The notes under the pieces are model-generated. The model searched no databases, had not been told where the DNA came from, and saw nothing but the letters and a program-made list of their open reading frames with translations. Shown here one piece after another: positions 1 through 64,000 of a stretch of DNA of 64,000 nt; within the stretch, counting starts at the first letter, position 1; each line of letters starts with the position of its first letter. The DNA is from Kribbella flavida DSM 17836. GTDB lineage: Bacteria; Actinomycetota; Actinomycetes; Propionibacteriales; Kribbellaceae. Location: positions 2,046,001 to 2,110,000 of the forward strand of contig NC_013729.1 of the NCBI RefSeq assembly GCF_000024345.1, given 5' to 3'. The position numbers and the translations under genes are program-made.

Positions 1-276
1 GCCTGCCGAGTCCAGGTAGACCAGGGAGGGGCTGCCGACGAGATCGAGCGCCGGGTCGAGCAACTCCGGACGGGCGCGGGGGTCAGCGGTCGTGGGCGGT
101 CCGGTGGTCGGCACGCGGGACACGAGGTCCGTGAACGAGCGCAACTGGCGGTCGATCCGGTCGAGCTGGTAACGCTGCAGATTCTCCGCCACGACCGCGC
201 TGACCAGCGTCAGCCCGGCGAGAAGCAGGCCCGAGGTGAGCAGCAGCAGCCGCGTCCGCAACGAGAGCCGCCTCAC
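1..276 (-). CDS. Sensor histidine kinase, N-terminal part only
   Basis: The first 92 codons of a two-component sensor kinase are present; the rest lies beyond the window edge. The chosen GTG start at 276 overlaps the stop of the upstream response regulator gene, the usual arrangement for a translationally coupled regulator-kinase pair. The N-terminus begins MRRLSLRTRLLLL and continues into a hydrophobic segment of about 20 residues, then a charged region containing LDRIDRQL, which is typical of the first membrane helix and start of the extracellular sensor domain in OmpR-partner kinases. The catalytic domains are not visible, so family assignment rests on position and the membrane start. Confidence 0.75.
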   Translation of the reverse strand, partial: MRRLSLRTRLLLLTSGLLLAGLTLVSAVVAENLQRYQLDRIDRQLRSFTDLVSRVPTTGPPTTADPRARPELLDPALDLVGSPSLVYLDSAG

Positions 277-1007
277 TGGCGCGGCTCCCGGATCACGTAG
301 CCGACCCCGTGCACGGTGTGGATGAGCTTCGGCTCGCCGGCGTCGACCTTGCGCCGCAGGTAGGAGATGTAGGTGTCGACGATGCTCATGTCACCGCCGA
401 AGTCGTACTGCCACACCCGGTCCAGGATCTGCGCCTTGCTCACCACCCGCCCGGCGTTCTCCATCAGGTAGCGCAGCAGCCGGAACTCGGTGGGGGAGAC
501 CTTGACGGGTTGTCCTTCCCGCGTCACCTGGTGCCCCTGCGCGTCGAGCGTCAGCGGACCCACGGTCAGGACGTCGGTGTGGTGGCCCGCGGTACGCCGC
601 AGGATCGCGCGGATCCGGGCGATCAGCTCCTCCAGGTCGAAGGGCTTGGTCACGTAGTCGTCGGCGCCCAGCGACAGCCCGGTGACCTTGTCGGCCTGGC
701 CGTCACGGGCGGTGAGGAACAGGACGGGCACCGGCCCGCTGTTGTTGCCCACCCGCCGTTCCCGCAGCCGGCGGACCACCTCGAACCCGTCCAGATCCGG
801 CAGCATCACGTCCAGCAGGACCAGATCGGGTGGTTCCGCGGTGGCCGCGGCGACCGCCTCGGTGGCGGTGGCCGCGGACGTCACCTGGAACCCGGCGAAG
901 CGCAGCGTCGCGGCGAGCAGCTCCCGGACGGTCGCCTCGTCGTCCACCACCAGCAGCCGCTCGGCGCGCAACCCCGGCGCCGGACCTGTTCGTTCCACGT
1001 CGGCCAC
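273..1007 (-). CDS. OmpR/PhoB-family response regulator
   Basis: A 244-residue response regulator with a receiver domain (about residues 16-130) and a winged-helix DNA-binding domain (about 145-240). The acidic pair D22/D23, phospho-acceptor D66 in LLDVMLPD, T99 and K121 in YVTKPF are all present, so phosphorylation should be functional. The GTG start at 1007 is chosen because the longer open frame upstream reads antisense through the neighbouring permease gene and adds low-complexity Arg/Gly sequence. It overlaps the kinase gene downstream and follows an ABC exporter operon by 20 nt, which suggests it senses a compound and controls its export. Confidence 0.93.
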   Translation of the reverse strand: MADVERTGPAPGLRAERLLVVDDEATVRELLAATLRFAGFQVTSAATATEAVAAATAEPPDLVLLDVMLPDLDGFEVVRRLRERRVGNNSGPVPVLFLTARDGQADKVTGLSLGADDYVTKPFDLEELIARIRAILRRTAGHHTDVLTVGPLTLDAQGHQVTREGQPVKVSPTEFRLLRYLMENAGRVVSKAQILDRVWQYDFGGDMSIVDTYISYLRRKVDAGEPKLIHTVHGVGYVIREPRQ

Positions 1008-1027
1008 CCTACGGACGCCTTCCCACC

Positions 1028-1822
1028 TCAGACGTCGCGCCGCCGGAAGACGGCGAACGCGGCGACGAGCACGGCGGCCACCCCGAGGCACATGCCGGCC
1101 AGGTTCAGCCAGGGGTGCGGGTACGCCGGGTCCGGCAGTGTCGTCATGATCGCGGCCCCGCCCTGGGTCGGCCAGAAGTCGAAGAGGCCTTCCATCCACG
1201 ACGGGAAGACTCCGGACAGGGCCGGTACCAGGAACACGATGCCGACCAGGGTGGCGAGGGCTCCGGCGGTGGCCCGCAGGATGGTGCCCAGGCCGACGGC
1301 CAGCAGGGCGATGGCCGCGAGGTAGAGCCCGCCGCCCGCCACCGCGGCGAGCACCCCGGGGTCGCTGAGCGCGGCACTCGGCACGTCCTGCCCCGCGAGC
1401 AAGGCCTGTCCGATCCCGAAGGAGGCGAACATCAGGGCCTGACCGGCCAGCACCGCGACGGCCGTTGCCACCAGCACCTTGGCGGCCAGCAGCCGGTGCC
1501 TGCGGGGCGTGGCCGTCAGCGACGTCTGCATCAGGCCGGTCGCGTACTCGGAGGTGACCACCAGGATGCCGAGCACCCCGATGATCAGCTGAGCGACGAT
1601 GTACGACGTCAGGCTGAGGTTGGTCGGGTCCCAGTCGGCCTTCTCCTCGGCCGTCGAGCTCGCGTACTCGCCGCCGACCGCGCTCATCGACAGAACCGTG
1701 ATGCCGAGCCCGACGACGACCAGGCCGGCCAGCGTGTACCAGGTGGAGCGCAGACTGCGGAACTTGATCCACTCGGCCCGCACGGTCGCGGCGAACGGGA
1801 CGGTGGGCGTGGGTGCGCTCAT
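1028..1822 (-). CDS. ABC-2 type transporter permease
   Basis: A 264-residue integral membrane protein starting MSAPTPTVPFAATVRAEWIK, followed by about six hydrophobic segments. The N-terminal amphipathic stretch (RAEWIKFRSLRSTWYTL) before the first helix is typical of ABC-2 permeases of the antibiotic/lantibiotic exporter group. The ATG at 1822 overlaps the stop of the ATPase gene by 4 nt (ATGA), so the two are translationally coupled and form one exporter. The response regulator gene follows 20 nt downstream. The substrate cannot be read from sequence. Confidence 0.9.
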   Translation of the reverse strand: MSAPTPTVPFAATVRAEWIKFRSLRSTWYTLAGLVVVGLGITVLSMSAVGGEYASSTAEEKADWDPTNLSLTSYIVAQLIIGVLGILVVTSEYATGLMQTSLTATPRRHRLLAAKVLVATAVAVLAGQALMFASFGIGQALLAGQDVPSAALSDPGVLAAVAGGGLYLAAIALLAVGLGTILRATAGALATLVGIVFLVPALSGVFPSWMEGLFDFWPTQGGAAIMTTLPDPAYPHPWLNLAGMCLGVAAVLVAAFAVFRRRDV

Positions 1823-2733
1823 CGGGTCGCTCCCTGGTACTCGATGCTGTCCTTGGTCAGTTCCATGAAGGCGTCCTCCAGCGACGGGCGCTGCGGTGTG
1901 AGTTCGGTCAGCGCGACCCCGTGGTAGGCGGCGAGCTTGCCGATCGCCTCGCCGGTCAGGCCGGCGACGACGAGCGAGTTCTCGACGCCGTCGCGGACGA
2001 CGCCGCCGGCGGCGGTCAGCCGCAGCGCGAAGGAACTTGCCTCGGGCGTGCGCACCAGAACGGTGCCCTCGCCGTTGGCGCGCAGGAACTCGCTCATCCC
2101 GGTGTCGGCGATGAGCCGTCCCCGGCCGATGACCACCAGGTGGTCGGCGGTCTGTGCCATCTCGCTCATCAGGTGGCTGGAGACCAGCACCGCCCGTCCC
2201 TCCCGGGCGAGCGAGCGCATGAAGTCCCGGATCCACCGGATGCCCTCGGGGTCGAGCCCGTTCACCGGCTCGTCGAAGATCAGCACCCGGGGGTCACCGA
2301 GCAACGCCGCAGCGATTCCGAGCCGCTGCCGCATCCCGAGCGAGAAACCGCCCGCCCGCTTGCCCGCCACGCCCTCCAGCCCGGTCTGCGCGAGCACCTC
2401 GCCGACCCGCTTCCGCGGCAGACCGTTGCTGACGGCAAGGGCCAGCAGGTGGTCGTGGGTGGTGCGGCTCCCGTGCACGGCGCCCGCGTCGAGCAGCGCA
2501 CCCACCTCGGTCAACGGCCGCGGCAGTTCGCGGTACCGGCGGCCGCCGATGCCCACCGATCCCCGGGTCGGGTTCGCCAGTCCCAGGATCATCTTCAGGG
2601 TGGTGGACTTGCCTGCTCCGTTCGGCCCCAGGAAGCCCGTCACCTGCCCGGCCTCGACCCGGAACGACAAGTCGTCCACCACGGTGTCCGGCCCGTACCG
2701 CTTGGTCAGCCCTCGTACGTCGATTTCTGTCAT
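1819..2733 (-). CDS. ABC transporter ATP-binding protein (exporter type)
   Basis: A 304-residue ABC ATPase. Walker A is GPNGAGKST, the signature region is FSLGMRQRLGIA, and Walker B is VLIFDEPVNGLDPEG. A C-terminal extension of about 90 residues after the switch region is typical of the DrrA/BcrA-like exporter ATPases. The start at 2733 (MTEIDVRGLTKRYG) is preferred over upstream starts because the ABC domain begins immediately. It is the first gene of an ATPase-permease-regulator-kinase operon on the minus strand. The upstream 117 nt hold no gene and should contain the promoter. Confidence 0.93.
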   Translation of the reverse strand: MTEIDVRGLTKRYGPDTVVDDLSFRVEAGQVTGFLGPNGAGKSTTLKMILGLANPTRGSVGIGGRRYRELPRPLTEVGALLDAGAVHGSRTTHDHLLALAVSNGLPRKRVGEVLAQTGLEGVAGKRAGGFSLGMRQRLGIAAALLGDPRVLIFDEPVNGLDPEGIRWIRDFMRSLAREGRAVLVSSHLMSEMAQTADHLVVIGRGRLIADTGMSEFLRANGEGTVLVRTPEASSFALRLTAAGGVVRDGVENSLVVAGLTGEAIGKLAAYHGVALTELTPQRPSLEDAFMELTKDSIEYQGATR

Positions 2734-2850
2734 GGCCCGATGCTGACCACCCGCGCTGACCGCTTCCGGTGAAGTTCTGGGAGAACCCTGGGAGTCTTCC
2801 GCGCCGCTCGCCCGGACCGGTCCCGGACTCACAGCAAACCTGCAGCTCCG

Positions 2851-3738
2851 TCAGAGGGTTCCAGGCCTCCCGCTGCGGTGGTCGTGAGCCGATGGCGAAG
2901 ACCAGACCCAGCTGGCCAGCAGGTCCATGGCTTCGCGTGAGGTGGTGCCGGCTTCGGTGGTGTAGACGAAGAGAGTCTGGTCCGGATCACCCGGCAGGGT
3001 GAGGGTTTCGTAGTTCACGGTCAGGTCGCCGGCGACCGGGTGCCGGAACTGCTTGGACCCGAAGGTCCGCTGGTACACGCTGTGCGCGTCCCACCAGGCG
3101 CGGAACTCGCAGCTGTGCGCCGCAAGGTCCGCGACCAGTTCCCGGGCGAGCGGGTCGTCGGGGTCGGTGCCGATGTCCAGCCGGAGGTTTTCGACGACCG
3201 CCCGCGCTTGCACCTCCCAGTCGCGGCACAACGCCCGGGCCTCGTCGCTGAGCAGGATCCAGCGCGCGTAGTTCCGCTGCTTCACCGGCAGTTGGTCGAA
3301 GTCCGTCAGCAGGGCTCGCGCCAGACGGTTGCTGGCCAGGACGTCGGTCCGCCGTCCCAGGATGAACGCCGGCTGCCCGACCAGGGAATCCAGGAACTGG
3401 TGCAACCCCGGGCGGACCCGCTGGACCACCGGCGCGGACCGCCGCTTCCGGGGTGCGCTGGTCCCGATCAGGTCGCCGAGGTGGGTCCGGCCGGCGGCGT
3501 CCAGGTCGAGCGCGCGGGCGATCGCGTCGACCACTCCTGCGGTCGGCGTGATCCGCCGGCCCTGCTCCAGCCGGGTGTAGTAGTCGGTCGAAACCCCGGC
3601 GAGCAGGGCAACCTCTTCGCGGCGCAAGCCGGGGACGCGACGGATCCGCCCGTCGGCGGGCAGCCCGGCGCGGGCCGGATCGACCCTGCTCCGGGCGCGC
3701 CGCAGGAAGTCGGCGAGTTCCCGATTGGTGGCTGGCAC
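2851..3738 (-). CDS. XRE-family regulator with MmyB-like ligand-binding domain
   Basis: A 295-residue regulator. The N-terminal XRE helix-turn-helix (about residues 25-75) contains LRREEVALLAGVSTDYYTRL. The remainder matches the MmyB-type ligand-binding region, with the typical VLGRRTDVLASN-like segment, here FILGRRTDVLASNRLARALL. Such proteins commonly regulate a divergently transcribed oxidoreductase. That layout is seen here: a short-chain dehydrogenase starts 180 nt away on the other strand. The GTG start at 3738 fits the normal family N-terminus. A second member of the same family lies at 50203-51108. Confidence 0.9.
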   Translation of the reverse strand: MPATNRELADFLRRARSRVDPARAGLPADGRIRRVPGLRREEVALLAGVSTDYYTRLEQGRRITPTAGVVDAIARALDLDAAGRTHLGDLIGTSAPRKRRSAPVVQRVRPGLHQFLDSLVGQPAFILGRRTDVLASNRLARALLTDFDQLPVKQRNYARWILLSDEARALCRDWEVQARAVVENLRLDIGTDPDDPLARELVADLAAHSCEFRAWWDAHSVYQRTFGSKQFRHPVAGDLTVNYETLTLPGDPDQTLFVYTTEAGTTSREAMDLLASWVWSSPSAHDHRSGRPGTL

Positions 3739-3918
3739 CGCTCCATCGTCGCAGCAGCGGGCTCGTCCTGCCTGGCCCTCCGCGTCCTGGTCAGCCGTGA
3801 CCCAGGCCGCGAAGGGCCGGTTGTGGCCCGTTCCGGCGGTCTCCGCAGCGCCACAGTGGAACTGCAGCCGGCGGCACCCGAGCGGCCGGCACCCACAGCG
3901 GAGAAGGACTGTTTTCCC

Positions 3919-4818
3919 ATGACCTATCCGACCACTCGACCGGCCACCTGGCTCGTCACCGGAACGTCGCGCGGCCTCGGCCTCGAGCTCGTGCGGCAGC
4001 TGCTCGAGCGCGGCGACAACGTCACCGCGACCACCCGCTCCACCGAGCGCCTGATCGCGGGCCTCGACGGCACCGACACCTCCCGACTGCTTGCCGTCAG
4101 CATCGACCTTCGGGACCAGGCCGCCATCACCGACGCCGTCCGGCAGGCCACCGAACGGTTCGGTGGCCTCGACGTCGTGGTGAACAACGCCGGCTACGGC
4201 TTTCTCGCCGCGGTCGAGGAGACCACCGACGCCGAGGCGCGGGAGATGTTCGACGTCCAGCTGTTCGGGCTGTGGAACGTGCTGCGCGCAGTGCTGCCGG
4301 GGTTCCGGGCGCAGCGCGGCGGGCACGTCGTCAACGTCTCGTCCGTGCTCGGCCTGACCGCCGTTCCCGGCTGGGGTCTGTACTGCGCCGGCAAGTTCGC
4401 GGTCGAGGGGCTGAGCGAGGCGCTCGCCGGCGAGGTCGCGCAGTACGGCGTGAAGGTGTCCGTGGTGGAGCCCGGGTACTTCCGGACCGACTTCCTGACC
4501 ACCGAATCGCTGGCGCTGCCGGCGGCGACGACCGACGGCTACGCCGCGATCCGCGAGATGACCGAGAACCACCTGCAGCTGCAGGGCAGCCAGCTCGGCG
4601 ACCCGGTGAAGGGGGCCGCCGCGATCATCTCCCTCGCCGTGTCCGGCCAGGGCCCGCTGCACCAGCTGCTGGGGTCGGACGCCTACGCGTACGCCAACGC
4701 CAAGGTCGAGGCGCTCGTGGCCGACCTCGAGGCCGGCCGCGAGCTTGCCCACAGCACCGACTTCTCCCAGCCCCGGCCCGGCGGCCACCGGCCGGAGGCG
4801 CAGCGCCACGCATCGTGA
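3919..4818 (+). CDS. Short-chain dehydrogenase/reductase
   Basis: A 299-residue classical SDR with an extended C-terminus. The cofactor motif is TGTSRGLG near residue 14, NNAGYG marks the fold core, and the catalytic residues are S in VNVSSVLGL and Y/K in YCAGKFAVEGL. The basic residues that follow (TTRSTERL) suggest NADP use. The length and the long C-terminal segment resemble the subgroup annotated as oxidoreductases of YxxxK type in Streptomyces. It is divergent from the MmyB-type regulator, which probably controls it. The substrate is not deducible. Confidence 0.9.
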   Translation: MTYPTTRPATWLVTGTSRGLGLELVRQLLERGDNVTATTRSTERLIAGLDGTDTSRLLAVSIDLRDQAAITDAVRQATERFGGLDVVVNNAGYGFLAAVEETTDAEAREMFDVQLFGLWNVLRAVLPGFRAQRGGHVVNVSSVLGLTAVPGWGLYCAGKFAVEGLSEALAGEVAQYGVKVSVVEPGYFRTDFLTTESLALPAATTDGYAAIREMTENHLQLQGSQLGDPVKGAAAIISLAVSGQGPLHQLLGSDAYAYANAKVEALVADLEAGRELAHSTDFSQPRPGGHRPEAQRHAS

Positions 4819-4911
4819 TTCGAGCAGGGAAGTTGCCACCCGAACTTATGCAACGCGTGATCAGCGCGACCGCCGGGGTACCCCGCCGGTACCCCGGACC
4901 TGAAGGAGCCC

Positions 4912-5712
4912 ATGGTGGATATCGAGCAAGGTCTCAACAACGCGTGGAGCGCGGTAGCGACTTTCGTTCCCAAACTCGTGATGTTCCTGCTGATCCTGCT
5001 GATCGGCTGGATCATCGCGAAGGTGGTGTCAAAGCTCGTCGACAAGGTCCTCACCCGGGTCGGCTTCGACCGGGTGGTGGAGCGCGGCGGCGTGAAGAAG
5101 ATGATGGCCAAGTCGGAGTACGACGCCTCGGACATCATCGCCAAACTGGTGTACTACGCGGTGCTGCTGATTACGCTGCAGGTCGGCTTCGGGGTCTGGG
5201 GCCCGAACCCGGTCAGCGCGCTGCTCACCGACATCGTGGCGTGGCTGCCGCGGGCGGCCGTCGCGATCATCATCGTCGTGGTCGCCGGTGCCATCGCCCG
5301 GGGCGTGAAGGATCTGATCAGCAACGCGCTGGGCGGCCTGTCCTACGGGAGCACCCTGGCCACGATCGCCTCGGTGTTCATCTGGGCGCTGGGCATCATC
5401 GCCGCGCTGAACCAGATCGGTGTCGCCACCACGGTCACCACGCCGGTGCTGATCACCGTGCTGGCCACTGTCGGCGGCATCCTCGTCGTGGGCGCCGGTG
5501 GCGGTCTGATCAAACCGATGCAGCAGCGCTGGGAGCGGTGGCTGGACCGCGCCGACACCGAGCTGCCGGCGGCCAAGGCCCACGCCGAGGCGTACCAGCG
5601 GGGCCGTGAAGACGTCAGCGGGCAGCCCGCGACCACGGCGATGCCGTCGACCGCGGGGACCCCGTCGGCCGGCTCCAGCGCGCCGGGGTACAGCAACCCG
5701 AACCGCTACTGA
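4912..5712 (+). CDS. Mechanosensitive-channel-like membrane protein
   Basis: A 266-residue protein with at least four membrane helices: VMFLLILLIGWIIAKVV, LVYYAVLLITLQVGFGVW, AAVAIIIVVVAGAIARG and a final pair around FIWALGIIAALNQIGV and LITVLATVGGILVVGAGGG. The pattern of helix, Lys/Asp-rich amphipathic stretch and helix matches the conserved-TM-helix proteins related to small-conductance mechanosensitive channels. The cytoplasmic MscS beta domain is absent. An AAGGAG ribosome-binding site lies 6-7 nt upstream of the ATG. The C-terminus is a Pro/Ser/Thr-rich tail. Confidence 0.82.
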   Translation: MVDIEQGLNNAWSAVATFVPKLVMFLLILLIGWIIAKVVSKLVDKVLTRVGFDRVVERGGVKKMMAKSEYDASDIIAKLVYYAVLLITLQVGFGVWGPNPVSALLTDIVAWLPRAAVAIIIVVVAGAIARGVKDLISNALGGLSYGSTLATIASVFIWALGIIAALNQIGVATTVTTPVLITVLATVGGILVVGAGGGLIKPMQQRWERWLDRADTELPAAKAHAEAYQRGREDVSGQPATTAMPSTAGTPSAGSSAPGYSNPNRY

Positions 5713-5740
5713 CCGTCACGGCAGCAGTAGCAGTAGCAGA

Positions 5741-5773
5741 ACGGCGGCCGGTCGGCTCTCGACCGGTCGCCGT
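5741..5773 (+). terminator. Hairpin terminator after the channel gene
   Basis: A 14-bp stem with one mismatch and a GCTCT loop (acggcggccggtcg pairing with cgaccggtcgccgt) starts 28 nt after the stop codon. No U-tract follows, as is common for GC-rich actinobacterial terminators. It separates the channel gene from the convergent small gene. Confidence 0.6.
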
Positions 5774-5833
5774 TGCCGTCGGCGCCGCGACCGCAGAGGA
5801 GCCGCCGGCAATTAGGCGGCCAGGGCTCGGCGG

Positions 5834-6232
5834 TCAGGATTGCGGAACCACTCCGTCGTCCCAGCCGATCCTGGGGCTCGTGCCGCGCCACTCGTCAGCG
5901 AGCAGGCACACCGCGGCGAGCCGAAGGTCCAGCCACTCCGCGCCGGCCCACCCGCCCCGGCCGATTCGGCGTACCGGGCGGCCGAGCTCGGCGGCCTGGT
6001 CCACCAGACCGCGCCCGTACCCGGCGAGCAGCACCCGCGGGTCGACTCCGCGGCCCGACGGCACCCCGAGCGCCAGGATGTCGCGGACCGCCGCCGCATG
6101 CTGATCCAGCTGGGCGACGACCCCCGGAATGCGCAGTGCCGCGGCCAGCTCCGCGCGGCCGAGCGCGTCCCGCAGCCACTCCAGACTCGACTCCACCCGC
6201 CGGCGTCCCCGGCCCACCCATGCCTCGAACAT
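5834..6232 (-). CDS. Small uncharacterised protein (possibly DUF6401-like)
   Basis: A 132-residue reading frame beginning MFEAWVGRGRRRVESSLEWL. It is predicted soluble and alpha-helical, with the stretch VVAQLDQHAAAVRDILALG in the middle, which resembles the DQHxAxVR segment I associate with the actinobacterial DUF6401 family; this is a recollection, not a search. The open frame could extend to 6289, but the added residues look unlike coding sequence. It converges on the channel gene, with a hairpin between them. Function unknown. Confidence 0.55.
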   Translation of the reverse strand: MFEAWVGRGRRRVESSLEWLRDALGRAELAAALRIPGVVAQLDQHAAAVRDILALGVPSGRGVDPRVLLAGYGRGLVDQAAELGRPVRRIGRGGWAGAEWLDLRLAAVCLLADEWRGTSPRIGWDDGVVPQS

Positions 6233-6619
6233 GGCGACCACGGTAAATCCCCAGCTCGATCGCCGACAACGCACCATCTCAGTTCTCACCGAGGGTGATG
6301 CAGGGCGAGCGCGGTCTGGTGCGCCGCTGCGGGCCGGAAGACGGCTCCGTCGCGTCGGACTCCGCCGGGCTTCGCGCGGCCGTCCGGGCGGAAACCGTCA
6401 TCGGGGATGCACGCCTCCACTCTACGAAGCAGCGGTGCACGCCGAGCTGGTTGAGGGCGGCCCCGGCGCTGCTTTCCGAACGCCGGGGCCTGGGCGCCAG
6501 GCACTCGAAATGCAGCCTGGAGCCGTACGCGGCCAGTTCCCCTTGGGCGGACTGGCACACGCGAGGCGTCACGCCGGGCGTGGCGGTCACTCTCCGCTGC
6601 GGGCCGCGGTGCCCACGCG
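6233..6619. other. Intergenic region without a convincing gene
   Basis: About 390 nt upstream of both the small gene (minus strand) and the IclR gene (plus strand). Open frames exist on both strands, but none has coding character, a ribosome-binding site or a recognisable product. I see no repeat, RNA or element in it beyond the promoter at its right edge. Confidence 0.5.
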
Positions 6620-6648
6620 TTGGAAGGTGGACTGGCTGCATCTACGAT
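6620..6648 (+). promoter_or_regulatory. Candidate sigma-70-type promoter for the IclR gene
   Basis: TTGGAA (6620-6625) and TACGAT (6643-6648) are separated by 17 nt, a good match to housekeeping sigma-factor elements. The IclR start codon lies 38 nt downstream of the -10. Confidence 0.45.
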
Positions 6649-6686
6649 GCGGATGGAAGAACCACGTTCTATCGAGGGGTGACTCC

Positions 6687-7487
6687 GTGGCGCGAACGAT
6701 CGGGCGGGAAGCGGGGTCCGGCACGCAGAGTGTCGAGCGGGCGCTGGTGCTGTTGTCGGAGTTCACCGAGGCGCATCCGCAGCGCCGCGTCTCCGAGCTG
6801 GTCGAGGCGACCGGCCTCGGGCAGTCCACCGTCTCCCGGCTGGTCGGCGCGCTGGTGGCGCTGGGATTCCTGGCGTACGACAAGCGCAGCGGGATGTACG
6901 TGATCGGCCCGCGGGTCGTCACGCTGGCCGGCATCGCGCTGAACGAGATGCCGGTCCACCAGCAGGCCCGCCAGGTCGCCCAGAACCTGGCGACCGAGCT
7001 CGACCTGGGCGCCAACGTCGCCGAGCGCCACGGAGCCGAGCCGTTCTACCTGTGCCACTTCGAAGGACGGTCCGCCGGGCGGTCGTCCACGCTGATCGGC
7101 CGGGGCGGTCCGCTGCACGCCACCGCCATGGGCAAGGCGCTGATCTCCGAGCTGCCGGTGCCGGAACGGACGGAGATTCTCGGCGGCGAGCTGGCGCGGT
7201 ACACGCCGCACACCATCACCCAGCCGATCGACCTGGACAAGACGCTGCGGCAGGTGCGGGAGCGTGGTTACGCCACCGAGGTCGAGGAGCTGGCCTTCGG
7301 GCGGGCGTGCCTGGCCGCGCCGGTCCGCGACCGGACCGGCGCGATCGTGGCGGCGCTGTCGGTGTCCGGCCCGCTGTCGGCGATGAACCTTGCCGAGCGC
7401 GAGCAGCTGCTGGCGACGAAGGTCATCGAGCAGGCGGACCAGATTTCGTCCGGTCTGGGGTATCACGCGGCTGCTGCCGTGAGCTGA
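6687..7487 (+). CDS. IclR-family transcriptional regulator
   Basis: A 266-residue regulator with an N-terminal winged helix (about residues 12-75, SVERALVLLSEF to GMYVIGP) and a C-terminal IclR effector domain (about 85-262) containing the usual GPLHATAMGKA and CLAAPVRDRTGAIVAALSVSGP segments. The GTG at 6687 is the start that gives the normal family N-terminus. It converges on the KDG kinase and KDPG aldolase operon. IclR proteins of the KdgR type often control such sugar-acid genes, so a regulatory link is likely but inferred only from position. Confidence 0.92.
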   Translation: MARTIGREAGSGTQSVERALVLLSEFTEAHPQRRVSELVEATGLGQSTVSRLVGALVALGFLAYDKRSGMYVIGPRVVTLAGIALNEMPVHQQARQVAQNLATELDLGANVAERHGAEPFYLCHFEGRSAGRSSTLIGRGGPLHATAMGKALISELPVPERTEILGGELARYTPHTITQPIDLDKTLRQVRERGYATEVEELAFGRACLAAPVRDRTGAIVAALSVSGPLSAMNLAEREQLLATKVIEQADQISSGLGYHAAAAVS

Positions 7488-7512
7488 GCAGTCGCCGCAC
7501 CACCTTTCATGG

Positions 7513-8496
7513 TCATCGCAGTGCGGACCCGGGATCGTGCCCGAGCAGAGCCAACTCGTCCCGGGTCGGCAGGCCTTCCCAGTCCCCGCGCACGCCGACG
7601 CAGAAGGCGCCGCAGGCAACAGCCCGCTCCAGTCGCCCTTCGACCGGCAGTTCGTCGAGCACCCCACTGAGATAGCCCGCGACGAAGGCGTCACCCGCAC
7701 CGATGCTGTCCACGACAACTGTCTTCCGCGCAGCTCGATGCACCACCCCCGCCGGCGAGTGCGTCCAAGCACCCTCCCCGCCGGCCGTCACGACCACCTC
7801 CCGCGGCCCAGCCTCCAACACTGCGGCGACAGCAGCACCGGCACCGCCATCACCGTCGACCCCGGCACCGCCACTCGCGTCGGCTCCGGCGTCCGTGAGG
7901 ATGCCGAGCTCATCCGCGGACGCGAACACGATGCTCGCCGACGGAATCAGTGGCCGCAGGCAAGCAGCTGCTTCCTTCTCCGACCACAGCCGCCGCCGGA
8001 AGTTCACGTCCAGCGACACGATCGACCCCTGCGCAGCAGCCGCCTGCACGACGTACTCGGTGGCGGCGCGAGCCTCGGGCGAGAGCGCCGGCGTGATCCC
8101 GGTGACGTGCACGACGCGCGGCCGCAGACGCTCCAGACCGACCTCGGCGTCCTCCCTGCTCACCATCGCCCCGGCCGACCCGCGCCGGTGGTAGCTCACC
8201 CGGGTGACGTCGTGCGCCGGCTGGTCGAAGGCGATGAAGCCGGTGAACGACGTGTCGCTCACCCTGGCGCCGCTCACGTCAACCCCCTCGGCGCGGAGCG
8301 TGCGCAGAACCAACTGCCCAGGCTCGTCATCGCCGACAGCCCCGATCCAGGCGGCCCGATGCCCCAGGCGGGACAGTCCGATCGCCACATTGCTCTCCGA
8401 ACCGGCGATCGACAGCCGCACCGCGCCGCCGAGCCGCAGCGCGGAGTGGGACCGGAGCGACGCCATCGCCTCACCGATCGTCAGGACGTCGGTCAT
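7513..8496 (-). CDS. kdgK: 2-keto-3-deoxygluconate kinase (PfkB family)
   Basis: A 327-residue PfkB-family sugar kinase. The N-terminal MTDVLTIGEAMASLRS and GSESNVAIGLSRLG segments are those of KDG kinases, and the C-terminal signature DSIGAGDAFVAGYLSG carries the catalytic Asp. It would phosphorylate 2-keto-3-deoxygluconate to KDPG. The start overlaps the stop of the aldolase gene by 4 nt (ATGA), so both last steps of the pathway are made together. A Gly/Ala/Asp-rich insertion (around DASGGAGVDGDGGAGAAV) is unusual for the family and probably forms a flexible loop. Confidence 0.85.
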   Translation of the reverse strand: MTDVLTIGEAMASLRSHSALRLGGAVRLSIAGSESNVAIGLSRLGHRAAWIGAVGDDEPGQLVLRTLRAEGVDVSGARVSDTSFTGFIAFDQPAHDVTRVSYHRRGSAGAMVSREDAEVGLERLRPRVVHVTGITPALSPEARAATEYVVQAAAAQGSIVSLDVNFRRRLWSEKEAAACLRPLIPSASIVFASADELGILTDAGADASGGAGVDGDGGAGAAVAAVLEAGPREVVVTAGGEGAWTHSPAGVVHRAARKTVVVDSIGAGDAFVAGYLSGVLDELPVEGRLERAVACGAFCVGVRGDWEGLPTRDELALLGHDPGSALR

Positions 8497-9155
8497 CCGG
8501 CGACCGCCTCGAGGAACTGCTGCGCCCGGCTCTTCAGCTGCAGCAGGTCTCCACCCTTCGCCGCATCGCCGAGCAAGGGCGAGCCGACGCCGACGGCGAC
8601 CGCGCCCGCCCGCAGGTACTCCGGAGCGCTGTCCGCAGTGACGCCCCCAACGGCCACCAGACGGACGTCGGGCAAAGGTCCGCGAAGCTCCTTGAAGTAC
8701 GACGGCCCGTGCACGCCCGCCGGGAAGATCTTCACCGCCGCGGCACCGAGGTCGACGGCCGCGACGATCTCACTCGGGGTCAGCGCCCCGCAGGCCAGCG
8801 GAAGCCCGATCTCCACGCTCCGCAAGGCGCCTCGCGTGATCGCGGGAGTCACGGCGAAGGCCGCACCCGCTTCCAGCACCGCGTCGGCCTGCGAAGCGGT
8901 CATCACAGTCCCCGCGCCGAGCAACACGTCGTCGCCGAACTCACCCCGCAGCCGGCCGATCGCGTCGACGCCACCCGGTGTGGTGAGCGAAACCTCCAGC
9001 GCCGTCACTCCAGCCTCCACCAGCACTCGAGCACAGGCGATCGCCGTCTCCGCCCCGTCCGCCCGCACGATGGCCAACAACCTGCGCTGCGAAAGCTCGC
9101 CCACCAGCTCAAGCTGCCCACGCCCGGCACCGGACTGGATCCCGTCATCCATCAT
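8493..9155 (-). CDS. eda: 2-keto-3-deoxy-6-phosphogluconate aldolase
   Basis: A 220-residue KDPG/KHG aldolase. It shows the barrel signatures RRLLAIVRADGAE, VTALEVSLTTPG, GAGTVMTASQADAVLEAGA and AAVKIFPAG, the last carrying the Schiff-base lysine. It splits KDPG into pyruvate and glyceraldehyde 3-phosphate. Starts at 9155 or 9152 (two consecutive ATG codons) are equally plausible. It heads a two-gene operon with the KDG kinase. The upstream dehydratase or dehydrogenase steps are not in this window. Confidence 0.88.
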   Translation of the reverse strand: MMDDGIQSGAGRGQLELVGELSQRRLLAIVRADGAETAIACARVLVEAGVTALEVSLTTPGGVDAIGRLRGEFGDDVLLGAGTVMTASQADAVLEAGAAFAVTPAITRGALRSVEIGLPLACGALTPSEIVAAVDLGAAAVKIFPAGVHGPSYFKELRGPLPDVRLVAVGGVTADSAPEYLRAGAVAVGVGSPLLGDAAKGGDLLQLKSRAQQFLEAVAG

Positions 9156-9197
9156 GTGCACAAGATTGCCACGGTGTGGACCTGGTGCAGCCAGCGT

Positions 9198-9740
9198 TCA
9201 GGATTCGGCCCGGCACGCTGACTCACCTGTCTCACCGTGAGCAGTGAAGCGCTCCCAGGTGGCGGCCCGTTCCTGGAGCGGAGCTGTTTCCTGCTCGGCG
9301 CAGTTCAGGCGGAGGTGGCGGTCGCCGAAGGCCGCGTCGACGTACCCGCAGTGGTGGGGGTTCACCGGATCGGGGTGCGCGTAGGGCTGGAAGTAGCGGC
9401 AGGTGACGCACATCCGCTGCAGCGGGATGTCGCCGTTCTCCTGCAGGGTGCGGATGAGTTTGACCAGGCAGCGCAGAAAGACCGCCTGCTCGGCCGGCTC
9501 CAGGCCATCGACCGCGCGGGCCAGGAAGCTGGGCCACTCGGCGGTCTGGTCGGCCACCGCCTCTCCGCGCGGGGTGAGTTTCAAGGCCACGGACCGCTTG
9601 TCCGGCCCTGGTTCCTTCGCGACCAGGTCCTTCGCCACCAGCGAGCCGACCGTGTTGCTGGCGGTCGGGGTCGAGACGCCCAGGAGGCCGGCGAGCGCGC
9701 CGAGGCGCATCCCGTTCGGGTCGTCGCGCAGCAGGAGTTC
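9198..9740 (-). pseudogene. MarR-family regulator, 5' end deleted
   Basis: The recognition-helix half of a MarR winged helix (MRLGALAGLLGVSTPTASN, then VGSLVAKDLVAKEPGPDKR) and its C-terminal domain are intact. The C-terminal domain holds the cysteine/histidine-rich stretch CVTCRYFQPYAHPD and a following VDAAFGDRHLRLNC, which is typical of one MarR subgroup. The first dimerisation helices are missing. Upstream of about 9740 the minus strand reads antisense into the remains of an AhpD-like gene. The regulator therefore lacks its start, promoter and dimer interface and should be inactive. Confidence 0.6.
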
Positions 9741-9932
9741 GTGGCCAAGCTGGTCGAGGACCGCGCCCAGGTCACCGACGTTGACGTGCAGAAGCTGCAC
9801 ACCGCAGGGTTCGACGACGAAGAGGTGGTGGAGCTGGTGGCGCACGTCGCGCTCAACCTGTTCACCAACTACATCAACGTCGCGCTGGCCGTCCCGGTCG
9901 ACTTCCCGAAGGTCCGCCTGCTGAACTCCTGA
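9735..9932 (+). pseudogene. Carboxymuconolactone decarboxylase/AhpD-like protein, C-terminal remnant
   Basis: The last 60 or so residues of an alkylhydroperoxidase-like protein are readable: FVAKLVEDRAQVTDVDVQ, then LHTAGFDDEEVVELVAHVAL and LFTNYINVALAVPVDFPKV, ending RLLNS. This is the classic C-terminus of the family, but the catalytic CxxC half is gone. The frame upstream is antisense to the MarR remnant. Most likely a single deletion removed the shared promoter and both N-termini of a divergent marR/AhpD-like pair. Confidence 0.6.
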
Positions 9933-9941
9933 CCCGTCGGC

Positions 9942-9970
9942 GGGTGGGTCGCGAGAGCACTGACCCACCC
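9942..9970 (+). terminator. Hairpin after the AhpD-like remnant
   Basis: A perfect 9-bp stem (gggtgggtc with gacccaccc) and an 11-nt loop begin 10 nt after the stop. It probably is the original terminator of the truncated gene and insulates the protease gene downstream. Confidence 0.5.
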
Positions 9971-10066
9971 ACCGCTCGGCTCCCACCTGGGCGGTCGTCC
10001 GTCGTCGAGCAACCGAACAGGCCGGCCACCCAGTAGTCATCGAGAACCGCCCGGTTGCCGATGACG

Positions 10067-10072
10067 AAGGAG
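10067..10072 (+). promoter_or_regulatory. Ribosome-binding site that sets the subtilase start
   Basis: AAGGAG lies 9 nt upstream of the ATG at 10082. Two upstream in-frame ATG codons (10055, 10061) precede or abut this site and have no Shine-Dalgarno of their own, so 10082 is preferred. It also yields a clean signal peptide. Confidence 0.65.
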
Positions 10073-10081
10073 TTCGCCCTG

Positions 10082-13000
10082 ATGCGACAACCCGTGAGGA
10101 CGCTGGCCACGCTCGGCCTCGCAGCACTGCTCGGCAGTCTGCTGACCGTCTCCGCCCCCGCTGCGACCGCCCGTCCAGCCGCGCAGCCGCCTGTCGGCAG
10201 CGGCCCGCCGCGAACAGTCACCCTGATCACCGGCGATCGCGTCGAGGTCGTCCCCGGAGCGCCGCCGCGGGTGATTCCCGCCGAGGGCCGGACCTCGATC
10301 CGGTTCCGGGTCTCGACCGGCGGCGGCCGGATCCAGGTGCTGCCGCTGGACGCCGTCGGGCTGGTGGCGGCCGGCAAGCTCGACCCGCGGCTGTTCGACG
10401 TGACCACCCTGCTGGAGTTCGGGTACGACGACGCCCGGCGCTCGCAGCTGCCGTTGATCGTGCAGCGGGCGGCGTCCGGCCGGTCGGCGGGGCCGGCCCT
10501 GCGCGGTGCGAGCGCGCGCCGGGAGCTTCGCAGCATCGGGGGCTACTCGGTCCTGGAGTCGAAGAAAGACTCGGTGGCGTTCTGGACCTCGTTGGTCGCC
10601 GGCACCCGGGCGCTGGCGCCGGGAGTCACCAAGGTCTGGCTGAACGGGTTGCGCCGGACGACGCTGGACCACACCGTGCCGCAGATCGGCGTACCGGCTG
10701 CTTGGTCGGCAGGGTTGACCGGGCGTGGGGTGACGGTGGCCGTGGTGGACACCGGGATCGACGCGCAGCACCCGGACCTGGCCGGCAAGGTGGCGGCGGC
10801 GAAGACCTTCGTCGACGGCGCGACCGGTGACCAGATCGGGCACGGAACCCATGTCGCCTCGACGGTGACCGGCTCCGGTGCCGCGTCCGGCGGTTCTTAC
10901 CGCGGCGTCGCACCCGACGTCCGGTTGATCGACGCCAAGGTCTGCGGCGAGCAAGGCTGTCCCGAGGACGCCATTCTCGCCGGGATGGAGTGGGCCGCGG
11001 TGGAGCAGGACGCCGCCGTGGTGAACCTGAGCCTCGGCGGCGCGGACGCCCCAGGCGACGATCCGATCGAGCAGGCGGTCAACACCCTGTCGGCTCAGCA
11101 CGGCACGCTGTTCGTCATCTCCGCGGGCAACAGCGGTGTGGCAGGCGCCGGCACGGTGGGATCACCGGGCAGTGCGGCCGCCGCGCTCACCGTCGGTGCC
11201 GTGGACAAGCGCAATGCCCTGGCCCCGTTCAGCAGCCGCGGACCGACGGTCGGCAACGCGTTGGTGAAGCCGGACGTGACCGCTCCCGGCGTCGACGTCG
11301 TCGCGGCGAAGGCAGCAGGAACCGAAGCCGGTACGCCGGTCGGCGAGCAGTACGTCTCGCTGTCGGGCACCTCGATGGCCGCGCCGCATGTCGCCGGCGC
11401 CGCGGCGATCCTGCTCCAGCAACACCCGGAGTGGACCGGCGCGCAGGTCAAGGCGGCCCTGATGGCGTCCGCCAGGCCCGCGCCGGGAAGCGCCGGCTTC
11501 GACCAGGGAGCCGGACGGGTCGACGTCGCGCAAGGGATCACGCAGCAGGTGGTCGCTTCGCCGCCCAGCCTCAGCTTCGGTCTGGCGAGCTGGCCGCACG
11601 AGGACGACCCCGTGCAGGAGAAGGCGATCACGTATCGCAACAGTGCCGACACCGCCGTCACGCTCGACCTGGTCATTCGGGTCGAGAACCAGCCCGCCGG
11701 ACTGTTCACGGTCTCCCCGAGCAGGATCGTCGTACCGGCAGGAGGAACGGCTACGGCGACCGTTGCCACGGACACCCGATCCGCCGGCGTGCCGATCGGC
11801 CGGTTCAGCGGTCAGCTCGTCGCCAGTGGCCACGGTACGACGGTGAGCACGCCGATCGGGGTCGAGAAGGAACCCGAGCGGTACGACGTCGACCTGACCA
11901 CCATCGGGCGCGACGGCAAGGCTCCGCTCGAGCACGTCACCTTCTTCGACCGGCTCGGGCCGTGCGGTGGCGACGTGTCCTGCGGCGACTACCTCTACGG
12001 AGCCGGCACGAGCAGAAGCAAGGTTCGGCTGGCGCCGGGGCGGTACACGATGGGCCACTTCAGCACGGTGACCGGCCACGACTGGACGCTGCTGATGCAC
12101 TCGGTGATGGACATCGAGCAGGACGGCTCGGTCGTTCTCGACGCGCGCACCGCCAAGCCGGTGGAGATGTCAGCGCCACGCGCCACCGCCCGGTTGATGG
12201 ACCTGCAGGTCACGCTGGCCCGGGACCTGCAGGTCGGGCCGGCCGGCATCGTCACCTACGCCCTGTCGGGTGACGGGGACAGACCGCTGTTCATCGCCGA
12301 GCGCGGTACGCCGGCGCCCGCGGCCGAGGTGGTCAGCGTCGCCTACGGCCGGTTCGCCGAACCCGGTCCCGCCGGGGACTTCGCGAACAGCCCGTACGAG
12401 TACAACCTGGCCGACTACGCGCTGGGCCGGGCGCTGAACGGTGTGCGGCTCAGACCGCGGCAGGAGGAGTTCGCCGCGGTGAAGGCGGCGTACGCGGCGG
12501 ACACCGACGAGCCGCGGACAGCGCGCACCGGTCACGTCGCCCGTCCGGTGGCGGCGACGCTCGAGTACGCGGCGCCGCCGTCCGACGGACAGGAGCTGAG
12601 AAGCCGGCTGCCGTTCGAACGGACCGAGTACTTCCTGGCTCGGGGGCTGCGGTGGTCCTCGAGCATGGTGAGCCAGGGCGAGTCCGGTCTCATCGAGCCC
12701 ACGTGGCTGTTCTCGTCCCAGCGGTCCGTCTACCAGCCCGGCCGCACTTACCGGCAGCAGTGGAACAAGGGCGTGTTCGGGCCGCGACTGACCACGGGGC
12801 CGATCGAGGTGAACGGTTCCGCCCGGGGCGCACAGCGAACGGGGGACCGGCTGCTGTTCGGCCTCAGCCTGCGGTCGGACAGCAATCCGCTGCACATGAA
12901 CCACCCGAAGCTCCCAGCCGGTTCGGCGAAGCTCTACCGCGACGGGGAACTGGTGCAGGACTGGCCGTACGCCGCCTTCGTCGCGGCGGACGTGCCGCCC

Positions 13001-13435
13001 GGCGAGGCGTCGTACCGGCTGGAAACGCGGGTCGCGGTGGAAGGCACGGAGGTGTCGCCGACCATCGACACCGCGTGGACGTTCCGCTCCGGGCACGTCG
13101 AGGGCGTTGCGGCGCTGCCGTTCATGGCGGTGCACTTCAGGCCGCAGCTGGACAACTTCAACCGCGCCCGGGCGGGATCGGGGTTCACCATTCCGATCTC
13201 GGTCCAGCGTCAGCCGGGTGCACCGGCCGTACCGGTCAAGGCCCTGACCGTCGAGGCCTCGACCGACGACGGCACGACCTGGCGCCCCGTGAAGGTGGAA
13301 CGGGCCGGTGCCGGGTGGCGGACGAAGGTGACGAACGAGCCCGGTGCCGCCGTCTCGCTGCGTGCCTCCGCGACGGATGCTGACGGCAACAAGGTGGAGC
13401 AGACCGTTCTGCGCGGCTACCGGGTGCGGAACTGA
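10082..13435 (+). CDS. Secreted subtilisin-like serine protease (S8), large
   Basis: A 1117-residue exported protease. The N-terminus (MRQPVRTLATLGLAALLGSL, ending near ATA) is a signal peptide, followed by a pro-region of about 160 residues. The peptidase S8 domain spans about residues 195-480 with catalytic D223 (VVDTGID), H257 (GHGTHVAS) and S431 (SGTSMAAPH). About 630 residues of beta-rich sequence follow, beginning with a domain resembling the fibronectin-type repeats found after many actinobacterial subtilases. No membrane anchor or sorting signal is seen at the C-terminus, so the enzyme is probably released. It stands alone between two terminators. Confidence 0.95.
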   Translation: MRQPVRTLATLGLAALLGSLLTVSAPAATARPAAQPPVGSGPPRTVTLITGDRVEVVPGAPPRVIPAEGRTSIRFRVSTGGGRIQVLPLDAVGLVAAGKLDPRLFDVTTLLEFGYDDARRSQLPLIVQRAASGRSAGPALRGASARRELRSIGGYSVLESKKDSVAFWTSLVAGTRALAPGVTKVWLNGLRRTTLDHTVPQIGVPAAWSAGLTGRGVTVAVVDTGIDAQHPDLAGKVAAAKTFVDGATGDQIGHGTHVASTVTGSGAASGGSYRGVAPDVRLIDAKVCGEQGCPEDAILAGMEWAAVEQDAAVVNLSLGGADAPGDDPIEQAVNTLSAQHGTLFVISAGNSGVAGAGTVGSPGSAAAALTVGAVDKRNALAPFSSRGPTVGNALVKPDVTAPGVDVVAAKAAGTEAGTPVGEQYVSLSGTSMAAPHVAGAAAILLQQHPEWTGAQVKAALMASARPAPGSAGFDQGAGRVDVAQGITQQVVASPPSLSFGLASWPHEDDPVQEKAITYRNSADTAVTLDLVIRVENQPAGLFTVSPSRIVVPAGGTATATVATDTRSAGVPIGRFSGQLVASGHGTTVSTPIGVEKEPERYDVDLTTIGRDGKAPLEHVTFFDRLGPCGGDVSCGDYLYGAGTSRSKVRLAPGRYTMGHFSTVTGHDWTLLMHSVMDIEQDGSVVLDARTAKPVEMSAPRATARLMDLQVTLARDLQVGPAGIVTYALSGDGDRPLFIAERGTPAPAAEVVSVAYGRFAEPGPAGDFANSPYEYNLADYALGRALNGVRLRPRQEEFAAVKAAYAADTDEPRTARTGHVARPVAATLEYAAPPSDGQELRSRLPFERTEYFLARGLRWSSSMVSQGESGLIEPTWLFSSQRSVYQPGRTYRQQWNKGVFGPRLTTGPIEVNGSARGAQRTGDRLLFGLSLRSDSNPLHMNHPKLPAGSAKLYRDGELVQDWPYAAFVAADVPPGEASYRLETRVAVEGTEVSPTIDTAWTFRSGHVEGVAALPFMAVHFRPQLDNFNRARAGSGFTIPISVQRQPGAPAVPVKALTVEASTDDGTTWRPVKVERAGAGWRTKVTNEPGAAVSLRASATDADGNKVEQTVLRGYRVRN

Positions 13436-13442
13436 CAGCGGC

Positions 13443-13480
13443 CCGGCCCCTGCGGTGGCTCGCCCCACCGCAGGGGCCGG
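13443..13480. terminator. Strong bidirectional hairpin terminator
   Basis: A perfect 16-bp GC-rich stem (ccggcccctgcggtgg with its complement) and 6-nt loop lie 7 nt after the protease stop and just before the convergent CPBP gene stop. It can serve both strands. Confidence 0.75.
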
Positions 13481-13491
13481 TGCTGGAACAC

Positions 13492-14289
13492 TCAGACCAG
13501 CGCGAGCAGGATTCCCATCGAGTTGGTCGCGCCGTGCACGACGATCAACGGCCACATCAGCCGGTACCGGCTCCACAGGTAGCCGAGGAACAGCCCGAGC
13601 ACGCCCTGGTTCACCAGCGCCCCGGCGAGATCGAGGCCGAGCGGCCCGCTGCCTTGAATGCCGACGTGCCACACCGCCCACAGGATCGACGCCAGCACGA
13701 TCGCCAGCCACGGCCCGAGCAACTGCTCCCAGCGCGTCTGGAGCCACCGGCGGTAGAAGAACTCCTCCAGCACACTGTTCACCAGGAAGACGCTCACGAC
13801 CACCAGGGCGAGTTGCACGCCCGTCAGGTAGGACAACGAAGGCTGCGGCTGCAGCGGACCGACGTACGTCAGCAGCAACCACGCCACCACCGGCACGGCC
13901 GGCTCCCACCGCACGGGGGGAGCCGGCCTGCCCGCCGTCGGCCGCTCTCCCAGCCACCGGAACATGCAGATCGGCACCGCGAGCAGCAGCACGCCCTTGA
14001 GGATCTCGAACTGCCCGGTGAGCTTCAGCAGGACGGCGAACGCGACGGCGAGGCCGGCCAAGATCCCCGCCTGCCGTACGTCCGGCCTGCCCTCCGGCCC
14101 ACGATCGAGCCGCACCGGCACGAGACGAATCAGCAGGATGCCAACCGCCGCGGGCAGCCACCGCCACCACATCGGCTCGGTGCGGTCGTGATCGGCGGAG
14201 TACCGGATCTCCGTGTTGCCCGTGACCACCAGCGCCACCGCTGCCCCGACCAGAACGGCGATTCCGGCCGCCAGCACCCATCGCTTCAT
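13492..14289 (-). CDS. CPBP-family intramembrane metalloprotease
   Basis: A 265-residue membrane protein with about eight hydrophobic segments. It carries the three CPBP (CAAX protease and bacteriocin-processing) motifs in order: EEFFYR in a membrane helix, WAVWH in the next, and VVHGATNS near the C-terminus. These Glu and His residues form the presumed zinc-binding active site. Members process small peptides or give bacteriocin self-protection; no peptide substrate gene is seen nearby. It is transcribed divergently from a second peptidase-like gene, 61 nt apart. Confidence 0.88.
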   Translation of the reverse strand: MKRWVLAAGIAVLVGAAVALVVTGNTEIRYSADHDRTEPMWWRWLPAAVGILLIRLVPVRLDRGPEGRPDVRQAGILAGLAVAFAVLLKLTGQFEILKGVLLLAVPICMFRWLGERPTAGRPAPPVRWEPAVPVVAWLLLTYVGPLQPQPSLSYLTGVQLALVVVSVFLVNSVLEEFFYRRWLQTRWEQLLGPWLAIVLASILWAVWHVGIQGSGPLGLDLAGALVNQGVLGLFLGYLWSRYRLMWPLIVVHGATNSMGILLALV

Positions 14290-14350
14290 CCGGAGGATTC
14301 TGACAGCGCAACGGGCCAGGTGCGGTCTGCTGCGGCGGTAGTTTGGCCGG

Positions 14351-15508
14351 ATGATCGATCCGGTGGTGGGGCGTTACCTGAAGCTGGGGCTGCGGCTCGG
14401 GCGGCACGACGAGGGCATCGTTGACGCGTACTTCGGTCCGGCCGGGCTGGCTGCCGAGGTCGACGCCGAGGAGCTCACCGAGCCCGCCGCACTGGTTGAC
14501 GAGGCGGATGCGCTGATGAGCGAGCTGCCCGACGGTTGGCTGCGCGACCAGGTCGTCGCGTTGCGGGTCTCCGCGGGAGGGCTTGCGGGGGAGCGGCGGT
14601 CGTACGCCGACGAGGTCGACGGCTGTTACGGCGTACGACCTGAGCACACCGACGAGTCGGTGTTCGCCCAGGCGCACGAGTGCCTCGACGAGCTGCTGCC
14701 GGGCAGCGGCTCACTGGCGGATCGGTTCGAGCGGTGGCGGGCAGCGACGGTCGTGCCGCCGGAGCAGATCGAGCGCCTGACGAGGGCGGTCATCGATGAG
14801 GCGCGGACGCAGACCCGCGAACTGGTCGACCTGCCCGAAGGGGAGAGCTTGGAGCTGGACTTCGTCAGCGGCGTCTCCTGGAGCGGCTACAACACCTACC
14901 TCGGAGGGCTGCGCGGTCAGATCTCCATCAATGTCGGACAGCCCCTTCCCGCGATGGATCTGCTCCTGACCGCTCTGCACGAGACGTATCCGGGCCACCA
15001 GGCCGAACGGTCCTGCCACGAACACCATCTCGTCCGTGGCCGGGGCCTGCTCGAGGAGACGCTGGTGCTCGGGCCGGCGCCACAGGCAGTCGTCTCCGAG
15101 GGCATCGGTCAGCTGGCTCCGCACGTGCTGCTGGCCGGCGACGGCGGAGAACGCTTCGCCGCGACCCTGCACGACGCCGGTATCCCGATCGATCTGACCC
15201 GCGAACTCGCGATCGTCAAGGCTCGGGAGCCCCTGCGATGGGTCGAGGTGAACGCCGCACTCATGCTGCACCAGCACGGCGCCACCCTGGCCGACACCCG
15301 CTCCTACATCGAACGCTGGGCGGCCCTCTCCCCGGACCTGGCCACCACCGTCGCGCAGTACGTCGACGACCCGTCCTCCCGCACGTACGTCATCAACTAC
15401 CCCGCCGGGCTCAAGCTGGTCGGCGACTACGTCAACCACAACCCCGCCAAGTTCCGCCGGCTCCTGACCGAGCAGATCCGCATCACCGATCTCACGACCA
15501 ACCCCTGA
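14351..15508 (+). CDS. DUF885-like putative zinc metallopeptidase
   Basis: A 385-residue soluble protein. The motif HETYPGHQAE (about residues 214-223) matches the HExxxGH-type zinc site seen in DUF885-family proteins, with further conserved segments such as ERWAALSPDLA and VINYPAGLKL. It is shorter than typical DUF885 members (about 550 residues) and lacks an obvious signal peptide, so it is probably cytoplasmic. It starts 61 nt from the divergent CPBP protease gene. Peptidase activity is inferred from the motif alone. Confidence 0.7.
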   Translation: MIDPVVGRYLKLGLRLGRHDEGIVDAYFGPAGLAAEVDAEELTEPAALVDEADALMSELPDGWLRDQVVALRVSAGGLAGERRSYADEVDGCYGVRPEHTDESVFAQAHECLDELLPGSGSLADRFERWRAATVVPPEQIERLTRAVIDEARTQTRELVDLPEGESLELDFVSGVSWSGYNTYLGGLRGQISINVGQPLPAMDLLLTALHETYPGHQAERSCHEHHLVRGRGLLEETLVLGPAPQAVVSEGIGQLAPHVLLAGDGGERFAATLHDAGIPIDLTRELAIVKAREPLRWVEVNAALMLHQHGATLADTRSYIERWAALSPDLATTVAQYVDDPSSRTYVINYPAGLKLVGDYVNHNPAKFRRLLTEQIRITDLTTNP

Positions 15509-15550
15509 CACCCGACTCTGATCACGCGAACCTGGCCGCTAGCGCGGCGG

Positions 15551-16789
15551 TCAGGGAGCTGGAGGTGCGGTGACGGCGGTGGCGCGTGGGAGGTTGCGGA
15601 CCGAGCGCGACGCCAGGGGAATCAGGGCGGCGACGACGTAGGCGATGCCGGCGACGATCATCACCGGCTGGATCCCGAAGGCCAGTCCGAGCGGGCCGAA
15701 GAGCAGCTGGCCGAGGGGCATGGCGGCGAACGAGCCGAGCATGTCGTACGAGTAGGCGCGCGACAGCATCTCGTCCGGCACGTGCTCCTGCATGGCGAGA
15801 TCCCAGCCCAGGTTGAAGATCTGGCTGCCGACGCCGGCCAGGAACGACGCCACCATCGCGGCGACGAGCAAGGGTTCGACGCCGAGGACGAGCATCGGAA
15901 GACCCTGGAGCGCGATCGCGAGCATGCCCCAGCGCAGCGGCCGGTGGAACGAGACGCGGATCAGGATCAGCGAGCACACCAGGAAGCCGACGGCCTGGGC
16001 GGAGCGGATCAGTCCCCAACCGGCCTCGCCAAGGTCGGTCCGCGTCGCGAGCACCGGACCGAGCGTGTTGAACGCCCCGCTGTTGATGGCGTTGAGCAGA
16101 AAGAACGAGGCAACGACCACCCAAAGCCACGTGGTACTGCGCAAGTAGGTCCATCCTTCGCGCAGATCGGCCACCACGCCTCGGCTCCGATGGCCCTCCA
16201 CCGGGCGTGGGATCCGCACCCGGGTCAGGATCAGCGTCGCCACCAGGTACGTCGCGCCGTCCACGGCCAGCGCCCACCCCGGTCCGACTACAACCACCAG
16301 TACGCCGCTCAGCGCCGGCCCGAGCACCATCAGCGCGTTCTCCGGTACGGCGATCACCAGGTTCGCCGCCTTGAGCTGGTCGCGGGGAACCAGCTGGGGG
16401 AGCACGCCGGCCAGCGCCGGCATCCGCGCCGCCGTGGCCGTGCCGTTGACCGCCGCCAGCGCCGCGAGCTGCCAGATCTCGGCGCTGCCGCTGATCACCA
16501 GCCCCGCGATCGCGAGCTGGCTGAGGCCGGACGCGACGTTCGTTGCCTGAATCACCAAAGTCCGGCCGAACCGGTCAGCCAGCACGCCGCCCGCCAGCAG
16601 GAACACGACCAGCGGGATGCTGTGGGCGGCCAGCACCGTGCCCAGTGCGGACGGCGAGTCGCTGACCTCCAGCACCGCGAACGCGAGCGCGACACCGGCC
16701 ATCGTGGTGCCGGCCCGGTCGATGAGCCGGGCCAGCCAGTAGTACCGGAAGTTCGGCTCCCGGAGCGGGGCGAGGGTGGGCGAGCTCAT
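15551..16789 (-). CDS. MFS transporter (DHA3/EntS-like)
   Basis: A 412-residue protein with 12 predicted membrane helices. The N-terminus (LREPNFRYYWLARLIDRAGT) and the inter-helix motif LADRFGRTLVIQATN fit the drug:H+ antiporter-3 group that includes macrolide and siderophore exporters. The upstream gene neighbourhood contains degraded genes on the same strand. A short spacer separates it from the peptidase gene, which converges on it. Substrate unknown. Confidence 0.88.
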   Translation of the reverse strand: MSSPTLAPLREPNFRYYWLARLIDRAGTTMAGVALAFAVLEVSDSPSALGTVLAAHSIPLVVFLLAGGVLADRFGRTLVIQATNVASGLSQLAIAGLVISGSAEIWQLAALAAVNGTATAARMPALAGVLPQLVPRDQLKAANLVIAVPENALMVLGPALSGVLVVVVGPGWALAVDGATYLVATLILTRVRIPRPVEGHRSRGVVADLREGWTYLRSTTWLWVVVASFFLLNAINSGAFNTLGPVLATRTDLGEAGWGLIRSAQAVGFLVCSLILIRVSFHRPLRWGMLAIALQGLPMLVLGVEPLLVAAMVASFLAGVGSQIFNLGWDLAMQEHVPDEMLSRAYSYDMLGSFAAMPLGQLLFGPLGLAFGIQPVMIVAGIAYVVAALIPLASRSVRNLPRATAVTAPPAP

Positions 16790-16879
16790 CGCACTGCCTT
16801 CCGGGTCATCTCGAACATCCAGGACGTCGCGCTGACGCGCACGATGCCGGTCGTCGCCCTGACCGTCAAACAGTTATCG

Positions 16880-17160
16880 GGGAGTGCTGCCGGCCCTAGC
16901 ACGGCTCGCTGACGGTTGTATCTATGACCGGGCATCGGCCCGTTGTCAAGGACAACGACTTCGCCCCACCAGTGCCGAGAGACAGCGCCCGGCCCGTGGT
17001 CCTCACTGCGGGCCTCGAATCCGACGGCGTCGACGGCCGCGTCGACCTCACGGGCGCCGAGTAGTTGCTCGAGCTGGTCTGGCAACGGCCCTTCACCCAC
17101 CACCGCCGCCATGCCCGCCTGTCCTTCGATCCAGCCGTAGCCGCATCCGCCGTAGCTTGG
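16880..17160 (-). pseudogene. Remnant of glutathione-independent formaldehyde dehydrogenase
   Basis: Scattered pieces of a zinc-dependent FdhA-type dehydrogenase can be read on the minus strand in two frames. CGYGWIEGQAGM resembles the YGYxDMGGWIGGQA region. PLPDQLEQLLGAREVDAAVD, followed by AVGFEAR, is the characteristic C-terminal domain core. LSLGTGGAKSLSLTTGRCPV (in the frame of the upstream MFS gene) and RYNRQRAVL match the closing segment. The N-terminal half, an internal block and the reading frame are lost. Recognition is from memory of the family, not a search. Confidence 0.5.
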
Positions 17161-17174
17161 CAGAGTGAGTTCCG

Positions 17175-18338
17175 GATGGAACCTCTGTGAGATCGGCGCC
17201 ACGCCGATTCCGCCGGGGTGATCCGGGCGGCCCGGAAAAGCCGGATCGTGCGCGTGCGGCGACGCCAGGAAGGAACAAGCAGGAGTGACGCTGCTGCGAG
17301 AAGCGTCGCGGTGGCGGCGGCGATGAAGCCGGCAGTGGTGGCGACCCGGTCGATCAGGAGTCCGGCGAAGGCGCTGCCAGCGGCGAAACCGCTCCAGTTG
17401 GCGGTGGTCAGGGCGGCGAACGCCTGGGAGTGCCGGGGCGGTGTGTGAGCGGCTATGAGCAGCGCTTCGACAGCGTCCGCTGGGCCAGTGGCGGCTCCGA
17501 TGAGGAAGAGCAACGCCAGGCTGAGGGCCGTGCCCGGCGCCGGACCTAGGTGAGGATGAGCAGTCCGTAGAGGCCAAGCCCGATGCCCAATTGGGTAGGC
17601 ATCGAGCCAGGCAGCGTCAGCCCGCCGTACAGGAACTGGCGGCGACGCCTCCGCAGGCCATTGCGGCGACAGCAATCCTGCGTTGGTGTCGATCGCGCCG
17701 GCGTGGGCTACGACTGACACCTGCAACGCGCCGATCGCGACCGCCCCGGCCGTGACTACCGCGAGGACGTGGAACTGGCGCCGGTTCCAGGCCGCGCCGA
17801 TGTGGACAGGGTCGGTCACGGCCTCGATGGCACGTACGGCGGATGCGCCGCGCAACCGCAGGACCCCCCCCAGGGAGATGACCGCCGTGACGATGACGGC
17901 GTACATCGGTTCGACCAGGATGACGATGCCGCCGATCGCCAAGGGGCCGAGGACGAAGACGATCTCCGCAAAGAGGCCGGACATGGCGAAGGTGGCTCTC
18001 TTGCTCTGGGGGTCGTCCACCTGGGCGAAGACCTTCTTCGCGATGCCCGCGAAGGCCGCGAACGCTGCTGTCTGTAGCGACACGGTGAACGCCAGAGTCC
18101 AGCGCGGTCCGCGGCGGTCGACCATGCGGCCCCAGACCGGTGCGGCGAAGGCCACGGTGGCGGAGTAGGCGCCGGTGACCGCGCCCGCCACGGCGTAGCC
18201 GCCGGTGGCGGTGTAAGCAGTGAGCATGAGGCCGAGGTTGATCATTCCGGCTAGCAAGTAGCAGGTGAGTAAGGCCGCCATCACCCGGGTCATCCCGGGA
18301 GCGCCTAGCGCCGCACGGTAGTTGGCCATAACGGTCAT
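17175..18338 (-). pseudogene. MFS transporter with two compensating frame changes
   Basis: An MFS-type protein of about 385 residues starts at 18338 (MTVMANYRAALGAPGMTRVM), coupled to the upstream exporter by an ATGA overlap. From about 17670 to 17550 the translation becomes hydrophilic nonsense. The +1 frame there reads a normal membrane segment (AMACGGVAAS, then YGGLTLPGSMPTQLGIGLGL) that ends at a TAG. Two small indels therefore shift and restore the frame, replacing one helix pair. The frame then continues past the expected end into the FdhA remnant and stops only at 16896. The protein is probably dead, unless these are sequencing errors. Confidence 0.6.
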
Positions 18339-19777
18339 TTGTTCTCGTCTCCGGCCACAACGTGCTCGGGCTTGACCATGGTGATCGACAGGTACGCGCC
18401 AACGAGCATGATCGCGGCGGCGACACCGAAGCCGAAGGCCCAGCCGGCCGAGCTGGCCTCGTCTCCGGTGATGGCCTTGGCTCGTGCAGTACTCGCGGCC
18501 GTCAGTACGGCCAGACCGAGTGTGCCCCCGATCTGCTGACCAGCATTGAACAGCGCGGCAGCTATCCCGCTGTCTGAAGGAGCTACACCCGCGACGGAGG
18601 CGGAGGTCAACGCCACGAAGGCCAGGCCCATCCCGACACCGGCCAGAACGAGGGGCGGAAACACGGTGCCGAGGTAGCTCGATCCAGGCGCTATACGGAT
18701 GAGCAGTGCCAGGCCGATGGCGATCAGCAAGGAACCCGCGATCGGCATCGGGCGTGGGCCCGTACGGGCGATCAGGACGCCGGCGAACCTGGCGGCGATC
18801 GCGATCGCGATCGTCAGAGGCAGGAACGCGAGCCCGATGCGGATCGGTCCATAGCCGAGCGTGCCGGCCATGAACAGGCTCAGGAAGTAGAACAGGGCAT
18901 AGATCGACGTACCGAAGATCAGGCCGACCAAGTCCGCGCCCAGGACGGTGCGGTTCCGCAGCACCCGCAGCGGAATCAGGGGAGCGGGCCGCGTCTTCTG
19001 CAACACTCCGAACGCTGTGAGGAGAACGGCGGCCAGTGCCAGCGGGACGAGGGTATGGCCTGAGTCCCAGCCGAAATCGACCGTACGGACGAGGCCGAGC
19101 ACCAACGCCACCAGCCCGCCGGTTCCGGTCACGAGGCCGGCGATGTCGAGCCGCGCGGTGGCCCGGCCGGGTGCCGCCGGTAGCAGTCGCCGGGCCGGCA
19201 CCGTGGCGGCGAGTCCGATCGGCACGTTGATCCAGAACACCCACGGCCAGGACAACCCCTGCGTCAGTAGACCGCCGAGGATGAGACCGATGGCCGTACC
19301 GCCCGCGGTGACACCTGCCCAAACGCCCAAGGCGATCGTGCGGTCTCGGCCCGCCGGGAAGACCACCAGCAGCAAGGACAGTGCGGCTGGAGCCATCACC
19401 GCCGCGCCGAATCCCTGGGCGGCGCGGGCGGCGATCAGCAGCCCCTGCGAGGCCGCGAAACCGCCGAGGAGTGACGCGGCGGTGAACACGCCGACCCCGG
19501 CAACGAACACGCGGCGCCGGCCCAGGCGGTCGGCCAACCGCCCACCCAGCAGCAAGAAGCCGCCGAAGGCCAGTGTGTACGCCGTGATCACCCACTGCAG
19601 GCTCGCCGGGGTGAAGCGCAGATCCGCGCTGATATCGGCCAGTGCCACGTTGACGATCGTGGCGTCGAGCACGATCAGGAGCTGACTGCCGGCCAGCACC
19701 ATCAGCGCAAGCCAGCGGGAACGCCGGCGCACTGCCGGTCCACCTTGCCCTCCTGAAACCTGGCGTTCCACGCTCAT
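18335..19777 (-). CDS. MFS drug transporter, 14-helix DHA2 type
   Basis: A 480-residue exporter. The motif LDATIVNVALADI in helix 1, ADRLGRRRVFVAG between helices 2 and 3, and WPWVFWINVPIG are diagnostic of the DHA2 (EmrB/QacA) family. The ATG at 19777 lies 28 nt downstream of a well-formed promoter whose spacer holds a palindrome. It overlaps the following degraded MFS gene by 4 nt. The divergent TetR gene is the obvious local repressor, but the palindrome looks more like a zinc-uptake-regulator (Zur) box. Confidence 0.92.
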   Translation of the reverse strand: MSVERQVSGGQGGPAVRRRSRWLALMVLAGSQLLIVLDATIVNVALADISADLRFTPASLQWVITAYTLAFGGFLLLGGRLADRLGRRRVFVAGVGVFTAASLLGGFAASQGLLIAARAAQGFGAAVMAPAALSLLLVVFPAGRDRTIALGVWAGVTAGGTAIGLILGGLLTQGLSWPWVFWINVPIGLAATVPARRLLPAAPGRATARLDIAGLVTGTGGLVALVLGLVRTVDFGWDSGHTLVPLALAAVLLTAFGVLQKTRPAPLIPLRVLRNRTVLGADLVGLIFGTSIYALFYFLSLFMAGTLGYGPIRIGLAFLPLTIAIAIAARFAGVLIARTGPRPMPIAGSLLIAIGLALLIRIAPGSSYLGTVFPPLVLAGVGMGLAFVALTSASVAGVAPSDSGIAAALFNAGQQIGGTLGLAVLTAASTARAKAITGDEASSAGWAFGFGVAAAIMLVGAYLSITMVKPEHVVAGDENK

Positions 19778-19804
19778 CTGGCCTCCGTTGCTCGTGACTC
19801 AACG

Positions 19805-19833
19805 ACCGTAGAGTGAAAACGATTTTCAGTCAA
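19805..19833 (-). promoter_or_regulatory. Promoter of the DHA2 exporter
   Basis: Read on the minus strand, TTGACT (19833-19828) and TACGGT (19810-19805) are 17 nt apart. The spacer contains almost nothing except a 15-nt palindrome, so a bound repressor would block RNA polymerase directly. Confidence 0.6.
19814..19828. promoter_or_regulatory. Zur-box-like palindromic operator
   Basis: TGAAAACGATTTTCA matches the actinobacterial Zur-box form TGAAAATGATTTTCA at 14 of 15 positions and sits between the -35 and -10 of the exporter promoter, 24 nt from the tetR start. It could instead be the TetR operator; sequence alone cannot decide. Confidence 0.55.
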
Positions 19834-19851
19834 CATGTGTAGAGTGAGCGC

Positions 19852-20478
19852 ATGGAGAACGGCATGACCGTGGCCGCCGATGGCACTGGCGAGAAATCGG
19901 AGAAGCGGCTGTCCCGGGATCAGCGACGCGAGCGGACTGCCGTGGCGATTCTGGCCGCCGCGCGGCGGCTGTTCGCCGAGCATGGCTACGACCGGACGAC
20001 GATCCGGACGGTCGCCGCCGAAGTGGGGGTGGATCCGGCGCTGGTGATGCAGCATTTCGGCGCAAAGGAGAGGCTTTTCGCGGCCGCGGTGGAGTCGACC
20101 GTGGATGTTTCGAGTCTCGTTCACGCGACGACGCAGGAGTTGCCCGCGGTGGCGTTGCGACACGTTTTCGAGGGGTTCGAGGATGTGGAGAGCCGGTCCA
20201 GTGCGGAGGCGTTGCTGAGGAACTGCCTGACGCATCCGGAGGCGATGGCGTTGTTGCGCGATGACGTGATGGGCCAGACCCAGGCGGCGGTCGCCGCCAC
20301 GATCGGTGGCGACGACGCCGAGCTACGTGCAGCCGTCCTGAACGCCTGCACGCTCGGGATCACCCTGGCCCGCTACCTGTTGGAGGTCCCGGCTCTGGCC
20401 GATGCCGGTCGCGATGACCTCCACCGTGTCCTCGGCCCCGCCCTGCAGGCGATAGTGACCCCGGTGTCAGAGGTTTGA
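19852..20478 (+). CDS. TetR-family transcriptional regulator
   Basis: A 208-residue regulator. The N-terminal helix-turn-helix (about residues 25-72: AVAILAAARRLFAEHGYDRT, then TIRTVAAEVGVDPALVMQHF) is typical, with the C-terminal ligand domain of the TetR_C type often found with DHA2 exporters. A downstream ATG at 19864 is an alternative start. It is divergent from the exporter pair, 74 nt away, and probably represses both directions. Confidence 0.9.
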   Translation: MENGMTVAADGTGEKSEKRLSRDQRRERTAVAILAAARRLFAEHGYDRTTIRTVAAEVGVDPALVMQHFGAKERLFAAAVESTVDVSSLVHATTQELPAVALRHVFEGFEDVESRSSAEALLRNCLTHPEAMALLRDDVMGQTQAAVAATIGGDDAELRAAVLNACTLGITLARYLLEVPALADAGRDDLHRVLGPALQAIVTPVSEV

Positions 20479-20646
20479 CCTCACCTGGTGGGCCAGCTCA
20501 GCATCGGTCTCGGTGAGCGCAGCAAGACGGCGGACGGCAGTAGGCCGAAGAGTGCGTTCCGCGCCCAGACCGTCGATGGCGTTCCGGATTGGGCGACTCT
20601 GCCGACAAGGCGGACTGGCGAGCAACAGCGGCGACGTCGGACACGG

Positions 20647-21306
20647 TCACAACGGCAGTTGGCCCGTTTGCCACGCCCAAGCGGCGATGCCGACCCGGCT
20701 GCGAGCGGACAGTTTTCGCTGGATGTTGGCCACGTGGGTTTTCACCGTGCCGACCGAGATGAACAGTTCGGTGGCGATCTCGGCGTTGCTGAGGCCGCGG
20801 CCGACCAGCATCGTGATCTCCCGTTCGCGGTCAGTCAGGGCCGCCTTGTCCGGTAACGGGCCACTGCGCCGGTGCCGCAGTTGCTCGAGGAGGCGCACGG
20901 TGACCTGTGGGCTGATCAGGGTGTCGCCGCTGACGGCCGCGCGTACCGCTTCGACCAGCAGGTTCGGCCCTGATCGCTTCAGTAGGAAGCCGCTGGCTCC
21001 GTGCTGCAGCGCAGTATGGACGTACTCGTCCACCTCGAACGTCGTGATCACAATGACTTTGACCGGCACGCCGAAGGTCGCGGCGGTGACCTGCCGGGTC
21101 AGTTCCAGGCCATCGACGTGAGGCATCCTGATGTCTGTCAGGACGATATCGGGACGGTGGGTCCGGATCGCTCGCAAAGCCTCCGCGCCGTCGGCGGCTT
21201 CGGCCACCACCTGCATGTCTGGTTGCGAGTCCAGGATCAGCCTGAACCCGATGCGGACCCGTTCCTGATCGTCGGCGATGAGAATTCTCGTCCTGCCCTC
21301 AGCCAC
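20647..21306 (-). CDS. NarL/LuxR-family response regulator
   Basis: A 219-residue response regulator. The receiver domain (residues 7-125) has the acidic pair in IADDQE, phospho-acceptor D in VLTDIRMP and K in FLLKRSG. The C-terminal LuxR helix-turn-helix (about 155-215) contains LTDREREITMLVGRGLSNAEI. The GTG start overlaps the histidine kinase stop by 8 nt, so the pair is coupled. Targets probably include the divergent membrane-protein operon at 22646-24096. Confidence 0.93.
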   Translation of the reverse strand: MAEGRTRILIADDQERVRIGFRLILDSQPDMQVVAEAADGAEALRAIRTHRPDIVLTDIRMPHVDGLELTRQVTAATFGVPVKVIVITTFEVDEYVHTALQHGASGFLLKRSGPNLLVEAVRAAVSGDTLISPQVTVRLLEQLRHRRSGPLPDKAALTDREREITMLVGRGLSNAEIATELFISVGTVKTHVANIQRKLSARSRVGIAAWAWQTGQLPL

Positions 21307-22483
21307 GGCGACCGTCCAGGGGAAAGCGAGCCAGGACCCGCCAGCTGGTAGGACTCACGAAACCGGCTTCGACGACTCCGCCCAGCAATTCGGCCCGCTG
21401 GCTGAGTCCGGCGAGGCCGGCGCCTCCCCGAGCACGAGTCAGGCGCTGCTCCGGAGCCGGAACTGATTCATTGGTCACCTCGACGAGAATGGCCGAGCCG
21501 CCCGGGTCGCAGCGCACTTCGCGCAGCGTCACCAGGGCGCGGCTCGCAGCAGGGGCGTGGCGGCGGATGTTGGTCAGCGCCTCGGCGACCAGGCGGAAGA
21601 TCGTCGTTCCGATCTCCGGTTCGACACTGCGGTGCAGGACGGTGCCACCTTCCAGCTGTGTCGGCGTCGTACCGGTCTCGTTGAAGCGCTGCACCAGTGC
21701 GGGCACGTCGTGCAGACCGGGGACCGGACGGGCCGCCGACTCCACTGGCGCGGCGCCGACGGGAGCCGAGGGTCCGAACAGGGTCGCGATCACCCGGTCC
21801 AGCGTCGCCAAGGCGTGCGTGGCATCGGCCGCGATGTTCGTCAACGTTTCCCGGTGATCGCTCGCGGACTCGTTGTCGATGGTCAACGCCGCCTGCGCCT
21901 GGACGAGGATGCCGGTCAGATCGTGACCAAGGTAGTCATGCAGGTCCTTGGCGATTTCCTCCCGTTGCGTGCGGCGAAGTTCCTCATGCTGCTTCCGTCG
22001 GACCTGGCCCTGGTGCCTGACGACCGCCGCGGCGCCGCCGACGACACCGGCAACAACCAGGCCGAACAGGGCTGTGCCGACGGCCTGCGCGAAGGACGAC
22101 ACCTCCGCGAGCCGGAGGATCAGTACTGAGGTGGCCACGGCCGCGGCGACGCCACACCCCACTGCGTGCCAAGCTGTTGGCAATCGGGCGGCCGCCACGA
22201 TGAGCGCCAGCAGACCGATCGCTTCGGCGACTGCGACCGCACCGGCTGACGAATCGGCCGGGCGCGGATAGAAGATCGTGATCAGGATGGAACTTGAAGC
22301 GGCCAGGACGACGACCAGCCCGCCGGCGGTCGCGCGGGACCGGAACGTCGCCACGACGAGCGCCGCGGTGAGCGTGATGGCGGCACCTAGAGCGCTGAGC
22401 GGATCCACCCAGCTGGCGATGGCCGCCCCGACCACACTCGGAGCGAGAACGATGCCCGTGAGTGCCGGTCGACGATCCTGCAT
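21299..22483 (-). CDS. NarL-type sensor histidine kinase
   Basis: A 394-residue kinase with a membrane-embedded sensor of about six hydrophobic helices (residues 1-165), then a HisKA_3 dimerisation domain with the phospho-accepting histidine in EIAKDLHDYLGHDLTGI. An ATPase domain follows (about 290-390) with LVAEALTNIRRHAPA and GGAGLAGLSQRAELLGG. No extracellular domain is present, so the signal is sensed in or at the membrane. It starts 162 nt from the divergent membrane-protein operon. Confidence 0.93.
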   Translation of the reverse strand: MQDRRPALTGIVLAPSVVGAAIASWVDPLSALGAAITLTAALVVATFRSRATAGGLVVVLAASSSILITIFYPRPADSSAGAVAVAEAIGLLALIVAAARLPTAWHAVGCGVAAAVATSVLILRLAEVSSFAQAVGTALFGLVVAGVVGGAAAVVRHQGQVRRKQHEELRRTQREEIAKDLHDYLGHDLTGILVQAQAALTIDNESASDHRETLTNIAADATHALATLDRVIATLFGPSAPVGAAPVESAARPVPGLHDVPALVQRFNETGTTPTQLEGGTVLHRSVEPEIGTTIFRLVAEALTNIRRHAPAASRALVTLREVRCDPGGSAILVEVTNESVPAPEQRLTRARGGAGLAGLSQRAELLGGVVEAGFVSPTSWRVLARFPLDGRRG

Positions 22484-22645
22484 GGCCTCAGTCTAGGCAG
22501 GCCGAGTCGGCACCGGATCCCTCCAAAGACTGAGCTGTGGAACAGAAATCCGCGCGCGATCTCTGTCCATCGGTGGATGTGGTGGTGGCCCTGCGAGACC
22601 AGGCTGTACGGCGTACCTCGACACCATGGAAGACCGGAGTTCGCC

Positions 22646-23071
22646 ATGACCACTACCGATTCGCGCAGTTCAAGAGCTGCTGTGGCTCCATCCAAGCTGA
22701 CCGGCTACGTCGCCGCCACGATGGCGGCAGGGCTAGGTCTCACTCATCTCACGATCTATACGGTCGGCTACCTCTCCGCCGATGATGTGGCCTTCAGCAC
22801 CTATCTGTTCAGCGGTGTCGCCGTGACTGCTGTGGCGCTGTTGTTCGCCGCCGCCGCGGCGCTTTCGGCCCGCGAGGTGCGCCGGATGCGTCGCACCCTC
22901 CGGGTGATGTGCTGGATCGCTGCCGTGGTGCTCAGCCTGCAGGCGGTCGCGATCGCCGTCGGGGAACCCAGCTTGCTGATCGAGCCCGCTGGACCGGGCC
23001 CATGGTCGCTCGTCGGCGGGCCCGCCTTCGCGATCTTCGCCTGGCGTGCACGGACGCGGGCGACAGCGTGA
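22646..23071 (+). CDS. Small four-helix membrane protein, unknown
   Basis: A 141-residue protein with four predicted membrane helices: TGYVAATMAAGLGLTHLTIY, an AVTAVALLFAAAAAL segment, CWIAAVVLSLQAVAIAV and a C-terminal LVGGPAFAIFAW. The ATG at 22646 has a GGAG ribosome-binding site 6 nt upstream. No family is recognised. It overlaps the next gene by 4 nt (GTGA) and is divergent from the NarL-type two-component system, which likely controls it. Confidence 0.75.
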   Translation: MTTTDSRSSRAAVAPSKLTGYVAATMAAGLGLTHLTIYTVGYLSADDVAFSTYLFSGVAVTAVALLFAAAAALSAREVRRMRRTLRVMCWIAAVVLSLQAVAIAVGEPSLLIEPAGPGPWSLVGGPAFAIFAWRARTRATA

Positions 23072-24096
23072 CGCAGTGGAGCAATCTGACCACCTCCTGG
23101 TGGTGGGCGGTCGCTGGCTGGAGCTTCTGCTACCTCGTTCTGGGTGTCAACTGGGCACTAGGTGGTCCGGGCTACCCGCTGGAGGACGCGTACGCGGCAC
23201 GCACGTCCGGCGCAGTGCTCGTGGGCCCGCCCAGCGAAGCGATGGGTGTCGTGATCGCCTGCTTGGCTGGTGCCGTCTTGGCGGCTGCTCTCACCGCGGT
23301 GCCGTCCGCTCGAAGCCGATGGCAGCCGCGGTTCGGTCTGGTGGTGGCGGTCCTGCTGGTGCTGACCGTTCCGGACGCACGCCTCCTCGTCGCCTTGATC
23401 AACCTTCCGATCGGCAACACCAGCCGGGTGTCGGATGCGGTGCTGCACCAGGTCTGGGTTCTGCTCGGAGCCCTTCTCTTGTGGAGAGCGGCAGCACCTA
23501 GAAGGTCGCCACGCTCGCTGCCTGCCGCTGACAGCAACTGGCGGCCAATGGGATGGCAGCGGCGAATCTGGATCGCTGCCGTGGTGCTCCCCCTGGTCTA
23601 CGCCGCTCGGCAGCTGGCTTGGGCCGCTGGGGTGTACGTCGGCGTGACGGACGAGTTCATCGAGCCATACACCGCGCCCGGCGCCCGGCTGACAGAACTG
23701 GTGTTGGCGGCGGCGACGATTCTTGGTGCCGTCCTCACGACCGGCCTCGGTCGACGCTGGGGCAGTCAGGCGCCCCGGTGGATTCCACTGGTAGGGGGCC
23801 GGGAAATACCGGTGCTGCTTGCGGTGATCCCCGGGATGGTGATCGCGGTGATCCTTTCGGCCGCAGGGTTGTCGATCTACCGCGGACTTCTCGCGATGGC
23901 TCTTGGGCTCACTCCGGTCGAGCCCAGTGCCGCCATGGAGAACTGGGCCGTTTGGCTGCCGACGCTCTGCTGGCTTCCGTGGGGCATCACCTTGGGCTTG
24001 GCCACAGCGGACTACAGGCGACGAAGGATCGGCACGAAGCGAGATCCAGCTTCTCGAACCCCCGCTGCAGGACGAGACTTCCGGGGCTCGCCCTGA
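23068..24096 (+). CDS. Polytopic membrane protein, unknown
   Basis: A 342-residue protein with roughly eight membrane helices, starting with GTG at 23068 and coupled to the preceding gene. Recognisable features are limited to hydrophobic segments such as WWWAVAGWSFCYLVLGVNWA and IPVLLAVIPGMVIAVILSAA and a basic C-terminal tail (DYRRRRIGTKRD). No family is recognised. The pair probably forms a membrane complex that is regulated by, or signals to, the adjacent kinase; this is inference from arrangement. Confidence 0.72.
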   Translation: MTQWSNLTTSWWWAVAGWSFCYLVLGVNWALGGPGYPLEDAYAARTSGAVLVGPPSEAMGVVIACLAGAVLAAALTAVPSARSRWQPRFGLVVAVLLVLTVPDARLLVALINLPIGNTSRVSDAVLHQVWVLLGALLLWRAAAPRRSPRSLPAADSNWRPMGWQRRIWIAAVVLPLVYAARQLAWAAGVYVGVTDEFIEPYTAPGARLTELVLAAATILGAVLTTGLGRRWGSQAPRWIPLVGGREIPVLLAVIPGMVIAVILSAAGLSIYRGLLAMALGLTPVEPSAAMENWAVWLPTLCWLPWGITLGLATADYRRRRIGTKRDPASRTPAAGRDFRGSP

Positions 24097-24141
24097 ATCG
24101 CTGCGATCCGTACGGTGCCGGATAGCTGAGTCGAAGGCGCC

Positions 24142-24963
24142 CTAGTAGCCGACCGCGTCGATTCTTGCCACGAGTGGCTCGAGGTCCGCGATCAGCTGGT
24201 CGAGCTCCCGCGGCTGGAGGCTGTCGTACGCGGGGGCGGCGAGGGCGTCGGTGAGCGACTCGATACGGTCCTTGGTCTGCCGGCCGGCGGCGGTGAAGGC
24301 AGCGGAGGAGTCGACGAGTCCGCGAGCGCGCAGACCGTTGACCACCTTGGCCAGCTCGTCCGGCGTGAGGGGGTTCAGCCTGCCGTACTCCTCGGGCGTC
24401 ATGCCTTGGGAGATCGCGTGCAGCACGTGAGCTTCCTGGCCGTCGATGCCGGCGGCAACCAGAGCGGTGAGATGGCCGTCGCCGCGGTGCTCGCGCAGCA
24501 AGGTCGCTGCGTGCCAGAGCCGGGCGACCGGTTCGTCGGGGACGGGGAGCGACCGCAGGGCGGCGTACAGGATCCGCCCCTGCATCGGTGCGGTGACCGC
24601 CGCTCGGGTGGCCAGGTCGGCGGCGCGGGCGAGTCCTGGGCCGTCGGCCAGGTCGCCGAGGATGCGCCGCAACGCGGCGGCGCTGCCGTCTCGGCGGGCG
24701 GCGAGTGCGGCCTCGGGGGTGGCGACCTCCCAGACGCCCGGAATGCACCGGGCGACCTCGCCGGGCGCGAAGTTGTAGAAGAGCGCATCGACCACCTCGG
24801 CCGGCACCCGCCCCAGCGGCGCCGACCGACCGGCGAAGTACCCGGGCCAGTAGTCCTCGTACCCGAGCGCCTGGAGCGCCTCGGTCGGCTCGTCGGAGAA
24901 GTAGGTCACCAAGTGGATCGGTTCCAGCAACTGCTGACACAGGCGGCGCGCGACAGATCCCAT
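24142..24963 (-). CDS. SCO6745-family protein
   Basis: A 273-residue soluble protein matching the actinobacterial SCO6745 family as I know it: an N-terminal LLEPIHLVTYFSDEP followed by ALGYEDYWPGYFAGRSAPLG, a central DGHLTALVAAGIDGQEAHVLHAI, and a C-terminal winged-helix-like segment (LVDSSAAFTAAGRQTKDRIE). The C-terminal third resembles MarR-like DNA-binding sequence, but no function is established. It is transcribed alone, convergent with the membrane-protein operon. Confidence 0.8.
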   Translation of the reverse strand: MGSVARRLCQQLLEPIHLVTYFSDEPTEALQALGYEDYWPGYFAGRSAPLGRVPAEVVDALFYNFAPGEVARCIPGVWEVATPEAALAARRDGSAAALRRILGDLADGPGLARAADLATRAAVTAPMQGRILYAALRSLPVPDEPVARLWHAATLLREHRGDGHLTALVAAGIDGQEAHVLHAISQGMTPEEYGRLNPLTPDELAKVVNGLRARGLVDSSAAFTAAGRQTKDRIESLTDALAAPAYDSLQPRELDQLIADLEPLVARIDAVGY

Positions 24964-25065
24964 CCGAACGTCCTCCGAAAGGTCGGTGGGGCCCGGCCCG
25001 GTGCTCGGCCCCTCACTCCGACTACGAACGGGCCCGACCTCTTTCGACAGGTCCCCGAACGCCGA

Positions 25066-25419
25066 TCAGTCTGCGACGTGATGCCCGGCCTTCCGCAGCG
25101 CGGCGACCGCCTCATCCCGCCGGTCCGCCGGCACCAGGACGAGGTCCGCCGCGTACGTGGAAGCCACGAACACCGAGATGCCCGCCTCCTTCAGCGGAAC
25201 CAGGAGTGCGCTCAGCATCCCCGGTACGTCGAGCTCGTGCGCGGTGTCGCCACTGTAGAAGGCGATCCACCCGGAGCCGGGCCTGACCACGGTCAATCCG
25301 TCAGGGCTCCGGACCAACGCCAACCAGTCGACACCAGCGGGTACTTCGTCGCCTGCGGGGTGGTGCTCGATCTGATAAGGCTCCGGCAGTATCCGCAGGC
25401 GTTGCTGTGCATCAGTCAC
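25066..25419 (-). CDS. ACT-domain protein
   Basis: A 117-residue protein made almost entirely of two ACT-like ligand-binding folds. The middle segment (SGDTAHELDVPGMLSALLVP followed by LKEAGISVFVASTYAADLVL) is typical of the small actinobacterial ACT proteins related to aspartate-kinase sensor domains. It has no enzyme domain, so it probably binds an amino acid or related ligand and acts through a partner. No partner is evident in the neighbourhood. Confidence 0.8.
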   Translation of the reverse strand: MTDAQQRLRILPEPYQIEHHPAGDEVPAGVDWLALVRSPDGLTVVRPGSGWIAFYSGDTAHELDVPGMLSALLVPLKEAGISVFVASTYAADLVLVPADRRDEAVAALRKAGHHVAD

Positions 25420-25477
25420 ACCAAGAGCCTAGTGAGACCGGGACCGTTGCGGTCCCCGACCTCGTACTGCGAGGTGG

Positions 25478-26341
25478 TCAGTTCAGGGTGGGGATCCACT
25501 CCGCCAGCGCCTCCTGGATCTCTGCCGGTGAATCCTCCGGCAGGAAGTGGGAGCCGGCGACCGTCACCTCCTGCTGACCCGGCCAGCCGCGGCACAGGTC
25601 GCGGAGCGGGCCGGTGAGCAGCGCGCCCGGCGAACCGTTGACGAACAACTTCGGCACGGCGCTGGTCGCCATCCAGCGCGCGTTGGCGCCGACGAGCTCG
25701 TGCACGTCGGCGGGTTCACCGTCGATCGGGATCTCGCGGGCCCAGGTGAGCATCGGCCGGCGTGACTCGCCGGCCTCGAGGTACGGACGCCGGTACGCGG
25801 CCAGATCCTCGTCGTCCAGGGGCCGCAACGTGCCGGCCTGCAGGATCTGCTCGATGAAGATGTTCTCCACCAGAACCAGCCGCTCGCCGGCCTCGCTTCG
25901 CAAGGGCCTGAAGACGTCCGGGCTGGGCGCGTTGGGGCTGTCCCAGGCGACCGGCGCGACGAGCGTCTCGAGATAGGCGACGCCCGCGACTTCGTCCGGA
26001 TGACGACGGGCCCAGTCGGTGGCGAGCACGCCGCCCCAGTCGTGCCCGACCAGCACGACCGGCTGGTCCAGCCGCAAGCTGTGCAGGAACGCGTCGAAGT
26101 ACCGCTGATGCGTGGTGAACCGGTACCGCCGCGGATCGGTGCCGGACACCGGGTCGGAGGCGCCCATGCCGGGCAGGTCGACCGCAAGACAACGCCCGAG
26201 GCGTGAGCTCATCACGTTGCGCCACAGGTACGACGAGGTCGGATTGCCATGGACGAACACCACCGGACGGCCTTCACCCACCGTCCGGCAACCGAGTCTG
26301 AGATCCAGCACCGGCATCAACTGAGGCGTCTCAGCAGTCAT
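25478..26341 (-). CDS. dhaA: Haloalkane dehalogenase
   Basis: A 287-residue alpha/beta hydrolase with the haloalkane dehalogenase signature set. Halide-stabilising N33 lies in HGNPTSSYLWRN, nucleophile D101 and W102 in VGHDWGG, the catalytic acid is probably E125 in AYLETLVAP, and H265 in SHFLPEDSP. This acid position is that of the DhaA/LinB subfamily (HLD-II). It would hydrolyse carbon-halogen bonds of short haloalkanes to alcohols. The normal length is about 295 residues. The adjacent exporter is a separate unit on the same strand. Confidence 0.88.
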   Translation of the reverse strand: MTAETPQLMPVLDLRLGCRTVGEGRPVVFVHGNPTSSYLWRNVMSSRLGRCLAVDLPGMGASDPVSGTDPRRYRFTTHQRYFDAFLHSLRLDQPVVLVGHDWGGVLATDWARRHPDEVAGVAYLETLVAPVAWDSPNAPSPDVFRPLRSEAGERLVLVENIFIEQILQAGTLRPLDDEDLAAYRRPYLEAGESRRPMLTWAREIPIDGEPADVHELVGANARWMATSAVPKLFVNGSPGALLTGPLRDLCRGWPGQQEVTVAGSHFLPEDSPAEIQEALAEWIPTLN

Positions 26342-26397
26342 GCGGCATTGTCTCCACGCGAACCGGCCACCGAGCAGCGGACTGGGACAACTCCACG

Positions 26398-27906
26398 TTA
26401 ACGACCCTCGACACCTGCACGTCGTCCGCCCAAGACGGCCAGCACCGCGGTGGCGGTCAAGGCGGTGAGGGCGGCTGCCGCCAAGGCGCTGATGCTGAAG
26501 CCGTTGGTGAAGGCGGCTCGGGCGGCGGTCAGGAGTGTTGTGGCCTCGTGGGGTGGGAGGTGTGCGGCGACGGCGACGGCCGCGGTGAGGTTCTCGCCGG
26601 CGGGGTGAGGAGTGCCTTGCATGTCAGCGCGGTAGCCGGCGGTGATGATGCTGCCCAGGATCGCGATGCCCAGTCCGCCGCCCAGTTGGGGTGCGGTGGA
26701 GGCGATCGACGAGGCCGCACCGGTCCGGTCGGCCGGGGCGCTGGCGACCACGATGTCGGTGGCGAGGGCCATCATCGGGCCCAGGCCGGCCGAGACGACG
26801 ATCGTCGCGGTGACGAGAACGCCCAGCGAGGTGTCTGCGTCGATCCGGGAGAGGATCAGGAATCCCAGGGTGGACAGCAGCATCCCGCCGCCGATGATGC
26901 GCCCGGCCGGTATCCGTCGCGCCAGCCGGGTCGCGCCGAGCGAGCCGACGATCACGCCGAGCGCGGGCGGTGCGGTCCACAGGCCGGCGGTCAGTGGGTC
27001 CAGCCCGGCGACCAGTTGCAGGTACTGGGCGACGGCGTAGTTCGTGCCCCAGAGCACGAAGATCCCGAGGACGAGCGTGAGCGTGGCCGTGGTGAACGCC
27101 GGGCCCGCGAAGAGCCGCAGATCGATCATCGGGTCGGCCAGCCGGCGCTGGCGGCGGACGAACCCCGTCGCGCAGACAAGCCCCACCACGATCGCGCCGT
27201 ACGCCGGAACCGCGGGGCCGGCCGCGGCGACCTGCTTGAGCCCGTACACGATCGCGAGCACCGTGGCGATCGACAGGACCGCGCTCGGCACGTCGAGCCC
27301 GCGCCGGCCGGGCGCCTTGTGCTCGGGCAGGGTCGCCGGCCCGACCACGACGAGAACCAGCATGAGCGGGATCGGCAGCAGGAAGGCCGAGCCCCACCAG
27401 AAGTGGTCGAGCAGCCAGCCGCCGACGAGCGGGCCGATCGCCGTACCGGCGGAGACGGCGGCGATCACGATGCCGACCGCCTGGGTCCGCTGGCGCGGCT
27501 CGGTGAACAGCGCGACGGTCAGCGCGAGCACCGAGGGCATGAGGGTCGCCCCGGCCACGCCCAGCAGGGCCCGGACCGCGACCAGGACCTCCGGGTTCGG
27601 TGCGTACGCCGCGATCACCGACAGCAGGCTGAACGCGATCGCGCCGCCGAGCAGCAGCCGGCGCCGCCCGATCCGGTCGCCCAGCGTGCCCATCACGACC
27701 AGCGTGCCGGCGAGCAGGAACGCGTACCCGTCGACGATCCACAGCAACTGGGTGCTGGAGGCGCCGAGGTCGCGCCCGATCGCGGGCAGGGCGAGATGGG
27801 TGACAGTCAGTTCGAGTGAGGCCAGCAGGGCGGGCAGGACGAGCACGGCGAGGCCGAGCCACTCCCGTCGGCCGGCCAGCTGGGATCCGGTGGTGTCAGT
27901 GGTCAT
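26398..27906 (-). CDS. SoxR-linked MFS exporter (DHA2, SmvA/QacA-like)
   Basis: A 502-residue 14-helix exporter. The motif LELTVTHLALPAIGRDLG in helix 1, GDRIGRRRLLLGGA, and SAGTAIGPLVGGWLLDHFWW place it with the quaternary-ammonium and dye exporters. It is divergent from soxR, with a sox box placed exactly in its long-spacer promoter, so it should be induced by redox-active compounds. The ATG lies about 7 nt after the -10, so the message may be leaderless. Confidence 0.92.
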   Translation of the reverse strand: MTTDTTGSQLAGRREWLGLAVLVLPALLASLELTVTHLALPAIGRDLGASSTQLLWIVDGYAFLLAGTLVVMGTLGDRIGRRRLLLGGAIAFSLLSVIAAYAPNPEVLVAVRALLGVAGATLMPSVLALTVALFTEPRQRTQAVGIVIAAVSAGTAIGPLVGGWLLDHFWWGSAFLLPIPLMLVLVVVGPATLPEHKAPGRRGLDVPSAVLSIATVLAIVYGLKQVAAAGPAVPAYGAIVVGLVCATGFVRRQRRLADPMIDLRLFAGPAFTTATLTLVLGIFVLWGTNYAVAQYLQLVAGLDPLTAGLWTAPPALGVIVGSLGATRLARRIPAGRIIGGGMLLSTLGFLILSRIDADTSLGVLVTATIVVSAGLGPMMALATDIVVASAPADRTGAASSIASTAPQLGGGLGIAILGSIITAGYRADMQGTPHPAGENLTAAVAVAAHLPPHEATTLLTAARAAFTNGFSISALAAAALTALTATAVLAVLGGRRAGVEGR

Positions 27907-27912
27907 ACCGGC

Positions 27913-27943
27913 ATCCTCGAACCTCGGGTTAACCCGAGGTCAA
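27913..27943 (-). promoter_or_regulatory. MerR-type 19-bp-spacer promoter of the exporter
   Basis: On the minus strand, TTGACC (27943-27938) and GAGGAT (27918-27913) are separated by 19 nt, the overlong spacing used by MerR-family activators, and the spacer contains the sox box. The predicted transcription start falls at or next to the ATG at 27906. Confidence 0.6.
27922..27939. promoter_or_regulatory. SoxR operator (sox box)
   Basis: CCTCGGGTTAACCCGAGG is a perfect 18-nt palindrome and has the same architecture as the classical SoxR site CCTCAAGTTAACTTGAGG, identical at the outer CCTC, central GTTAAC and outer GAGG positions. Confidence 0.85.
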
Positions 27944-27957
27944 GTTAGCCTTCGGAG

Positions 27958-28413
27958 ATGGACGCGAACGCCGAACTCACGATCGGTCAGCTGGCCAGGC
28001 GCGCGGGCGTGACGGTGACGACGCTGCACTTCTACGAGGAGCGCGGCCTGATCTGGAGCCGGCGGACGGCCGGCAACCAGCGCCGCTTCCCGCGGCACGC
28101 GCTGCGCCGGATCGCCTTCATCCGGGTCGCCCAGCGGGTGGGCATCCCGCTGCGCGAGATCGGCGAGGCACTGGCCGCGCTGCCGGTCGACCAGGCGCCG
28201 ACCCAGGAGGACTGGGAGCAGCTCTCGGCCGGCTGGAAGGCCGACCTCGACCTGCGGATCACCCAGCTCGTCCGGCTGCGTGACAAACTCACCGACTGCA
28301 TCGGCTGCGGCTGCCTCTCGCTGGAACGCTGCCTGCTCCGCAACCGCGACGACAAGCTCGGTGCTACCGGCACCGGCCCGCGCCGCCTCTGGGTCGACTC
28401 GCCGCGAAGCTGA
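27958..28413 (+). CDS. soxR: Redox-sensing regulator SoxR
   Basis: A 151-residue MerR-family protein. The N-terminal winged helix (LTIGQLARRAGVTVTTLHFY) is followed by a dimerisation helix and the [2Fe-2S] ligand cluster C114, C117, C119 and C125 in CIGCGCLSLERC. All four cysteines are present, so redox sensing should be intact. No clear ribosome-binding site precedes the ATG at 27958; GGAG directly abuts it, so a leaderless start is possible. It is divergent from an MFS exporter, the typical actinobacterial SoxR target. Confidence 0.95.
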   Translation: MDANAELTIGQLARRAGVTVTTLHFYEERGLIWSRRTAGNQRRFPRHALRRIAFIRVAQRVGIPLREIGEALAALPVDQAPTQEDWEQLSAGWKADLDLRITQLVRLRDKLTDCIGCGCLSLERCLLRNRDDKLGATGTGPRRLWVDSPRS

Positions 28414-28446
28414 CCTGTCCGCGCCCGCCTTCGGGGGCCGGTGCGT

Positions 28447-29040
28447 TCAGAGCTGGACGTTCGGCGTGCCGACGCCGTTGAGCAGGGTCTCGACGATCTG
28501 AGTGGCCAGCGCGTCCGTGTCGACGTCGTCGGGGTCGCTGCTGAGTTCCTGGCAGACCTCGTGGAACAGGGCGTAGTACACCCGGCGGGCCCAGATCGGG
28601 TCGACCTCGGGGCGCAGGATGCCGGCCTGGTGCAGCCGGTCGAAGAGGCGGTCGCAGGTCGCCAGCACGCCGGCCTGGATCTGGCCCGCCTCGTTGCCGG
28701 TGGCAAGGCCCGAGTTCATCGAGAAACCCCAGGAGAGCTTGACCCGCAGTGCGTTCGCGGTCGCCTGGTAAAGGGCGACGAGCGGCGGCGTAGTGTCCGG
28801 GCGGGCCTCTTCGATCGCCGCCACCAGCTGCTGGGCGGCCCAGGTCGCCATCGCGGTGACCAGCGCCTCCCGGGTGGCGAACCGCCGGTGCACCGTGGTC
28901 CGCGCCACGCCGGCCGCGGCCGCGATCTCCTCCATCGAGGCGGACGGGTTCCGGTTCAGGGTGCGCTCCGCCGCCTCCAGGATCCGCCGCACGGTCCGCT
29001 CGGTGTCGGCACGCAGTGGGCGGGCGGTGACGTCACTCAT
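28447..29040 (-). CDS. TetR-family transcriptional regulator
   Basis: A 197-residue regulator with an N-terminal helix-turn-helix (about residues 17-62, RILEAAERTLNRNPSASMEE, then IAAAAGVARTTVHRRFATRE) and a ligand-binding C-terminal domain. It starts at 29040, 108 nt from the divergent dehydrogenase gene. An inverted repeat in that gap overlaps the dehydrogenase promoter and is its likely operator. It converges on soxR. Confidence 0.9.
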   Translation of the reverse strand: MSDVTARPLRADTERTVRRILEAAERTLNRNPSASMEEIAAAAGVARTTVHRRFATREALVTAMATWAAQQLVAAIEEARPDTTPPLVALYQATANALRVKLSWGFSMNSGLATGNEAGQIQAGVLATCDRLFDRLHQAGILRPEVDPIWARRVYYALFHEVCQELSSDPDDVDTDALATQIVETLLNGVGTPNVQL

Positions 29041-29079
29041 GCCGCAAAGACTACCCGGCGGTCGCGTTGTTCCCACTAC

Positions 29080-29109
29080 TTGCAACAAAGATGTCGCAAC
29101 TTGTACGTT
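29080..29109 (+). promoter_or_regulatory. Promoter and likely TetR operator of the SDR gene
   Basis: TTGCAA (29080-29085) and TACGTT (29104-29109) are 18 nt apart. An inverted repeat, TTGCAAC-N6-GTCGCAA (29080-29099), covers the -35 and most of the spacer, as expected for a TetR-type repressor site. Confidence 0.55.
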
Positions 29110-29148
29110 GAGCGTGTCAGGAGCGATGCGTTGAGGGAAGAGGGCTTC

Positions 29149-29931
29149 ATGGATCTCCAGTTGAAGGACAAGTCCGCACTCGTCACCGGAGCCAGCCGCG
29201 GGATCGGCCTGGCCGTCGTCGAGCAGCTGGCCGCGGAAGGGGTCCGCGTCGTCGCGGTGGCCCGGTCCAGTACGCCGGAACTGCGCGCCACCGGGGCGTC
29301 GGTCGTACAGGCTGATCTGGCTGTGCCGGACGGCCCGGAGCAGGCCGTCGCGGCGGCCCTCGCGGAGGTCGGCGAGCTGGACCTGCTGGTGAACAACGTC
29401 GGCGGCGGTGACGAGCAAGTGGGGAGTGGATTCCTCGACTACGACGACGCCGTGTGGCAGCGGATGTTCGAGCTGAACTACTTCGCGACCGTGCGGACGA
29501 CGCGGGCCGCGCTGCCGAGCCTGCTCCGGCGGTCCGGCGCGATCGTCAACATCTCGTCGAACGGGGCCCGGACGCCGGCCGGCGGCCCGGCTCCGTACAC
29601 GACGGCGAAGGCGGCGCTGACCGCGCTCGGCAAGGCGTTGGCCGAGGAGTTCGGTCCGCAGGGCGTGCGGGTCAACACGGTGTCGCCCGGCCCGGTCCGG
29701 ACGGCGTTGTGGACCGACCCGGACATGTACGGCGGTCAGCTCGCACGCCGGCTGGGTGTGTCGCAGGACGACCTGCTGGCCGGACTGCCGCAGCAGGCGG
29801 GGATGTTGACCGGACGCCTGATCGAGCCGGCCGAGGTTGCCGCATTGGTCACGCAGCTGTGCTCCCCGCTGACGGCGAGCCTGGTCGGTACCGACGTGCT
29901 GATCGACGGCGGCATCGTCAAGACCGCCTGA
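29149..29931 (+). CDS. Short-chain dehydrogenase/reductase
   Basis: A 260-residue classical SDR. TGASRGIG binds the cofactor, NNVGGG replaces the usual NNAG, and the catalytic S, Y and K are in IVNISSNGA and PYTTAKAALT. The closing segment GTDVLIDGGIVKTA is standard. A GGGAAGAGGG ribosome-binding region precedes the ATG. Control by the divergent TetR protein is likely. A second SDR gene follows 154 nt downstream with its own ribosome-binding site. Substrate unknown. Confidence 0.9.
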   Translation: MDLQLKDKSALVTGASRGIGLAVVEQLAAEGVRVVAVARSSTPELRATGASVVQADLAVPDGPEQAVAAALAEVGELDLLVNNVGGGDEQVGSGFLDYDDAVWQRMFELNYFATVRTTRAALPSLLRRSGAIVNISSNGARTPAGGPAPYTTAKAALTALGKALAEEFGPQGVRVNTVSPGPVRTALWTDPDMYGGQLARRLGVSQDDLLAGLPQQAGMLTGRLIEPAEVAALVTQLCSPLTASLVGTDVLIDGGIVKTA

Positions 29932-30085
29932 TCGCCGGGCGCCGCCGAGCTCTGCGGCGGGGCGTTGGGTGGGTGTGGTTTTCCTGGTCAAGGCGTGGCC
30001 TGTTCGGCGCGACGCGGACTTTCTAGCGTTCTGGTCAGGCGCCCGGACCGAGGCGCCGGACCACAGACCAGGAAAGGACCTGACG

Positions 30086-30820
30086 ATGCCGAAGCTCGAA
30101 GGAAAGGTTGCCATCATCACCGGGGGTGCCCGCGGGATGGGCGCCGCGCACGCCCGGGGATTCGTTGCCGAGGGCGCCAAAGTGGTCATCGCCGACGTGC
30201 TCGAGGCCGAGGGCAAGCAGCTGGTCGAGGAGCTGGGTGAGAACGCGATCTTCGCACCTCTCGACGTCCGTGACCGGGACGGCTGGGACCGGGTGGTGCA
30301 GCAGGCGACCGGCACCTACGGACCGGTCACGGTGCTGGTGAACAACGCCGGCATCTTCCGGCGGGAGTCGATCGAGACGCACTCGCACGAGATGTGGGAC
30401 GAGGTGATCGGCGTCAACCTCACCGGCATCTGGAACGGCACCAAGGCCGTCATCCCGGGCATGAAGGCCGCCGGGACCGGCTCGATCATCAACGTGTCCT
30501 CCACCGCGGGCATCACCGGCTACGCCTACCTGCCGGCGTACTCGGCCTCCAAGTGGGCGATCCGCGGCCTGACCAAGACCACCGCCCTGGACCTCGGCAC
30601 CTTCGGTATCCGGGCGAACTCGGTGCATCCCGGCTTCGTCCGGACGCCGATGACCGAGGAGCTCGGCGACAACACCGCCAACGTGGCGCTGCACCGCACC
30701 GCCGCCGACACCGAGCTCACCCCGTTGGTGATCTTCCTCGCCAGCGACGACTCCGCCTTCGCCACCGGGGCCGAGTTCATCGCCGACGGCGGCGAGTCGG
30801 CGGGCATCCCGGTGCAGTGA
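30086..30820 (+). CDS. Short-chain dehydrogenase, hydroxysteroid-dehydrogenase-like
   Basis: A 244-residue classical SDR starting MPKLEGKVAIITGGARGMGA. The cofactor motif TGGARGMG, a following IADVL segment (an Asp favouring NAD), NNAGIF, catalytic S in INVSSTAGI and Y/K in YSASKWAIRG are all present. GARGMGAAHARGFVAEGAKV and the C-terminal FIADGGESAG resemble the 3-alpha/20-beta-hydroxysteroid dehydrogenases of actinomycetes. Steroid activity is not proven; many relatives act on other alcohols. An AAAGGACC ribosome-binding region precedes the ATG. Confidence 0.88.
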   Translation: MPKLEGKVAIITGGARGMGAAHARGFVAEGAKVVIADVLEAEGKQLVEELGENAIFAPLDVRDRDGWDRVVQQATGTYGPVTVLVNNAGIFRRESIETHSHEMWDEVIGVNLTGIWNGTKAVIPGMKAAGTGSIINVSSTAGITGYAYLPAYSASKWAIRGLTKTTALDLGTFGIRANSVHPGFVRTPMTEELGDNTANVALHRTAADTELTPLVIFLASDDSAFATGAEFIADGGESAGIPVQ

Positions 30821-30838
30821 CGCCCGGCACCCGCCTCA

Positions 30839-30866
30839 GGGAGCCGAGTACCGGTGCTCGGCTCCC
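30839..30866. terminator. Bidirectional hairpin between convergent operons
   Basis: A perfect 10-bp stem (gggagccgag with ctcggctccc) with an 8-nt loop lies between the stops of the SDR gene and the convergent ribokinase gene. Confidence 0.65.
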
Positions 30867-30895
30867 GGGCGCGGCCGGACCGGGGAGGTTGCGGT

Positions 30896-31876
30896 TCAGC
30901 CAGTGGCGAGCCGGTCGAGCCGGGCCGTGATCGAGGCCGCGTCCGGAATGGACGGCATCGCGCCCCGCGCCTCCACCGCCAGCGACGCCGCCGCGTTGGC
31001 TCGAAGTACGGCCTCCGGCAACGGTGTGCCGGTGGCCAGGCCGGCGGCAAGGACGCCACAGAAGGTGTCACCTGCCGCGGTGGTGTCGATGGCATTCGCC
31101 TCCACCCCGCTGACTCGCACCGGGTCCGCGCCGCGGCGCAGCAGCAGGGCACCAGCTGGACCGAGGGTGACCACCACCGCAGGAACCTTCTCGAGCAAAG
31201 CGGTGCCAAATGGCGCGCCGGACGCGCTGCCACCGGCCTCTGCCGCGGCCACCACACCGGCCTCTGCCGCGGCCACCACAGCGGCCTCGTGCTCGTTGAC
31301 CACCAGCAGATCCACGTCCGCCAGCAGATCGGCGTCCAGCTCTGCCGCCGGTGCCGCGTTCAGCATCACGTACCGGCCCACCGCCGCGGCCGCGCGGACC
31401 GTCTCGAGAGGGATCTCCAGCTGGACCAGCAGGACTGCCGCCGAACTCGCCGCGCGCACGGCAGCCGAGTCCATCGTCAGCTCGTCGTTGGCGGACGGGG
31501 CGACCGTGATCGCGTTCTCCCCGGTGCGATCGACGGTGATGATCGCGGTCCCGGTCGGGGTGGACGACGTGCGCAGCAGTCCGAGGTCCACCCCGGCGTC
31601 GACCAGTGCGGACCGGACCAGCCTTCCACCGTCGTCGTCGCCGACGACGCCCACCAGGGCGGTCGCGACTCCGGCACGCGCCGCCGCCGCGGCCTGATTG
31701 GCGCCCTTTCCGCCAGGACCGCGGTCGATGCCGGAGGCAAGGACCGTCTCACCGGGGCGCGGCATCGCCTCGACCGACAGGCGCAGGTCGAGGTTGGCGC
31801 TGCCGACCACCACCACGGCCGGCGCGACGGGCGCGGCATCGCTCACCTGGGCCGAGGTCACGGCCTGGCCGGTCAT
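30896..31876 (-). CDS. rbsK: Ribokinase
   Basis: A 326-residue PfkB-family kinase of the ribokinase type. The N-terminal VVVVGSANLDLRLSVEAMPR and GGKGANQAAAAARAG motifs and the C-terminal AIDTTAAGDTFCGVLAAGL (anion hole and catalytic Asp) are those of RbsK. It would phosphorylate ribose or a related sugar. It is the last gene of the transporter operon, joined to the phosphodiesterase gene by an ATGA overlap. An Ala/Glu-rich loop around residues 200-220 contains a fresh 24-bp tandem duplication. Confidence 0.88.
   Translation of the reverse strand: MTGQAVTSAQVSDAAPVAPAVVVVGSANLDLRLSVEAMPRPGETVLASGIDRGPGGKGANQAAAAARAGVATALVGVVGDDDGGRLVRSALVDAGVDLGLLRTSSTPTGTAIITVDRTGENAITVAPSANDELTMDSAAVRAASSAAVLLVQLEIPLETVRAAAAVGRYVMLNAAPAAELDADLLADVDLLVVNEHEAAVVAAAEAGVVAAAEAGGSASGAPFGTALLEKVPAVVVTLGPAGALLLRRGADPVRVSGVEANAIDTTAAGDTFCGVLAAGLATGTPLPEAVLRANAAASLAVEARGAMPSIPDAASITARLDRLATG
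31231..31278. repeat. Perfect 24-bp tandem duplication inside rbsK
   Basis: Two identical 24-nt units (31231-31254 and 31255-31278) duplicate eight residues (VAAAEAGV-type) in the ribokinase. A third, degenerate partial copy follows. The frame is kept, so the kinase gains eight residues in a surface loop. Confidence 0.85.
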
Positions 31877-32646
31877 GCCGGACATCCTGCGGACAGCTGG
31901 TGGACCTGCGCCGGGACGTCGTCGATGACGATGGCGTCGACCTCGGCGGTGACCAGGTGCCGAGCCTGCTCGGCGGTCGGGCACCAGACGAGAAGTTCGC
32001 GGTCCGCGCCGTGCACCAGCGCGACGATGCGATCCAGCGACGGGACGTCCCGCGGCTCCGCTGCGGTCGTGGGCCACAGCGACCCGGCATGGACCGCCAG
32101 TACCTGGATGTCGAGATGTGCTGCCGCGGCAACGGCCTGGCCGATCGGGAAGTGCAGCCACGTCAGCAGGCCGAGCGGCACCCGCGGTGCGGCCTGCCGC
32201 AGCTGACGCAGTGCCGCCGGGTCGAAGGACTGTGCCAAGGTCGGACGCCGTCGCGTGGACTCCGTCGCGACAGTGCCCAGCAGCGCCGCGGTGGTGGAGT
32301 CGGCCGGCCTCCCGGCGTCCTCCAGCGACGACTTCACGTCGAACACCACACCGACTTCCGGCGGCAGCACGTCCAGCAGCCGGTGGACCGGCAGCGCGCC
32401 GTACCGTTCGGCCTGCGCTCCGGTCAGCTCGGCCAGGAACCTGCCGTCGGACAAGGCCGCGTCGTGGACCACGAAGAGCTCGTCGTCCAGCGTCCGGCGT
32501 ACGTCGACCTCGACCCAGCGGAGGCCGGCGTCGACGGCCCCCAGGAACGAGCCGGCAGTGTTTTCGCGGTGCCCTTGGACCACGCCCTTGCCCAACCCCC
32601 GGTGCCCGACCAATGTGGCCGGCCGGCTGAAGACCCGCGGGCTCAT
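31873..32646 (-). CDS. Glycerophosphodiester phosphodiesterase family protein
   Basis: A 257-residue TIM-barrel phosphodiesterase. The catalytic start GHRGLGKGVVQGHRENT contains the first His and Arg-Glu, and VEVDVRRTLDDELFVVHDA provides the metal-binding Glu-x-Asp and second catalytic His. There is no signal peptide, so it acts inside the cell on imported or internal glycerophosphodiesters. It overlaps both neighbours by 4 nt, so it is made with the ADP-ribosylglycohydrolase homologue and ribokinase. Confidence 0.88.
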   Translation of the reverse strand: MSPRVFSRPATLVGHRGLGKGVVQGHRENTAGSFLGAVDAGLRWVEVDVRRTLDDELFVVHDAALSDGRFLAELTGAQAERYGALPVHRLLDVLPPEVGVVFDVKSSLEDAGRPADSTTAALLGTVATESTRRRPTLAQSFDPAALRQLRQAAPRVPLGLLTWLHFPIGQAVAAAAHLDIQVLAVHAGSLWPTTAAEPRDVPSLDRIVALVHGADRELLVWCPTAEQARHLVTAEVDAIVIDDVPAQVHQLSAGCPA

Positions 32647-33953
32647 GAGCCGGTGGCGAGGAAGTCCCGTGCCAGCCGCACGGTACGGTCCGCGAGCTCG
32701 CCGATCGTGATCCGGTCGAAGTCCCGCACCGCACTTCTCACCTTGTCGTGGGTGGTGCCGACGAGCTCGGCCGGTACGCCGGCCGCTCCGTGCAGCGCGC
32801 CGTAGACGCTGCCGACGGTGGCCCCGTTGGAGTCGGTGTCGCGGCCCCCGGAGATGGTGATGCCGACGGCGTCCATGAAGGTGTCGCCCCAGGTGAGACC
32901 GACAGCGATGAGGGCGGCGTTGTTGACGGTGTGCACCCACGGCAGGTGTCCCCACTCGGCGTCCACCCAGTCGAGGGCGTCGGTGTGCGAGGCGCCGCGG
33001 CCGTGCAGTTCCCGGACTCCCCGCAGCGCGGCGGCGAGTCGGGACGACTTCGGCACCAGAGCCGCCGCCTGGGCCAAGGCGTCGGCCGCGGAGCGCGCCC
33101 CGAGTGCGGCAGCGACCAGACCGGCCGCCCACAGCTCTCCGTAGATGCCGTTCGCGGTGTGGGTCAGGCGCGCATCGGTCAGCGCCAGCCGCGCCGCCTC
33201 CCCGGGATCACCGGGGCTCACGTAGCCGAACGCGTCGCCGCGGATCAGGGCGCCGATCCATTCCCGGTAGGGATTGCGGTGGGTCGCCGTCCGCGGCGCG
33301 GTCAGGCCGTGGATCAGGTTGCGGTAGGCCGCCCGCTCCGCGGTGTACGTCTGGGTGAAGGGCACCCGGTCGAGCCACTCGGCCGCGATCTGCTCGGTGG
33401 TGACCGCGCGGCCGTACCGCTCGAGGACGTACAGCCCGAGGATCGTCCAGTCGATGTCGTCGTCGCGCGGTACGTCGACGAACCGCCCCGCCGACGCGGT
33501 CTCGGCGGACGGGTGCAGCTGGGAGACCCCCGCGGGCAGCGGATCGAGCAGCGGCAGGTAACCGGTCTGGGGCCAGTGCTCCGCGGCGCGCAGGTAGCGC
33601 TCCAGCTCGGTCCGGCTCAGCCCTTCGACCGGTTTGCCCAGCGTGTTGCCGACAGTGCGGCCCAGCCAAGCACCCCGGATGCGGTCCGGCAGTGTCGCGT
33701 CGTCGACGTCGACGCGTGGCGTCGTCGCCGCCAGCGCCAGCAGGGTCTCGTCGTCGTCGGGCTCGTCGAAGTTCCAGCCCGCCGAACGGTCGAGGCGACC
33801 GAGCTCGCCCTCGATTCGATCGAGTCGGGCGAGGTCGCCCTCCTGGGCTGCCTGCCGAGCCTGCGCTGCCAAGGAGTCGGCCGGATATCCGCTGTGCGCC
33901 AGCTGTTCGGCTTCGTCGGGGATGAGGTCGCGGGGGTCCAGTACGTCGTGCAC
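32643..33953 (-). CDS. ADP-ribosylglycohydrolase-fold protein
   Basis: A 436-residue protein of the ADP-ribosylglycohydrolase (ARH) superfamily. After an N-terminal extension of about 85 residues, the domain begins with RIRGAWLGRTVGNTLGKPVE. The metal-binding acidic sites are DDDIDWT (about residue 170) and the C-terminal GGRDTDSNGATVGSVYGALH. These residues bind two magnesium ions in studied ARH enzymes. Its place within a sugar ABC operon argues for hydrolysis of an imported N- or O-ribosyl compound rather than protein de-ADP-ribosylation; that is inference. It is 43 nt downstream of the permease pair. Confidence 0.85.
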   Translation of the reverse strand: MHDVLDPRDLIPDEAEQLAHSGYPADSLAAQARQAAQEGDLARLDRIEGELGRLDRSAGWNFDEPDDDETLLALAATTPRVDVDDATLPDRIRGAWLGRTVGNTLGKPVEGLSRTELERYLRAAEHWPQTGYLPLLDPLPAGVSQLHPSAETASAGRFVDVPRDDDIDWTILGLYVLERYGRAVTTEQIAAEWLDRVPFTQTYTAERAAYRNLIHGLTAPRTATHRNPYREWIGALIRGDAFGYVSPGDPGEAARLALTDARLTHTANGIYGELWAAGLVAAALGARSAADALAQAAALVPKSSRLAAALRGVRELHGRGASHTDALDWVDAEWGHLPWVHTVNNAALIAVGLTWGDTFMDAVGITISGGRDTDSNGATVGSVYGALHGAAGVPAELVGTTHDKVRSAVRDFDRITIGELADRTVRLARDFLATGS

Positions 33954-33996
33954 GGGGATTCCTCGGGTCAGGAGTCGGAAGGGGACAGAGCCGGGG

Positions 33997-34848
33997 TCAG
34001 CCCTTGACGGCTCCGGAGAGGAAGCCCTGGGTGACCTGTCGCTGCAGCGCGATGAACAGCACCATCACCGGCAGGATCGTGATCAGGGTGCCGGCTGCGA
34101 GCGGACCGATGTCGACCGAGCGCCCGCCGAGGAACAGGTAGAGGCCCGTCGTCAGCGGCCGGTACTGGCCACCCGGCAGGTACAGCAACGGCACCAGGAA
34201 GTTGTTCCAGTTCTGCAGGAACGTGAACACCGCGAGCGCTCCAGCGCCCGAACTCACCAGCGGCAGCATCACGCTGCGGAAGATCTGCCACTCCGAGGCC
34301 CCGTCGATCCGGGCCGCCTCCTCGATCTCGGTGGGCAGGTCGGTGAAAAACGCCCGGATGAAGAACGTGCCGAACGACAGGCCGGTACTGGCGAGCACCA
34401 GGTTCGCCCCGACCAGCGTGTTCAGCAGCCCCATGCCGCGCAGCTGGAAGTACAGCGGGATCATGTAGGTGAAGAACGGCACCAGCAGACCCAGGACGAC
34501 CAGGTAGAACGCGATCGACCGGCCGGGGAAGGGCAGCCGGGCGAACGCGTACCCGCCGAGCGTGGACAGGACGACGACCAGGACCGTGCTGGGCACGGAC
34601 AACAGGAAACTGTTCAGCACGTAGTCGCCGAACGAACCCACCGTCCAGGCCGTCACCAGGTTGTCCGCCGAGATCGAGGAGAACAGGCCGAACGGGTTCG
34701 ACCGGACGTCGTCGCCGGTCTTCAGCGCTGTCGAGACGACCAGGACGAGCGGAAAGAGCATCAGCAGCGACAGCAGCACCAGGACGAAGTGCCTGCCGCC
34801 GAGCAGTGCCTGTCGTGACGGTCTCAGGGTGGTACCGCTCGTACTCAT
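33997..34848 (-). CDS. Sugar ABC transporter permease, MalG type
   Basis: A 283-residue permease with six membrane helices and the cytoplasmic coupling motif EEAARIDGASEWQIFRSVML (EAA loop). The size and N-terminus fit the second permease of carbohydrate uptake systems. It starts with an ATGA overlap to the first permease. The operon encodes no ATPase; many actinobacterial sugar importers share a single MsiK-type ATPase encoded elsewhere. Confidence 0.93.
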   Translation of the reverse strand: MSTSGTTLRPSRQALLGGRHFVLVLLSLLMLFPLVLVVSTALKTGDDVRSNPFGLFSSISADNLVTAWTVGSFGDYVLNSFLLSVPSTVLVVVLSTLGGYAFARLPFPGRSIAFYLVVLGLLVPFFTYMIPLYFQLRGMGLLNTLVGANLVLASTGLSFGTFFIRAFFTDLPTEIEEAARIDGASEWQIFRSVMLPLVSSGAGALAVFTFLQNWNNFLVPLLYLPGGQYRPLTTGLYLFLGGRSVDIGPLAAGTLITILPVMVLFIALQRQVTQGFLSGAVKG

Positions 34849-35849
34849 GCGCCCATTCCTTGCAGTGAGAGCCGGCGCTGCAGCCGGTTGAGCCAGACGG
34901 CGAACGGAACGGCCAGCAGCGTCAGCACCAGGGCCAGCGCCGTGCCGTAGCTGATCCGGTTGAGCTGGAAGGCGTTGCCGTAGGCGTACGTGCCGAGCAC
35001 CTCGGTGGCGCCCGCCGGTCCGCCGCCGGTCATGATGAAGACGATGTCGAAGACGCTGAAACCGCCGACCAGAGTGATGGTGGTGACCATCAGGAACACC
35101 GGCATGATCTGGGGCAGGATCACGTACCGGAGCCGGCTCATCGGCCCGGCTCCGTCCAGCAGCGACGCGTCCACCAGTTCGGTGTCGACGTTGCGCAGTG
35201 CCGACAGCAGGATCACGAACACGAAGCCCGCGGTGGCCCACACGGCCGTGCCCAGGACGGCGTACAGGGCGGTGTCGGGGTTGCCCAGCCAGCCGGTGCC
35301 GAGTGAGCCCAGGCCGACCAGCTCGAGGCCGCGGTTCAGCCAGCCGCGGGTCGGGTCGTAGATCCAGCCCCAGACCACGCCGACCGCCACCTGCGGAAGG
35401 ATGTAGGGGAAGAAGAACGCGATCCGGTAGAAGAGGCTGCCGCGCGGGACCCCCCAGACCAGCAGCGCCAGTCCGAGGCCGATCACCAGCGGCGCGATCG
35501 TGCCGAGCACGATCCAGATCACGTTGTTCTTCAGGGCCGCCCAGACGCTGGGGTCCTTGAACAGCTCGACGAAGTTGTCCAGGCCGACGAAGGGCGGCTG
35601 GGGGTTGATCCCGTTGAAGTCGACGAACGCGTAGTAGAGCGCGTTGCCCAGCGGGAAGATCAGGAACACCACGACCATCGCCATCAGTGGCGCGACCAGG
35701 ACCAGGCCCAGCCGGGTCTGCGCCTTCCGGGTGACACTCGGGGTGGTCGACCGGATCTGCCGGGACCGCCGCGGCGGCTTCGGGGTGGTGCTCGGCGACG
35801 GAGCCGCCGGCGTGGCGGCCGGCGACGTGTCGACGACGGTCCGATTCAT
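34845..35849 (-). CDS. Sugar ABC transporter permease, MalF type
   Basis: A 334-residue permease with a Pro/Ser/Thr-rich cytoplasmic N-terminus of about 45 residues before the first of six helices. The EAA loop reads DASLLDGAGPMSRLRYVILP. It pairs with the downstream permease and the solute-binding protein encoded 13 nt upstream. The stop of this gene overlaps the start of the next. Confidence 0.93.
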   Translation of the reverse strand: MNRTVVDTSPAATPAAPSPSTTPKPPRRSRQIRSTTPSVTRKAQTRLGLVLVAPLMAMVVVFLIFPLGNALYYAFVDFNGINPQPPFVGLDNFVELFKDPSVWAALKNNVIWIVLGTIAPLVIGLGLALLVWGVPRGSLFYRIAFFFPYILPQVAVGVVWGWIYDPTRGWLNRGLELVGLGSLGTGWLGNPDTALYAVLGTAVWATAGFVFVILLSALRNVDTELVDASLLDGAGPMSRLRYVILPQIMPVFLMVTTITLVGGFSVFDIVFIMTGGGPAGATEVLGTYAYGNAFQLNRISYGTALALVLTLLAVPFAVWLNRLQRRLSLQGMGA

Positions 35850-35862
35850 CGGGCCCACACCG

Positions 35863-37143
35863 TCACTTCGTGAACGCGGCGTCGAGGTTCTTGGCAACCT
35901 GCTCCGCGCTCTGCTGGCCGGACAGCAGGCCCTGGACGCCGTCCCACATCGCCTTGTTGAACACGTCGGTCGTCAGGACGTCGATGTTGTAGCCGAGGTC
36001 GCCCTGGCCGGTCGCGAGCTTCGCGGTGTCCTGCAGGGTCTGGGTCAGCAGCGGGGAGAGCTTCAGCCCGTTGACGTCCACCGGCTGCGGCGGGATGACA
36101 CCGAGGTTCTGCACCAGCCAGCGCGCGTGCTCCGGCGACGCGAGGAAGTCCACGAGTTTCAGCGCGGCGTCCTTGTTCTGGGTGCCGACCGAGATGTAGG
36201 GCCCGGACCCCAGGCCGGCGGTGAAGATGCCCGGTCCGGACTGCGCCGGGAACGGGATGTAGCCCACCGCGAACTTCGCGTTGGCGTCCATCTCCCGGAT
36301 CAGCCAGCTGCCGTTGGGCAGCATCGCGGCCTTGCCGGAGTAGAACAGGGCGGTGGCGTTGTCGTAGCTGACCGAGGTGGGGAACTCCGGCAGGTAGCCC
36401 GACTTGCTGTAGTTCTCCCACAACTTGAGGGCCGACACCACCTCCGGCGAGTTCCAGGACTTCTCGCCCTTGAGCAGCGCGTCCATACCGTCGGAACCGA
36501 TCGCGCTGGACAGCGCCATGCTGAGCAGGTGGCCGCCCTGCCAGCCCTCCTTGTCGCTGGCCGCGATCGGGACGATCTTCTTGGCCTTCAGGGCCTCGGC
36601 TGCCGCGGTGAGCTCGGCCAGGGTGCGGGGCGGCTGGATCCCGTTCTTGGCGAACAGGTCCTTGTTGTAGAACAGGCCGATGGTCTCCATCTCACCGGGG
36701 ATGCCGTACGTCTTGCCGTCGACGGTGACGCGGTCCTTGGCGAACGGGTAGACCTTCCAGCCGCGCTCCTGGTAGGCGCTGGTCAGGTCGGACAGCAGAC
36801 CCGCCTTGGCCAGCGCCCCACCGAAGCCCGGTCCCGAGCCCCAGTTGAAGACGTCCGGCGCGTCGCCGGAGCGCAGCTGGGTCTGCAGAACGGTCCGCAT
36901 GTTGTCGTAGGGCATCGCCTCGAGCTTCACGTCGACACCCGAGGACTTCTCGAAGTCGGCGAGCCGTGTCTCGAGCTTCTTCAGCGCGTCGGCGTCCTCG
37001 GGCTGCTCGACCAGGAACCGCAACGGCTTGTTCTGCGGACCGGAATCGGAGGCGGTGGTTCCGCCGGTGCCGGTGCAGCCGGCCACCACAAGCGCCGACG
37101 TGGCGACAGCCAGCGCGGCCTGCAGTGCTGAACGGAGTTTCAT
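35863..37143 (-). CDS. Sugar-binding lipoprotein of the ABC importer
   Basis: A 426-residue extracellular solute-binding protein (family 1). The signal sequence ends in the lipobox VAGC (Cys at about residue 22), so it is a lipoprotein. The mature part begins after a Gly/Thr/Ser linker with LRFLVEQPEDADALKKLETR. It heads a six-gene operon: binding protein, two permeases, ARH homologue, phosphodiesterase and ribokinase. Its promoter region contains a copy of the 13-bp operator also found before the alpha-galactosidase gene. Confidence 0.93.
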   Translation of the reverse strand: MKLRSALQAALAVATSALVVAGCTGTGGTTASDSGPQNKPLRFLVEQPEDADALKKLETRLADFEKSSGVDVKLEAMPYDNMRTVLQTQLRSGDAPDVFNWGSGPGFGGALAKAGLLSDLTSAYQERGWKVYPFAKDRVTVDGKTYGIPGEMETIGLFYNKDLFAKNGIQPPRTLAELTAAAEALKAKKIVPIAASDKEGWQGGHLLSMALSSAIGSDGMDALLKGEKSWNSPEVVSALKLWENYSKSGYLPEFPTSVSYDNATALFYSGKAAMLPNGSWLIREMDANAKFAVGYIPFPAQSGPGIFTAGLGSGPYISVGTQNKDAALKLVDFLASPEHARWLVQNLGVIPPQPVDVNGLKLSPLLTQTLQDTAKLATGQGDLGYNIDVLTTDVFNKAMWDGVQGLLSGQQSAEQVAKNLDAAFTK

Positions 37144-37241
37144 GGCGGTTCCTCGTCTCGATGTGCGTCCGCGCCCGGACCGCAAGCCGGTGCTGCCCTG
37201 CCACCACGGGGCCCGAAAGGCCGATCAGAATGCTGATCTAG

Positions 37242-37268
37242 TTTCGCGATGAAAAGAAAACGTGTCAA
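37242..37268 (-). promoter_or_regulatory. Promoter and ROK-type operator of the importer operon
   Basis: On the minus strand, a consensus -35 TTGACA occupies 37268-37263. The palindrome TTTCGCGATGAAA (37242-37254 on the plus strand) covers the expected -10 zone. The outer arms match the site at 38528-38540 (TTTC-N2-GATGAAA), so both are probably bound by the adjacent ROK repressor. Confidence 0.6.
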
Positions 37269-38440
37269 GAGGGGTCGAGCAGTTCGGCCCCGCTGGTCTG
37301 CACGCCGCCGGCGAAGTCGCGCTGGATCGCGATCGTGGCGGCACCGCGGGCCCACTCCAGGAACCCCATCGAGCGGATCACCACCTCCGTGCTGGGGCCG
37401 CGTACCCCGGCGTACCGGTGCAGGCCCTCGTCCAGTGCCGTCCGGGCGACCTCGGCGAGATGCACGCCTTCGCCCGACAGGATGATCCGCTGGACGCCGG
37501 TCAGCGCGCTGACAGCGGCGGCGGCCTGGCCGAGGGCGCGAGCGGCCTCGTCGACGACCCGGCCGGCGACCGGGTCCCCGGCCACGGCCAGGTCGAGGGC
37601 CTCGTCGTACCCGACCTGTCGGCCGAGCCCGGCCGAGACGGCCGAGGTGATCGCCCCGGAGGTCAGGTAACCGGTCATGCAGCCGCGATGGCCGAGCGGG
37701 CACAGCGGTCCGTAGGGGTCGATCGGGAAGTGGCTGACCGGTGTCACCTCGGTCCGGATCATCGCGTTGTTGAGCACCAGTCCGTAGCCGATACCCGCCC
37801 CTACCGTCAGCAGGGCGAAATCGGCGTGCCCCCGGCCCACCCCGAACCAGTGCTGCGCCTGGGTGAGGCCCACGACGTCGTTGTCCAGGTGGACCGGCAG
37901 TCCGAGGCGTTCGGCCAGCAGGGCACGCAGCGGTACTTCGCGCCAGTGCATGAACGGCGAGTCGGCCACGATCTCGCCGGCGTCGACCAGACCGCCGACG
38001 GTGACCCCGACCGCGTCGATCGGGCGTCCGCCGCGGGACTGGAACCCGGCCACGATCTCGCCTACCGCCTCGACCACGTCCGGCACCTCCAGGGACCGGA
38101 TCGGCTGCACGAAGGTGTCCAGGATGCGCGCGCGCAGGTCGGTGACAACCGCGTAGATCGACTCGGTCGTGAGCTTGACCCCGATGAACCGGTGCTGCTG
38201 GGCCACCACGTCGAGCGGCATCGAGGCGCGGCCCCGGCCCGGCGTGCGGATCGGCTCGGTCTCGGCCAGCACGCCCGCCTCGAGCAGCGGCTTCACCAGG
38301 CGGGTCAGGGTGGCCGCCGACAGCCCCATGCTCTTGGCGAGCTGCAGGCGTGAGCGCGGGCCGTGAACCAGGATGTCGACCGCAACCGCCCTGGACAGCT
38401 CCGACAGCGGCGCGGCGCCGGACAGTTCGACGTCTTCCAT
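37265..38440 (-). CDS. ROK-family transcriptional repressor
   Basis: A 391-residue regulator: an N-terminal winged helix (about residues 15-70, with SRLQLAKSMGLSAATLTRLV) fused to a ROK sugar-kinase-like domain. The cysteine motif CPLGHRGCMTGYL corresponds to the ROK zinc site, and LDNDVVGLTQAQ to the active-site Asn-Asp. An upstream in-frame start at 38485 is possible; 38440 fits the family better. It sits between the two operons it probably controls. The presence of the sugar-binding residues suggests it senses the imported sugar or a product. Confidence 0.9.
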   Translation of the reverse strand: MEDVELSGAAPLSELSRAVAVDILVHGPRSRLQLAKSMGLSAATLTRLVKPLLEAGVLAETEPIRTPGRGRASMPLDVVAQQHRFIGVKLTTESIYAVVTDLRARILDTFVQPIRSLEVPDVVEAVGEIVAGFQSRGGRPIDAVGVTVGGLVDAGEIVADSPFMHWREVPLRALLAERLGLPVHLDNDVVGLTQAQHWFGVGRGHADFALLTVGAGIGYGLVLNNAMIRTEVTPVSHFPIDPYGPLCPLGHRGCMTGYLTSGAITSAVSAGLGRQVGYDEALDLAVAGDPVAGRVVDEAARALGQAAAAVSALTGVQRIILSGEGVHLAEVARTALDEGLHRYAGVRGPSTEVVIRSMGFLEWARGAATIAIQRDFAGGVQTSGAELLDPS

Positions 38441-38527
38441 GTCCCGCCTCACGTCTGCACGGCCGGCCGCCGCAGCGGACGCCACTCACCCGACCTCCGA
38501 ATCCTGTGGCATGCTGAACCCTACACG

Positions 38528-38540
38528 TTTCATGATGAAA
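38528..38540. promoter_or_regulatory. ROK-type operator before the alpha-galactosidase and rok genes
   Basis: TTTCATGATGAAA is a palindrome with 6-nt arms around one central base, in the 124-nt divergent region. A TATTAA-like -10 for the alpha-galactosidase gene follows at 38542-38547. The same arms recur before the importer operon, giving a two-site regulon. Confidence 0.6.
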
Positions 38541-38564
38541 TTATTAATGACAGGATGGCAACGG

Positions 38565-40754
38565 ATGACTGATTCGACCGGCGCCGCGCCCGTGCGCCCG
38601 GTGGTGCTCGCGGCCGGGCGGGTCTCGGTGGTGGTCGACGTTTCCGCCGCCGTTCCCCGCGTCCTGCACTGGGGGCGTCGAGTGACCACCGCACCGGCTG
38701 ACGAAGCGTTCCTGGGGACGCTCGCGGAGCTGCAATCGGGTGCCGACGGTTTGCACGGTGCCGGCGCGCCGTCGATCCTGCCGGAGCAGTCCGGCGGCTG
38801 GATGGGACTGCCGGGTCTCGAAGGCCACCGCAACGGAACGACCTTCTCGAGCCGGTTCGGTCCGGCCGGTTGGGAGCTGACCGGCGCGCCCGGCGAGCAG
38901 CAGACGCTCGTCGCGCACGCGGTCGACCACGACGCGCGGTTGACTCTGACCACGACGATCGAGCTGCTGCCGTCGGGTCTCGTCCGCCTGCGCGCCGAGC
39001 TCGCGAACGCCGACGAGGACCGCCCGTACACCGTGGATGCCGTCCGGCTGGCCCTTCCGGTGCCGGCGGAGGCCGAGGAATTGCTCGACTTCACCGGGCG
39101 CCACCTCCGTGAGCGCGTTCCCCAGCGCCACCCGTTCACCGCCGGCACCCATGTTCGCGAAGGACGTCGCGGGCGGACCGGTTCGGACTCGAGCCTGGTC
39201 GTTGCCGCCGGCACCGCCTCGTTCGGCTTCAACCGCGGCGAGGTCTGGGCGGTGCACACCGCGTGGAGCGGCAACCACACCACCTTCGCGGAGCTGGGGC
39301 TGGCCGGCGTTCGCACGCTCGGTGGCGGGGAACTCCTGCTCCCGGGCGAGATCGTGCTCGCGCCTGGTGAGAAGTACACGACGCCCTGGGTGTACGGGGC
39401 GTACGGAGCCGGGCTGGACGAGGTCGCGGCCGCCTTCCACCAGACGCTGCGCAGCCGCCGCACCCATCCCTCGTCGCCGCGGCCGGTGGTGCTGAACACC
39501 TGGGAGGCCGTGTACTTCGACCACGACCTCGAGTCCCTGGTCGACTTGGCGCAGTACGGCGCGAAGGTGGGCGCCGAGCGGTTCGTCCTCGACGACGGAT
39601 GGTTCCGCCACCGCCGTCACGACCGCGCGGGCCTGGGCGACTGGCAGGTGGACCCCGAGGTCTGGCCCGACGGCCTCGCCCCGCTGATCGACGCGGTCCG
39701 CGGGCTCGGGATGGACTTCGGGCTCTGGTTCGAACCGGAGATGGTGAACGAGGACTCCGACCTGGCCCGGTCCCACCCCGACTGGATCCTGGCGCCCGGT
39801 GACCGGCTCCCGCTGCGCGGCCGGTACCAGCAAGTGCTGAACCTCACCGTGCCGGCGGCGTACGAGTACATCCTCGAGTCGATCAGCTCGCTGGTGTCCG
39901 AGCACCACATCGACTACCTGAAGTGGGACCACAACCGCGATCTGGCCGAAGCCGGCGACCGCGCCACCGGAGCACCGCGGGTGCACGCGCAGACGGCGGC
40001 GGTCTACCGGATGCTGGACGAGCTGCGCCGACGGCATCCCTGGCTGGAGATCGAGTCGTGCTCGTCGGGCGGCGGCCGGGTCGACCTCGGGATCCTGCAG
40101 CACACGGACCGCGTCTGGGCCAGCGACTGCATCGACGCGCTGGAGCGTCAGCAGATCCAGCGGTGGACCGGCCTGGTGCTGCCGCCGGAGCTGGTCGGGG
40201 CCCATGTCGGCGCCCCGACCGCACACACCACGCACCGCACCCACTCGCTGGCCTTCCGCGCGGCGACCGCCCTGTTCGGCCACTTCGGCATCGAGTGGGA
40301 CCTCCGGACCGCGACCGCGGCGGAGCTGGACGAGCTGGCCGCCTGGGTGAACCTCTACAAGTCCGAGCGTGGCCTGATCCACTCCGGCACCGCGGTGCAC
40401 AGCGACTATCCCGACGACGCCTACTGGGCGCACGGCTACGTCAGCCAGGCCCAGGACCGCGCGCTTTTCGCGTTCGTCGCCCTGTCGACCACCAACCAGG
40501 TTCGCCCCGGCCGGATCCGGATTCCCGGGCTGAAGCCCGAGACGTCGTACCGCGTCGAGCCGATCGAGCTGTCGGCTGCCGCGCTGGTCCCGACCGCCGC
40601 CGGCGCGCCGTCCTGGTGGACCGAGCCGGTCACGGTGACCGGGCACCTGCTGGCCGAGATCGGTCTGCAGGCACCCATGCTGTACCCCGAGCAGGCGCTG
40701 CTCTTCCGGCTCGTTGCCGTTGACAACAACCCGACCACCGAGAACAGGATCTAG
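38565..40754 (+). CDS. Alpha-galactosidase, glycoside hydrolase family 36
   Basis: A 729-residue GH36 enzyme. The beta-sandwich N-terminal domain (about 1-300) leads into the barrel with LNTWEAVYFDHD, VLDDGWF, nucleophile D455 in YLKWDHNRD, ESCSSGGGR, and acid/base D521 in WASDCIDALERQ. No signal peptide is present, so it acts on imported galactosides in the cytoplasm. The ATG at 38565 is chosen because the family sequence begins soon after and AGGATGG lies upstream. It heads a three-gene operon and is divergent from the ROK repressor. Confidence 0.94.
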   Translation: MTDSTGAAPVRPVVLAAGRVSVVVDVSAAVPRVLHWGRRVTTAPADEAFLGTLAELQSGADGLHGAGAPSILPEQSGGWMGLPGLEGHRNGTTFSSRFGPAGWELTGAPGEQQTLVAHAVDHDARLTLTTTIELLPSGLVRLRAELANADEDRPYTVDAVRLALPVPAEAEELLDFTGRHLRERVPQRHPFTAGTHVREGRRGRTGSDSSLVVAAGTASFGFNRGEVWAVHTAWSGNHTTFAELGLAGVRTLGGGELLLPGEIVLAPGEKYTTPWVYGAYGAGLDEVAAAFHQTLRSRRTHPSSPRPVVLNTWEAVYFDHDLESLVDLAQYGAKVGAERFVLDDGWFRHRRHDRAGLGDWQVDPEVWPDGLAPLIDAVRGLGMDFGLWFEPEMVNEDSDLARSHPDWILAPGDRLPLRGRYQQVLNLTVPAAYEYILESISSLVSEHHIDYLKWDHNRDLAEAGDRATGAPRVHAQTAAVYRMLDELRRRHPWLEIESCSSGGGRVDLGILQHTDRVWASDCIDALERQQIQRWTGLVLPPELVGAHVGAPTAHTTHRTHSLAFRAATALFGHFGIEWDLRTATAAELDELAAWVNLYKSERGLIHSGTAVHSDYPDDAYWAHGYVSQAQDRALFAFVALSTTNQVRPGRIRIPGLKPETSYRVEPIELSAAALVPTAAGAPSWWTEPVTVTGHLLAEIGLQAPMLYPEQALLFRLVAVDNNPTTENRI

Positions 40755-40757
40755 ACC

Positions 40758-41804
40758 GTGGGACGTCTCGTTCGCTTCACCTCACCCCGCACGGCCGAAG
40801 TCGTCGACTTCCCCGACCAGCCGGCCGGCGCCGGGGAAGTGCGCCTGCAGACCCTGTACTCCGGGATCTCGGCCGGCACCGAGCTCACGGCGTACCGGGG
40901 CAGCAACCCGTACCTCAACAGCGAGTGGGACGCCGAACGCCGGTTGTTCGTCCCCGGCGACTCCACTCACTCCTACCCCCTGGACGGCTGGGGGTACGAG
41001 GAGGTCGGCCGGGTCGAGTCCGTCGGAGACGACGTGGACCCTGACCTGGTCGGCCGCCTGGTCTGGGGCACCTGGGGACACCGCTCGTCCGTCGTACGGC
41101 CCGTGGGCTGGGTCCAGGAGCGTCTGCTGCCGGAGGGCTCCACGCCGATCGCCGGCATCTTCGCCAAGATCGGCGCCATCGCGCTGAATGCGATCCTGGA
41201 CGCCGACATCCACGTCGGCGAGACGGTCGCGGTGTTCGGTGCCGGCGTGCCGGGGCAAATCGTCGCGCAACTGGCCCGGCTGAACGGTGCCGAGGTGATC
41301 GTGGTGGACCCGGTGGCGGCGCGCCGTGAACTCGCCGAACGGCTCGGCGCCTCGCTGACGCTCGACCCGACGACCGACGAGGTGGCGGAGCGGGTCCGCG
41401 CGCTGACCGGCAACCGTGGCGCCGACGTCGTGATCGAGATGAGTGGCAGTTACCAGGCGCTGCAGGAGGCGGTCCGGACGGTCGCCTACAGCTCGCGGGT
41501 CGTGGCCGGCGGCTTCTTCCAGGGCGGTGCCACCGCGGTCCGGTTGGGGGAGGAGTACCACCACAACCGGGTCGCGATCATCTGCTCGCAGATCTCCGGC
41601 GTCGCTCCCGTGCTGCAGCACCGCTGGGACGAACTGCGGATGTCGAGAACCGTGCTCACGCTGGAACGCGACGGCCGGCTGCCGCTGCGGGACCTGATCA
41701 CCGACATCGTCGCCGCCGAAGACGCCCCGGCGGCCTTCGAGATGCTGGACAGCGCGCCGGAGAAGGCGCTGCAGGTCGTGCTCGACTACGGGCTCGACCG
41801 GTGA
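40758..41804 (+). CDS. Zinc-type alcohol dehydrogenase-like (MDR) protein
   Basis: A 348-residue medium-chain dehydrogenase. The Rossmann motif is VAVFGAGVPGQIVAQLARL, with an acidic IVVDP at the end of the next strand that favours NAD. The usual N-terminal catalytic cysteine and structural four-cysteine zinc loop are not evident, so it may be a zinc-free member similar to the BchC-like and sugar-derivative dehydrogenases. It follows the alpha-galactosidase gene by 3 nt and overlaps the next gene by 4 nt, so all three steps act together. Confidence 0.85.
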   Translation: MGRLVRFTSPRTAEVVDFPDQPAGAGEVRLQTLYSGISAGTELTAYRGSNPYLNSEWDAERRLFVPGDSTHSYPLDGWGYEEVGRVESVGDDVDPDLVGRLVWGTWGHRSSVVRPVGWVQERLLPEGSTPIAGIFAKIGAIALNAILDADIHVGETVAVFGAGVPGQIVAQLARLNGAEVIVVDPVAARRELAERLGASLTLDPTTDEVAERVRALTGNRGADVVIEMSGSYQALQEAVRTVAYSSRVVAGGFFQGGATAVRLGEEYHHNRVAIICSQISGVAPVLQHRWDELRMSRTVLTLERDGRLPLRDLITDIVAAEDAPAAFEMLDSAPEKALQVVLDYGLDR

Positions 41805-42817
41805 GCGTCGCGGTGGAGCCGTCGCCACGGTCGGACGGCAGCGTGCGCTGGGGCGTTCTGGCCACCGGCGGGATCGCCCGAGCCTTCACCCGCGACCTGC
41901 TGGCCCACGACCACCGGGTCACGGCCGTGGGCTCACGGTCGCTCGCGTCGGCCGAGTCGTTCGCGGCCGAGTTCGGGATCCCGCGCGCGCACGGCAGCTA
42001 CGAGGACCTGGTCGCGGATCCGGAGGTCGACGTCGTCTACATCGCCACGCCGCACAACTTCCACGCCGCGAACGCCGAGCTCGCCCTCGAGCACGGCAAG
42101 CACGTCCTGGTGGAGAAGGCGTTCACGCTCACCGGTGAGCAGGCGCAGCGCGTCACCGAGCTCGGCCGCGCGCGGGGACTTGTCGTCCTGGAGGCGATGT
42201 GGACCCGCTTCCTCCCGCACATGGCCCACGTCCACCGCCTGATCGACTCCGGCCGGCTGGGACAGGTGCGCTCGGTGCACGCCGACCACACCCAGCGCCT
42301 CCCGCAGGAGGACGAGCACCGGATCAACAACCTGCGGCTCGGCGGCGGGGCTCTGCTCGACCTCGGCATCTATCCGGTCTCGTTCGCCTGGGACATCCTG
42401 GGCCGGCCGGTCGATGTCCGGGCTCGCGCCGCGTTCCGGAGCTCCGGCGTGGACGCCTCGGTGGCAACCGTCTTCGAGCACGACGGCGGCGCCCTTTCCA
42501 CCACGTACTGCTCCAGCGAGACCCGCGGGCGGAACACCGCGACCATTCTCGGGACCGAGGGGCGGATCGAGATCGCGGACACCTGGTACGCCCCGGCGCC
42601 GGTCACCCTGCTGGACAACGACGGCAAGGTGCTCGACCGGTACGACGAGCCGGTGAGCGGTCGCGGCATGCAGTTCCAGGCTGCCGAGCTGGAGCGCCTC
42701 GTCACCGCCGGCGACACCGCCGGGAGCCCGTTGCTGCGTCCTGAGGAGTCGGTGGGAATCATGCGGACCATGGACGAGATCCGCAGCCAGATCGGCCTTC
42801 GTTACCCCGACGAGTGA
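41801..42817 (+). CDS. Gfo/Idh/MocA-family oxidoreductase
   Basis: A 338-residue NAD(P)-dependent oxidoreductase. The N-terminal Rossmann domain starts WGVLATGGIARAFTRDL, the catalytic EKAF motif (in KHVLVEKAFT) and the C-terminal GGGALLDLGIYPVSFAWDIL segment are those of the family. It is last in the alpha-galactosidase operon, starting with GTG inside the stop of the dehydrogenase gene. Together with the MDR protein it probably oxidises and isomerises a sugar or polyol released by the galactosidase. Exact substrate unknown. Confidence 0.9.
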   Translation: MSVAVEPSPRSDGSVRWGVLATGGIARAFTRDLLAHDHRVTAVGSRSLASAESFAAEFGIPRAHGSYEDLVADPEVDVVYIATPHNFHAANAELALEHGKHVLVEKAFTLTGEQAQRVTELGRARGLVVLEAMWTRFLPHMAHVHRLIDSGRLGQVRSVHADHTQRLPQEDEHRINNLRLGGGALLDLGIYPVSFAWDILGRPVDVRARAAFRSSGVDASVATVFEHDGGALSTTYCSSETRGRNTATILGTEGRIEIADTWYAPAPVTLLDNDGKVLDRYDEPVSGRGMQFQAAELERLVTAGDTAGSPLLRPEESVGIMRTMDEIRSQIGLRYPDE

Positions 42818-42822
42818 CAGGA

Positions 42823-42858
42823 CCCGGCGCTACGTCGTGGTCTCGACGTGGCGCCGGG
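42823..42858. terminator. Long hairpin terminator after the alpha-galactosidase operon
   Basis: A 15-bp stem with a single G.T-type mismatch (cccggcgctacgtcg with cgacgtggcgccggg) and a 6-nt loop begin 6 nt after the stop. It lies between convergent units and can serve both. Confidence 0.7.
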
Positions 42859-42913
42859 CCGTGTCCGGCAGGGGTCTCGAGCCGTCGTCGAACCGATCCC
42901 CGGCAGCGTGGCG

Positions 42914-44155
42914 TCAGTCGTCGATCGCCTGGTAGACCGTGGTCCAGAAGTCGTGCACGAGCCTGGCCGGGTCCGGGACCGACATGCCGACCTGGGCGAG
43001 CAGGATGCCGGTCAGCTGGTTGTCCGGGTCGCCGTACGTCGTGGTGCCGCTGCCGCCGTCCCAGCCGAACTGGCCGATCGGCGCGTAGTCGCCGCGGTAG
43101 GTGCGGACGGCCATGCCCAGGCCCCAGCCGCCGTGCTGGCCCTGGCCGAAGGACACGTGCACGTTGTTGGTGGCGGTGGCGTTGCGGGCGGCGTTCTGCT
43201 CGGGGGTGAGGCGGTTGGTGGTCATCAGTTCGACAGCTGCCCGGGACAGGATCCGCTGGTTCCCGTGCATCCCGTTGTTCAGCAGCATCCGGAAGTAGGC
43301 GTGGTAGTCGTCGACGGTGGAGACCAGGCCCCCGCCGCCACCCTGGAACGCCGGCGGCGCGCTGTGCCGACCGCCTTCGGCCTCGTCCCAGACGTGGAAC
43401 TCGCCGGTCTGCGGGTCGGGTGCGTACAGGGGCGGCAACCGGTGCATCCGGTCGGCGGGCACGTGGAAGCCGGTGTCCTTCATCCCCAGTGGGTCGAAGA
43501 TGCGTTCCCGCAGGAAGCTCTCGAACGACTGACCCGTCACCCTGGCGACGAGCACGCCGAGCAGGTCGTTGCTGATGTGGTACTGCCAGCGCTCGCCGGG
43601 CTGGTTCATCAGCGGCAGCGCGCCGAGGCGGCGCATCCACTCGTCCGGCTCGGGCATCGGCTCCGGCAGGTTGGGCGTGAGTCCCTGCTCGAAGATCGCG
43701 CCCATGATCGGCGTACCGAGGGCAGTCAGGTCCATGCCGAGCCCGAAGGTCGAGGTCAGCACGTCCCGGACGGTGATCGGCCGGCGCGCCGGGACGGTGT
43801 CGTCCAGCGGGCCGTCGATCCGTTGCAGGACCTGCCGGTCGGCGAGCTCGGGCAACCACTGCTCGACCAGGTCGTCGAGCCGCAGCCGGCACTCGTCCAG
43901 CAGCACCATCGCCGCGGCCATGCTGACCGGCTTCGAGGTCGAGGCCATCCGGAAGATCGTGTCCCGGCTCATCGGGGCGCCGCCGTCGTGGCGCAGGGTG
44001 CCGACCGCCTCGACGTACGTCTCACCGCCCCGGCTGACCAGAGCGACCAGTCCGGGGATCTTGCCGGACTCGACGTGCCGGGCCAGCAGGTCGCTGATTC
44101 TGCGCTGGCCTGCGGCGGAGATGCCGCTGTGCTGGTCGGTGCGGGTGCTGGACAT
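42914..44155 (-). CDS. Beta-lactamase-family serine hydrolase (class C fold)
   Basis: A 413-residue serine hydrolase of the esterase/penicillin-binding type. The nucleophile motif STSK is in FRMASTSKPVSMA, preceded by the family's usual acceptor loop, with a YHISNDL motif in the position of YxN. There is no signal peptide, which suggests a cytoplasmic esterase such as the EstB group rather than a beta-lactamase. It lies 59 nt downstream of the DUF4097 gene, in the same operon. Confidence 0.88.
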   Translation of the reverse strand: MSSTRTDQHSGISAAGQRRISDLLARHVESGKIPGLVALVSRGGETYVEAVGTLRHDGGAPMSRDTIFRMASTSKPVSMAAAMVLLDECRLRLDDLVEQWLPELADRQVLQRIDGPLDDTVPARRPITVRDVLTSTFGLGMDLTALGTPIMGAIFEQGLTPNLPEPMPEPDEWMRRLGALPLMNQPGERWQYHISNDLLGVLVARVTGQSFESFLRERIFDPLGMKDTGFHVPADRMHRLPPLYAPDPQTGEFHVWDEAEGGRHSAPPAFQGGGGGLVSTVDDYHAYFRMLLNNGMHGNQRILSRAAVELMTTNRLTPEQNAARNATATNNVHVSFGQGQHGGWGLGMAVRTYRGDYAPIGQFGWDGGSGTTTYGDPDNQLTGILLAQVGMSVPDPARLVHDFWTTVYQAIDD

Positions 44156-44214
44156 GGTCGTGCGCTCCTTCGATCGAACAGGCGGGGAGGCGATCCGGGC
44201 GGTGCCGCGGCGGT

Positions 44215-44889
44215 TCAGAGGCTGCGGGCGGTGATGTCGCCGTGCTGGGTGGTGGCCTTGATGGTGAGGGCGGCGGCGGGGCCTTCGGTGTTGGTGAGGG
44301 TGTTGGTGACGCGGCCGTAGGTCGTGCCGGCGTCGAGGGTGGCGGAGGCTCCGGGGGCGGTGGTGATGGTGAGGTTGCCTTGCTGGGTGGTGAGTTCGAC
44401 GGTGCCGGTGGTGGCCTCGGCGATGGTGATGTCGCCTTGCTGGGTGGTGATGTGAGCAGGGCCGGTGAGGCGGCCCACGGTGATGTCGCCGGCGTGGGCG
44501 GTCAGGTTCACGGTGGCGGCTTCGTCGATCTTGGTCTCGTCGTGGGCGCCGTTGACGGTGATGTTGCCGAGGCGGCCGACGCCGCGGAACTGGGCGGCGG
44601 CTGCGGTGGCCTGCACGTGGGAGCCGGTCGGCAGTTGCACGGTGACCTCGACGGAGCCGGTCTGGCCGAAGAGCTGGTTGTTCTGCGCCGGGCCGGTGAT
44701 GCGCAGGATGCCGTCGGTGAACTCGACGGTGGTCTGCTCGGCGGCCTTGATGTCGCGGCTCTTGGTGGCGCCCGCGGGCCGGATCTCGACAGTGGTGTCG
44801 GTGCGGTCGGCGGCGATGACCTGGATGCGGCCGGCGGTGATGTCGATGGCGGCGGTGATCGCGGTGGCGGTGTCGAACTTCTGCATCAT
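44215..44889 (-). CDS. DUF4097-family beta-helix protein
   Basis: A 224-residue protein of the DUF4097 adhesin-like family, built of short repeated beta strands: TAHAGDITV, TTQQGDITI, TTQQGNLTI and TTQHGDITA recur every 20-25 residues. No signal peptide or membrane helix is seen, so it is cytoplasmic. Function of the family is unknown; members often accompany regulators of membrane stress. AGGAG lies 5-6 nt upstream of the ATG at 44889. It is divergent from the HTH-MarR fusion regulator over a repeat-rich intergenic region. Confidence 0.85.
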   Translation of the reverse strand: MMQKFDTATAITAAIDITAGRIQVIAADRTDTTVEIRPAGATKSRDIKAAEQTTVEFTDGILRITGPAQNNQLFGQTGSVEVTVQLPTGSHVQATAAAAQFRGVGRLGNITVNGAHDETKIDEAATVNLTAHAGDITVGRLTGPAHITTQQGDITIAEATTGTVELTTQQGNLTITTAPGASATLDAGTTYGRVTNTLTNTEGPAAALTIKATTQHGDITARSL

Positions 44890-44934
44890 GCGCTCCTGGG
44901 GTGCGGTCGAGTTTTCCAACACCGGAAACGCTAC

Positions 44935-45060
44935 GTTGCATTTGTAGAATCGGCAACTACGATGTTGCGTTTGACGAACATATTCGCAGGTCAGAGTGCA
45001 GAAAGTGTTGCGAAGAGCGAGAAGCGAATGCAACACCGCAAGGCGCCCGCGTTGCATCGG
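44935..45060. promoter_or_regulatory. Array of GTTGC(A/G)T operator half-sites
   Basis: The 224-nt divergent region contains several copies of one motif: GTTGCATTTG (44935-44944), GTTGCGTTTG (44964-44973), its inverse CGAATGCAAC (45025-45034) and GTTGCATCGG (45051-45060), with a partial copy at 45007. Two perfect inverted pairs result: GCAAC-N6-GTTGC (44953-44968) and ATGCAAC-N16-GTTGCAT (45028-45057). They are the likely binding sites of the adjacent regulator. Confidence 0.6.
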
Positions 45061-45113
45061 GCAGCGGTGAACGCTACGCTGACGGCACGCGGAGAAGAAC
45101 GAAGGAGATCACG

Positions 45114-45878
45114 GTGTCCGGTGGCAGGCTCACCCAGCAGGACCGTCAGCAGATCGCGCTGGGACTGGCCGACGGTCTCGCCTACGCGGAGATCGCGCGG
45201 CGGCTCGACCGCCCCACCTCGACGATCACTCGCGAGGTGATGCGCAACGGCGGTCCCACCGGCTACCGCGCGGACCTGGCGCACCGTGCCACCGAACGGC
45301 GCGCTCACCGGCGCAAGCAGGCGCTGCCCCGCGAGCGCAGAGCGCTGGCTCCGGCTCCCGGCCGCGACGAGGACGCCGTCCGGGAGTACGAGGAGGCCTT
45401 CACGACGCTGATGATGCAGCAGGGCCTGCCGAAGATGATGGCCCGCGTGCTCACCTGCCTGTTCGTCGCCGACGCGGGCAGCCTCACCGCGTCCGAGATC
45501 GTTCAGCACCTGCAGATCAGCCCGGCGTCGGTGTCCAAGGCGATAGCGTTTCTCGAGCAGCAGGGCCTGATCCGCCGTACCCGGGACGACCGCCGGCGCG
45601 AGCGCTACTTCGTCGACGACGAGGTCTGGTACCACTCGTCGGTGGCCAGCGCCCGCGGCACCGCCCAGCTCGCCGAAACCGCACGCCAGGGCGTCGTCGT
45701 GCTCGGCCGCGGCAGCCCGGCCGCCATCCGGCTCGAGAACATCGCCCGCTTCAGCGACTTCATGAGCGAGGCCATCCTGCGGGCCGCGGAACAGGTCCGC
45801 GAAGTCCTGCACACCCAACCCCCGGCAAGCCCGGACGAACCTGAGCCGACCTCGGGACAGGGGAGCCGAGGAGGCTAG
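45114..45878 (+). CDS. Fusion regulator: transposase-type HTH plus MarR/GbsR-like domain
   Basis: A 254-residue protein. Residues 5-65 (LTQQDRQQIALGLADGLAYA, then EIARRLDRPTSTITREVMRN) are an HTH_38-type helix-turn-helix as found at the N-terminus of IS30 transposases, including the following YRADLAHRATERRAHRRK. Residues 85-220 form a winged helix of the GbsR/MarR group (ASEIVQHLQISPASVSKAIA). No transposase catalytic domain exists. The GTG at 45114 has an AAGGAG site 6-7 nt upstream. Two DNA-binding domains in one protein fit the multiple operator half-sites next to it. Confidence 0.85.
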   Translation: MSGGRLTQQDRQQIALGLADGLAYAEIARRLDRPTSTITREVMRNGGPTGYRADLAHRATERRAHRRKQALPRERRALAPAPGRDEDAVREYEEAFTTLMMQQGLPKMMARVLTCLFVADAGSLTASEIVQHLQISPASVSKAIAFLEQQGLIRRTRDDRRRERYFVDDEVWYHSSVASARGTAQLAETARQGVVVLGRGSPAAIRLENIARFSDFMSEAILRAAEQVREVLHTQPPASPDEPEPTSGQGSRGG

Positions 45879-45881
45879 GGC

Positions 45882-48800
45882 CTACTGAGGCGGTCGGTGG
45901 CCGGTTGCCTCCCTCTCGAGCAAGGCGAAGCCGCACGCACGGGCGATCGACGCGGCCTGCTCGGTCGCGTCGGCTGCCGAGGCCGCGGCACCCGTACTGC
46001 GTCGTGCCGAAGCCAAGGCGAGCAGGGCCTGGGTTTCGAAGTACGGGTAGGCGCCGCGGGCGATGCTCAAGCAGGTCTCGCTCCACTCGATCGCGGCGTG
46101 GGGGTCGCCCACTCTCAGCTGAGCCTCGGCGACGGTCGCCGCGGTCTGGGCCTGGGCTTTCCGGTCGCGAATGTGGGTGGCCAGGTCGTAGGCGCGCAAC
46201 GCCGTCTGCAAGGCGGCGACTCCGTTGCCCTCTTGGCTGTACAGGCGAGCCAGCTCGTCCAGGGTGGACAGTTCGCCTCGCGGGTGCGATCGCTGCTGGT
46301 AGGCCTCGAGTACTTCGCCGAGCAGTTCGGCCGCACGCTCCACCTGGCCCAGTTGGCGCCAGGCGCTGGCCAGGTTGCCACGGTTGACGAGCACGGACGC
46401 CTCTCTGCCGGCCGCCTCGTTGATCTGCAGGGCGGAACCGAACAGCTCGGCGGACTCCTGGAGCTCGCCCTGGTAGAGCCGCGTCATACCGAGGCCGTTG
46501 AACGCGACGGCGCGCACGTGGCCCCGCGGATCCTCCTCCGTCAGCGCCAGCGCCCGCTTCATGTACGCGACGGCGTCGGCGAGCCTTCCGCCTTCCAGGT
46601 GGTGCCAGCCCACGTGGTGAGCCAGGTACGCCGCGGCTGTGGTCCAGCCGATCGAGGTCGCGAGCGCCTCGCCGGCCAGGCAGTCGGCCAGCGCAGCTTC
46701 GTCCTCGCCCACCGACCACAGCGCCTGCCCGCGGCTGATCAGCATCGCAGTGCGTGCCACGTCGTCACCGGTCGCGGCGGCGGCGGCGAACCCGGCCTGT
46801 GCCGCCGGCACCCAGCCGTCCAGGTCGCGCCGGACCAAGAAGTACCCCCGGAGCTGGTCGACGATCTGCCAGGCCACCGTGTGGTCGCCGGACGACGCCG
46901 ACTCCCGCACGACCGCGAGCAACGCGGGCAGTTCGTCGTCGAGCCAGTCGACCGCGTCGGCGTCGGTGCGGAAGAACCTGGCAGGTTCGGGATGCGTGGC
47001 GAGCCGCACGAGCTGCGGGTACACCCGGTCCATCGCGGCCGTCACCGCCTCGGTGTACCAGGCGAGCAGCCGTGCCCGCGCAGCCTCGGCCTCCGCGTCC
47101 TCGGCGAGCAGCCGGTGGGAGTAGAGGCCGAGCAGATCGTGGAAGCGGTAGCGGTTGTTCGCGTACTGCATCAGCATGTTCGCCTCGAGCAGGTCCTCCA
47201 GGACCCGGTCGGCGTCGGCCGCGGAGATCCCGAGCAGGATGCCGGTGCTGTCGGCGCTGAAGTCGTCGCCCGGATGCAGACCACAGAGTCTGAAGGCGCG
47301 TTGGGCTTCGAGGCTCAGGTCCGCGTAACTGAGCTGGAAGCTGTTCAGCACACTGGACTCGCCGATGCTGAGCTCGGTGAGGCGGCGGTTGCCGTCGTCC
47401 AGGCGGCGGGCGAGGTCGGAGACTGTCCACTCCGGCCGCGTGGCGAGCCGTGCGCCGGCGATGCGCAGCGCGAGCGGAAGCCGGGCGCAGGCCTCGGCGA
47501 GCGCCGTCGCACCCTCGGTGTCGGCGTCGAGCCGATGGGTTCTCGCGGTGGCGGCGATCAGCTGGATCGCCTCCGGCCGGGTGAGGGGCTCGAGATCCAC
47601 GACGCCGGCGGTGTCCAGACCGGGCAGTCGGCGTCGGCTGGTCACGATCGCGTCGCTGCGTCCCGCCCCTGGCAGCAGGGCCTGGATCTGCGCCGCATCC
47701 TGGGCGTTGTCGAGCAGGACGAGGACGCGCCGGTCGGCCAGTTCGCTGCGGAGCAGGGCGGCGGCTTCGGTCTCGTCGGTGCCGATCCGCCGGCCCGGCA
47801 CGCCGAGTGCCCTCAGGAAGCGGCCGAGCACCTGGATCGGCTCCGGCAGCAACGTGGCGTTGCCGCGCAGGTCCGCATAGAGCTGGCCGTCCGGGTACTG
47901 CGCGCGCAGGCGGTGCGCGGCGACCAGGGCCAAGGCGGTCTTGCCGACCCCGGCGATCCCGTTGATCAGGACGACACGGGAAGAAACCGCGTCCGGCCGG
48001 GCGAGCGCAGTGCAGATTGTCGTCAGTTCGTCCTCCCGGCCGACGAAGTCCGGTGGCGCGGAAGGGGTTTGCTGGACGACCACCGGCTCCCAGGACGGCT
48101 CGCTGTGCTGGCGGAGCACCTGCTGTTGCACCGCGCGGAGACGTTTGCTCGGCTGCACACCGAGCTGCTCGGCCAGCGCGGATCGGATCCGCTCGTACGC
48201 CGCGAGGGCTTCGGCCTGCCGGTCGCACGCTGCCAGCGTCCGGATCAGCTCGACGTGCAGCGGCTCGTCGAGCTCGTGCCGCGCGGCCAAGCCCAGCAGG
48301 GGATTCAGCGCCAGTTCGGGCTCGCCGATCTCGCGGGCCAGGGCGGCCAAGGCTCGGACGGCGGCGGCGTACTCGTTGGAGAGCGCGACGTACAGCGGAT
48401 TGGTCGCCACCGCCTCGACGTCCGTGTCGCCACGCCACAGCCCGACGGCGTCGGCGAGCTTCGTCACCGCAGCCTCCGGTTCGTCGACGGCCGCCTTCGC
48501 GGTCAGGTCGCGAAAGGCCAGCAGATCAAGGGTGTCCGAGCTCGCTTCCAGCCGGTAGCCGTTGCCGCTGCTGACGATCACCGGGTACGCCGGGTGTCGC
48601 GGCTCCAGCAACCGCCGCAGCCTGGCGACCCGGGTCTGCAACAGGCTCACCGCGTTCGACGGGGCGGTGCGGGGCCACAGGAGATCGATGAGCTCGTCCA
48701 GGCTGACCGTCGTACCGGCGCCCAGGGCGAGCCGGGCCAGCAAGGTGCGCTGCAGGTCCGAGCTGACCAGCACCGGTACGGTTCCGTGCCGGACCTCGAG

Positions 48801-49136
48801 CGGGCCCAGGATGCCGATGTGCAGCCGGCCGTCGGCGCCGATCAGTGTGGGGGAGGACCGTGACGCACCCGCAGCGGCCCGGAGCAGCTTGGCATCGCCG
48901 CGACCCAGGCCGAGGGCCGTGGCGAGCGCCTGGACCGAGTCCGCCTTCGGGCTTCGGGTTCTGCCTTGTTCGAGGTCGCGGATCGCGCCGGCGCTGAGGC
49001 CGGCCCGGTCGGCAAGCGCGCGCTGAGTGATGCCCGCCTGCCGGCGAAAAGCTCGCAGCAACTCACCGAAGCGGCCGGTCCGGACATGACCAGCGCCGGA
49101 TGGGGCCTCCTGCGACCTGCCGGGCACGGGCAGCAT
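45882..49136 (-). CDS. AfsR/SARP-type regulator with extra XRE domain
   Basis: A 1084-residue multidomain regulator. In order: an XRE helix-turn-helix (about residues 22-80, RRQAGITQRALADRAGLSAG), a winged-helix OmpR-like DNA-binding domain (about 105-195), a bacterial transcriptional activation domain (about 200-345), an NB-ARC ATPase with Walker A GIAGVGKTA (about 385) and Walker B-like RVLVLLDNAQ, and a C-terminal TPR array (about 730-1060). Standard AfsR/SARP proteins lack the leading XRE domain. Such proteins activate secondary-metabolite genes, but no biosynthetic cluster is present here. The start at 49136 adds 18 residues before the XRE domain and is the only convenient start codon. 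Confidence 0.92.
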   Translation of the reverse strand: MLPVPGRSQEAPSGAGHVRTGRFGELLRAFRRQAGITQRALADRAGLSAGAIRDLEQGRTRSPKADSVQALATALGLGRGDAKLLRAAAGASRSSPTLIGADGRLHIGILGPLEVRHGTVPVLVSSDLQRTLLARLALGAGTTVSLDELIDLLWPRTAPSNAVSLLQTRVARLRRLLEPRHPAYPVIVSSGNGYRLEASSDTLDLLAFRDLTAKAAVDEPEAAVTKLADAVGLWRGDTDVEAVATNPLYVALSNEYAAAVRALAALAREIGEPELALNPLLGLAARHELDEPLHVELIRTLAACDRQAEALAAYERIRSALAEQLGVQPSKRLRAVQQQVLRQHSEPSWEPVVVQQTPSAPPDFVGREDELTTICTALARPDAVSSRVVLINGIAGVGKTALALVAAHRLRAQYPDGQLYADLRGNATLLPEPIQVLGRFLRALGVPGRRIGTDETEAAALLRSELADRRVLVLLDNAQDAAQIQALLPGAGRSDAIVTSRRRLPGLDTAGVVDLEPLTRPEAIQLIAATARTHRLDADTEGATALAEACARLPLALRIAGARLATRPEWTVSDLARRLDDGNRRLTELSIGESSVLNSFQLSYADLSLEAQRAFRLCGLHPGDDFSADSTGILLGISAADADRVLEDLLEANMLMQYANNRYRFHDLLGLYSHRLLAEDAEAEAARARLLAWYTEAVTAAMDRVYPQLVRLATHPEPARFFRTDADAVDWLDDELPALLAVVRESASSGDHTVAWQIVDQLRGYFLVRRDLDGWVPAAQAGFAAAAATGDDVARTAMLISRGQALWSVGEDEAALADCLAGEALATSIGWTTAAAYLAHHVGWHHLEGGRLADAVAYMKRALALTEEDPRGHVRAVAFNGLGMTRLYQGELQESAELFGSALQINEAAGREASVLVNRGNLASAWRQLGQVERAAELLGEVLEAYQQRSHPRGELSTLDELARLYSQEGNGVAALQTALRAYDLATHIRDRKAQAQTAATVAEAQLRVGDPHAAIEWSETCLSIARGAYPYFETQALLALASARRSTGAAASAADATEQAASIARACGFALLEREATGHRPPQ

Positions 49137-49303
49137 CCTACGTGCTGCGGGGAGTCACCGGAAACCAACAGTTGCCGAGGGCTACCTGTCGCCGGTGCGG
49201 CACCCCGAGGTACGGGCGGAGTACGGGCAGTGGAACGTCAGCGCCGGCCACCAGAATCGGCCGTTGCCGATCTTGCTCGAGCTGTTCTGGAGGAAATATC
49301 CCT

Positions 49304-50194
49304 ATGCGTAAGTCCATCATGGCCACCGCGACGGCGCTGGCCGTGGTCGCCACCGGTGTCGCCGTGGCCGGAGTCAACCTGACCGCCCGGCCGGCGACTG
49401 CCGCGCTCAGCGACGTGCCCGCCGACTGCACCGTCTTCACCGCGGCGTACCGCACCGACGGGCAGCGGCTCAGCTACGGGTACTCCGGTCGCAAAACCAG
49501 CACCGAGGCCTACGTCAACGACAAGCTCGGTTGGGTCCCGTCGGCGCAGCAGCAGTTGGGGGGAGGCGGCAGCGACACCGAGTTCCGCAGTACGGAGTAC
49601 GTGGTCCATCCGACCAACGGGTGGCTCTACAAGATGATCCGCCACGGCAAGCTGGTCGACGGCACCTGGCGGATCACCTCGTTGACCGCCAACCAGCACG
49701 CGAGTGGGTTCCCCGCAACGCGGATTCTGGCGTACGGGTACCCGTACCTCTACCGGGTGACGGGCTCGTCGCTCTACCGCTACACGGTGTCGGCGACCAC
49801 CGGAGCCCTCACCGGGAAGGTGCAGCTGTCCGGTGCCGGCTGGAACGCGGTCAAGACCCTCGTTTACGAGCGCAGCGGTGGAACGGGCAGTGCCGCGGTG
49901 GACGTGCTGATCGGCACGAAGACGAACGGGGAGCTCAAGGAGTGGCGGATCAACCGAGCCACCCCGACGCAGATCAGTTCGAAGATTTTGAAGTCGAGCG
50001 GCTGGGCGTCCTTCAACAGCCTCAGCACGGGCCCCTGCTCCGCGCATCCCAACGGCCGCGTCCTGCTCGGCATCACCGCCACCGGCACTGCCTCGGCACA
50101 CTTCGACGCCAAGCAGACCGATGGCGTCGGCACCGACATCAAGGGCGGCTCCCTGGGCCCCCTCGGCTGGACCGCCAAGGCCTACGGCCAGTAG
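49304..50194 (+). CDS. Secreted protein of unknown function
   Basis: A 296-residue exported protein. A signal peptide (MRKSIMATATALAVVATGVA, cut near ATA) is followed by a beta-rich domain with Gly/Tyr-containing repeats such as TEYVVHPTNGWLYKMIRHG, LYRVTGSSLYRY and LLGITATGTASA, suggesting a beta-propeller or tachylectin-like fold; I cannot assign a family with certainty. GGAGGAAAT lies before the ATG at 49304. It is divergent from the SARP-type regulator (167 nt apart), which may control it. Confidence 0.75.
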   Translation: MRKSIMATATALAVVATGVAVAGVNLTARPATAALSDVPADCTVFTAAYRTDGQRLSYGYSGRKTSTEAYVNDKLGWVPSAQQQLGGGGSDTEFRSTEYVVHPTNGWLYKMIRHGKLVDGTWRITSLTANQHASGFPATRILAYGYPYLYRVTGSSLYRYTVSATTGALTGKVQLSGAGWNAVKTLVYERSGGTGSAAVDVLIGTKTNGELKEWRINRATPTQISSKILKSSGWASFNSLSTGPCSAHPNGRVLLGITATGTASAHFDAKQTDGVGTDIKGGSLGPLGWTAKAYGQ

Positions 50195-50202
50195 TCAGCC
50201 CG

Positions 50203-51108
50203 TCAGCCGCCGAGCTGGTGTCGTGAGACGCCGACGACACCAGCCGGCCGGGCCGTCCGGGTGGTGGCTTGCCGGAGAATGGCGAGTGCCGCCTCCGAGG
50301 GCGAGCCGGCGGTCGTCGTCACCGCGACGAGGCTCTGCTCGGGCGAACGGGCGATCGTGAGGGTCTGCTGGGTGACGATGACCGTTCCGACCAGCGGATG
50401 CCGCAGGTCGTAGGAGGCGGCCTCGCACGGGGCGACCTTGTGGTCGGCCCACAGCGCGACGAACTCGGGGCTCTTCATGGACAGCTCCCCGATCAGGGCG
50501 GCCAGTTCCGGATCGTCGGGGTGGAGACCGACGGCGATCCGCAGATTTCCCACCACGGCGCGCGCCTTGCGTTTCCAGTCGGCGTAGAGCTCGCGGCAGT
50601 GCTCGTCGAGAAAGACCAGCCGGCTCATGTTCGGCCGGCGGGCGGGATCGCCGGGTGCGGCAGGATCGATGTGTCCGGCAAGCAACGCGTGCCCGAGGTC
50701 GTTCCAGGCCAGCACGTCCGTACGCCGGCCGAGGACCAGGGCGGGAATGCCTTGCAGGGCCCGGAGCAGGTCGAGCGTCTCGGCCGTCACCCGCTCGGGC
50801 CGCCGGCGGCGTGCTTTCGGCGTACGGCGGGACGCGTTCGCCAGCCGGTCCAGGTGTTCGCGTTCGGCGGCGTCGAGCCTGAGCGCGCGGGCGATCGCCT
50901 CGAGCACCTCCGGGGACGCGCCGCGGGACTGGCCTTGCTCGAGCCGCGCGTAGTACGACACGCTGACACCCGCCAGCTGGGCCAGCTCCTCGCGCCGCAG
51001 GCCCGGCACTCGCCGGCGCGGGCCGAAATCACGGAGCCCGACGTCCTCGGGGCGCAGTTGTGCCCGCCGTGCGCGCAGGAAGTCACCGAGCGGGCCAGCT
51101 GAGTCCAT
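50203..51108 (-). CDS. XRE-family regulator with MmyB-like ligand-binding domain
   Basis: A 301-residue regulator of the same family as the one at 2851-3738. The XRE domain contains LRREELAQLAGVSVSYYARL and the ligand-binding part VLGRRTDVLAWNDLGHALL. It is divergent from a metallo-beta-lactamase/carboxylesterase operon (158 nt apart), again the typical regulator-enzyme layout. It is convergent with the secreted-protein gene, with only 8 nt between stops and no room for a terminator. Confidence 0.9.
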   Translation of the reverse strand: MDSAGPLGDFLRARRAQLRPEDVGLRDFGPRRRVPGLRREELAQLAGVSVSYYARLEQGQSRGASPEVLEAIARALRLDAAEREHLDRLANASRRTPKARRRRPERVTAETLDLLRALQGIPALVLGRRTDVLAWNDLGHALLAGHIDPAAPGDPARRPNMSRLVFLDEHCRELYADWKRKARAVVGNLRIAVGLHPDDPELAALIGELSMKSPEFVALWADHKVAPCEAASYDLRHPLVGTVIVTQQTLTIARSPEQSLVAVTTTAGSPSEAALAILRQATTRTARPAGVVGVSRHQLGG

Positions 51109-51266
51109 AGAGCCAGTATTCGTCCCTCGGTCAACCCGCAACCACACCCTGCCAGGGGTACGCAGCAGGAGGAGTGGTTGCCCGATCGTCCCGTCCGCAG
51201 ACTCGGTGGCAGACCACCCCGGCAGCGCGGTCGACAACCGTGTTCCGGCAACACCGAGGACGGACG

Positions 51267-52172
51267 ATGGACCAGATCACCTTGGGCGACGTCACCGTCA
51301 CCCGCATCAAGGAGTACTACGGCTCGGTCGAGCTGAGCCCTGCCGAGTTCTTCCCCGAGAGCCCCGCCGGTGCCTGGGCCGAACACCGTGGCTGGCTCGC
51401 CCCGGACTTCTGGGACCCGCAGACGCAGGAGTGCGTGTCGGCCATCCAGACCTGGCTGCTCCGCAGCGAGGGCCGCACGATCCTGGTCGACACCGGTGTC
51501 GGCAACCACAAGGACCGGCCGTACGCCCCGGTCTGGAGCCGTCTCGACACCGAGTTCCTGGACAACCTCGCGGCCGCCGGCGTACAGCCCGACGACGTCG
51601 ACCTGGTGATCAACACCCATCTGCACGTCGACCACGTCGGCTGGAACACCCGCCTCGACGGCCGTACCTGGGTGCCGACCTTCCCGAACGCCGCCTACCT
51701 GATGCCCCGGCGTGACTTCGACTTCTGGAACCCGGCCAACGAGCACCGGCCGGTTCTCGGCCGCGGCAACCAGAACGTGTTCGAGGACAGTGTCGCCCCG
51801 ATCCACGAGGCAGGGCTGGCGCAGCTGTGGGACGGCACCTGCCGGATCGACGCCAACCTGCGGCTCGACCTCGCGCCCGGGCACACCCCCGGCTCGTCCG
51901 TGCTGACCCTGGAGTCGGGGACCGATCGCGCTCTGTTCGTCGGCGACCTCGTCCACACCCCGCTGCAACTCGTCGAGCCCGACACGAACAGCTGCTTCTG
52001 CGAGAACCCGGCCGAGTCCCGCGCCACCCGGCACCGTCTGCTCGGTCGCGCCGCGGACGACAACGCCCTGGTCTTCCCAGCCCACCTCGGTGGCCGGGGT
52101 GCGGCCGAAGTCGTTCGCGACGGCTCGAAGTTCGCCATCAAGAACTGGGCCGGTTTCGCCCGCATCTCCTGA
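51267..52172 (+). CDS. Metallo-beta-lactamase-fold hydrolase
   Basis: A 301-residue MBL-fold enzyme. The metal-binding motif HLHVDHVG, a following His in APGHTPGSS, the bridging Asp in FVGDLVHTP and a final His in VFPAHLGG are complete, so a binuclear site is expected. The sequence resembles quorum-quenching lactonase and phosphotriesterase-like relatives of the AttM/PqsE type, but the substrate cannot be fixed. It is transcribed with the carboxylesterase gene 21 nt downstream and is divergent from the MmyB-type regulator. Confidence 0.88.
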   Translation: MDQITLGDVTVTRIKEYYGSVELSPAEFFPESPAGAWAEHRGWLAPDFWDPQTQECVSAIQTWLLRSEGRTILVDTGVGNHKDRPYAPVWSRLDTEFLDNLAAAGVQPDDVDLVINTHLHVDHVGWNTRLDGRTWVPTFPNAAYLMPRRDFDFWNPANEHRPVLGRGNQNVFEDSVAPIHEAGLAQLWDGTCRIDANLRLDLAPGHTPGSSVLTLESGTDRALFVGDLVHTPLQLVEPDTNSCFCENPAESRATRHRLLGRAADDNALVFPAHLGGRGAAEVVRDGSKFAIKNWAGFARIS

Positions 52173-52193
52173 ACTCCGGAAAGGACAGGCCTC

Positions 52194-53519
52194 GTGCCCC
52201 ACCAGGTCACCACCCCTATCGACACCCCCGCGGGCGCGGTCCGTGGCGTCCGCGACGAGTACGGCGAGCTGTATCGCGCCATCCCGTACGCCGCCGCGCC
52301 CGTCGGCGCCGCTCGCTTCGCGCCTCCGACCCCGCATGCCGGCTGGCACGGCGTACGCGACGCCAGTAGCCCCTCCGCCACGGCGCCGCAACCGCGCCGG
52401 GACTTCGGCCGCCTCGACCTGACGCCGTACTTCGGCCCCGGCTGGGTGCCGGGGAAGGAGTACCTGACCGTCGACGTCCGTACTCCGTCGTCGACCGGTG
52501 CCGCGCCGGTGATGGTCTTCGTGCACGGCGGCGGTTTCGTCACCGGCTCGTCCCGCGCAGCCCTCTACGACGGTCGGGCGTTCGCCCGCGACGGCGTCGT
52601 TCTGGTGACGGTGAACTACCGCCTCGGCATCCCCGGATTTCTGGATCTCGACGGGGCACCGGCCAACCGCGGTCTGCTCGACGTGCTCGCGGCCCTCGGC
52701 TGGGTTCGCGACACCATCGCGGCGTTCGGTGGCGATCCGGCCGACGTCACGGTGTTCGGTCAGTCCGCCGGAGCAACTCTGGTCGGGGCTCTGCTCGCGA
52801 CGCCGGCGGCCAAGGGCCTGTTCCGCCGGGCGATCGTGCAGAGCGGCAGCGGCACCGGCGCCTTCACGCCGGAGCAGGCACAGCGGGTCACCCGAGCAGC
52901 TGCGGAGGCGCTGGGCGTGGCACCGACCGCGGAGGCGTTCGCCGACCTCGCCGACGAGCGCTTCCTCGGGATCCTGCCGCGGCTCGCCGGGCTGGACCTG
53001 CGGACCCAGGCCGCGAACGATCCACTGGCCGGGCTCAGCCCGTTCAGCCTGGTGCTGCCCGAGCAGCCAGCGGACTCGCTGGCGAACGGCCCCGCCGCCG
53101 AGGTCGATCTGCTGATCGGCACGAACACCGAGGAGGGCAACCTCTATCTCGTTCCCCAGGGCAACTTCGACAACTCCACGGCCGCGGCCGAACTGGGCCA
53201 GACGCTGTTCGGCGCCGGCACCGACCGGATGATCGAGGCCCACCGCCGGGTCTCCGGCGGCCGCACTCACGTCTATCGGTTCGGCTACCGTTCGACCGCG
53301 GTGAACGGACAGCTCGGAGCCGCCCACACCGTCGAACTTCCGTTCGTGTTCGACCTCGCCGACGAGCCCTGGCTGCACGGACCCACCGGGCTGCTCGGCC
53401 CCGACGCAGCACCGGCCGGCCTCGCCACCCGGATGCACGGCGCGTGGATTCAGTTCGCGAGCACCGGAGATCCCGGCTGGCCCGCCTCCGACGGCGACAC
53501 CGTGGAAATGTTCGACTGA
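52194..53519 (+). CDS. Carboxylesterase family B
   Basis: A 441-residue type-B carboxylesterase. The oxyanion-hole HGGGFVTGS is followed by nucleophile S191 in FGQSAGAT (GQSAG in place of the usual GESAG), acidic residues E313/E314 in NTEEGNLY, and H378 in AAHTVELPF. It is shorter than most members (about 480-500 residues), with reduced loops. There is no signal peptide. The GTG at 52194 follows the MBL gene with GGAAAGGACAG upstream. The two hydrolases may act in sequence on an ester or lactone. Confidence 0.9.
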   Translation: MPHQVTTPIDTPAGAVRGVRDEYGELYRAIPYAAAPVGAARFAPPTPHAGWHGVRDASSPSATAPQPRRDFGRLDLTPYFGPGWVPGKEYLTVDVRTPSSTGAAPVMVFVHGGGFVTGSSRAALYDGRAFARDGVVLVTVNYRLGIPGFLDLDGAPANRGLLDVLAALGWVRDTIAAFGGDPADVTVFGQSAGATLVGALLATPAAKGLFRRAIVQSGSGTGAFTPEQAQRVTRAAAEALGVAPTAEAFADLADERFLGILPRLAGLDLRTQAANDPLAGLSPFSLVLPEQPADSLANGPAAEVDLLIGTNTEEGNLYLVPQGNFDNSTAAAELGQTLFGAGTDRMIEAHRRVSGGRTHVYRFGYRSTAVNGQLGAAHTVELPFVFDLADEPWLHGPTGLLGPDAAPAGLATRMHGAWIQFASTGDPGWPASDGDTVEMFD

Positions 53520-53540
53520 AGGAGGCCGCCGCGGAGCGGA

Positions 53541-53570
53541 CCCTCGGGCGGACCGAAGTCCACCCGAGGG
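53541..53570. terminator. Hairpin between the esterase and CAM operons
   Basis: A 13-bp stem with one mismatch and a CGAA tetraloop (ccctcgggcggac with gtccacccgaggg) separates the convergent stops at 53519 and 53577 and can serve both strands. Confidence 0.7.
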
Positions 53571-53576
53571 CCAGGC

Positions 53577-54215
53577 TCACGGCTGCACGGTGAAGGTGTA
53601 GGTCTTGTGGCCGCTGCTGACGGCGGCGCCCGCGGCCGTGGTGGCCGTGGCCTCGAAGACGACGGTGTAGGTGCCGGCGGCCTCGAAGGCCCAGTTGGCG
53701 TGCGCGTGCGCGTTGATGCCGAAGGCACGGTTGTCCGGCAGCCCGTTGCCGCTGTCGTACCAGACCGTCGGCGTACCCAGCGCGCTGGTGGTGTAGAGGC
53801 TCACGTGGGCGGGGCCACTGACCGAGACGAGCCGGACGTTCACCGAGTTGCCTTGCAGCGCGCCGCTGGGAACGCCTTCGGTGCTGATGCCCGGCCAGAC
53901 GATCCCGCCGGCCTGCGTCTGCGGAAGGATCCACACCGGCGCGCCCGGCGTACCGAGGAACGCGTACGCCGCACCGGACGGCACGGTCTTCTTGCTGGCG
54001 GACACCGCGTTCAGGACGACGTCGGCCGGGTTGCGGTCGACCGCCGGGGTGACCGTCTGGTCGCGGAGGTCGAGCGTGAGCGCGGAGCCGGTCCAGTCCA
54101 CGTCGATGGCGTCCACGTGGCCCTGCGAGATCGTCGTGGCGGCGTGGGCCTGAGCGACCGGCAGCAGCGTCAGCAGCGCGGCGGCAGCAGCGCCGGCGAG
54201 CACCCGGCCCTTCAC
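53577..54215 (-). CDS. Secreted single-domain CAM protein
   Basis: A 212-residue exported protein consisting of a signal peptide (to about AHA) and one choice-of-anchor-M (actinobacterial surface-anchored) domain. Landmarks are QGHVDAIDV at its start, AFLGTPGAPVWILPQTQ in the middle, and HAHANWAFEAAGTYTVVFEA near the end. It lacks a membrane anchor. It is the last gene of a seven-gene cluster and begins with GTG inside the stop of the preceding CAM gene. Confidence 0.85.
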   Translation of the reverse strand: MKGRVLAGAAAAALLTLLPVAQAHAATTISQGHVDAIDVDWTGSALTLDLRDQTVTPAVDRNPADVVLNAVSASKKTVPSGAAYAFLGTPGAPVWILPQTQAGGIVWPGISTEGVPSGALQGNSVNVRLVSVSGPAHVSLYTTSALGTPTVWYDSGNGLPDNRAFGINAHAHANWAFEAAGTYTVVFEATATTAAGAAVSSGHKTYTFTVQP

Positions 54216-54856
54216 TGGGCGACCTTGAAGCAGTAGGTGGCGATCGCGGAGGTGACCCGCTTGCCGGTCGCCGCCAGCGTGCCGGTCACCCGCACCTTGA
54301 GCTGGTAGGTGCCGGGCGCCTCGAACGCCCAGTTGGCGTGCAGGTGGTCACCGGCGGTGGTGGTGATCCGGTCCGGCAGACCGTTGCCGCTGTCAACCAG
54401 CACCGTCGGCGTACCGAAGGCGTCGGTGGTGAAGATGCTGACGTCGCCGGGACCGCTGACGCCGACGACGTCGACCTTCAGCGCGTCGTTGGTGAAGACG
54501 CCGGACGCGACCTCCTCGGCGCCGATCCCGGGCCAGAGCAGCTCCGGGTCCTGCGCCTGCGGCAGCACCCAGGCACGGGCGCCTGCGGCCCCCAGGAACC
54601 GGTACGCCGGGTCGGCGGGCACCGCGATCTCCGATCCGGGCTTGGCGACGAGCTGGACCTCGGCGGGGGAGTACTCGGTGCCGGTCTGGTCGTCATGGAC
54701 GTGGACGTCGAGGCCACCGTTCTCGTAGGCGACGCCGACGACGTCGACGTGGCCCTGGTCGAGCACGACCCGGGAGGCGGCATCGGCCGGCAGGCCGACA
54801 CTGGTGAGCGCGAGGACTGCCACGGCGGGCAGTGCCAAGCGGTAGGGCTTGCGCAT
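54212..54856 (-). CDS. Secreted single-domain CAM protein
   Basis: A 214-residue exported CAM protein: signal peptide (MRKPYRLALPAVAVLALTSV, cut near ADA), then one CAM domain with QGHVDVVGV, YRFLGAAGARAWVLPQAQ and HLHANWAFEAPGTYQLKV. No anchor is seen. The ATG at 54856 is preferred because AAAGGAAAG lies just upstream. A GTG at 54871 would give the 4-nt overlap with the permease gene seen elsewhere in the operon. Confidence 0.85.
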   Translation of the reverse strand: MRKPYRLALPAVAVLALTSVGLPADAASRVVLDQGHVDVVGVAYENGGLDVHVHDDQTGTEYSPAEVQLVAKPGSEIAVPADPAYRFLGAAGARAWVLPQAQDPELLWPGIGAEEVASGVFTNDALKVDVVGVSGPGDVSIFTTDAFGTPTVLVDSGNGLPDRITTTAGDHLHANWAFEAPGTYQLKVRVTGTLAATGKRVTSAIATYCFKVAQ

Positions 54857-54867
54857 TGACTTTCCTT

Positions 54868-55734
54868 TCACGGGCGGACGGGAACTGCTTCCGTCGCGGT
54901 GACGCGACGGTGGCTGAGCAGACCGTGCCGGGGCGCGAACACCCAGCAGGTCACGAACACCGCGGTGGCGGTGAGCACGATCAACCCGCCGGCGGCGAGG
55001 TTGAACGCGTAGGACAGATAGAGGCCGGTCAGGCCGGAAACGGCGCCGATCGCCGGGGCGATCAGCATCATCACGCCGATCCGGTCGGTGAGCAGGCGGG
55101 CGCAGGCGGCCGGCGTGATCAGCAGGGCGAGCACGAGAATGTTGCCGACGGCTTGGATCGAGATGACGATCGCGATCGTGACCATCGCGTAGAGCGCCAT
55201 GTCGAGCCAGAAGATCGGCAGCCCGACCGAGCGGGCGGTCTCCCGGTCCAGCCCGACGGTGACGAACTCCTTGTGCAGCGCGCCACTGATCAGCAGCAGG
55301 GCGGCGCCCGCGACGGCGACGGTGACCACGTCGCGGTCGCTGATGCCGAGAACCGAGCCGAACAGGAACGACTCCAGCGAGCCGCCGTAGCCCGGTGCCG
55401 TGCTCATCACGACGATGCCGAGTCCGAAGGCGGCGGCGAAGAAGACCCCGATGACGGTGTCCTCCTTGAGTCGCCGGTTCTGCGAGACGACGGCGATGGC
55501 CAGCGCCGTGATCAGCCCGGCCACGACGCCGCCGACCACCAGGCTGGTCTGCAGCACGAAGGCGATGGCGATGCCGGGGAAGACCGCGTGCGCGACCGCG
55601 TCACCGATGAACGCCATGCCCCGCAGGGCGACGTGGCTGCCGATGACCCCGCAGACGACGCCGGACATCAGCACGACCAGGAACGCGCGCTGCATGAACA
55701 CGTGCTGCCAGGGCTCGGTGAAGAACTCGATCAT
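54868..55734 (-). CDS. Metal ABC transporter permease (anchored-repeat type)
   Basis: A 288-residue permease with about eight membrane helices, of the ABC-3 family used for zinc, manganese or iron uptake. Conserved segments include SHVALRGMAFIGDAVAHAVF, VGLDRETARSVG and ALLITPAACARLLTDRI. It belongs with the ATPase, binding protein and CAM proteins in the same operon. The ATG overlaps the ATPase stop (ATGA). Confidence 0.92.
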   Translation of the reverse strand: MIEFFTEPWQHVFMQRAFLVVLMSGVVCGVIGSHVALRGMAFIGDAVAHAVFPGIAIAFVLQTSLVVGGVVAGLITALAIAVVSQNRRLKEDTVIGVFFAAAFGLGIVVMSTAPGYGGSLESFLFGSVLGISDRDVVTVAVAGAALLLISGALHKEFVTVGLDRETARSVGLPIFWLDMALYAMVTIAIVISIQAVGNILVLALLITPAACARLLTDRIGVMMLIAPAIGAVSGLTGLYLSYAFNLAAGGLIVLTATAVFVTCWVFAPRHGLLSHRRVTATEAVPVRP

Positions 55735-56477
55735 CGGGCCACTCCCAGGCTGTGCAGCAACTGCTCGGACCTGGCGACGCCGAACGCGCGCAGCCAGACG
55801 GCCGGGTCGCGCAACTCGTCCGGAGGACCGTCGGCGACGACGGTTTCGTTCAGCAGACACAGCCGGCTGCACGTCTCCGCGGCGGCCGGAAGGTCGTGCG
55901 TGGTCATCAAGATCGCGGTGCCCTCGGCGGTGAGGCTCCGGAACAACTGGGTGAGGATCTCCTGGGTGGGGACGTCGAGGCCGGTGAACGGTTCGTCCAG
56001 CAGCAGCAGTCGGGGCCGCAGGGCCAGTGCGCGGGCGACCAGCACGCGCTGCCGCTGGCCGCCGGACAGTTCGCCGATCGGACGGCGTACGAGATCAGTC
56101 AGGTCAACGCGCTCGAGTGCCTCGGCGACGGCGCTCCGATCGGCTCGGCCAGGGCGGCGCAGCCAGCCGATGTGATGCGTGCGGCCGGTCATCACCGCCG
56201 TACCGACATCCACGGGGTAGTCCCAGACGAACTCGTGCCGCTGCGGGACGTACCCGATCGTGCCGCGGACCTGGGCCGGCGTCCGTCCGTCGATGGTGAT
56301 CGAGCCGCTGCGGATCGGCAGCAGCCCGAGCAGCGCGCGCAGCAAGGTGGTCTTGCCGGCTCCGTTCGGCCCGATCAGGCCGACGTGCTCGGATTCCGTC
56401 ACCCGCAGGTCCACGTCGTGCAGGACCTGCCGGCCGCCGAGCTCGACGGCCACGCCTTGTACCGACAGGACGCTCAT
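55731..56477 (-). CDS. Metal ABC transporter ATP-binding protein
   Basis: A 248-residue ABC ATPase with Walker A GPNGAGKTT, signature LSGGQRQRVLVARAL and Walker B LLLLDEPFTGLD. The sequence (VDLRVTESEHVGLIGPNGAG, then IGYVPQRHEFVWDYPVDV) is typical of ABC-3 metal uptake ATPases. It overlaps both neighbours by 4 nt. Confidence 0.94.
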   Translation of the reverse strand: MSVLSVQGVAVELGGRQVLHDVDLRVTESEHVGLIGPNGAGKTTLLRALLGLLPIRSGSITIDGRTPAQVRGTIGYVPQRHEFVWDYPVDVGTAVMTGRTHHIGWLRRPGRADRSAVAEALERVDLTDLVRRPIGELSGGQRQRVLVARALALRPRLLLLDEPFTGLDVPTQEILTQLFRSLTAEGTAILMTTHDLPAAAETCSRLCLLNETVVADGPPDELRDPAVWLRAFGVARSEQLLHSLGVAR

Positions 56478-57298
56478 GCCGAAACCTTCCGTGTACGCCG
56501 GTACGCCACGCCCAGGCCGATTCCGATCAGGACGAGCACGCCGCCGCCGACGATCCACCGGGTGGAGCCGCTGTCCTCACCGGCGGGCTGCTCGGCGGCA
56601 GCCGGCGATGCGGGCGACACCGCGGACTTCGGCTGGACGGAGAACGCCGCCCGGGCGTCGCCGTCACCGGCGTACAGCCGCAGCGTGCGGCGGTCGGTGA
56701 CCGTGCTGCCGTCGGTGAGCTTCGCGGTCATCGCGATCCGCAGGAGATAGGTGCCTGGAGCCTCGAAAGTCCAGTTGCCGTGCACGTGGGTGTTGACGTC
56801 GATCCCGGTCTGCTGGGGCAAGGGCGTGCGACTGTCGAAGACCGTCTCAGGCTTGCCGAAGTCGCTGTTGAGGAAGAGGGTGAACGCGCCCGGTCCCTCG
56901 ACGCCTTCCAGGGACCAGGTGACCTCCCGGTCGACCTGCTTGGCCACCTCGGTCTCCTGGGTGTTCCAGCCGGGCCAGAGCACCCCGTCCCGCTGAACCT
57001 GCGGGATCACCCAGATCCTCTGACCCGGTTTGCCGAGGAAGGCGAAGGCGGGGTCGGCGGGGACCGCGACCTGCGCCTTGCCGGACACCTGCAGTACGAC
57101 GTTCTCCAGCGGTCGCCAGACCGCGGGGTCGGCAGTGTCGTCGCGCAGCTGCACTGTCCAGCGGCCGTCCACGAAGCGCGGCCCGAGATCGACGTGGCCG
57201 TCGGCGACCACGACCTGCTGAGTCACCGGTGCCGGCTCGGCCGCGGCCGGAAAAGCAACGGCGCTCAGCAGCAGGACTGCCGCGGCGAAGGTCCTCAC
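56474..57298 (-). CDS. Membrane-anchored CAM protein
   Basis: A 274-residue protein: signal peptide, one CAM domain (DGHVDLGPR, AFAFLGKPGQRIWVIPQVQ, HVHGNWTFEAPGTYLLRI), a Ser/Pro/Ala-rich linker (about 205-240) and a C-terminal membrane helix ending in the basic tail YRRTRKVSA. No LAxTG or LPxTG motif precedes the helix, so it is probably held by its membrane helix alone, unlike the large CAM protein of the operon. The GTG start at 57298 lies in the stop of the binding protein gene. Confidence 0.85.
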   Translation of the reverse strand: MRTFAAAVLLLSAVAFPAAAEPAPVTQQVVVADGHVDLGPRFVDGRWTVQLRDDTADPAVWRPLENVVLQVSGKAQVAVPADPAFAFLGKPGQRIWVIPQVQRDGVLWPGWNTQETEVAKQVDREVTWSLEGVEGPGAFTLFLNSDFGKPETVFDSRTPLPQQTGIDVNTHVHGNWTFEAPGTYLLRIAMTAKLTDGSTVTDRRTLRLYAGDGDARAAFSVQPKSAVSPASPAAAEQPAGEDSGSTRWIVGGGVLVLIGIGLGVAYRRTRKVSA

Positions 57299-58854
57299 TT
57301 CGCCTCCCCGAGACAGCGCTGGAGCTCGTCCGCGTTGTGCCGCATCATGGCGACGTAGTTGCGCGCGTGCTGGTCGAACGAGTCGCCGTAGATCGTGCAC
57401 ACCTGGACGCCCTGGTCACGCGCGACCTGGGTCAGCACGGAGGCGCGCTGGGCCAGGTTGGGCTCGATGAACACGGCCGGCACCTTGAGGTTGCGGATCG
57501 TCTCGGACAGCTTGCGGACCTGGTCCACACTCGGCTCCTGGGCGGGGTTGGGCACGACGAAGCCGGCGACGGTCATCCCGTAGGCCCTCGCCAGATAGCC
57601 GAAGGCGTCGTGCGTGGTGATCAGTTGACGACGCTGCTGCGGGATGCTGGCCAGCTTGGTACGCACGTACTCGTCGAGCTGATCGAGTTCCCGCAGATAG
57701 GCGGCGGTGTTGTCCTGGTACTGCTGCTTGCCGTCGGGATCGGCGCTGATGAGGGTGTCCCGCATCAGTTGCGCGTACGCCTTCGCGTTGGCGACGTCCT
57801 CCCACAGGTGCGGGTCGATCTCGCCGTGCACGTGCTTTCCGAGCACCGCCTGCGGCAGTTGGTGGACCTGCGTGCCCGGCTTGCCCAGGAACTCGAACCG
57901 GTTGTCGTCCGGCACGGTCGCGAGCGCCCGGTTCGGCACGTCGATCACAACCTGCTCGGCCGCCACGACGGACTGGGCCGCACCGACCGACTCGGCGTCG
58001 GAGTACGCGTGGACCTGGCCGCTGTCCAGATCGACGGTGAGATCGGTGTGCCCGTCGGCCAGGACAGTCGCCGGACCACCGCCGGCCGGCTTCACGGTGC
58101 TCGGGTCGACCCCGACGGCGAAGGTGAACGTGCCTTTGCCCAGGGGCCGGACCGGTTGGCCGGCGGCCACGTCGAGCTTGCCCTCGAGGGTCAGCCGGTA
58201 GACGCCCGGCTTGGTGAAGGCCCAGTTCAGGTGGGTGTGCGCGGCCGGTGGAAGGGTCGTGGTGTCGGAGGCGCCGAGGCCGTCGGTGGAGTCGAAGTAG
58301 CGGTCGGGGTGGCCGAGCGATTCGGTCAGGTAGGCAACGAGTTGTCCTGGCCCGGTCAGGCCGGTGGCAGTGAGCTGGACCGCGGACGTCCGGGTCGCTC
58401 CGCGGCTCTTGCCGGTGCCACGCACTCGCAGGCCGAGCCACAGCACGTCGAGGCCGATGTTCTCGACGAGTGGGATGACCCGCGCGCCGTACGACTCGGC
58501 GGCCTCGGCGAGGGACACGTTGGGCGAGCCCTCGGGCGCATTGGCGTCGATCGTCTTGATCAGCGCCTGGGGTTCCAGCAGCAGGTGGTTGGTGAAGGTG
58601 ATGTCGGCCTTGGCCACTCGCTTGGCATCGGCTGCCGTCGGTTCGTACGAATGCGGATCGCCACCGGGCGGCACCAGCGAGGACGCCGAGATCCGGTCGC
58701 CGCCGACCCGCTGGGCCAGGTCGGCCAGGATTTCGGTGGTGGCGACCACCTCCATACCGTCTCGGCCGGACCTGGGCCCGGCCGAGCATCCGGTCAGCGC
58801 CACCGGTACCGCGAAGGCCAGCACGGCGGCGGCTGCCTTCGTCGCCCGCCTCAC
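57295..58854 (-). CDS. Metal-binding lipoprotein with inserted, permuted CAM domain
   Basis: A 519-residue ZnuA/TroA-type solute-binding protein (usually about 300 residues). The lipobox is LTGC (Cys23). The N-lobe has MEVVATTEILADLAQRVGG and the metal-ligand HSYEPT. After VIPLVENIG comes an insert of about 200 residues. It begins with a C-terminal half of a CAM domain (VLWLGLRVRG to HTHLNWAFTKPGVYRLTLEG), followed by an N-terminal half (DGHTDLTVD to FEFLGKPGTQVHQLPQ). The C-lobe resumes at HGEIDPHLWEDV, the second metal ligand region. Its insert order looks permuted compared with stand-alone CAM domains. It would deliver zinc or manganese to the permease. Confidence 0.88.
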   Translation of the reverse strand: MRRATKAAAAVLAFAVPVALTGCSAGPRSGRDGMEVVATTEILADLAQRVGGDRISASSLVPPGGDPHSYEPTAADAKRVAKADITFTNHLLLEPQALIKTIDANAPEGSPNVSLAEAAESYGARVIPLVENIGLDVLWLGLRVRGTGKSRGATRTSAVQLTATGLTGPGQLVAYLTESLGHPDRYFDSTDGLGASDTTTLPPAAHTHLNWAFTKPGVYRLTLEGKLDVAAGQPVRPLGKGTFTFAVGVDPSTVKPAGGGPATVLADGHTDLTVDLDSGQVHAYSDAESVGAAQSVVAAEQVVIDVPNRALATVPDDNRFEFLGKPGTQVHQLPQAVLGKHVHGEIDPHLWEDVANAKAYAQLMRDTLISADPDGKQQYQDNTAAYLRELDQLDEYVRTKLASIPQQRRQLITTHDAFGYLARAYGMTVAGFVVPNPAQEPSVDQVRKLSETIRNLKVPAVFIEPNLAQRASVLTQVARDQGVQVCTIYGDSFDQHARNYVAMMRHNADELQRCLGEAK

Positions 58855-61328
58855 GACTCGCTCCGGCGGCGAGCGGCGACCAGAGCCACCACGCCGAGCA
58901 GCACCAGCACGACGCCACCGGCGATCCAGCCGGTGCCGATCGACCCGCCGGCCGAGGCGAGCCGGCAATTGCCCGCGGCCGTCACCGGCGAGGTCGCGGA
59001 CTGCGGCTGAGCGTCTGCCGCGGGCGTGACGACGGACTGCGGTGGCGGGGCTGCTGCTGGTGCGCCGCCGCCCGGCGCCGGATCGCCGACGACGAAGGTG
59101 ACGGTGGCCGAGTCGCTGCCCTTGGTGCCGGTCGCCAGGGTGGTGCTGTGGGTGAACCTCACCTTGTACGTGCCGGGCTCGGTGAAGACCCAGTTGCCGT
59201 GAGCATGCGTTCCGAGCGCGATCCGGTGCGTGTCGGGCAGGCCGTCGCCGCTGTCGAAGATCACCTTCGGCTGCCCGAACGAGTCGAACTCGAAGACGGC
59301 CAGCTTGCCCGGCCCGGCCACGCTGTCCAGTCGCCAGTCGACGCTGCCGGTGACCTGGGCGGGGGAGAGTTCTTCGGTGTTCCAGCCGAGCCAGACCACA
59401 CCGTGCTTCTGGGTCTGCGGGATCTGCCAGATCGGCGACCCGGCGGTGCCGAGAAAGCCGAAGGCGCCGCCAGGGATTGTGGTTGCGGCGGCCGACGTCA
59501 GCCGTACGGTGACCTGTGAGGGATCACGCCACACGACCGCACCCTTCGTGCCGTCCTTGATCCGCGAGGCCGGCGTACCTGCCTCGAGCCGTACTGCGTA
59601 GTCGGCGTGCCCGTTGGTCAGTGTCACTCCGGTGCTGCCGTTGCCAAGGGAGGCTGACGGGCTCTGTTGCGTGGTCGCCGGCGAACTGGTGGAGGGCGAC
59701 GCTGGGGTGGTGACGACGCAGGGTCGGAGCTGAGTGGTCGTCGACGACGGCTGGGGCGGCACCGGGCGCTGCTGGGGACCGTTGCCTGGCAGCGTTGTCG
59801 GCGGTGTTGTTGTCGTTGTCGCTGTCGGTTGCACGGTCGGCTGGGCACTCTGCGAGGGCTCCGGAGTCGACGTGGGGTGAGGCGTGGGTGAGTTGGTCGC
59901 CGGAGGAGTGGTCGGCGGCGGGCCGCCAGGACACAGCGCGGAGACGTCGCTGTTGCCCACGACAACCGCAAGCGTTGCTGTGTCGCGCATCGCTCGGCCT
60001 GCCTTGGTCGTGGCCGAGTAGCTGAACGTGAGTCGATAGACGCCTTCCTTCGTGAACGCCCAGTTGCCGTGGGCGTGGGTCGGCGCGGCCAGGGAGATCA
60101 CCTGCGGCAGCGACCTGGAGCTGTCGAACGAAACGCGCGGCTGACCGCTGCCGTCGACCTGGTAGAGCGCCAGTTTGCCCGGGCCCTGCACACGGTCGAG
60201 TGACCAGGAGACCGGACCCGACAGGGCGCCGTAGTCGACGGACTCGGTGTTCCAGCCGGCCCACAGCAACTCGGCGTCCTGGGTCTGCGGGATGCGCCAG
60301 ACCGGGGCGCCCGGCGTACCGAGGAAGCCGAACGCGGGCGAGGACGGCACGGTCACCCGTCCGGCCGGGCGGACCTGGAATGCGACGGTGCCCGGGTCGC
60401 GCCACACCACCCGGTCGGCGCCCTGCGTTCCGTCCTTCACCTGGAAGCGCAGGCGGTCGCCCACTGTTCGCGCGGCGACGTCCACGTGACCGGCGCCCAG
60501 GACGGCCGTCACGCAGGCCGGCGGGGTGGGCGTGGAGGTCGGCGTCGGGGTGGGAGTTGGCGTCGGGGTGGGCGTAGGAGTCGGGGTTAGTGTCGGCGTG
60601 GGAGTTGGCGTCGGCGTGGGAGTCGGCGTCGGAGTCGGGGTCGGCGTCGGCGGTTCGTACGGACCGACGACGAACGTGTAGACGATCGGGCCGGAGGACA
60701 CCCGCACGCCGTCGAGCCTGGTGGCGGTCGCCTCGAAGGTGAGCGTGTAGGTGCCCAGTTGCGTGAAGGCCCAGTTGGCATGCACATGGCGACCGATCGG
60801 TTGGTGCACGGTACGAAGCGAGGTGTCGGTGGAACTGAAGAGACGCTGAACGCGGTCGGCCACCGGGTCGTAGTTGAAGAACACCTCCACGGCGCCCGGT
60901 CCTCGACTGTCGAGCATCGTCAGGTCGACCGTGTCGTCCTGCAGCACCCCGGCCGGGATCGTCTCGGTGTCCCAACCGGGCCAGATCAGTTCCGGGTCCT
61001 GGGTCTCGGGCGCCAGCCAGGCGGGATCACCGGGCGTGCCGAGGAAGGCGAAGGCCGGAAGGTCCGGCACCTCGACCCTGGCGGTGCCCTTGTCCTCGAG
61101 GTTGAAGATCAGTCCGGCCGGATCCGCCTCGCGGTAGTGGCCATGGCCGATTCGGGTGTTGAGCCGCAGCGCGGAGCCGTCGAACGTGGTGTGCAGCATG
61201 TCTGTGTGCACAGCCTGCAAGACCTCTGGTGCAGCGGCGGCCGGTGAGGCGTCGGCCCGCCAGGGCACCAGCAGCAGCACGAAGCTCAGGGGCAGCAGGA
61301 GGCGAAGCGGAAAGTGAGTGGCGGTCAC
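58851..61328 (-). CDS. Large wall-anchored protein with three CAM domains
   Basis: An 825-residue surface protein: signal peptide (to about ADA), CAM1 (about 39-222), a (Pro-Thr)n linker (226-268), CAM2 (about 271-460), a Pro/Thr/Ser linker (about 465-570), CAM3 (about 575-745), another linker, and a C-terminal LASAGG motif before a membrane helix and RRRSES tail. LASAGG resembles the LAxTG signals used by class E sortases; one is encoded divergently. The GTG at 61328 is chosen over a TTG at 61355 because the latter lies inside a Zur-like operator and the GTG is followed directly by the signal peptide. It is first in the operon. Confidence 0.88.
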   Translation of the reverse strand: MTATHFPLRLLLPLSFVLLLVPWRADASPAAAAPEVLQAVHTDMLHTTFDGSALRLNTRIGHGHYREADPAGLIFNLEDKGTARVEVPDLPAFAFLGTPGDPAWLAPETQDPELIWPGWDTETIPAGVLQDDTVDLTMLDSRGPGAVEVFFNYDPVADRVQRLFSSTDTSLRTVHQPIGRHVHANWAFTQLGTYTLTFEATATRLDGVRVSSGPIVYTFVVGPYEPPTPTPTPTPTPTPTPTPTPTLTPTPTPTPTPTPTPTPTSTPTPPACVTAVLGAGHVDVAARTVGDRLRFQVKDGTQGADRVVWRDPGTVAFQVRPAGRVTVPSSPAFGFLGTPGAPVWRIPQTQDAELLWAGWNTESVDYGALSGPVSWSLDRVQGPGKLALYQVDGSGQPRVSFDSSRSLPQVISLAAPTHAHGNWAFTKEGVYRLTFSYSATTKAGRAMRDTATLAVVVGNSDVSALCPGGPPPTTPPATNSPTPHPTSTPEPSQSAQPTVQPTATTTTTPPTTLPGNGPQQRPVPPQPSSTTTQLRPCVVTTPASPSTSSPATTQQSPSASLGNGSTGVTLTNGHADYAVRLEAGTPASRIKDGTKGAVVWRDPSQVTVRLTSAAATTIPGGAFGFLGTAGSPIWQIPQTQKHGVVWLGWNTEELSPAQVTGSVDWRLDSVAGPGKLAVFEFDSFGQPKVIFDSGDGLPDTHRIALGTHAHGNWVFTEPGTYKVRFTHSTTLATGTKGSDSATVTFVVGDPAPGGGAPAAAPPPQSVVTPAADAQPQSATSPVTAAGNCRLASAGGSIGTGWIAGGVVLVLLGVVALVAARRRSES
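60524..60652. repeat. Low-complexity (Pro-Thr)n coding repeat
   Basis: About 130 nt of hexanucleotide-like repeats (gtcggc/gtggga variants) encode the (PT)n linker between CAM1 and CAM2. Such tracts change length by slippage in steps of six bases, which keeps the frame and varies the spacer between domains. Confidence 0.75.
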
Positions 61329-61336
61329 GAACCGGC

Positions 61337-61364
61337 ACTGTATCTGAATTGACAACCATTTTCA
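61337..61364 (-). promoter_or_regulatory. Promoter and Zur-box-like operator of the CAM operon
   Basis: On the minus strand TGAAAATGGTTGTCA (61364-61350) matches the Zur-box form TGAAAATGATTTTCA at 13 of 15 positions. A TACAGT -10 (61342-61337) follows 8 nt further on, about 16 nt after the -35-like TGAAAA. The predicted start of transcription (about 61330) falls at the GTG start codon (61328), so the message may be leaderless. Confidence 0.65.
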
Positions 61365-61441
61365 GTAAGGTGGTGGAGAACTCGAAGCGCTCCCGCGGAA
61401 AAGTCGTCAGGCGACGATGGCCGCTGTCGACCAGCCGTTGT

Positions 61442-61456
61442 TGGAAATCATTATCA
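61442..61456. promoter_or_regulatory. Second Zur-box-like palindrome, before the sortase gene
   Basis: TGGAAATCATTATCA matches the Zur-box form at 12 of 15 positions and is followed at once by a TAGACT -10-like hexamer (61459-61464) on the sortase strand. The two palindromes are 77 nt apart and flank the divergent promoter region. Confidence 0.5.
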
Positions 61457-61518
61457 GGTAGACTCGCCCGCATGTCGGCCGCTCATGACGCGCGCGGCGT
61501 TCGCCGTACGAGGCGGCC

Positions 61519-62169
61519 GTGGCGCTGCTGAACCGCTGGATCTCCCAACCATGGCGGGTCCTCGGCGTGCTCTTCTTGGTCGCTGGGCTGAGCGTGCTCG
61601 GGTGGGTCGGCTGGCAGTACTTCGGCACCGGCATCACCGCGAACCGCACGATGGACCGCCTGGAGCACGACCTGCGCGCCGAGTGGGCATCCGGACCGAG
61701 GCGAAGCGGGGCCTCCCCGGGTACGCCGATCACGCTGCTGCGCATCCCGCGCTTCGGCGCCGACTGGGAGAAGCCGGTCGTCGAAGGCGTCGGCGAGGAC
61801 GAGCTGGCCCGGGGCCTCGGCCACTACCCCCAGACCCAACTCCCCGGAGAACCGGGCAACTTCGCGATCGCCGGTCACCGGGTCACCCACGGGTCGCCGT
61901 TCCGCAAGCTGCTGGAACTGCGCAAAGGCGACCAGGTCATCGTCGAGACCGCCGACGCCGTCTACACCTACGAGCTCAACGGCGCACCCCGCGACCTGAC
62001 GGTGAAACCAGCCGACACCTGGGTCCTCGACCCCGTCCCCGGCAAGCCGGGCCAGACCCCCACCAAGCCGATCCTCACCCTCACCACCTGCCAGGACCTG
62101 TTCCACTCCCCGGACCGCTCCGTCGCCTTCGCCCACCTGGTCAGCCAGCAGCCGAAAACCTCGGGTTGA
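61519..62169 (+). CDS. Class E sortase
   Basis: A 216-residue sortase. An N-terminal membrane helix (VLGVLFLVAGLSVLGWVGWQ) anchors it; the catalytic residues are H120 in AGHRVTHG, C191 in TLTTCQDLF and R200 in HSPDR. The TLTTC motif and overall size fit class E of actinobacteria, which cut at LAxTG-like signals. It is divergent from the CAM operon, whose large protein carries LASAGG; this makes that protein the likely substrate. The GTG at 61519 is the best start in the frame. Confidence 0.92.
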   Translation: MALLNRWISQPWRVLGVLFLVAGLSVLGWVGWQYFGTGITANRTMDRLEHDLRAEWASGPRRSGASPGTPITLLRIPRFGADWEKPVVEGVGEDELARGLGHYPQTQLPGEPGNFAIAGHRVTHGSPFRKLLELRKGDQVIVETADAVYTYELNGAPRDLTVKPADTWVLDPVPGKPGQTPTKPILTLTTCQDLFHSPDRSVAFAHLVSQQPKTSG

Positions 62170-62189
62170 GGTCCAGGTTGACGTTGCGG

Positions 62190-62711
62190 TCATGGCGATG
62201 TGGTTCGGTGGGGCTCGCCGGGTGCTGGGCCGGCGATCGGCTCGATGCGTGGTTGGGCGAGCCGGGCGTAGTCGGCGCCTGAGATGGCCACTGACCGGTT
62301 GAGGCGGGCGGCGTTGAAGTAGAGCTGTGGTCGCTCGACGACCTCGGGGTCGGCAACGAGCTCGAGGTCGGAATCGAAGGTGAAGGGAAGCACGGTGCCG
62401 GGGACGGAGCGGGCCAGTCGTTCGGCGGTGGCGGCGTCGCTGAACCCGACGTACCGGGCCTTGAACAACGTGCGGACGGCGTCCAGGTCGACACGTCGGT
62501 CTCCTGGGATGACCGCGAGCACGTGGCGGGTGGTCCGCCGGTCGGTCTTGATCCGGAGGATGATGCACTTCGCCGCGTGCGACGCGGGGTGCCCGCGCAG
62601 AGCGCTGACCGACTCCGTGGTGCCGTCCGGTGCGTGATCGATGAGCCGGTAGGGCGTCTGGGTGGTGTCGAACAGGGCGATCAGGCGCTGGTAGGTGTCA
62701 TCGCCGGGCAC
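62190..62711 (-). CDS. YbaK/EbsC-family protein (aminoacyl-tRNA deacylase-like)
   Basis: A 173-residue protein of the YbaK/ProX editing-domain fold. Conserved segments are HAAKCIILRIKTDRRTTRHV, YVGFSDAATAERLARSVPG and an FDSDLELVADPEVV segment. Such proteins hydrolyse mischarged aminoacyl-tRNAs, usually on tRNA-Pro or tRNA-Ala. The GTG at 62711 overlaps the end of the EamA gene by 31 nt and has an AGAGGA ribosome-binding site, so it is coupled to EamA. It is convergent with the sortase gene (20 nt apart). Confidence 0.85.
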   Translation of the reverse strand: MPGDDTYQRLIALFDTTQTPYRLIDHAPDGTTESVSALRGHPASHAAKCIILRIKTDRRTTRHVLAVIPGDRRVDLDAVRTLFKARYVGFSDAATAERLARSVPGTVLPFTFDSDLELVADPEVVERPQLYFNAARLNRSVAISGADYARLAQPRIEPIAGPAPGEPHRTTSP

Positions 62712-63616
62712 GGTTCGTCCTCTCTCGGGGGGCTTGGTGTGGCGGTGCGGTGGATGCGTTCGATGGCTTGGCCCCAGTAGGTTCCGGCGATCATGAGCAC
62801 GGCACCGAGAGTGGCCCAGAGGGTGAGGTGTTCGCCGCCGAGACTGATGCCGATGGCAACGGCCCAGATCGGCTCGGTGCCCAGCAGCAGGCACGCCCGG
62901 CTGGCGGAGGTGTTCTGCACGGCCCAGGTCTGGGCGAGGAAGGCGAACACACTGCAGAACAAGGCGAGATAGATCAGCTGGGCCCAGGTGGTGGCACTGC
63001 TGTGGACCAGGTCGGGCAAGTGGGGGATGGCGAGCGGAAAGAACAGTGCCGAGCCCACAATGGTCTGCACGCTCGTCAGGTGCAGCGGGTCCATGGAACG
63101 GCCCGCGGTGAGCCGTCCGACGAGAGCGACGTGCCCGGCCCGGACGACGGCGGCGGCGAGCATCAGTACGTCGCCGAGCCGTGGTGCGTGCAGCCCGGTG
63201 CTTGAGGTGAGCAGCCCGACGGCCACGACGCACAGTCCGGCAGCGAGGAAGAACGTCCATGGCAGCGAGCGGCTGCCGGTGCGGTCCAGCAGCGGCGTCA
63301 GCACGATGGTCAGACTGATGATCAGCCCGGCGTTCGCGGCGCTGGTGTGCGCCACCCCGTAGGTCTCCAGCACGAGCACGGCTGCCTGGGTGACTCCCAG
63401 CAGCGAGCCGATGCGGACCTCCGCGCGGGTCCAGCGACGGCGCCGGTGGCGGAAGGCGACCAGGGTGCCGCAGGCGAGCGCGGAGATCGCGTACCGGGCG
63501 AACAGGACGGCCAAGACCGGGAGCACGGTGGTCGCCGTCTTGGCCACCAGGTAGCTCGAACCCCACACCAGCGCGACGACGAGGAGTACCGCATCCGTGC
63601 GGCGGGCGATACGCAT
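62681..63616 (-). CDS. EamA/DMT-family transporter
   Basis: A 311-residue protein with ten membrane helices and two EamA repeats; VWGSSYLVAKTATTVLPVL and the C-terminal GTEPIWAVAIGISLGGEHLT are typical. Members export amino acids or metabolites. The ATG at 63616 gives the usual N-terminus; an earlier start at 63655 would reach into the regulatory gap. It is divergent from a LysR gene, the usual local regulator, 80 nt away. Confidence 0.9.
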   Translation of the reverse strand: MRIARRTDAVLLVVALVWGSSYLVAKTATTVLPVLAVLFARYAISALACGTLVAFRHRRRRWTRAEVRIGSLLGVTQAAVLVLETYGVAHTSAANAGLIISLTIVLTPLLDRTGSRSLPWTFFLAAGLCVVAVGLLTSSTGLHAPRLGDVLMLAAAVVRAGHVALVGRLTAGRSMDPLHLTSVQTIVGSALFFPLAIPHLPDLVHSSATTWAQLIYLALFCSVFAFLAQTWAVQNTSASRACLLLGTEPIWAVAIGISLGGEHLTLWATLGAVLMIAGTYWGQAIERIHRTATPSPPREDEPCPAMTPTSA

Positions 63617-63673
63617 GCGCTCACGCTGCCTGACTGGGACGTTGAAGACCAGCACCAGCTTCTACACCAATGA

Positions 63674-63688
63674 TGTAGTAGAACTACA
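63674..63688. promoter_or_regulatory. LysR-type operator candidate
   Basis: TGTAG-N5-CTACA is a perfect inverted repeat in the divergent region between the EamA and LysR genes, 8 nt from the LysR start. The spacing fits LysR-type sites and would allow autoregulation. Confidence 0.5.
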
Positions 63689-63696
63689 CTCTTGGA

Positions 63697-64000
63697 GTGG
63701 ATGAACGGCAGTTGCGGATCCTGCGCGAACTGGGAGATCTGGGCAGCGTCAGCGCGGTCGCAGAGGCGCTGCACGTGACGCCATCCGCCATTTCGCAGCA
63801 ATTGCGACTGTTGCAGCGCGCGATCCCCATCCCGCTGACGGAACGCGCCGGGCGCCGGGTGGTGCTGACCGATGCCGGGCAGGCGCTGGCCGCGGCGGCC
63901 GTCGAGGTCGAGACCGCGCTCGCCCGGGCCCGGACCACGATCACCGACTTCGCCGAGCAGCCCGACGGCGATGTCTCGGTGGCCGCGTTCCACAGCGCAG
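63697..64000 (+). CDS. LysR-family regulator, N-terminal part only
   Basis: The first 101 codons of a LysR-type regulator, cut by the window edge. The helix-turn-helix reads LRILRELGDLGSVSAVAEAL, then HVTPSAISQQLRLLQ, followed by the linker helix start (VVLTDAGQALAAAA). The GTG start gives the normal family N-terminus. It is divergent from the EamA permease gene, which it likely controls. The ligand-binding domain is outside the window. Confidence 0.88.
   Translation, partial: MDERQLRILRELGDLGSVSAVAEALHVTPSAISQQLRLLQRAIPIPLTERAGRRVVLTDAGQALAAAAVEVETALARARTTITDFAEQPDGDVSVAAFHSA

Follow-up and report, generated by a model that had tools for sequence, protein, structure and literature searches.

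The question raised by this locus is what kind of compound would call for a sugar importer that is encoded together with an ARH (ADP-ribosylglycohydrolase)-family protein, a GDPD (glycerophosphodiester phosphodiesterase)-family protein, a ribokinase and a GH36 alpha-galactosidase. The locus lies in a stretch of 64000 nucleotides of the Kribbella flavida DSM 17836 genome (NC_013729.1, positions 2046001 to 2110000), referred to here as the window, and its initial annotation had read it as a regulon for the import of a compound with galactosyl, glycerophosphoryl and/or ribosyl units, for example a teichoic-acid fragment. A search of open-licence papers yielded no description of this gene set.

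Gene organization of the locus

All ten annotated genes were confirmed at their coordinates and strands (Table 1), and the best Pfam match of each lies above the curated cut-off. The families are PfkB, GDPD, ADP_ribosyl_GH, BPD_transp_1 (twice), SBP_bac_8/SBP_bac_1, ROK, Melibiase, ADH_zinc_N and GFO_IDH_MocA, the Melibiase match being accompanied by the GH36 N- and C-domains. Operon 1 comprises the ROK regulator, the binding lipoprotein, two permeases, the ARH-family protein, the GDPD and the ribokinase, and the divergent operon 2 comprises the GH36 alpha-galactosidase followed by a zinc-less MDR and a Gfo/Idh/MocA (GFO) oxidoreductase; the two gene sets originally assigned to these operons thus hold. 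As in a typical operon, overlaps of 4 nt join ARH to GDPD, GDPD to ribokinase, one permease to the other and MDR to GFO. No ABC ATPase gene is present among the ten genes. Reading by eye, we found a lipobox in the binding protein, for which the top PDB match by sequence is a chitin-oligosaccharide-binding protein, and saw no signal sequence at the N-termini of the ARH, GDPD, ribokinase and GH36 proteins.

Table 1 Features of the locus, with positions in the window
Feature	Position	Strand	Evidence and remarks
PfkB kinase, ribokinase type	30896..31876	-	PF00294 E 9.6e-51; alternative start 31885 possible
GDPD-family phosphodiesterase, subfamily linked to surface-polymer loci	31873..32646	-	PF03009 E 2.3e-16; alignment; tree
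ARH-family protein, DDD / EWIGALIR subfamily	32643..33953	-	PF03747 E 1.6e-43; model; structure matches
Sugar-type ABC permease 2	33997..34848	-	PF00528
Sugar-type ABC permease 1	34845..35849	-	PF00528
Sugar-type solute-binding lipoprotein	35863..37143	-	PF13416/PF01547
Operator 2, ROK / binding-protein intergenic	37238..37258		28.6 bits; conserved in relatives
ROK-family transcriptional regulator	37265..38440	-	PF00480 E 1.5e-32; alternative start 38485 possible
Operator 1, ROK / GH36 intergenic	38524..38544		32.1 bits
GH36 alpha-galactosidase	38565..40754	+	PF02065 E 2.9e-123; AgaB/AgaA top PDB matches
MDR oxidoreductase without catalytic zinc ligands	40758..41804	+	PF00107 only; alignment
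Gfo/Idh/MocA oxidoreductase, dihydrodiol-dehydrogenase-like	41801..42817	+	PF22725/PF01408; 2o48 top PDB match; alternative start 41843 possible

A palindrome shared by both operons

The control regions of both operons contain a 21-bp palindrome, ATAATTTC-N5-GAAATTAT, and because this operator-like element is common to the two, the view that the gene set forms one regulon is supported, as the initial annotation had supposed. Scored with a leave-genus-out matrix, the palindrome pair ranks first and second among the sites of each of the nine GH36-bearing loci, and the best site elsewhere in the window reaches 8.9 bits compared with 32.1 bits for operator 1. The core TTTCN5GAAA occurs at seven sites in the 7.58-Mb genome, two of them in the cluster, and the control pattern, i.e. 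the same core read backwards, at five; the remaining five TTTCN5GAAA sites differ in their centre, and no further regulon members were seen among the sites of this genome. In relatives, the share of exact sites falling inside the cluster was 2/13 (G024), 2/7 (G020), 2/27 (G513) and 0/6 (G543), and in the last of these each of the two cluster sites has a single mismatch in the core and was detected by the matrix. Nothing above 12.9 bits was found in the scanned Arthrobacter-type, nucleoside-hydrolase-type, orphan, truncated and L146 loci.

Conservation across actinobacteria

Ten complete copies, found through the ARH, all keep the core genes and the core order, and they span several actinobacterial families. 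As the order recurs in other genera and both operons share the operator-like palindrome, the gene set is not a chance assembly. The initial annotation had staked its reading on conservation of the ARH and phosphodiesterase genes with the cluster: the ARH is found in 10/10 copies and the GDPD in half of them (5/10), the corresponding figures for GH36 and ribokinase being 9/10 and 4/10. With permease 2 as the query, ARH was present in four of five loci; L146 keeps the transporter and the MDR without ARH, GH36 or GDPD (20 kb read). Three Arthrobacter copies have ARH without GH36, and three Kribbella ARH genes of the same subfamily (L075, L100 and L105) stand without these neighbours. One copy (L081) runs into the start of a galactokinase. 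The gene after ARH is NadE in L078, and in L080 a phosphoribosyltransferase-like gene and NAMPT follow it, the gaps in these two of the ten copies being about 150 and 280 nt; in L079 a nucleoside hydrolase lies two genes after ARH. L110, with an ARH fragment of 30 residues, was left out of the locus set.

These data bear on the most ordinary explanation, an alpha-galactoside regulon (for raffinose, melibiose or galactinol) in which ARH, GDPD and ribokinase would be passengers or housekeeping genes. A GH36 enzyme with a sugar ABC importer is typical of alpha-galactoside use, and GDPD and ribokinase are missing from some copies. However, ARH accompanies every complete copy and also the Arthrobacter copies that have no GH36, the ARH–GDPD–ribokinase genes are joined by their overlaps, and the ARH and GDPD trees concur on the grouping L082,(L077,L089), so we consider this explanation unlikely.

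The GDPD belongs to a polymer-linked subfamily

Proteins of the GDPD family carry the motif residues HR..ENT..E-x-D..HD. The cluster protein possesses these residues in addition to its PF03009 match, with Asp 103 where some of its own paralogs carry Glu; in the GDPDs of L082 and L089 the E of ENT is replaced. It falls below the cut-off of NF006989, the strict glycerophosphodiester phosphodiesterase family (33.3 bits versus 264). In the tree, the cluster GDPDs are monophyletic (100/99) and fall within a subfamily (95/94) that excludes the genome's seven other GDPDs. A single-protein search (3/391 order genomes at E 1e-20, six candidates scored per genome) had given the impression of a Kribbella-only gene, which is ruled out by a profile search that detected the subfamily in 34/374 class genomes.

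Surface-polymer genes were found at 12 of the 15 loci of this subfamily that we examined, in the form of exporter, LCP-ligase, CDP-glycerol-transferase-like or glycerol-1-phosphate-dehydrogenase-like genes, and many of these polymer clusters are teichoic-acid-like. The link is weak or absent in the other three (L183, L185 and L186), the first two of which were not counted because a nucleotidyltransferase is the only such gene there. The exporter of the subfamily loci also resembles galactan exporters. With this subfamily membership the teichoic-acid example gained ground, and the ancestry of the GDPD is the one feature that perhaps points to teichoic-acid catabolism. The 'glycerophosphoryl' part of the earlier reading fared less well: no glycerol- or ribitol-specific gene was recognized among the ten, so this term rests on the family name of the GDPD.

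Uptake of an opine-like sugar phosphodiester, opened by the GDPD in the manner of AccF or XanP with GH36 and ARH finishing the products, has a reported precedent in published pairs of importer and phosphodiesterase (PMC7356202, PMC4526662, PMC12807533), but half of the copies have no GDPD and its closest kin are mostly in polymer-biosynthesis loci, which makes this explanation rather improbable.

The ARH-family protein and the kinase

The model of the ARH-family protein (pLDDT 93.8) has the ARH fold, with a Z score of 31.9 and an rmsd of 2.8 over 303 residues against ARH3 (6g1p), and its structure matches are ARH-family proteins at Z 27–32. These barely cover the N-terminal 82 residues, where the protein has a helical extension of ~85 amino acids. 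In the ARH/DraG superfamily, the metal-site aspartates are provided by TDD and DxD[TS] stretches at both ends, and a DraG-type GNG-x-x-MR loop has a role in ADP-ribosyl hydrolases. The metal site is kept (D164–D166, D372, D374 and S375 are invariant in 33/33 rows), with Asp in place of the Thr of TDD. By contrast, the stretch aligned with the DraG loop GNGAAMR is EWIGALIR (E231–R238), again invariant in 33/33 rows, at least over I233–R238, and is not the GNG-x-x-MR loop of the strict ADP-ribosyl hydrolases. The loop replacement and the catabolic nature of the neighbouring genes disfavour a role in regulatory de-ADP-ribosylation.

A nucleoside hydrolase gene follows the ARH gene in 18 of 36 loci of ARH relatives, 11 of these 18 also having a ribokinase. 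In the present genome, three of the four ARH gene groups lie within 1 kb of a PfkB gene, and chance adjacency can be rejected, as many being obtained in 0/200000 random placements.

The ribose-binding residues of E. coli RbsK are N, D, G, K, N, E and D, to which the catalytic Asp is added. Alignment to 1gqt and residue tables show this site to be complete in the cluster kinase, catalytic Asp included, and the protein misses the TIGR02152 cut-off (243.3 bits versus 299.65). The ribose-site residues are complete in 34/38 ARH-linked kinases, the cluster kinase counted, compared with 0/11 unlinked ones, the latter being 11 PfkB proteins of this genome and the former being kin and not independent. 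Among the four incomplete rows, L019, L023 and L024 show only a first-position gap; L092 (split frame) and a PfkB fragment at G000 443505 were left out of these tables. As to operon 2, KWD and SD are the active-site stretches of GH36 enzymes, and both align with those of AgaB. Both oxidoreductases gave weak inositol-dehydrogenase-type matches, the one observation made on a conceivable inositol route (galactinol, glycerophosphoinositol).

Salvage of NAD, ADP-ribose or nucleosides, in which nucleoside-like compounds would be imported and the ARH would strip off their ribosyl or ADP-ribosyl groups, draws on the family membership of the ARH, the nucleoside hydrolase and ribokinase of the sister clusters, the L079 nucleoside hydrolase and the NadE and NAMPT copies, but is distinctly improbable given the loop replacement, the poor match of GH36, MDR and GFO to nucleosides and the rarity and spacing of the NAD genes.

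Proposed function

Our best reading, which we favour tentatively and rate just short of evenly balanced, is that a ROK-controlled system takes up and breaks down a fragment with alpha-galactosyl and ribofuranosyl units and sometimes a phosphodiester, perhaps derived from teichoic-acid-like or phospho-glycan polymers. The original proposal is partly supported, with the conserved set, the common operator, the ARH in every complete copy, the full ribose site, the GH36 active-site alignment, the galactokinase start in L081 and the GDPD subfamily in its favour; the patchy occurrence of GDPD and ribokinase and the reduced L146 locus weigh against it.

From the computed features (gene set, conservation, palindrome, site residues of kinase, GH36 and GDPD, ARH fold with its altered loop, and GDPD ancestry) we infer how the operons are repressed, what the substrates are, in which order the reactions run and which polymer is the source, as follows. 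Without inducer, the ROK protein would repress both operons via the palindrome. A small glycan fragment, likely to come from phospho-glycan polymers of soil bacteria, teichoic-acid-like or of another kind, would be imported by the binding protein and permeases, and GH36 would remove the alpha-galactosyl unit in the cytoplasm. The ARH-family enzyme would hydrolyse a ribofuranoside, ADP-ribose probably not being its substrate, and the ribokinase would make ribose 5-phosphate; the MDR and Gfo/Idh/MocA enzymes may oxidize or epimerize a released sugar. In some strains only, K. flavida included, the polymer-linked GDPD would split a sugar or polyol phosphodiester.

A bolder version, which we regard as doubtful, would make the regulon dedicated to the salvage of teichoic-acid-like phospho-glycans: the ARH would be a metal-dependent ribofuranosidase acting on the glycan, not on ADP-ribose, and feeding the ribokinase, the GDPD, recruited from surface-polymer machinery, would open the phosphodiester backbone and GH36 would remove side-chain galactose.

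In this cluster a GDPD whose subfamily occurs in surface-polymer loci is connected with a nutrient importer, and, if the tentative reading is true, soil actinobacteria would have in it a route to eat the walls of other bacteria.

Comparison with known systems

GH36 raffinose/melibiose regulons consist of a GH36 enzyme, a sugar ABC importer and a sugar regulator, all of which the cluster shares, adding ARH, GDPD, ribokinase, MDR and GFO. The 18 actinobacterial loci of the type LacI–ARH–nucleoside hydrolase–ABC–ribokinase–secreted protein have an ARH of the same subfamily (58–67% identity) and a sugar-type ABC importer, with ribokinase in 11; they differ in that their importer is ~30% identical, a nucleoside hydrolase replaces GH36/GDPD and the regulator is LacI-type in most.

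GlpQ, reportedly a wall teichoic acid hydrolase of the GDPD family (PMC7086022), shares its family with the cluster GDPD; a teichoic-acid phosphodiester target is a proposed analogy, and the cluster protein, a putative phosphodiesterase, shows no signal sequence by eye. Likened in the same way are the agrocinopine (AccA/AccF) and xanthosan (XanT/XanP) systems, which combine an importer with a phosphodiesterase for a sugar phosphodiester, AccF reportedly acting on agrocinopine D and XanP on xanthosan (PMC7356202, PMC4526662, PMC12807533).

The E. coli yegTUV operon, as described in PMC10819704, encodes a transporter, the ARH-like YegU and the PfkB-like YegV under the repressor YegW/GgaR, and thus likewise unites transporter, ARH-family protein and PfkB-family kinase; according to that paper, none of the three genes has a clear function. 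It differs in its transporter, which the paper describes as MFS-type (PMC10819704), in the TDDT and TNGAAMR stretches of YegU and the lack of GGKGxN in YegV (printed sequences), and in that the stretch read contains neither GH36 nor GDPD, MDR or GFO genes. In this genome, as in many relatives and in yegTUV, ARH-family genes neighbour sugar kinases without being known to have a role in that setting; the present regulon offers a testable one, namely riboside hydrolysis in carbon catabolism.

Gene set and shared palindrome

All ten genes that the initial annotation had placed in this region were present as described and matched their expected Pfam families, with 4-nt overlaps at the perm1/perm2, ARH/GDPD, GDPD/RK and MDR/GFO junctions. 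The further claim, that the two operons form one regulon, is supported by a 21-bp palindrome, ATAATTTC-N5-GAAATTAT, which is common to the control regions of both, lying in the GH36/ROK and ROK/SBP intervals. As the motif was derived from these same loci, a leave-genus-out ranking is the fair test, and with such a matrix the two sites ranked first and second in all nine GH36-bearing clusters (13–21 kb read), scoring 18–35 bits against at most 7.3 for the next best site. The window sites scored 32.1 and 28.6 bits (next site 8.9), and in the Brachybacterium copy L080, with its different gene order, the best palindrome (17.1 bits) lies approx. 100 nt before MDR and a second, weak one (7.4 bits) before SBP. 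The pattern TTTCN5GAAA occurs at seven sites in the 7.58-Mb genome, two of them in the cluster, compared with five sites for the control pattern read backward and 0.04 in the shuffled window. We infer that the ROK protein binds this palindrome.

By alignment, MDR lacks the catalytic zinc ligands, the Cys and His that we take to have this role being replaced; its homologues recur elsewhere in loci that also encode sugar importers and a TIM-barrel protein resembling isomerases. The closest PDB match of GFO is dimeric dihydrodiol dehydrogenase.

Coordinates and contents of the cluster borders and of other loci noted
Feature	Locus	Position	Contents
Short-chain dehydrogenase	Window	29969-30820	Converging neighbour, one cluster end
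Beta-lactamase-family hydrolase	Window	42914-44155	Converging neighbour, other cluster end
Regulator, 1084 aa	Window	45882-49136	HTH, BTAD, NB-ARC and TPR domains
ABC-3-type (metal) transporter permease	Window	53577-61328	Amid secreted-looking proteins, two of which, when tested, had no Pfam match
Second ARH locus of source genome	L049 (G000:C1:4907000-4926900)	4675-15498	Two ARH genes and ribokinase-type kinase (such pairs in many Kribbella loci); ABC sugar importer, LacI-like regulator, 663-aa protein with FGE-sulfatase domain, CoA-transferase-like gene (by eye)
ARH row of source genome	L052 (G000:C1:6680000-6699900)	5850-10596	Cytosine/purine-type permease, isochorismatase-like, GntR-like, ARH (usual motifs), PfkB kinase
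Two further adjacent ARH-like genes	L113	11511-13528	Divergent from LacI-like/ARH/ABC importer/ribokinase-type operon
Haloactinopolyspora copy	L078	11437-13401	Next gene after ARH: NAD synthetase
Brachybacterium copy	L080	11570-14597	After ARH: phosphoribosyltransferase-like gene, NAMPT, third gene
Nucleoside-hydrolase-type loci	L088, L090-L099, L101-L104, L106, L107, L109		ARH, then nucleoside hydrolase
GDPD subfamily in surface-polymer loci	L181-L195		GDPD overlapping IspD-type cytidylyltransferase or CDP-glycerol-transferase-like genes

Conservation of the cluster

When the ARH alignment was used to scan a collection of 84,980 species, 37 loci were found. In 36 of them the ARH was usable, and these comprise eight complete cluster copies, three cut by contig ends, three Arthrobacter-type, 18 nucleoside-hydrolase-type and four without such neighbours. 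Gene calling and neighbour labelling relied on a custom script and on BLAST comparison with proteins of the window or reference proteins, with a Pfam check on selected ones. Together with the window and L037 in genome G020, there are ten complete copies, hosted by three Kribbella, two Nonomuraea, Haloactinopolyspora, Brachybacterium and MAGs of Blastococcus, Nocardioidaceae and Actinomycetota; among the 38 genomes sampled from the family, all Kribbella, the closest ARH (88%) is in G024. ROK, SBP, both permeases, MDR and GFO occur in all ten (the L037 GFO is cut by the end of the stretch), as does ARH, whose presence is by selection because it was the search handle. GH36 occurs in nine, GDPD follows ARH in five (window, L074, L037, L077 and L082; also in the cut copy L089), and a ribokinase is found in four, after GDPD (window and L074) or after GFO (L081 and L082), being followed in L081 by the start of a galactokinase at the contig edge. 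In a search less dependent on ARH, permease 2 (E 1e-75) was found in five of 394 class genomes, four of which have ARH in the cluster, including G722 (L114), where it is 45% identical and on the opposite strand. The 20 kb read at the fifth locus (L146, in G038) contain an isomerase-like gene as well as MDR, SBP and permeases; ARH, GH36 and GDPD are absent from them.

ARH-family protein and ribokinase

The predicted model of the window ARH (pLDDT 93.8) has an ARH3/DraG fold. Its metal aspartates are invariant among aligned relatives, with Asp in place of the usual Thr, and it reads EWIGALIR where DraG has GNGAAMR; E. coli YegU, in contrast, has TDDT and TNGAAMR. The general layout of the L052 row is like that of E. 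coli yegTUV. In the ARH tree, a single group of 17 rows (99/97) unites all complete and cut cluster copies with one orphan and the three copies from Arthrobacter. An inosine-uridine nucleoside hydrolase comes next after an ARH relative (58–67% identity) in 18 of the 36 loci; 11 of these 18 also have a ribokinase, and 11 of the 18 a conserved secreted-looking protein. ARH and nucleoside hydrolase families both act on ribosides. Pfam searches covered a single nucleoside hydrolase of this type (L088) and two of the secreted-looking proteins, with a carbohydrate-binding match just below cut-off for L091 and no match for L095. This LacI–ARH–nucleoside hydrolase–ABC importer arrangement is conserved in Microbacteriaceae, Streptomyces and others, often with the ribokinase and secreted-looking protein.

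The window RK scores below the NCBIfam ribokinase cut-off and retains the catalytic Asp and all seven of the residues that we take to contact ribose in E. coli ribokinase (1gqt). This site is complete in 34 of 38 kinases of ARH loci (window counted; many are Kribbella near-copies), the exceptions being L052 and three rows gapped at the first position (L019, L023 and L024), compared with none of 11 unlinked PfkB proteins of the source genome, where L160 is short of one residue only. A PfkB gene lies within 1 kb of three of the four ARH groups (five ARH genes) of the source genome.

GDPD ancestry

The cluster GDPD retains its active-site residues, with Asp at position 103, and scores 59.5 bits in Pfam against 126–164 for the seven other GDPD proteins of the source genome, which are distant from it in the tree. 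A profile of the six cluster GDPDs, searched in 374 genomes, found relatives in 33 others, of which 15, mostly best-scoring, were examined for neighbours within six genes, with representatives checked further. Surface-polymer-type genes lay within six places in 12 of 15 loci: LCP ligase (nine), TagH-like exporter ATPase (eight), glycerol-1-phosphate-dehydrogenase-like protein (five) and CDP-glycerol glycerophosphotransferase-like protein (five, next to GDPD on its upstream side or one gene away). Of the other three loci, L183 has an IspD-type cytidylyltransferase alone, which could be the isoprenoid enzyme, L185 only a nucleotidyltransferase and L186 neither. In eight of 15, GDPD has an IspD-type gene next to it and overlapping it. 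‘Teichoic-acid-like’ is a reading of these loci, as the L190 IspD-type protein falls below the cut-offs of both IspD and ribitol-phosphate cytidylyltransferase and the exporter has matches among both teichoic-acid and galactan exporters.

The six cluster GDPDs form one clade (100/99) inside this polymer-linked subfamily (95/94), and the branching L082,(L077,L089) is the same in GDPD and ARH trees. GDPD therefore probably entered the cluster a single time and was then passed on with it, apart from losses or a transfer.

Proposed substrate and known systems

Taken together, these parts would suit an imported fragment that contains alpha-galactose and a ribofuranoside, plus a phosphodiester in some strains. 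Judged from sequence, teichoic-acid-like polymers would fit best as its source because of the GDPD ancestry. We know of no earlier description of the gene combination, the ARH subfamily or the GDPD ancestry, and no paper describing this gene set was found in the open-licence literature searched. A sugar-uptake regulon as such is of a known kind. There are two precedents: GlpQ, a GDPD-family enzyme that acts on wall teichoic acid (PMC7086022), and the agrocinopine and xanthosan systems, which deal with sugar phosphodiesters (PMC7356202, PMC4526662, PMC12807533).
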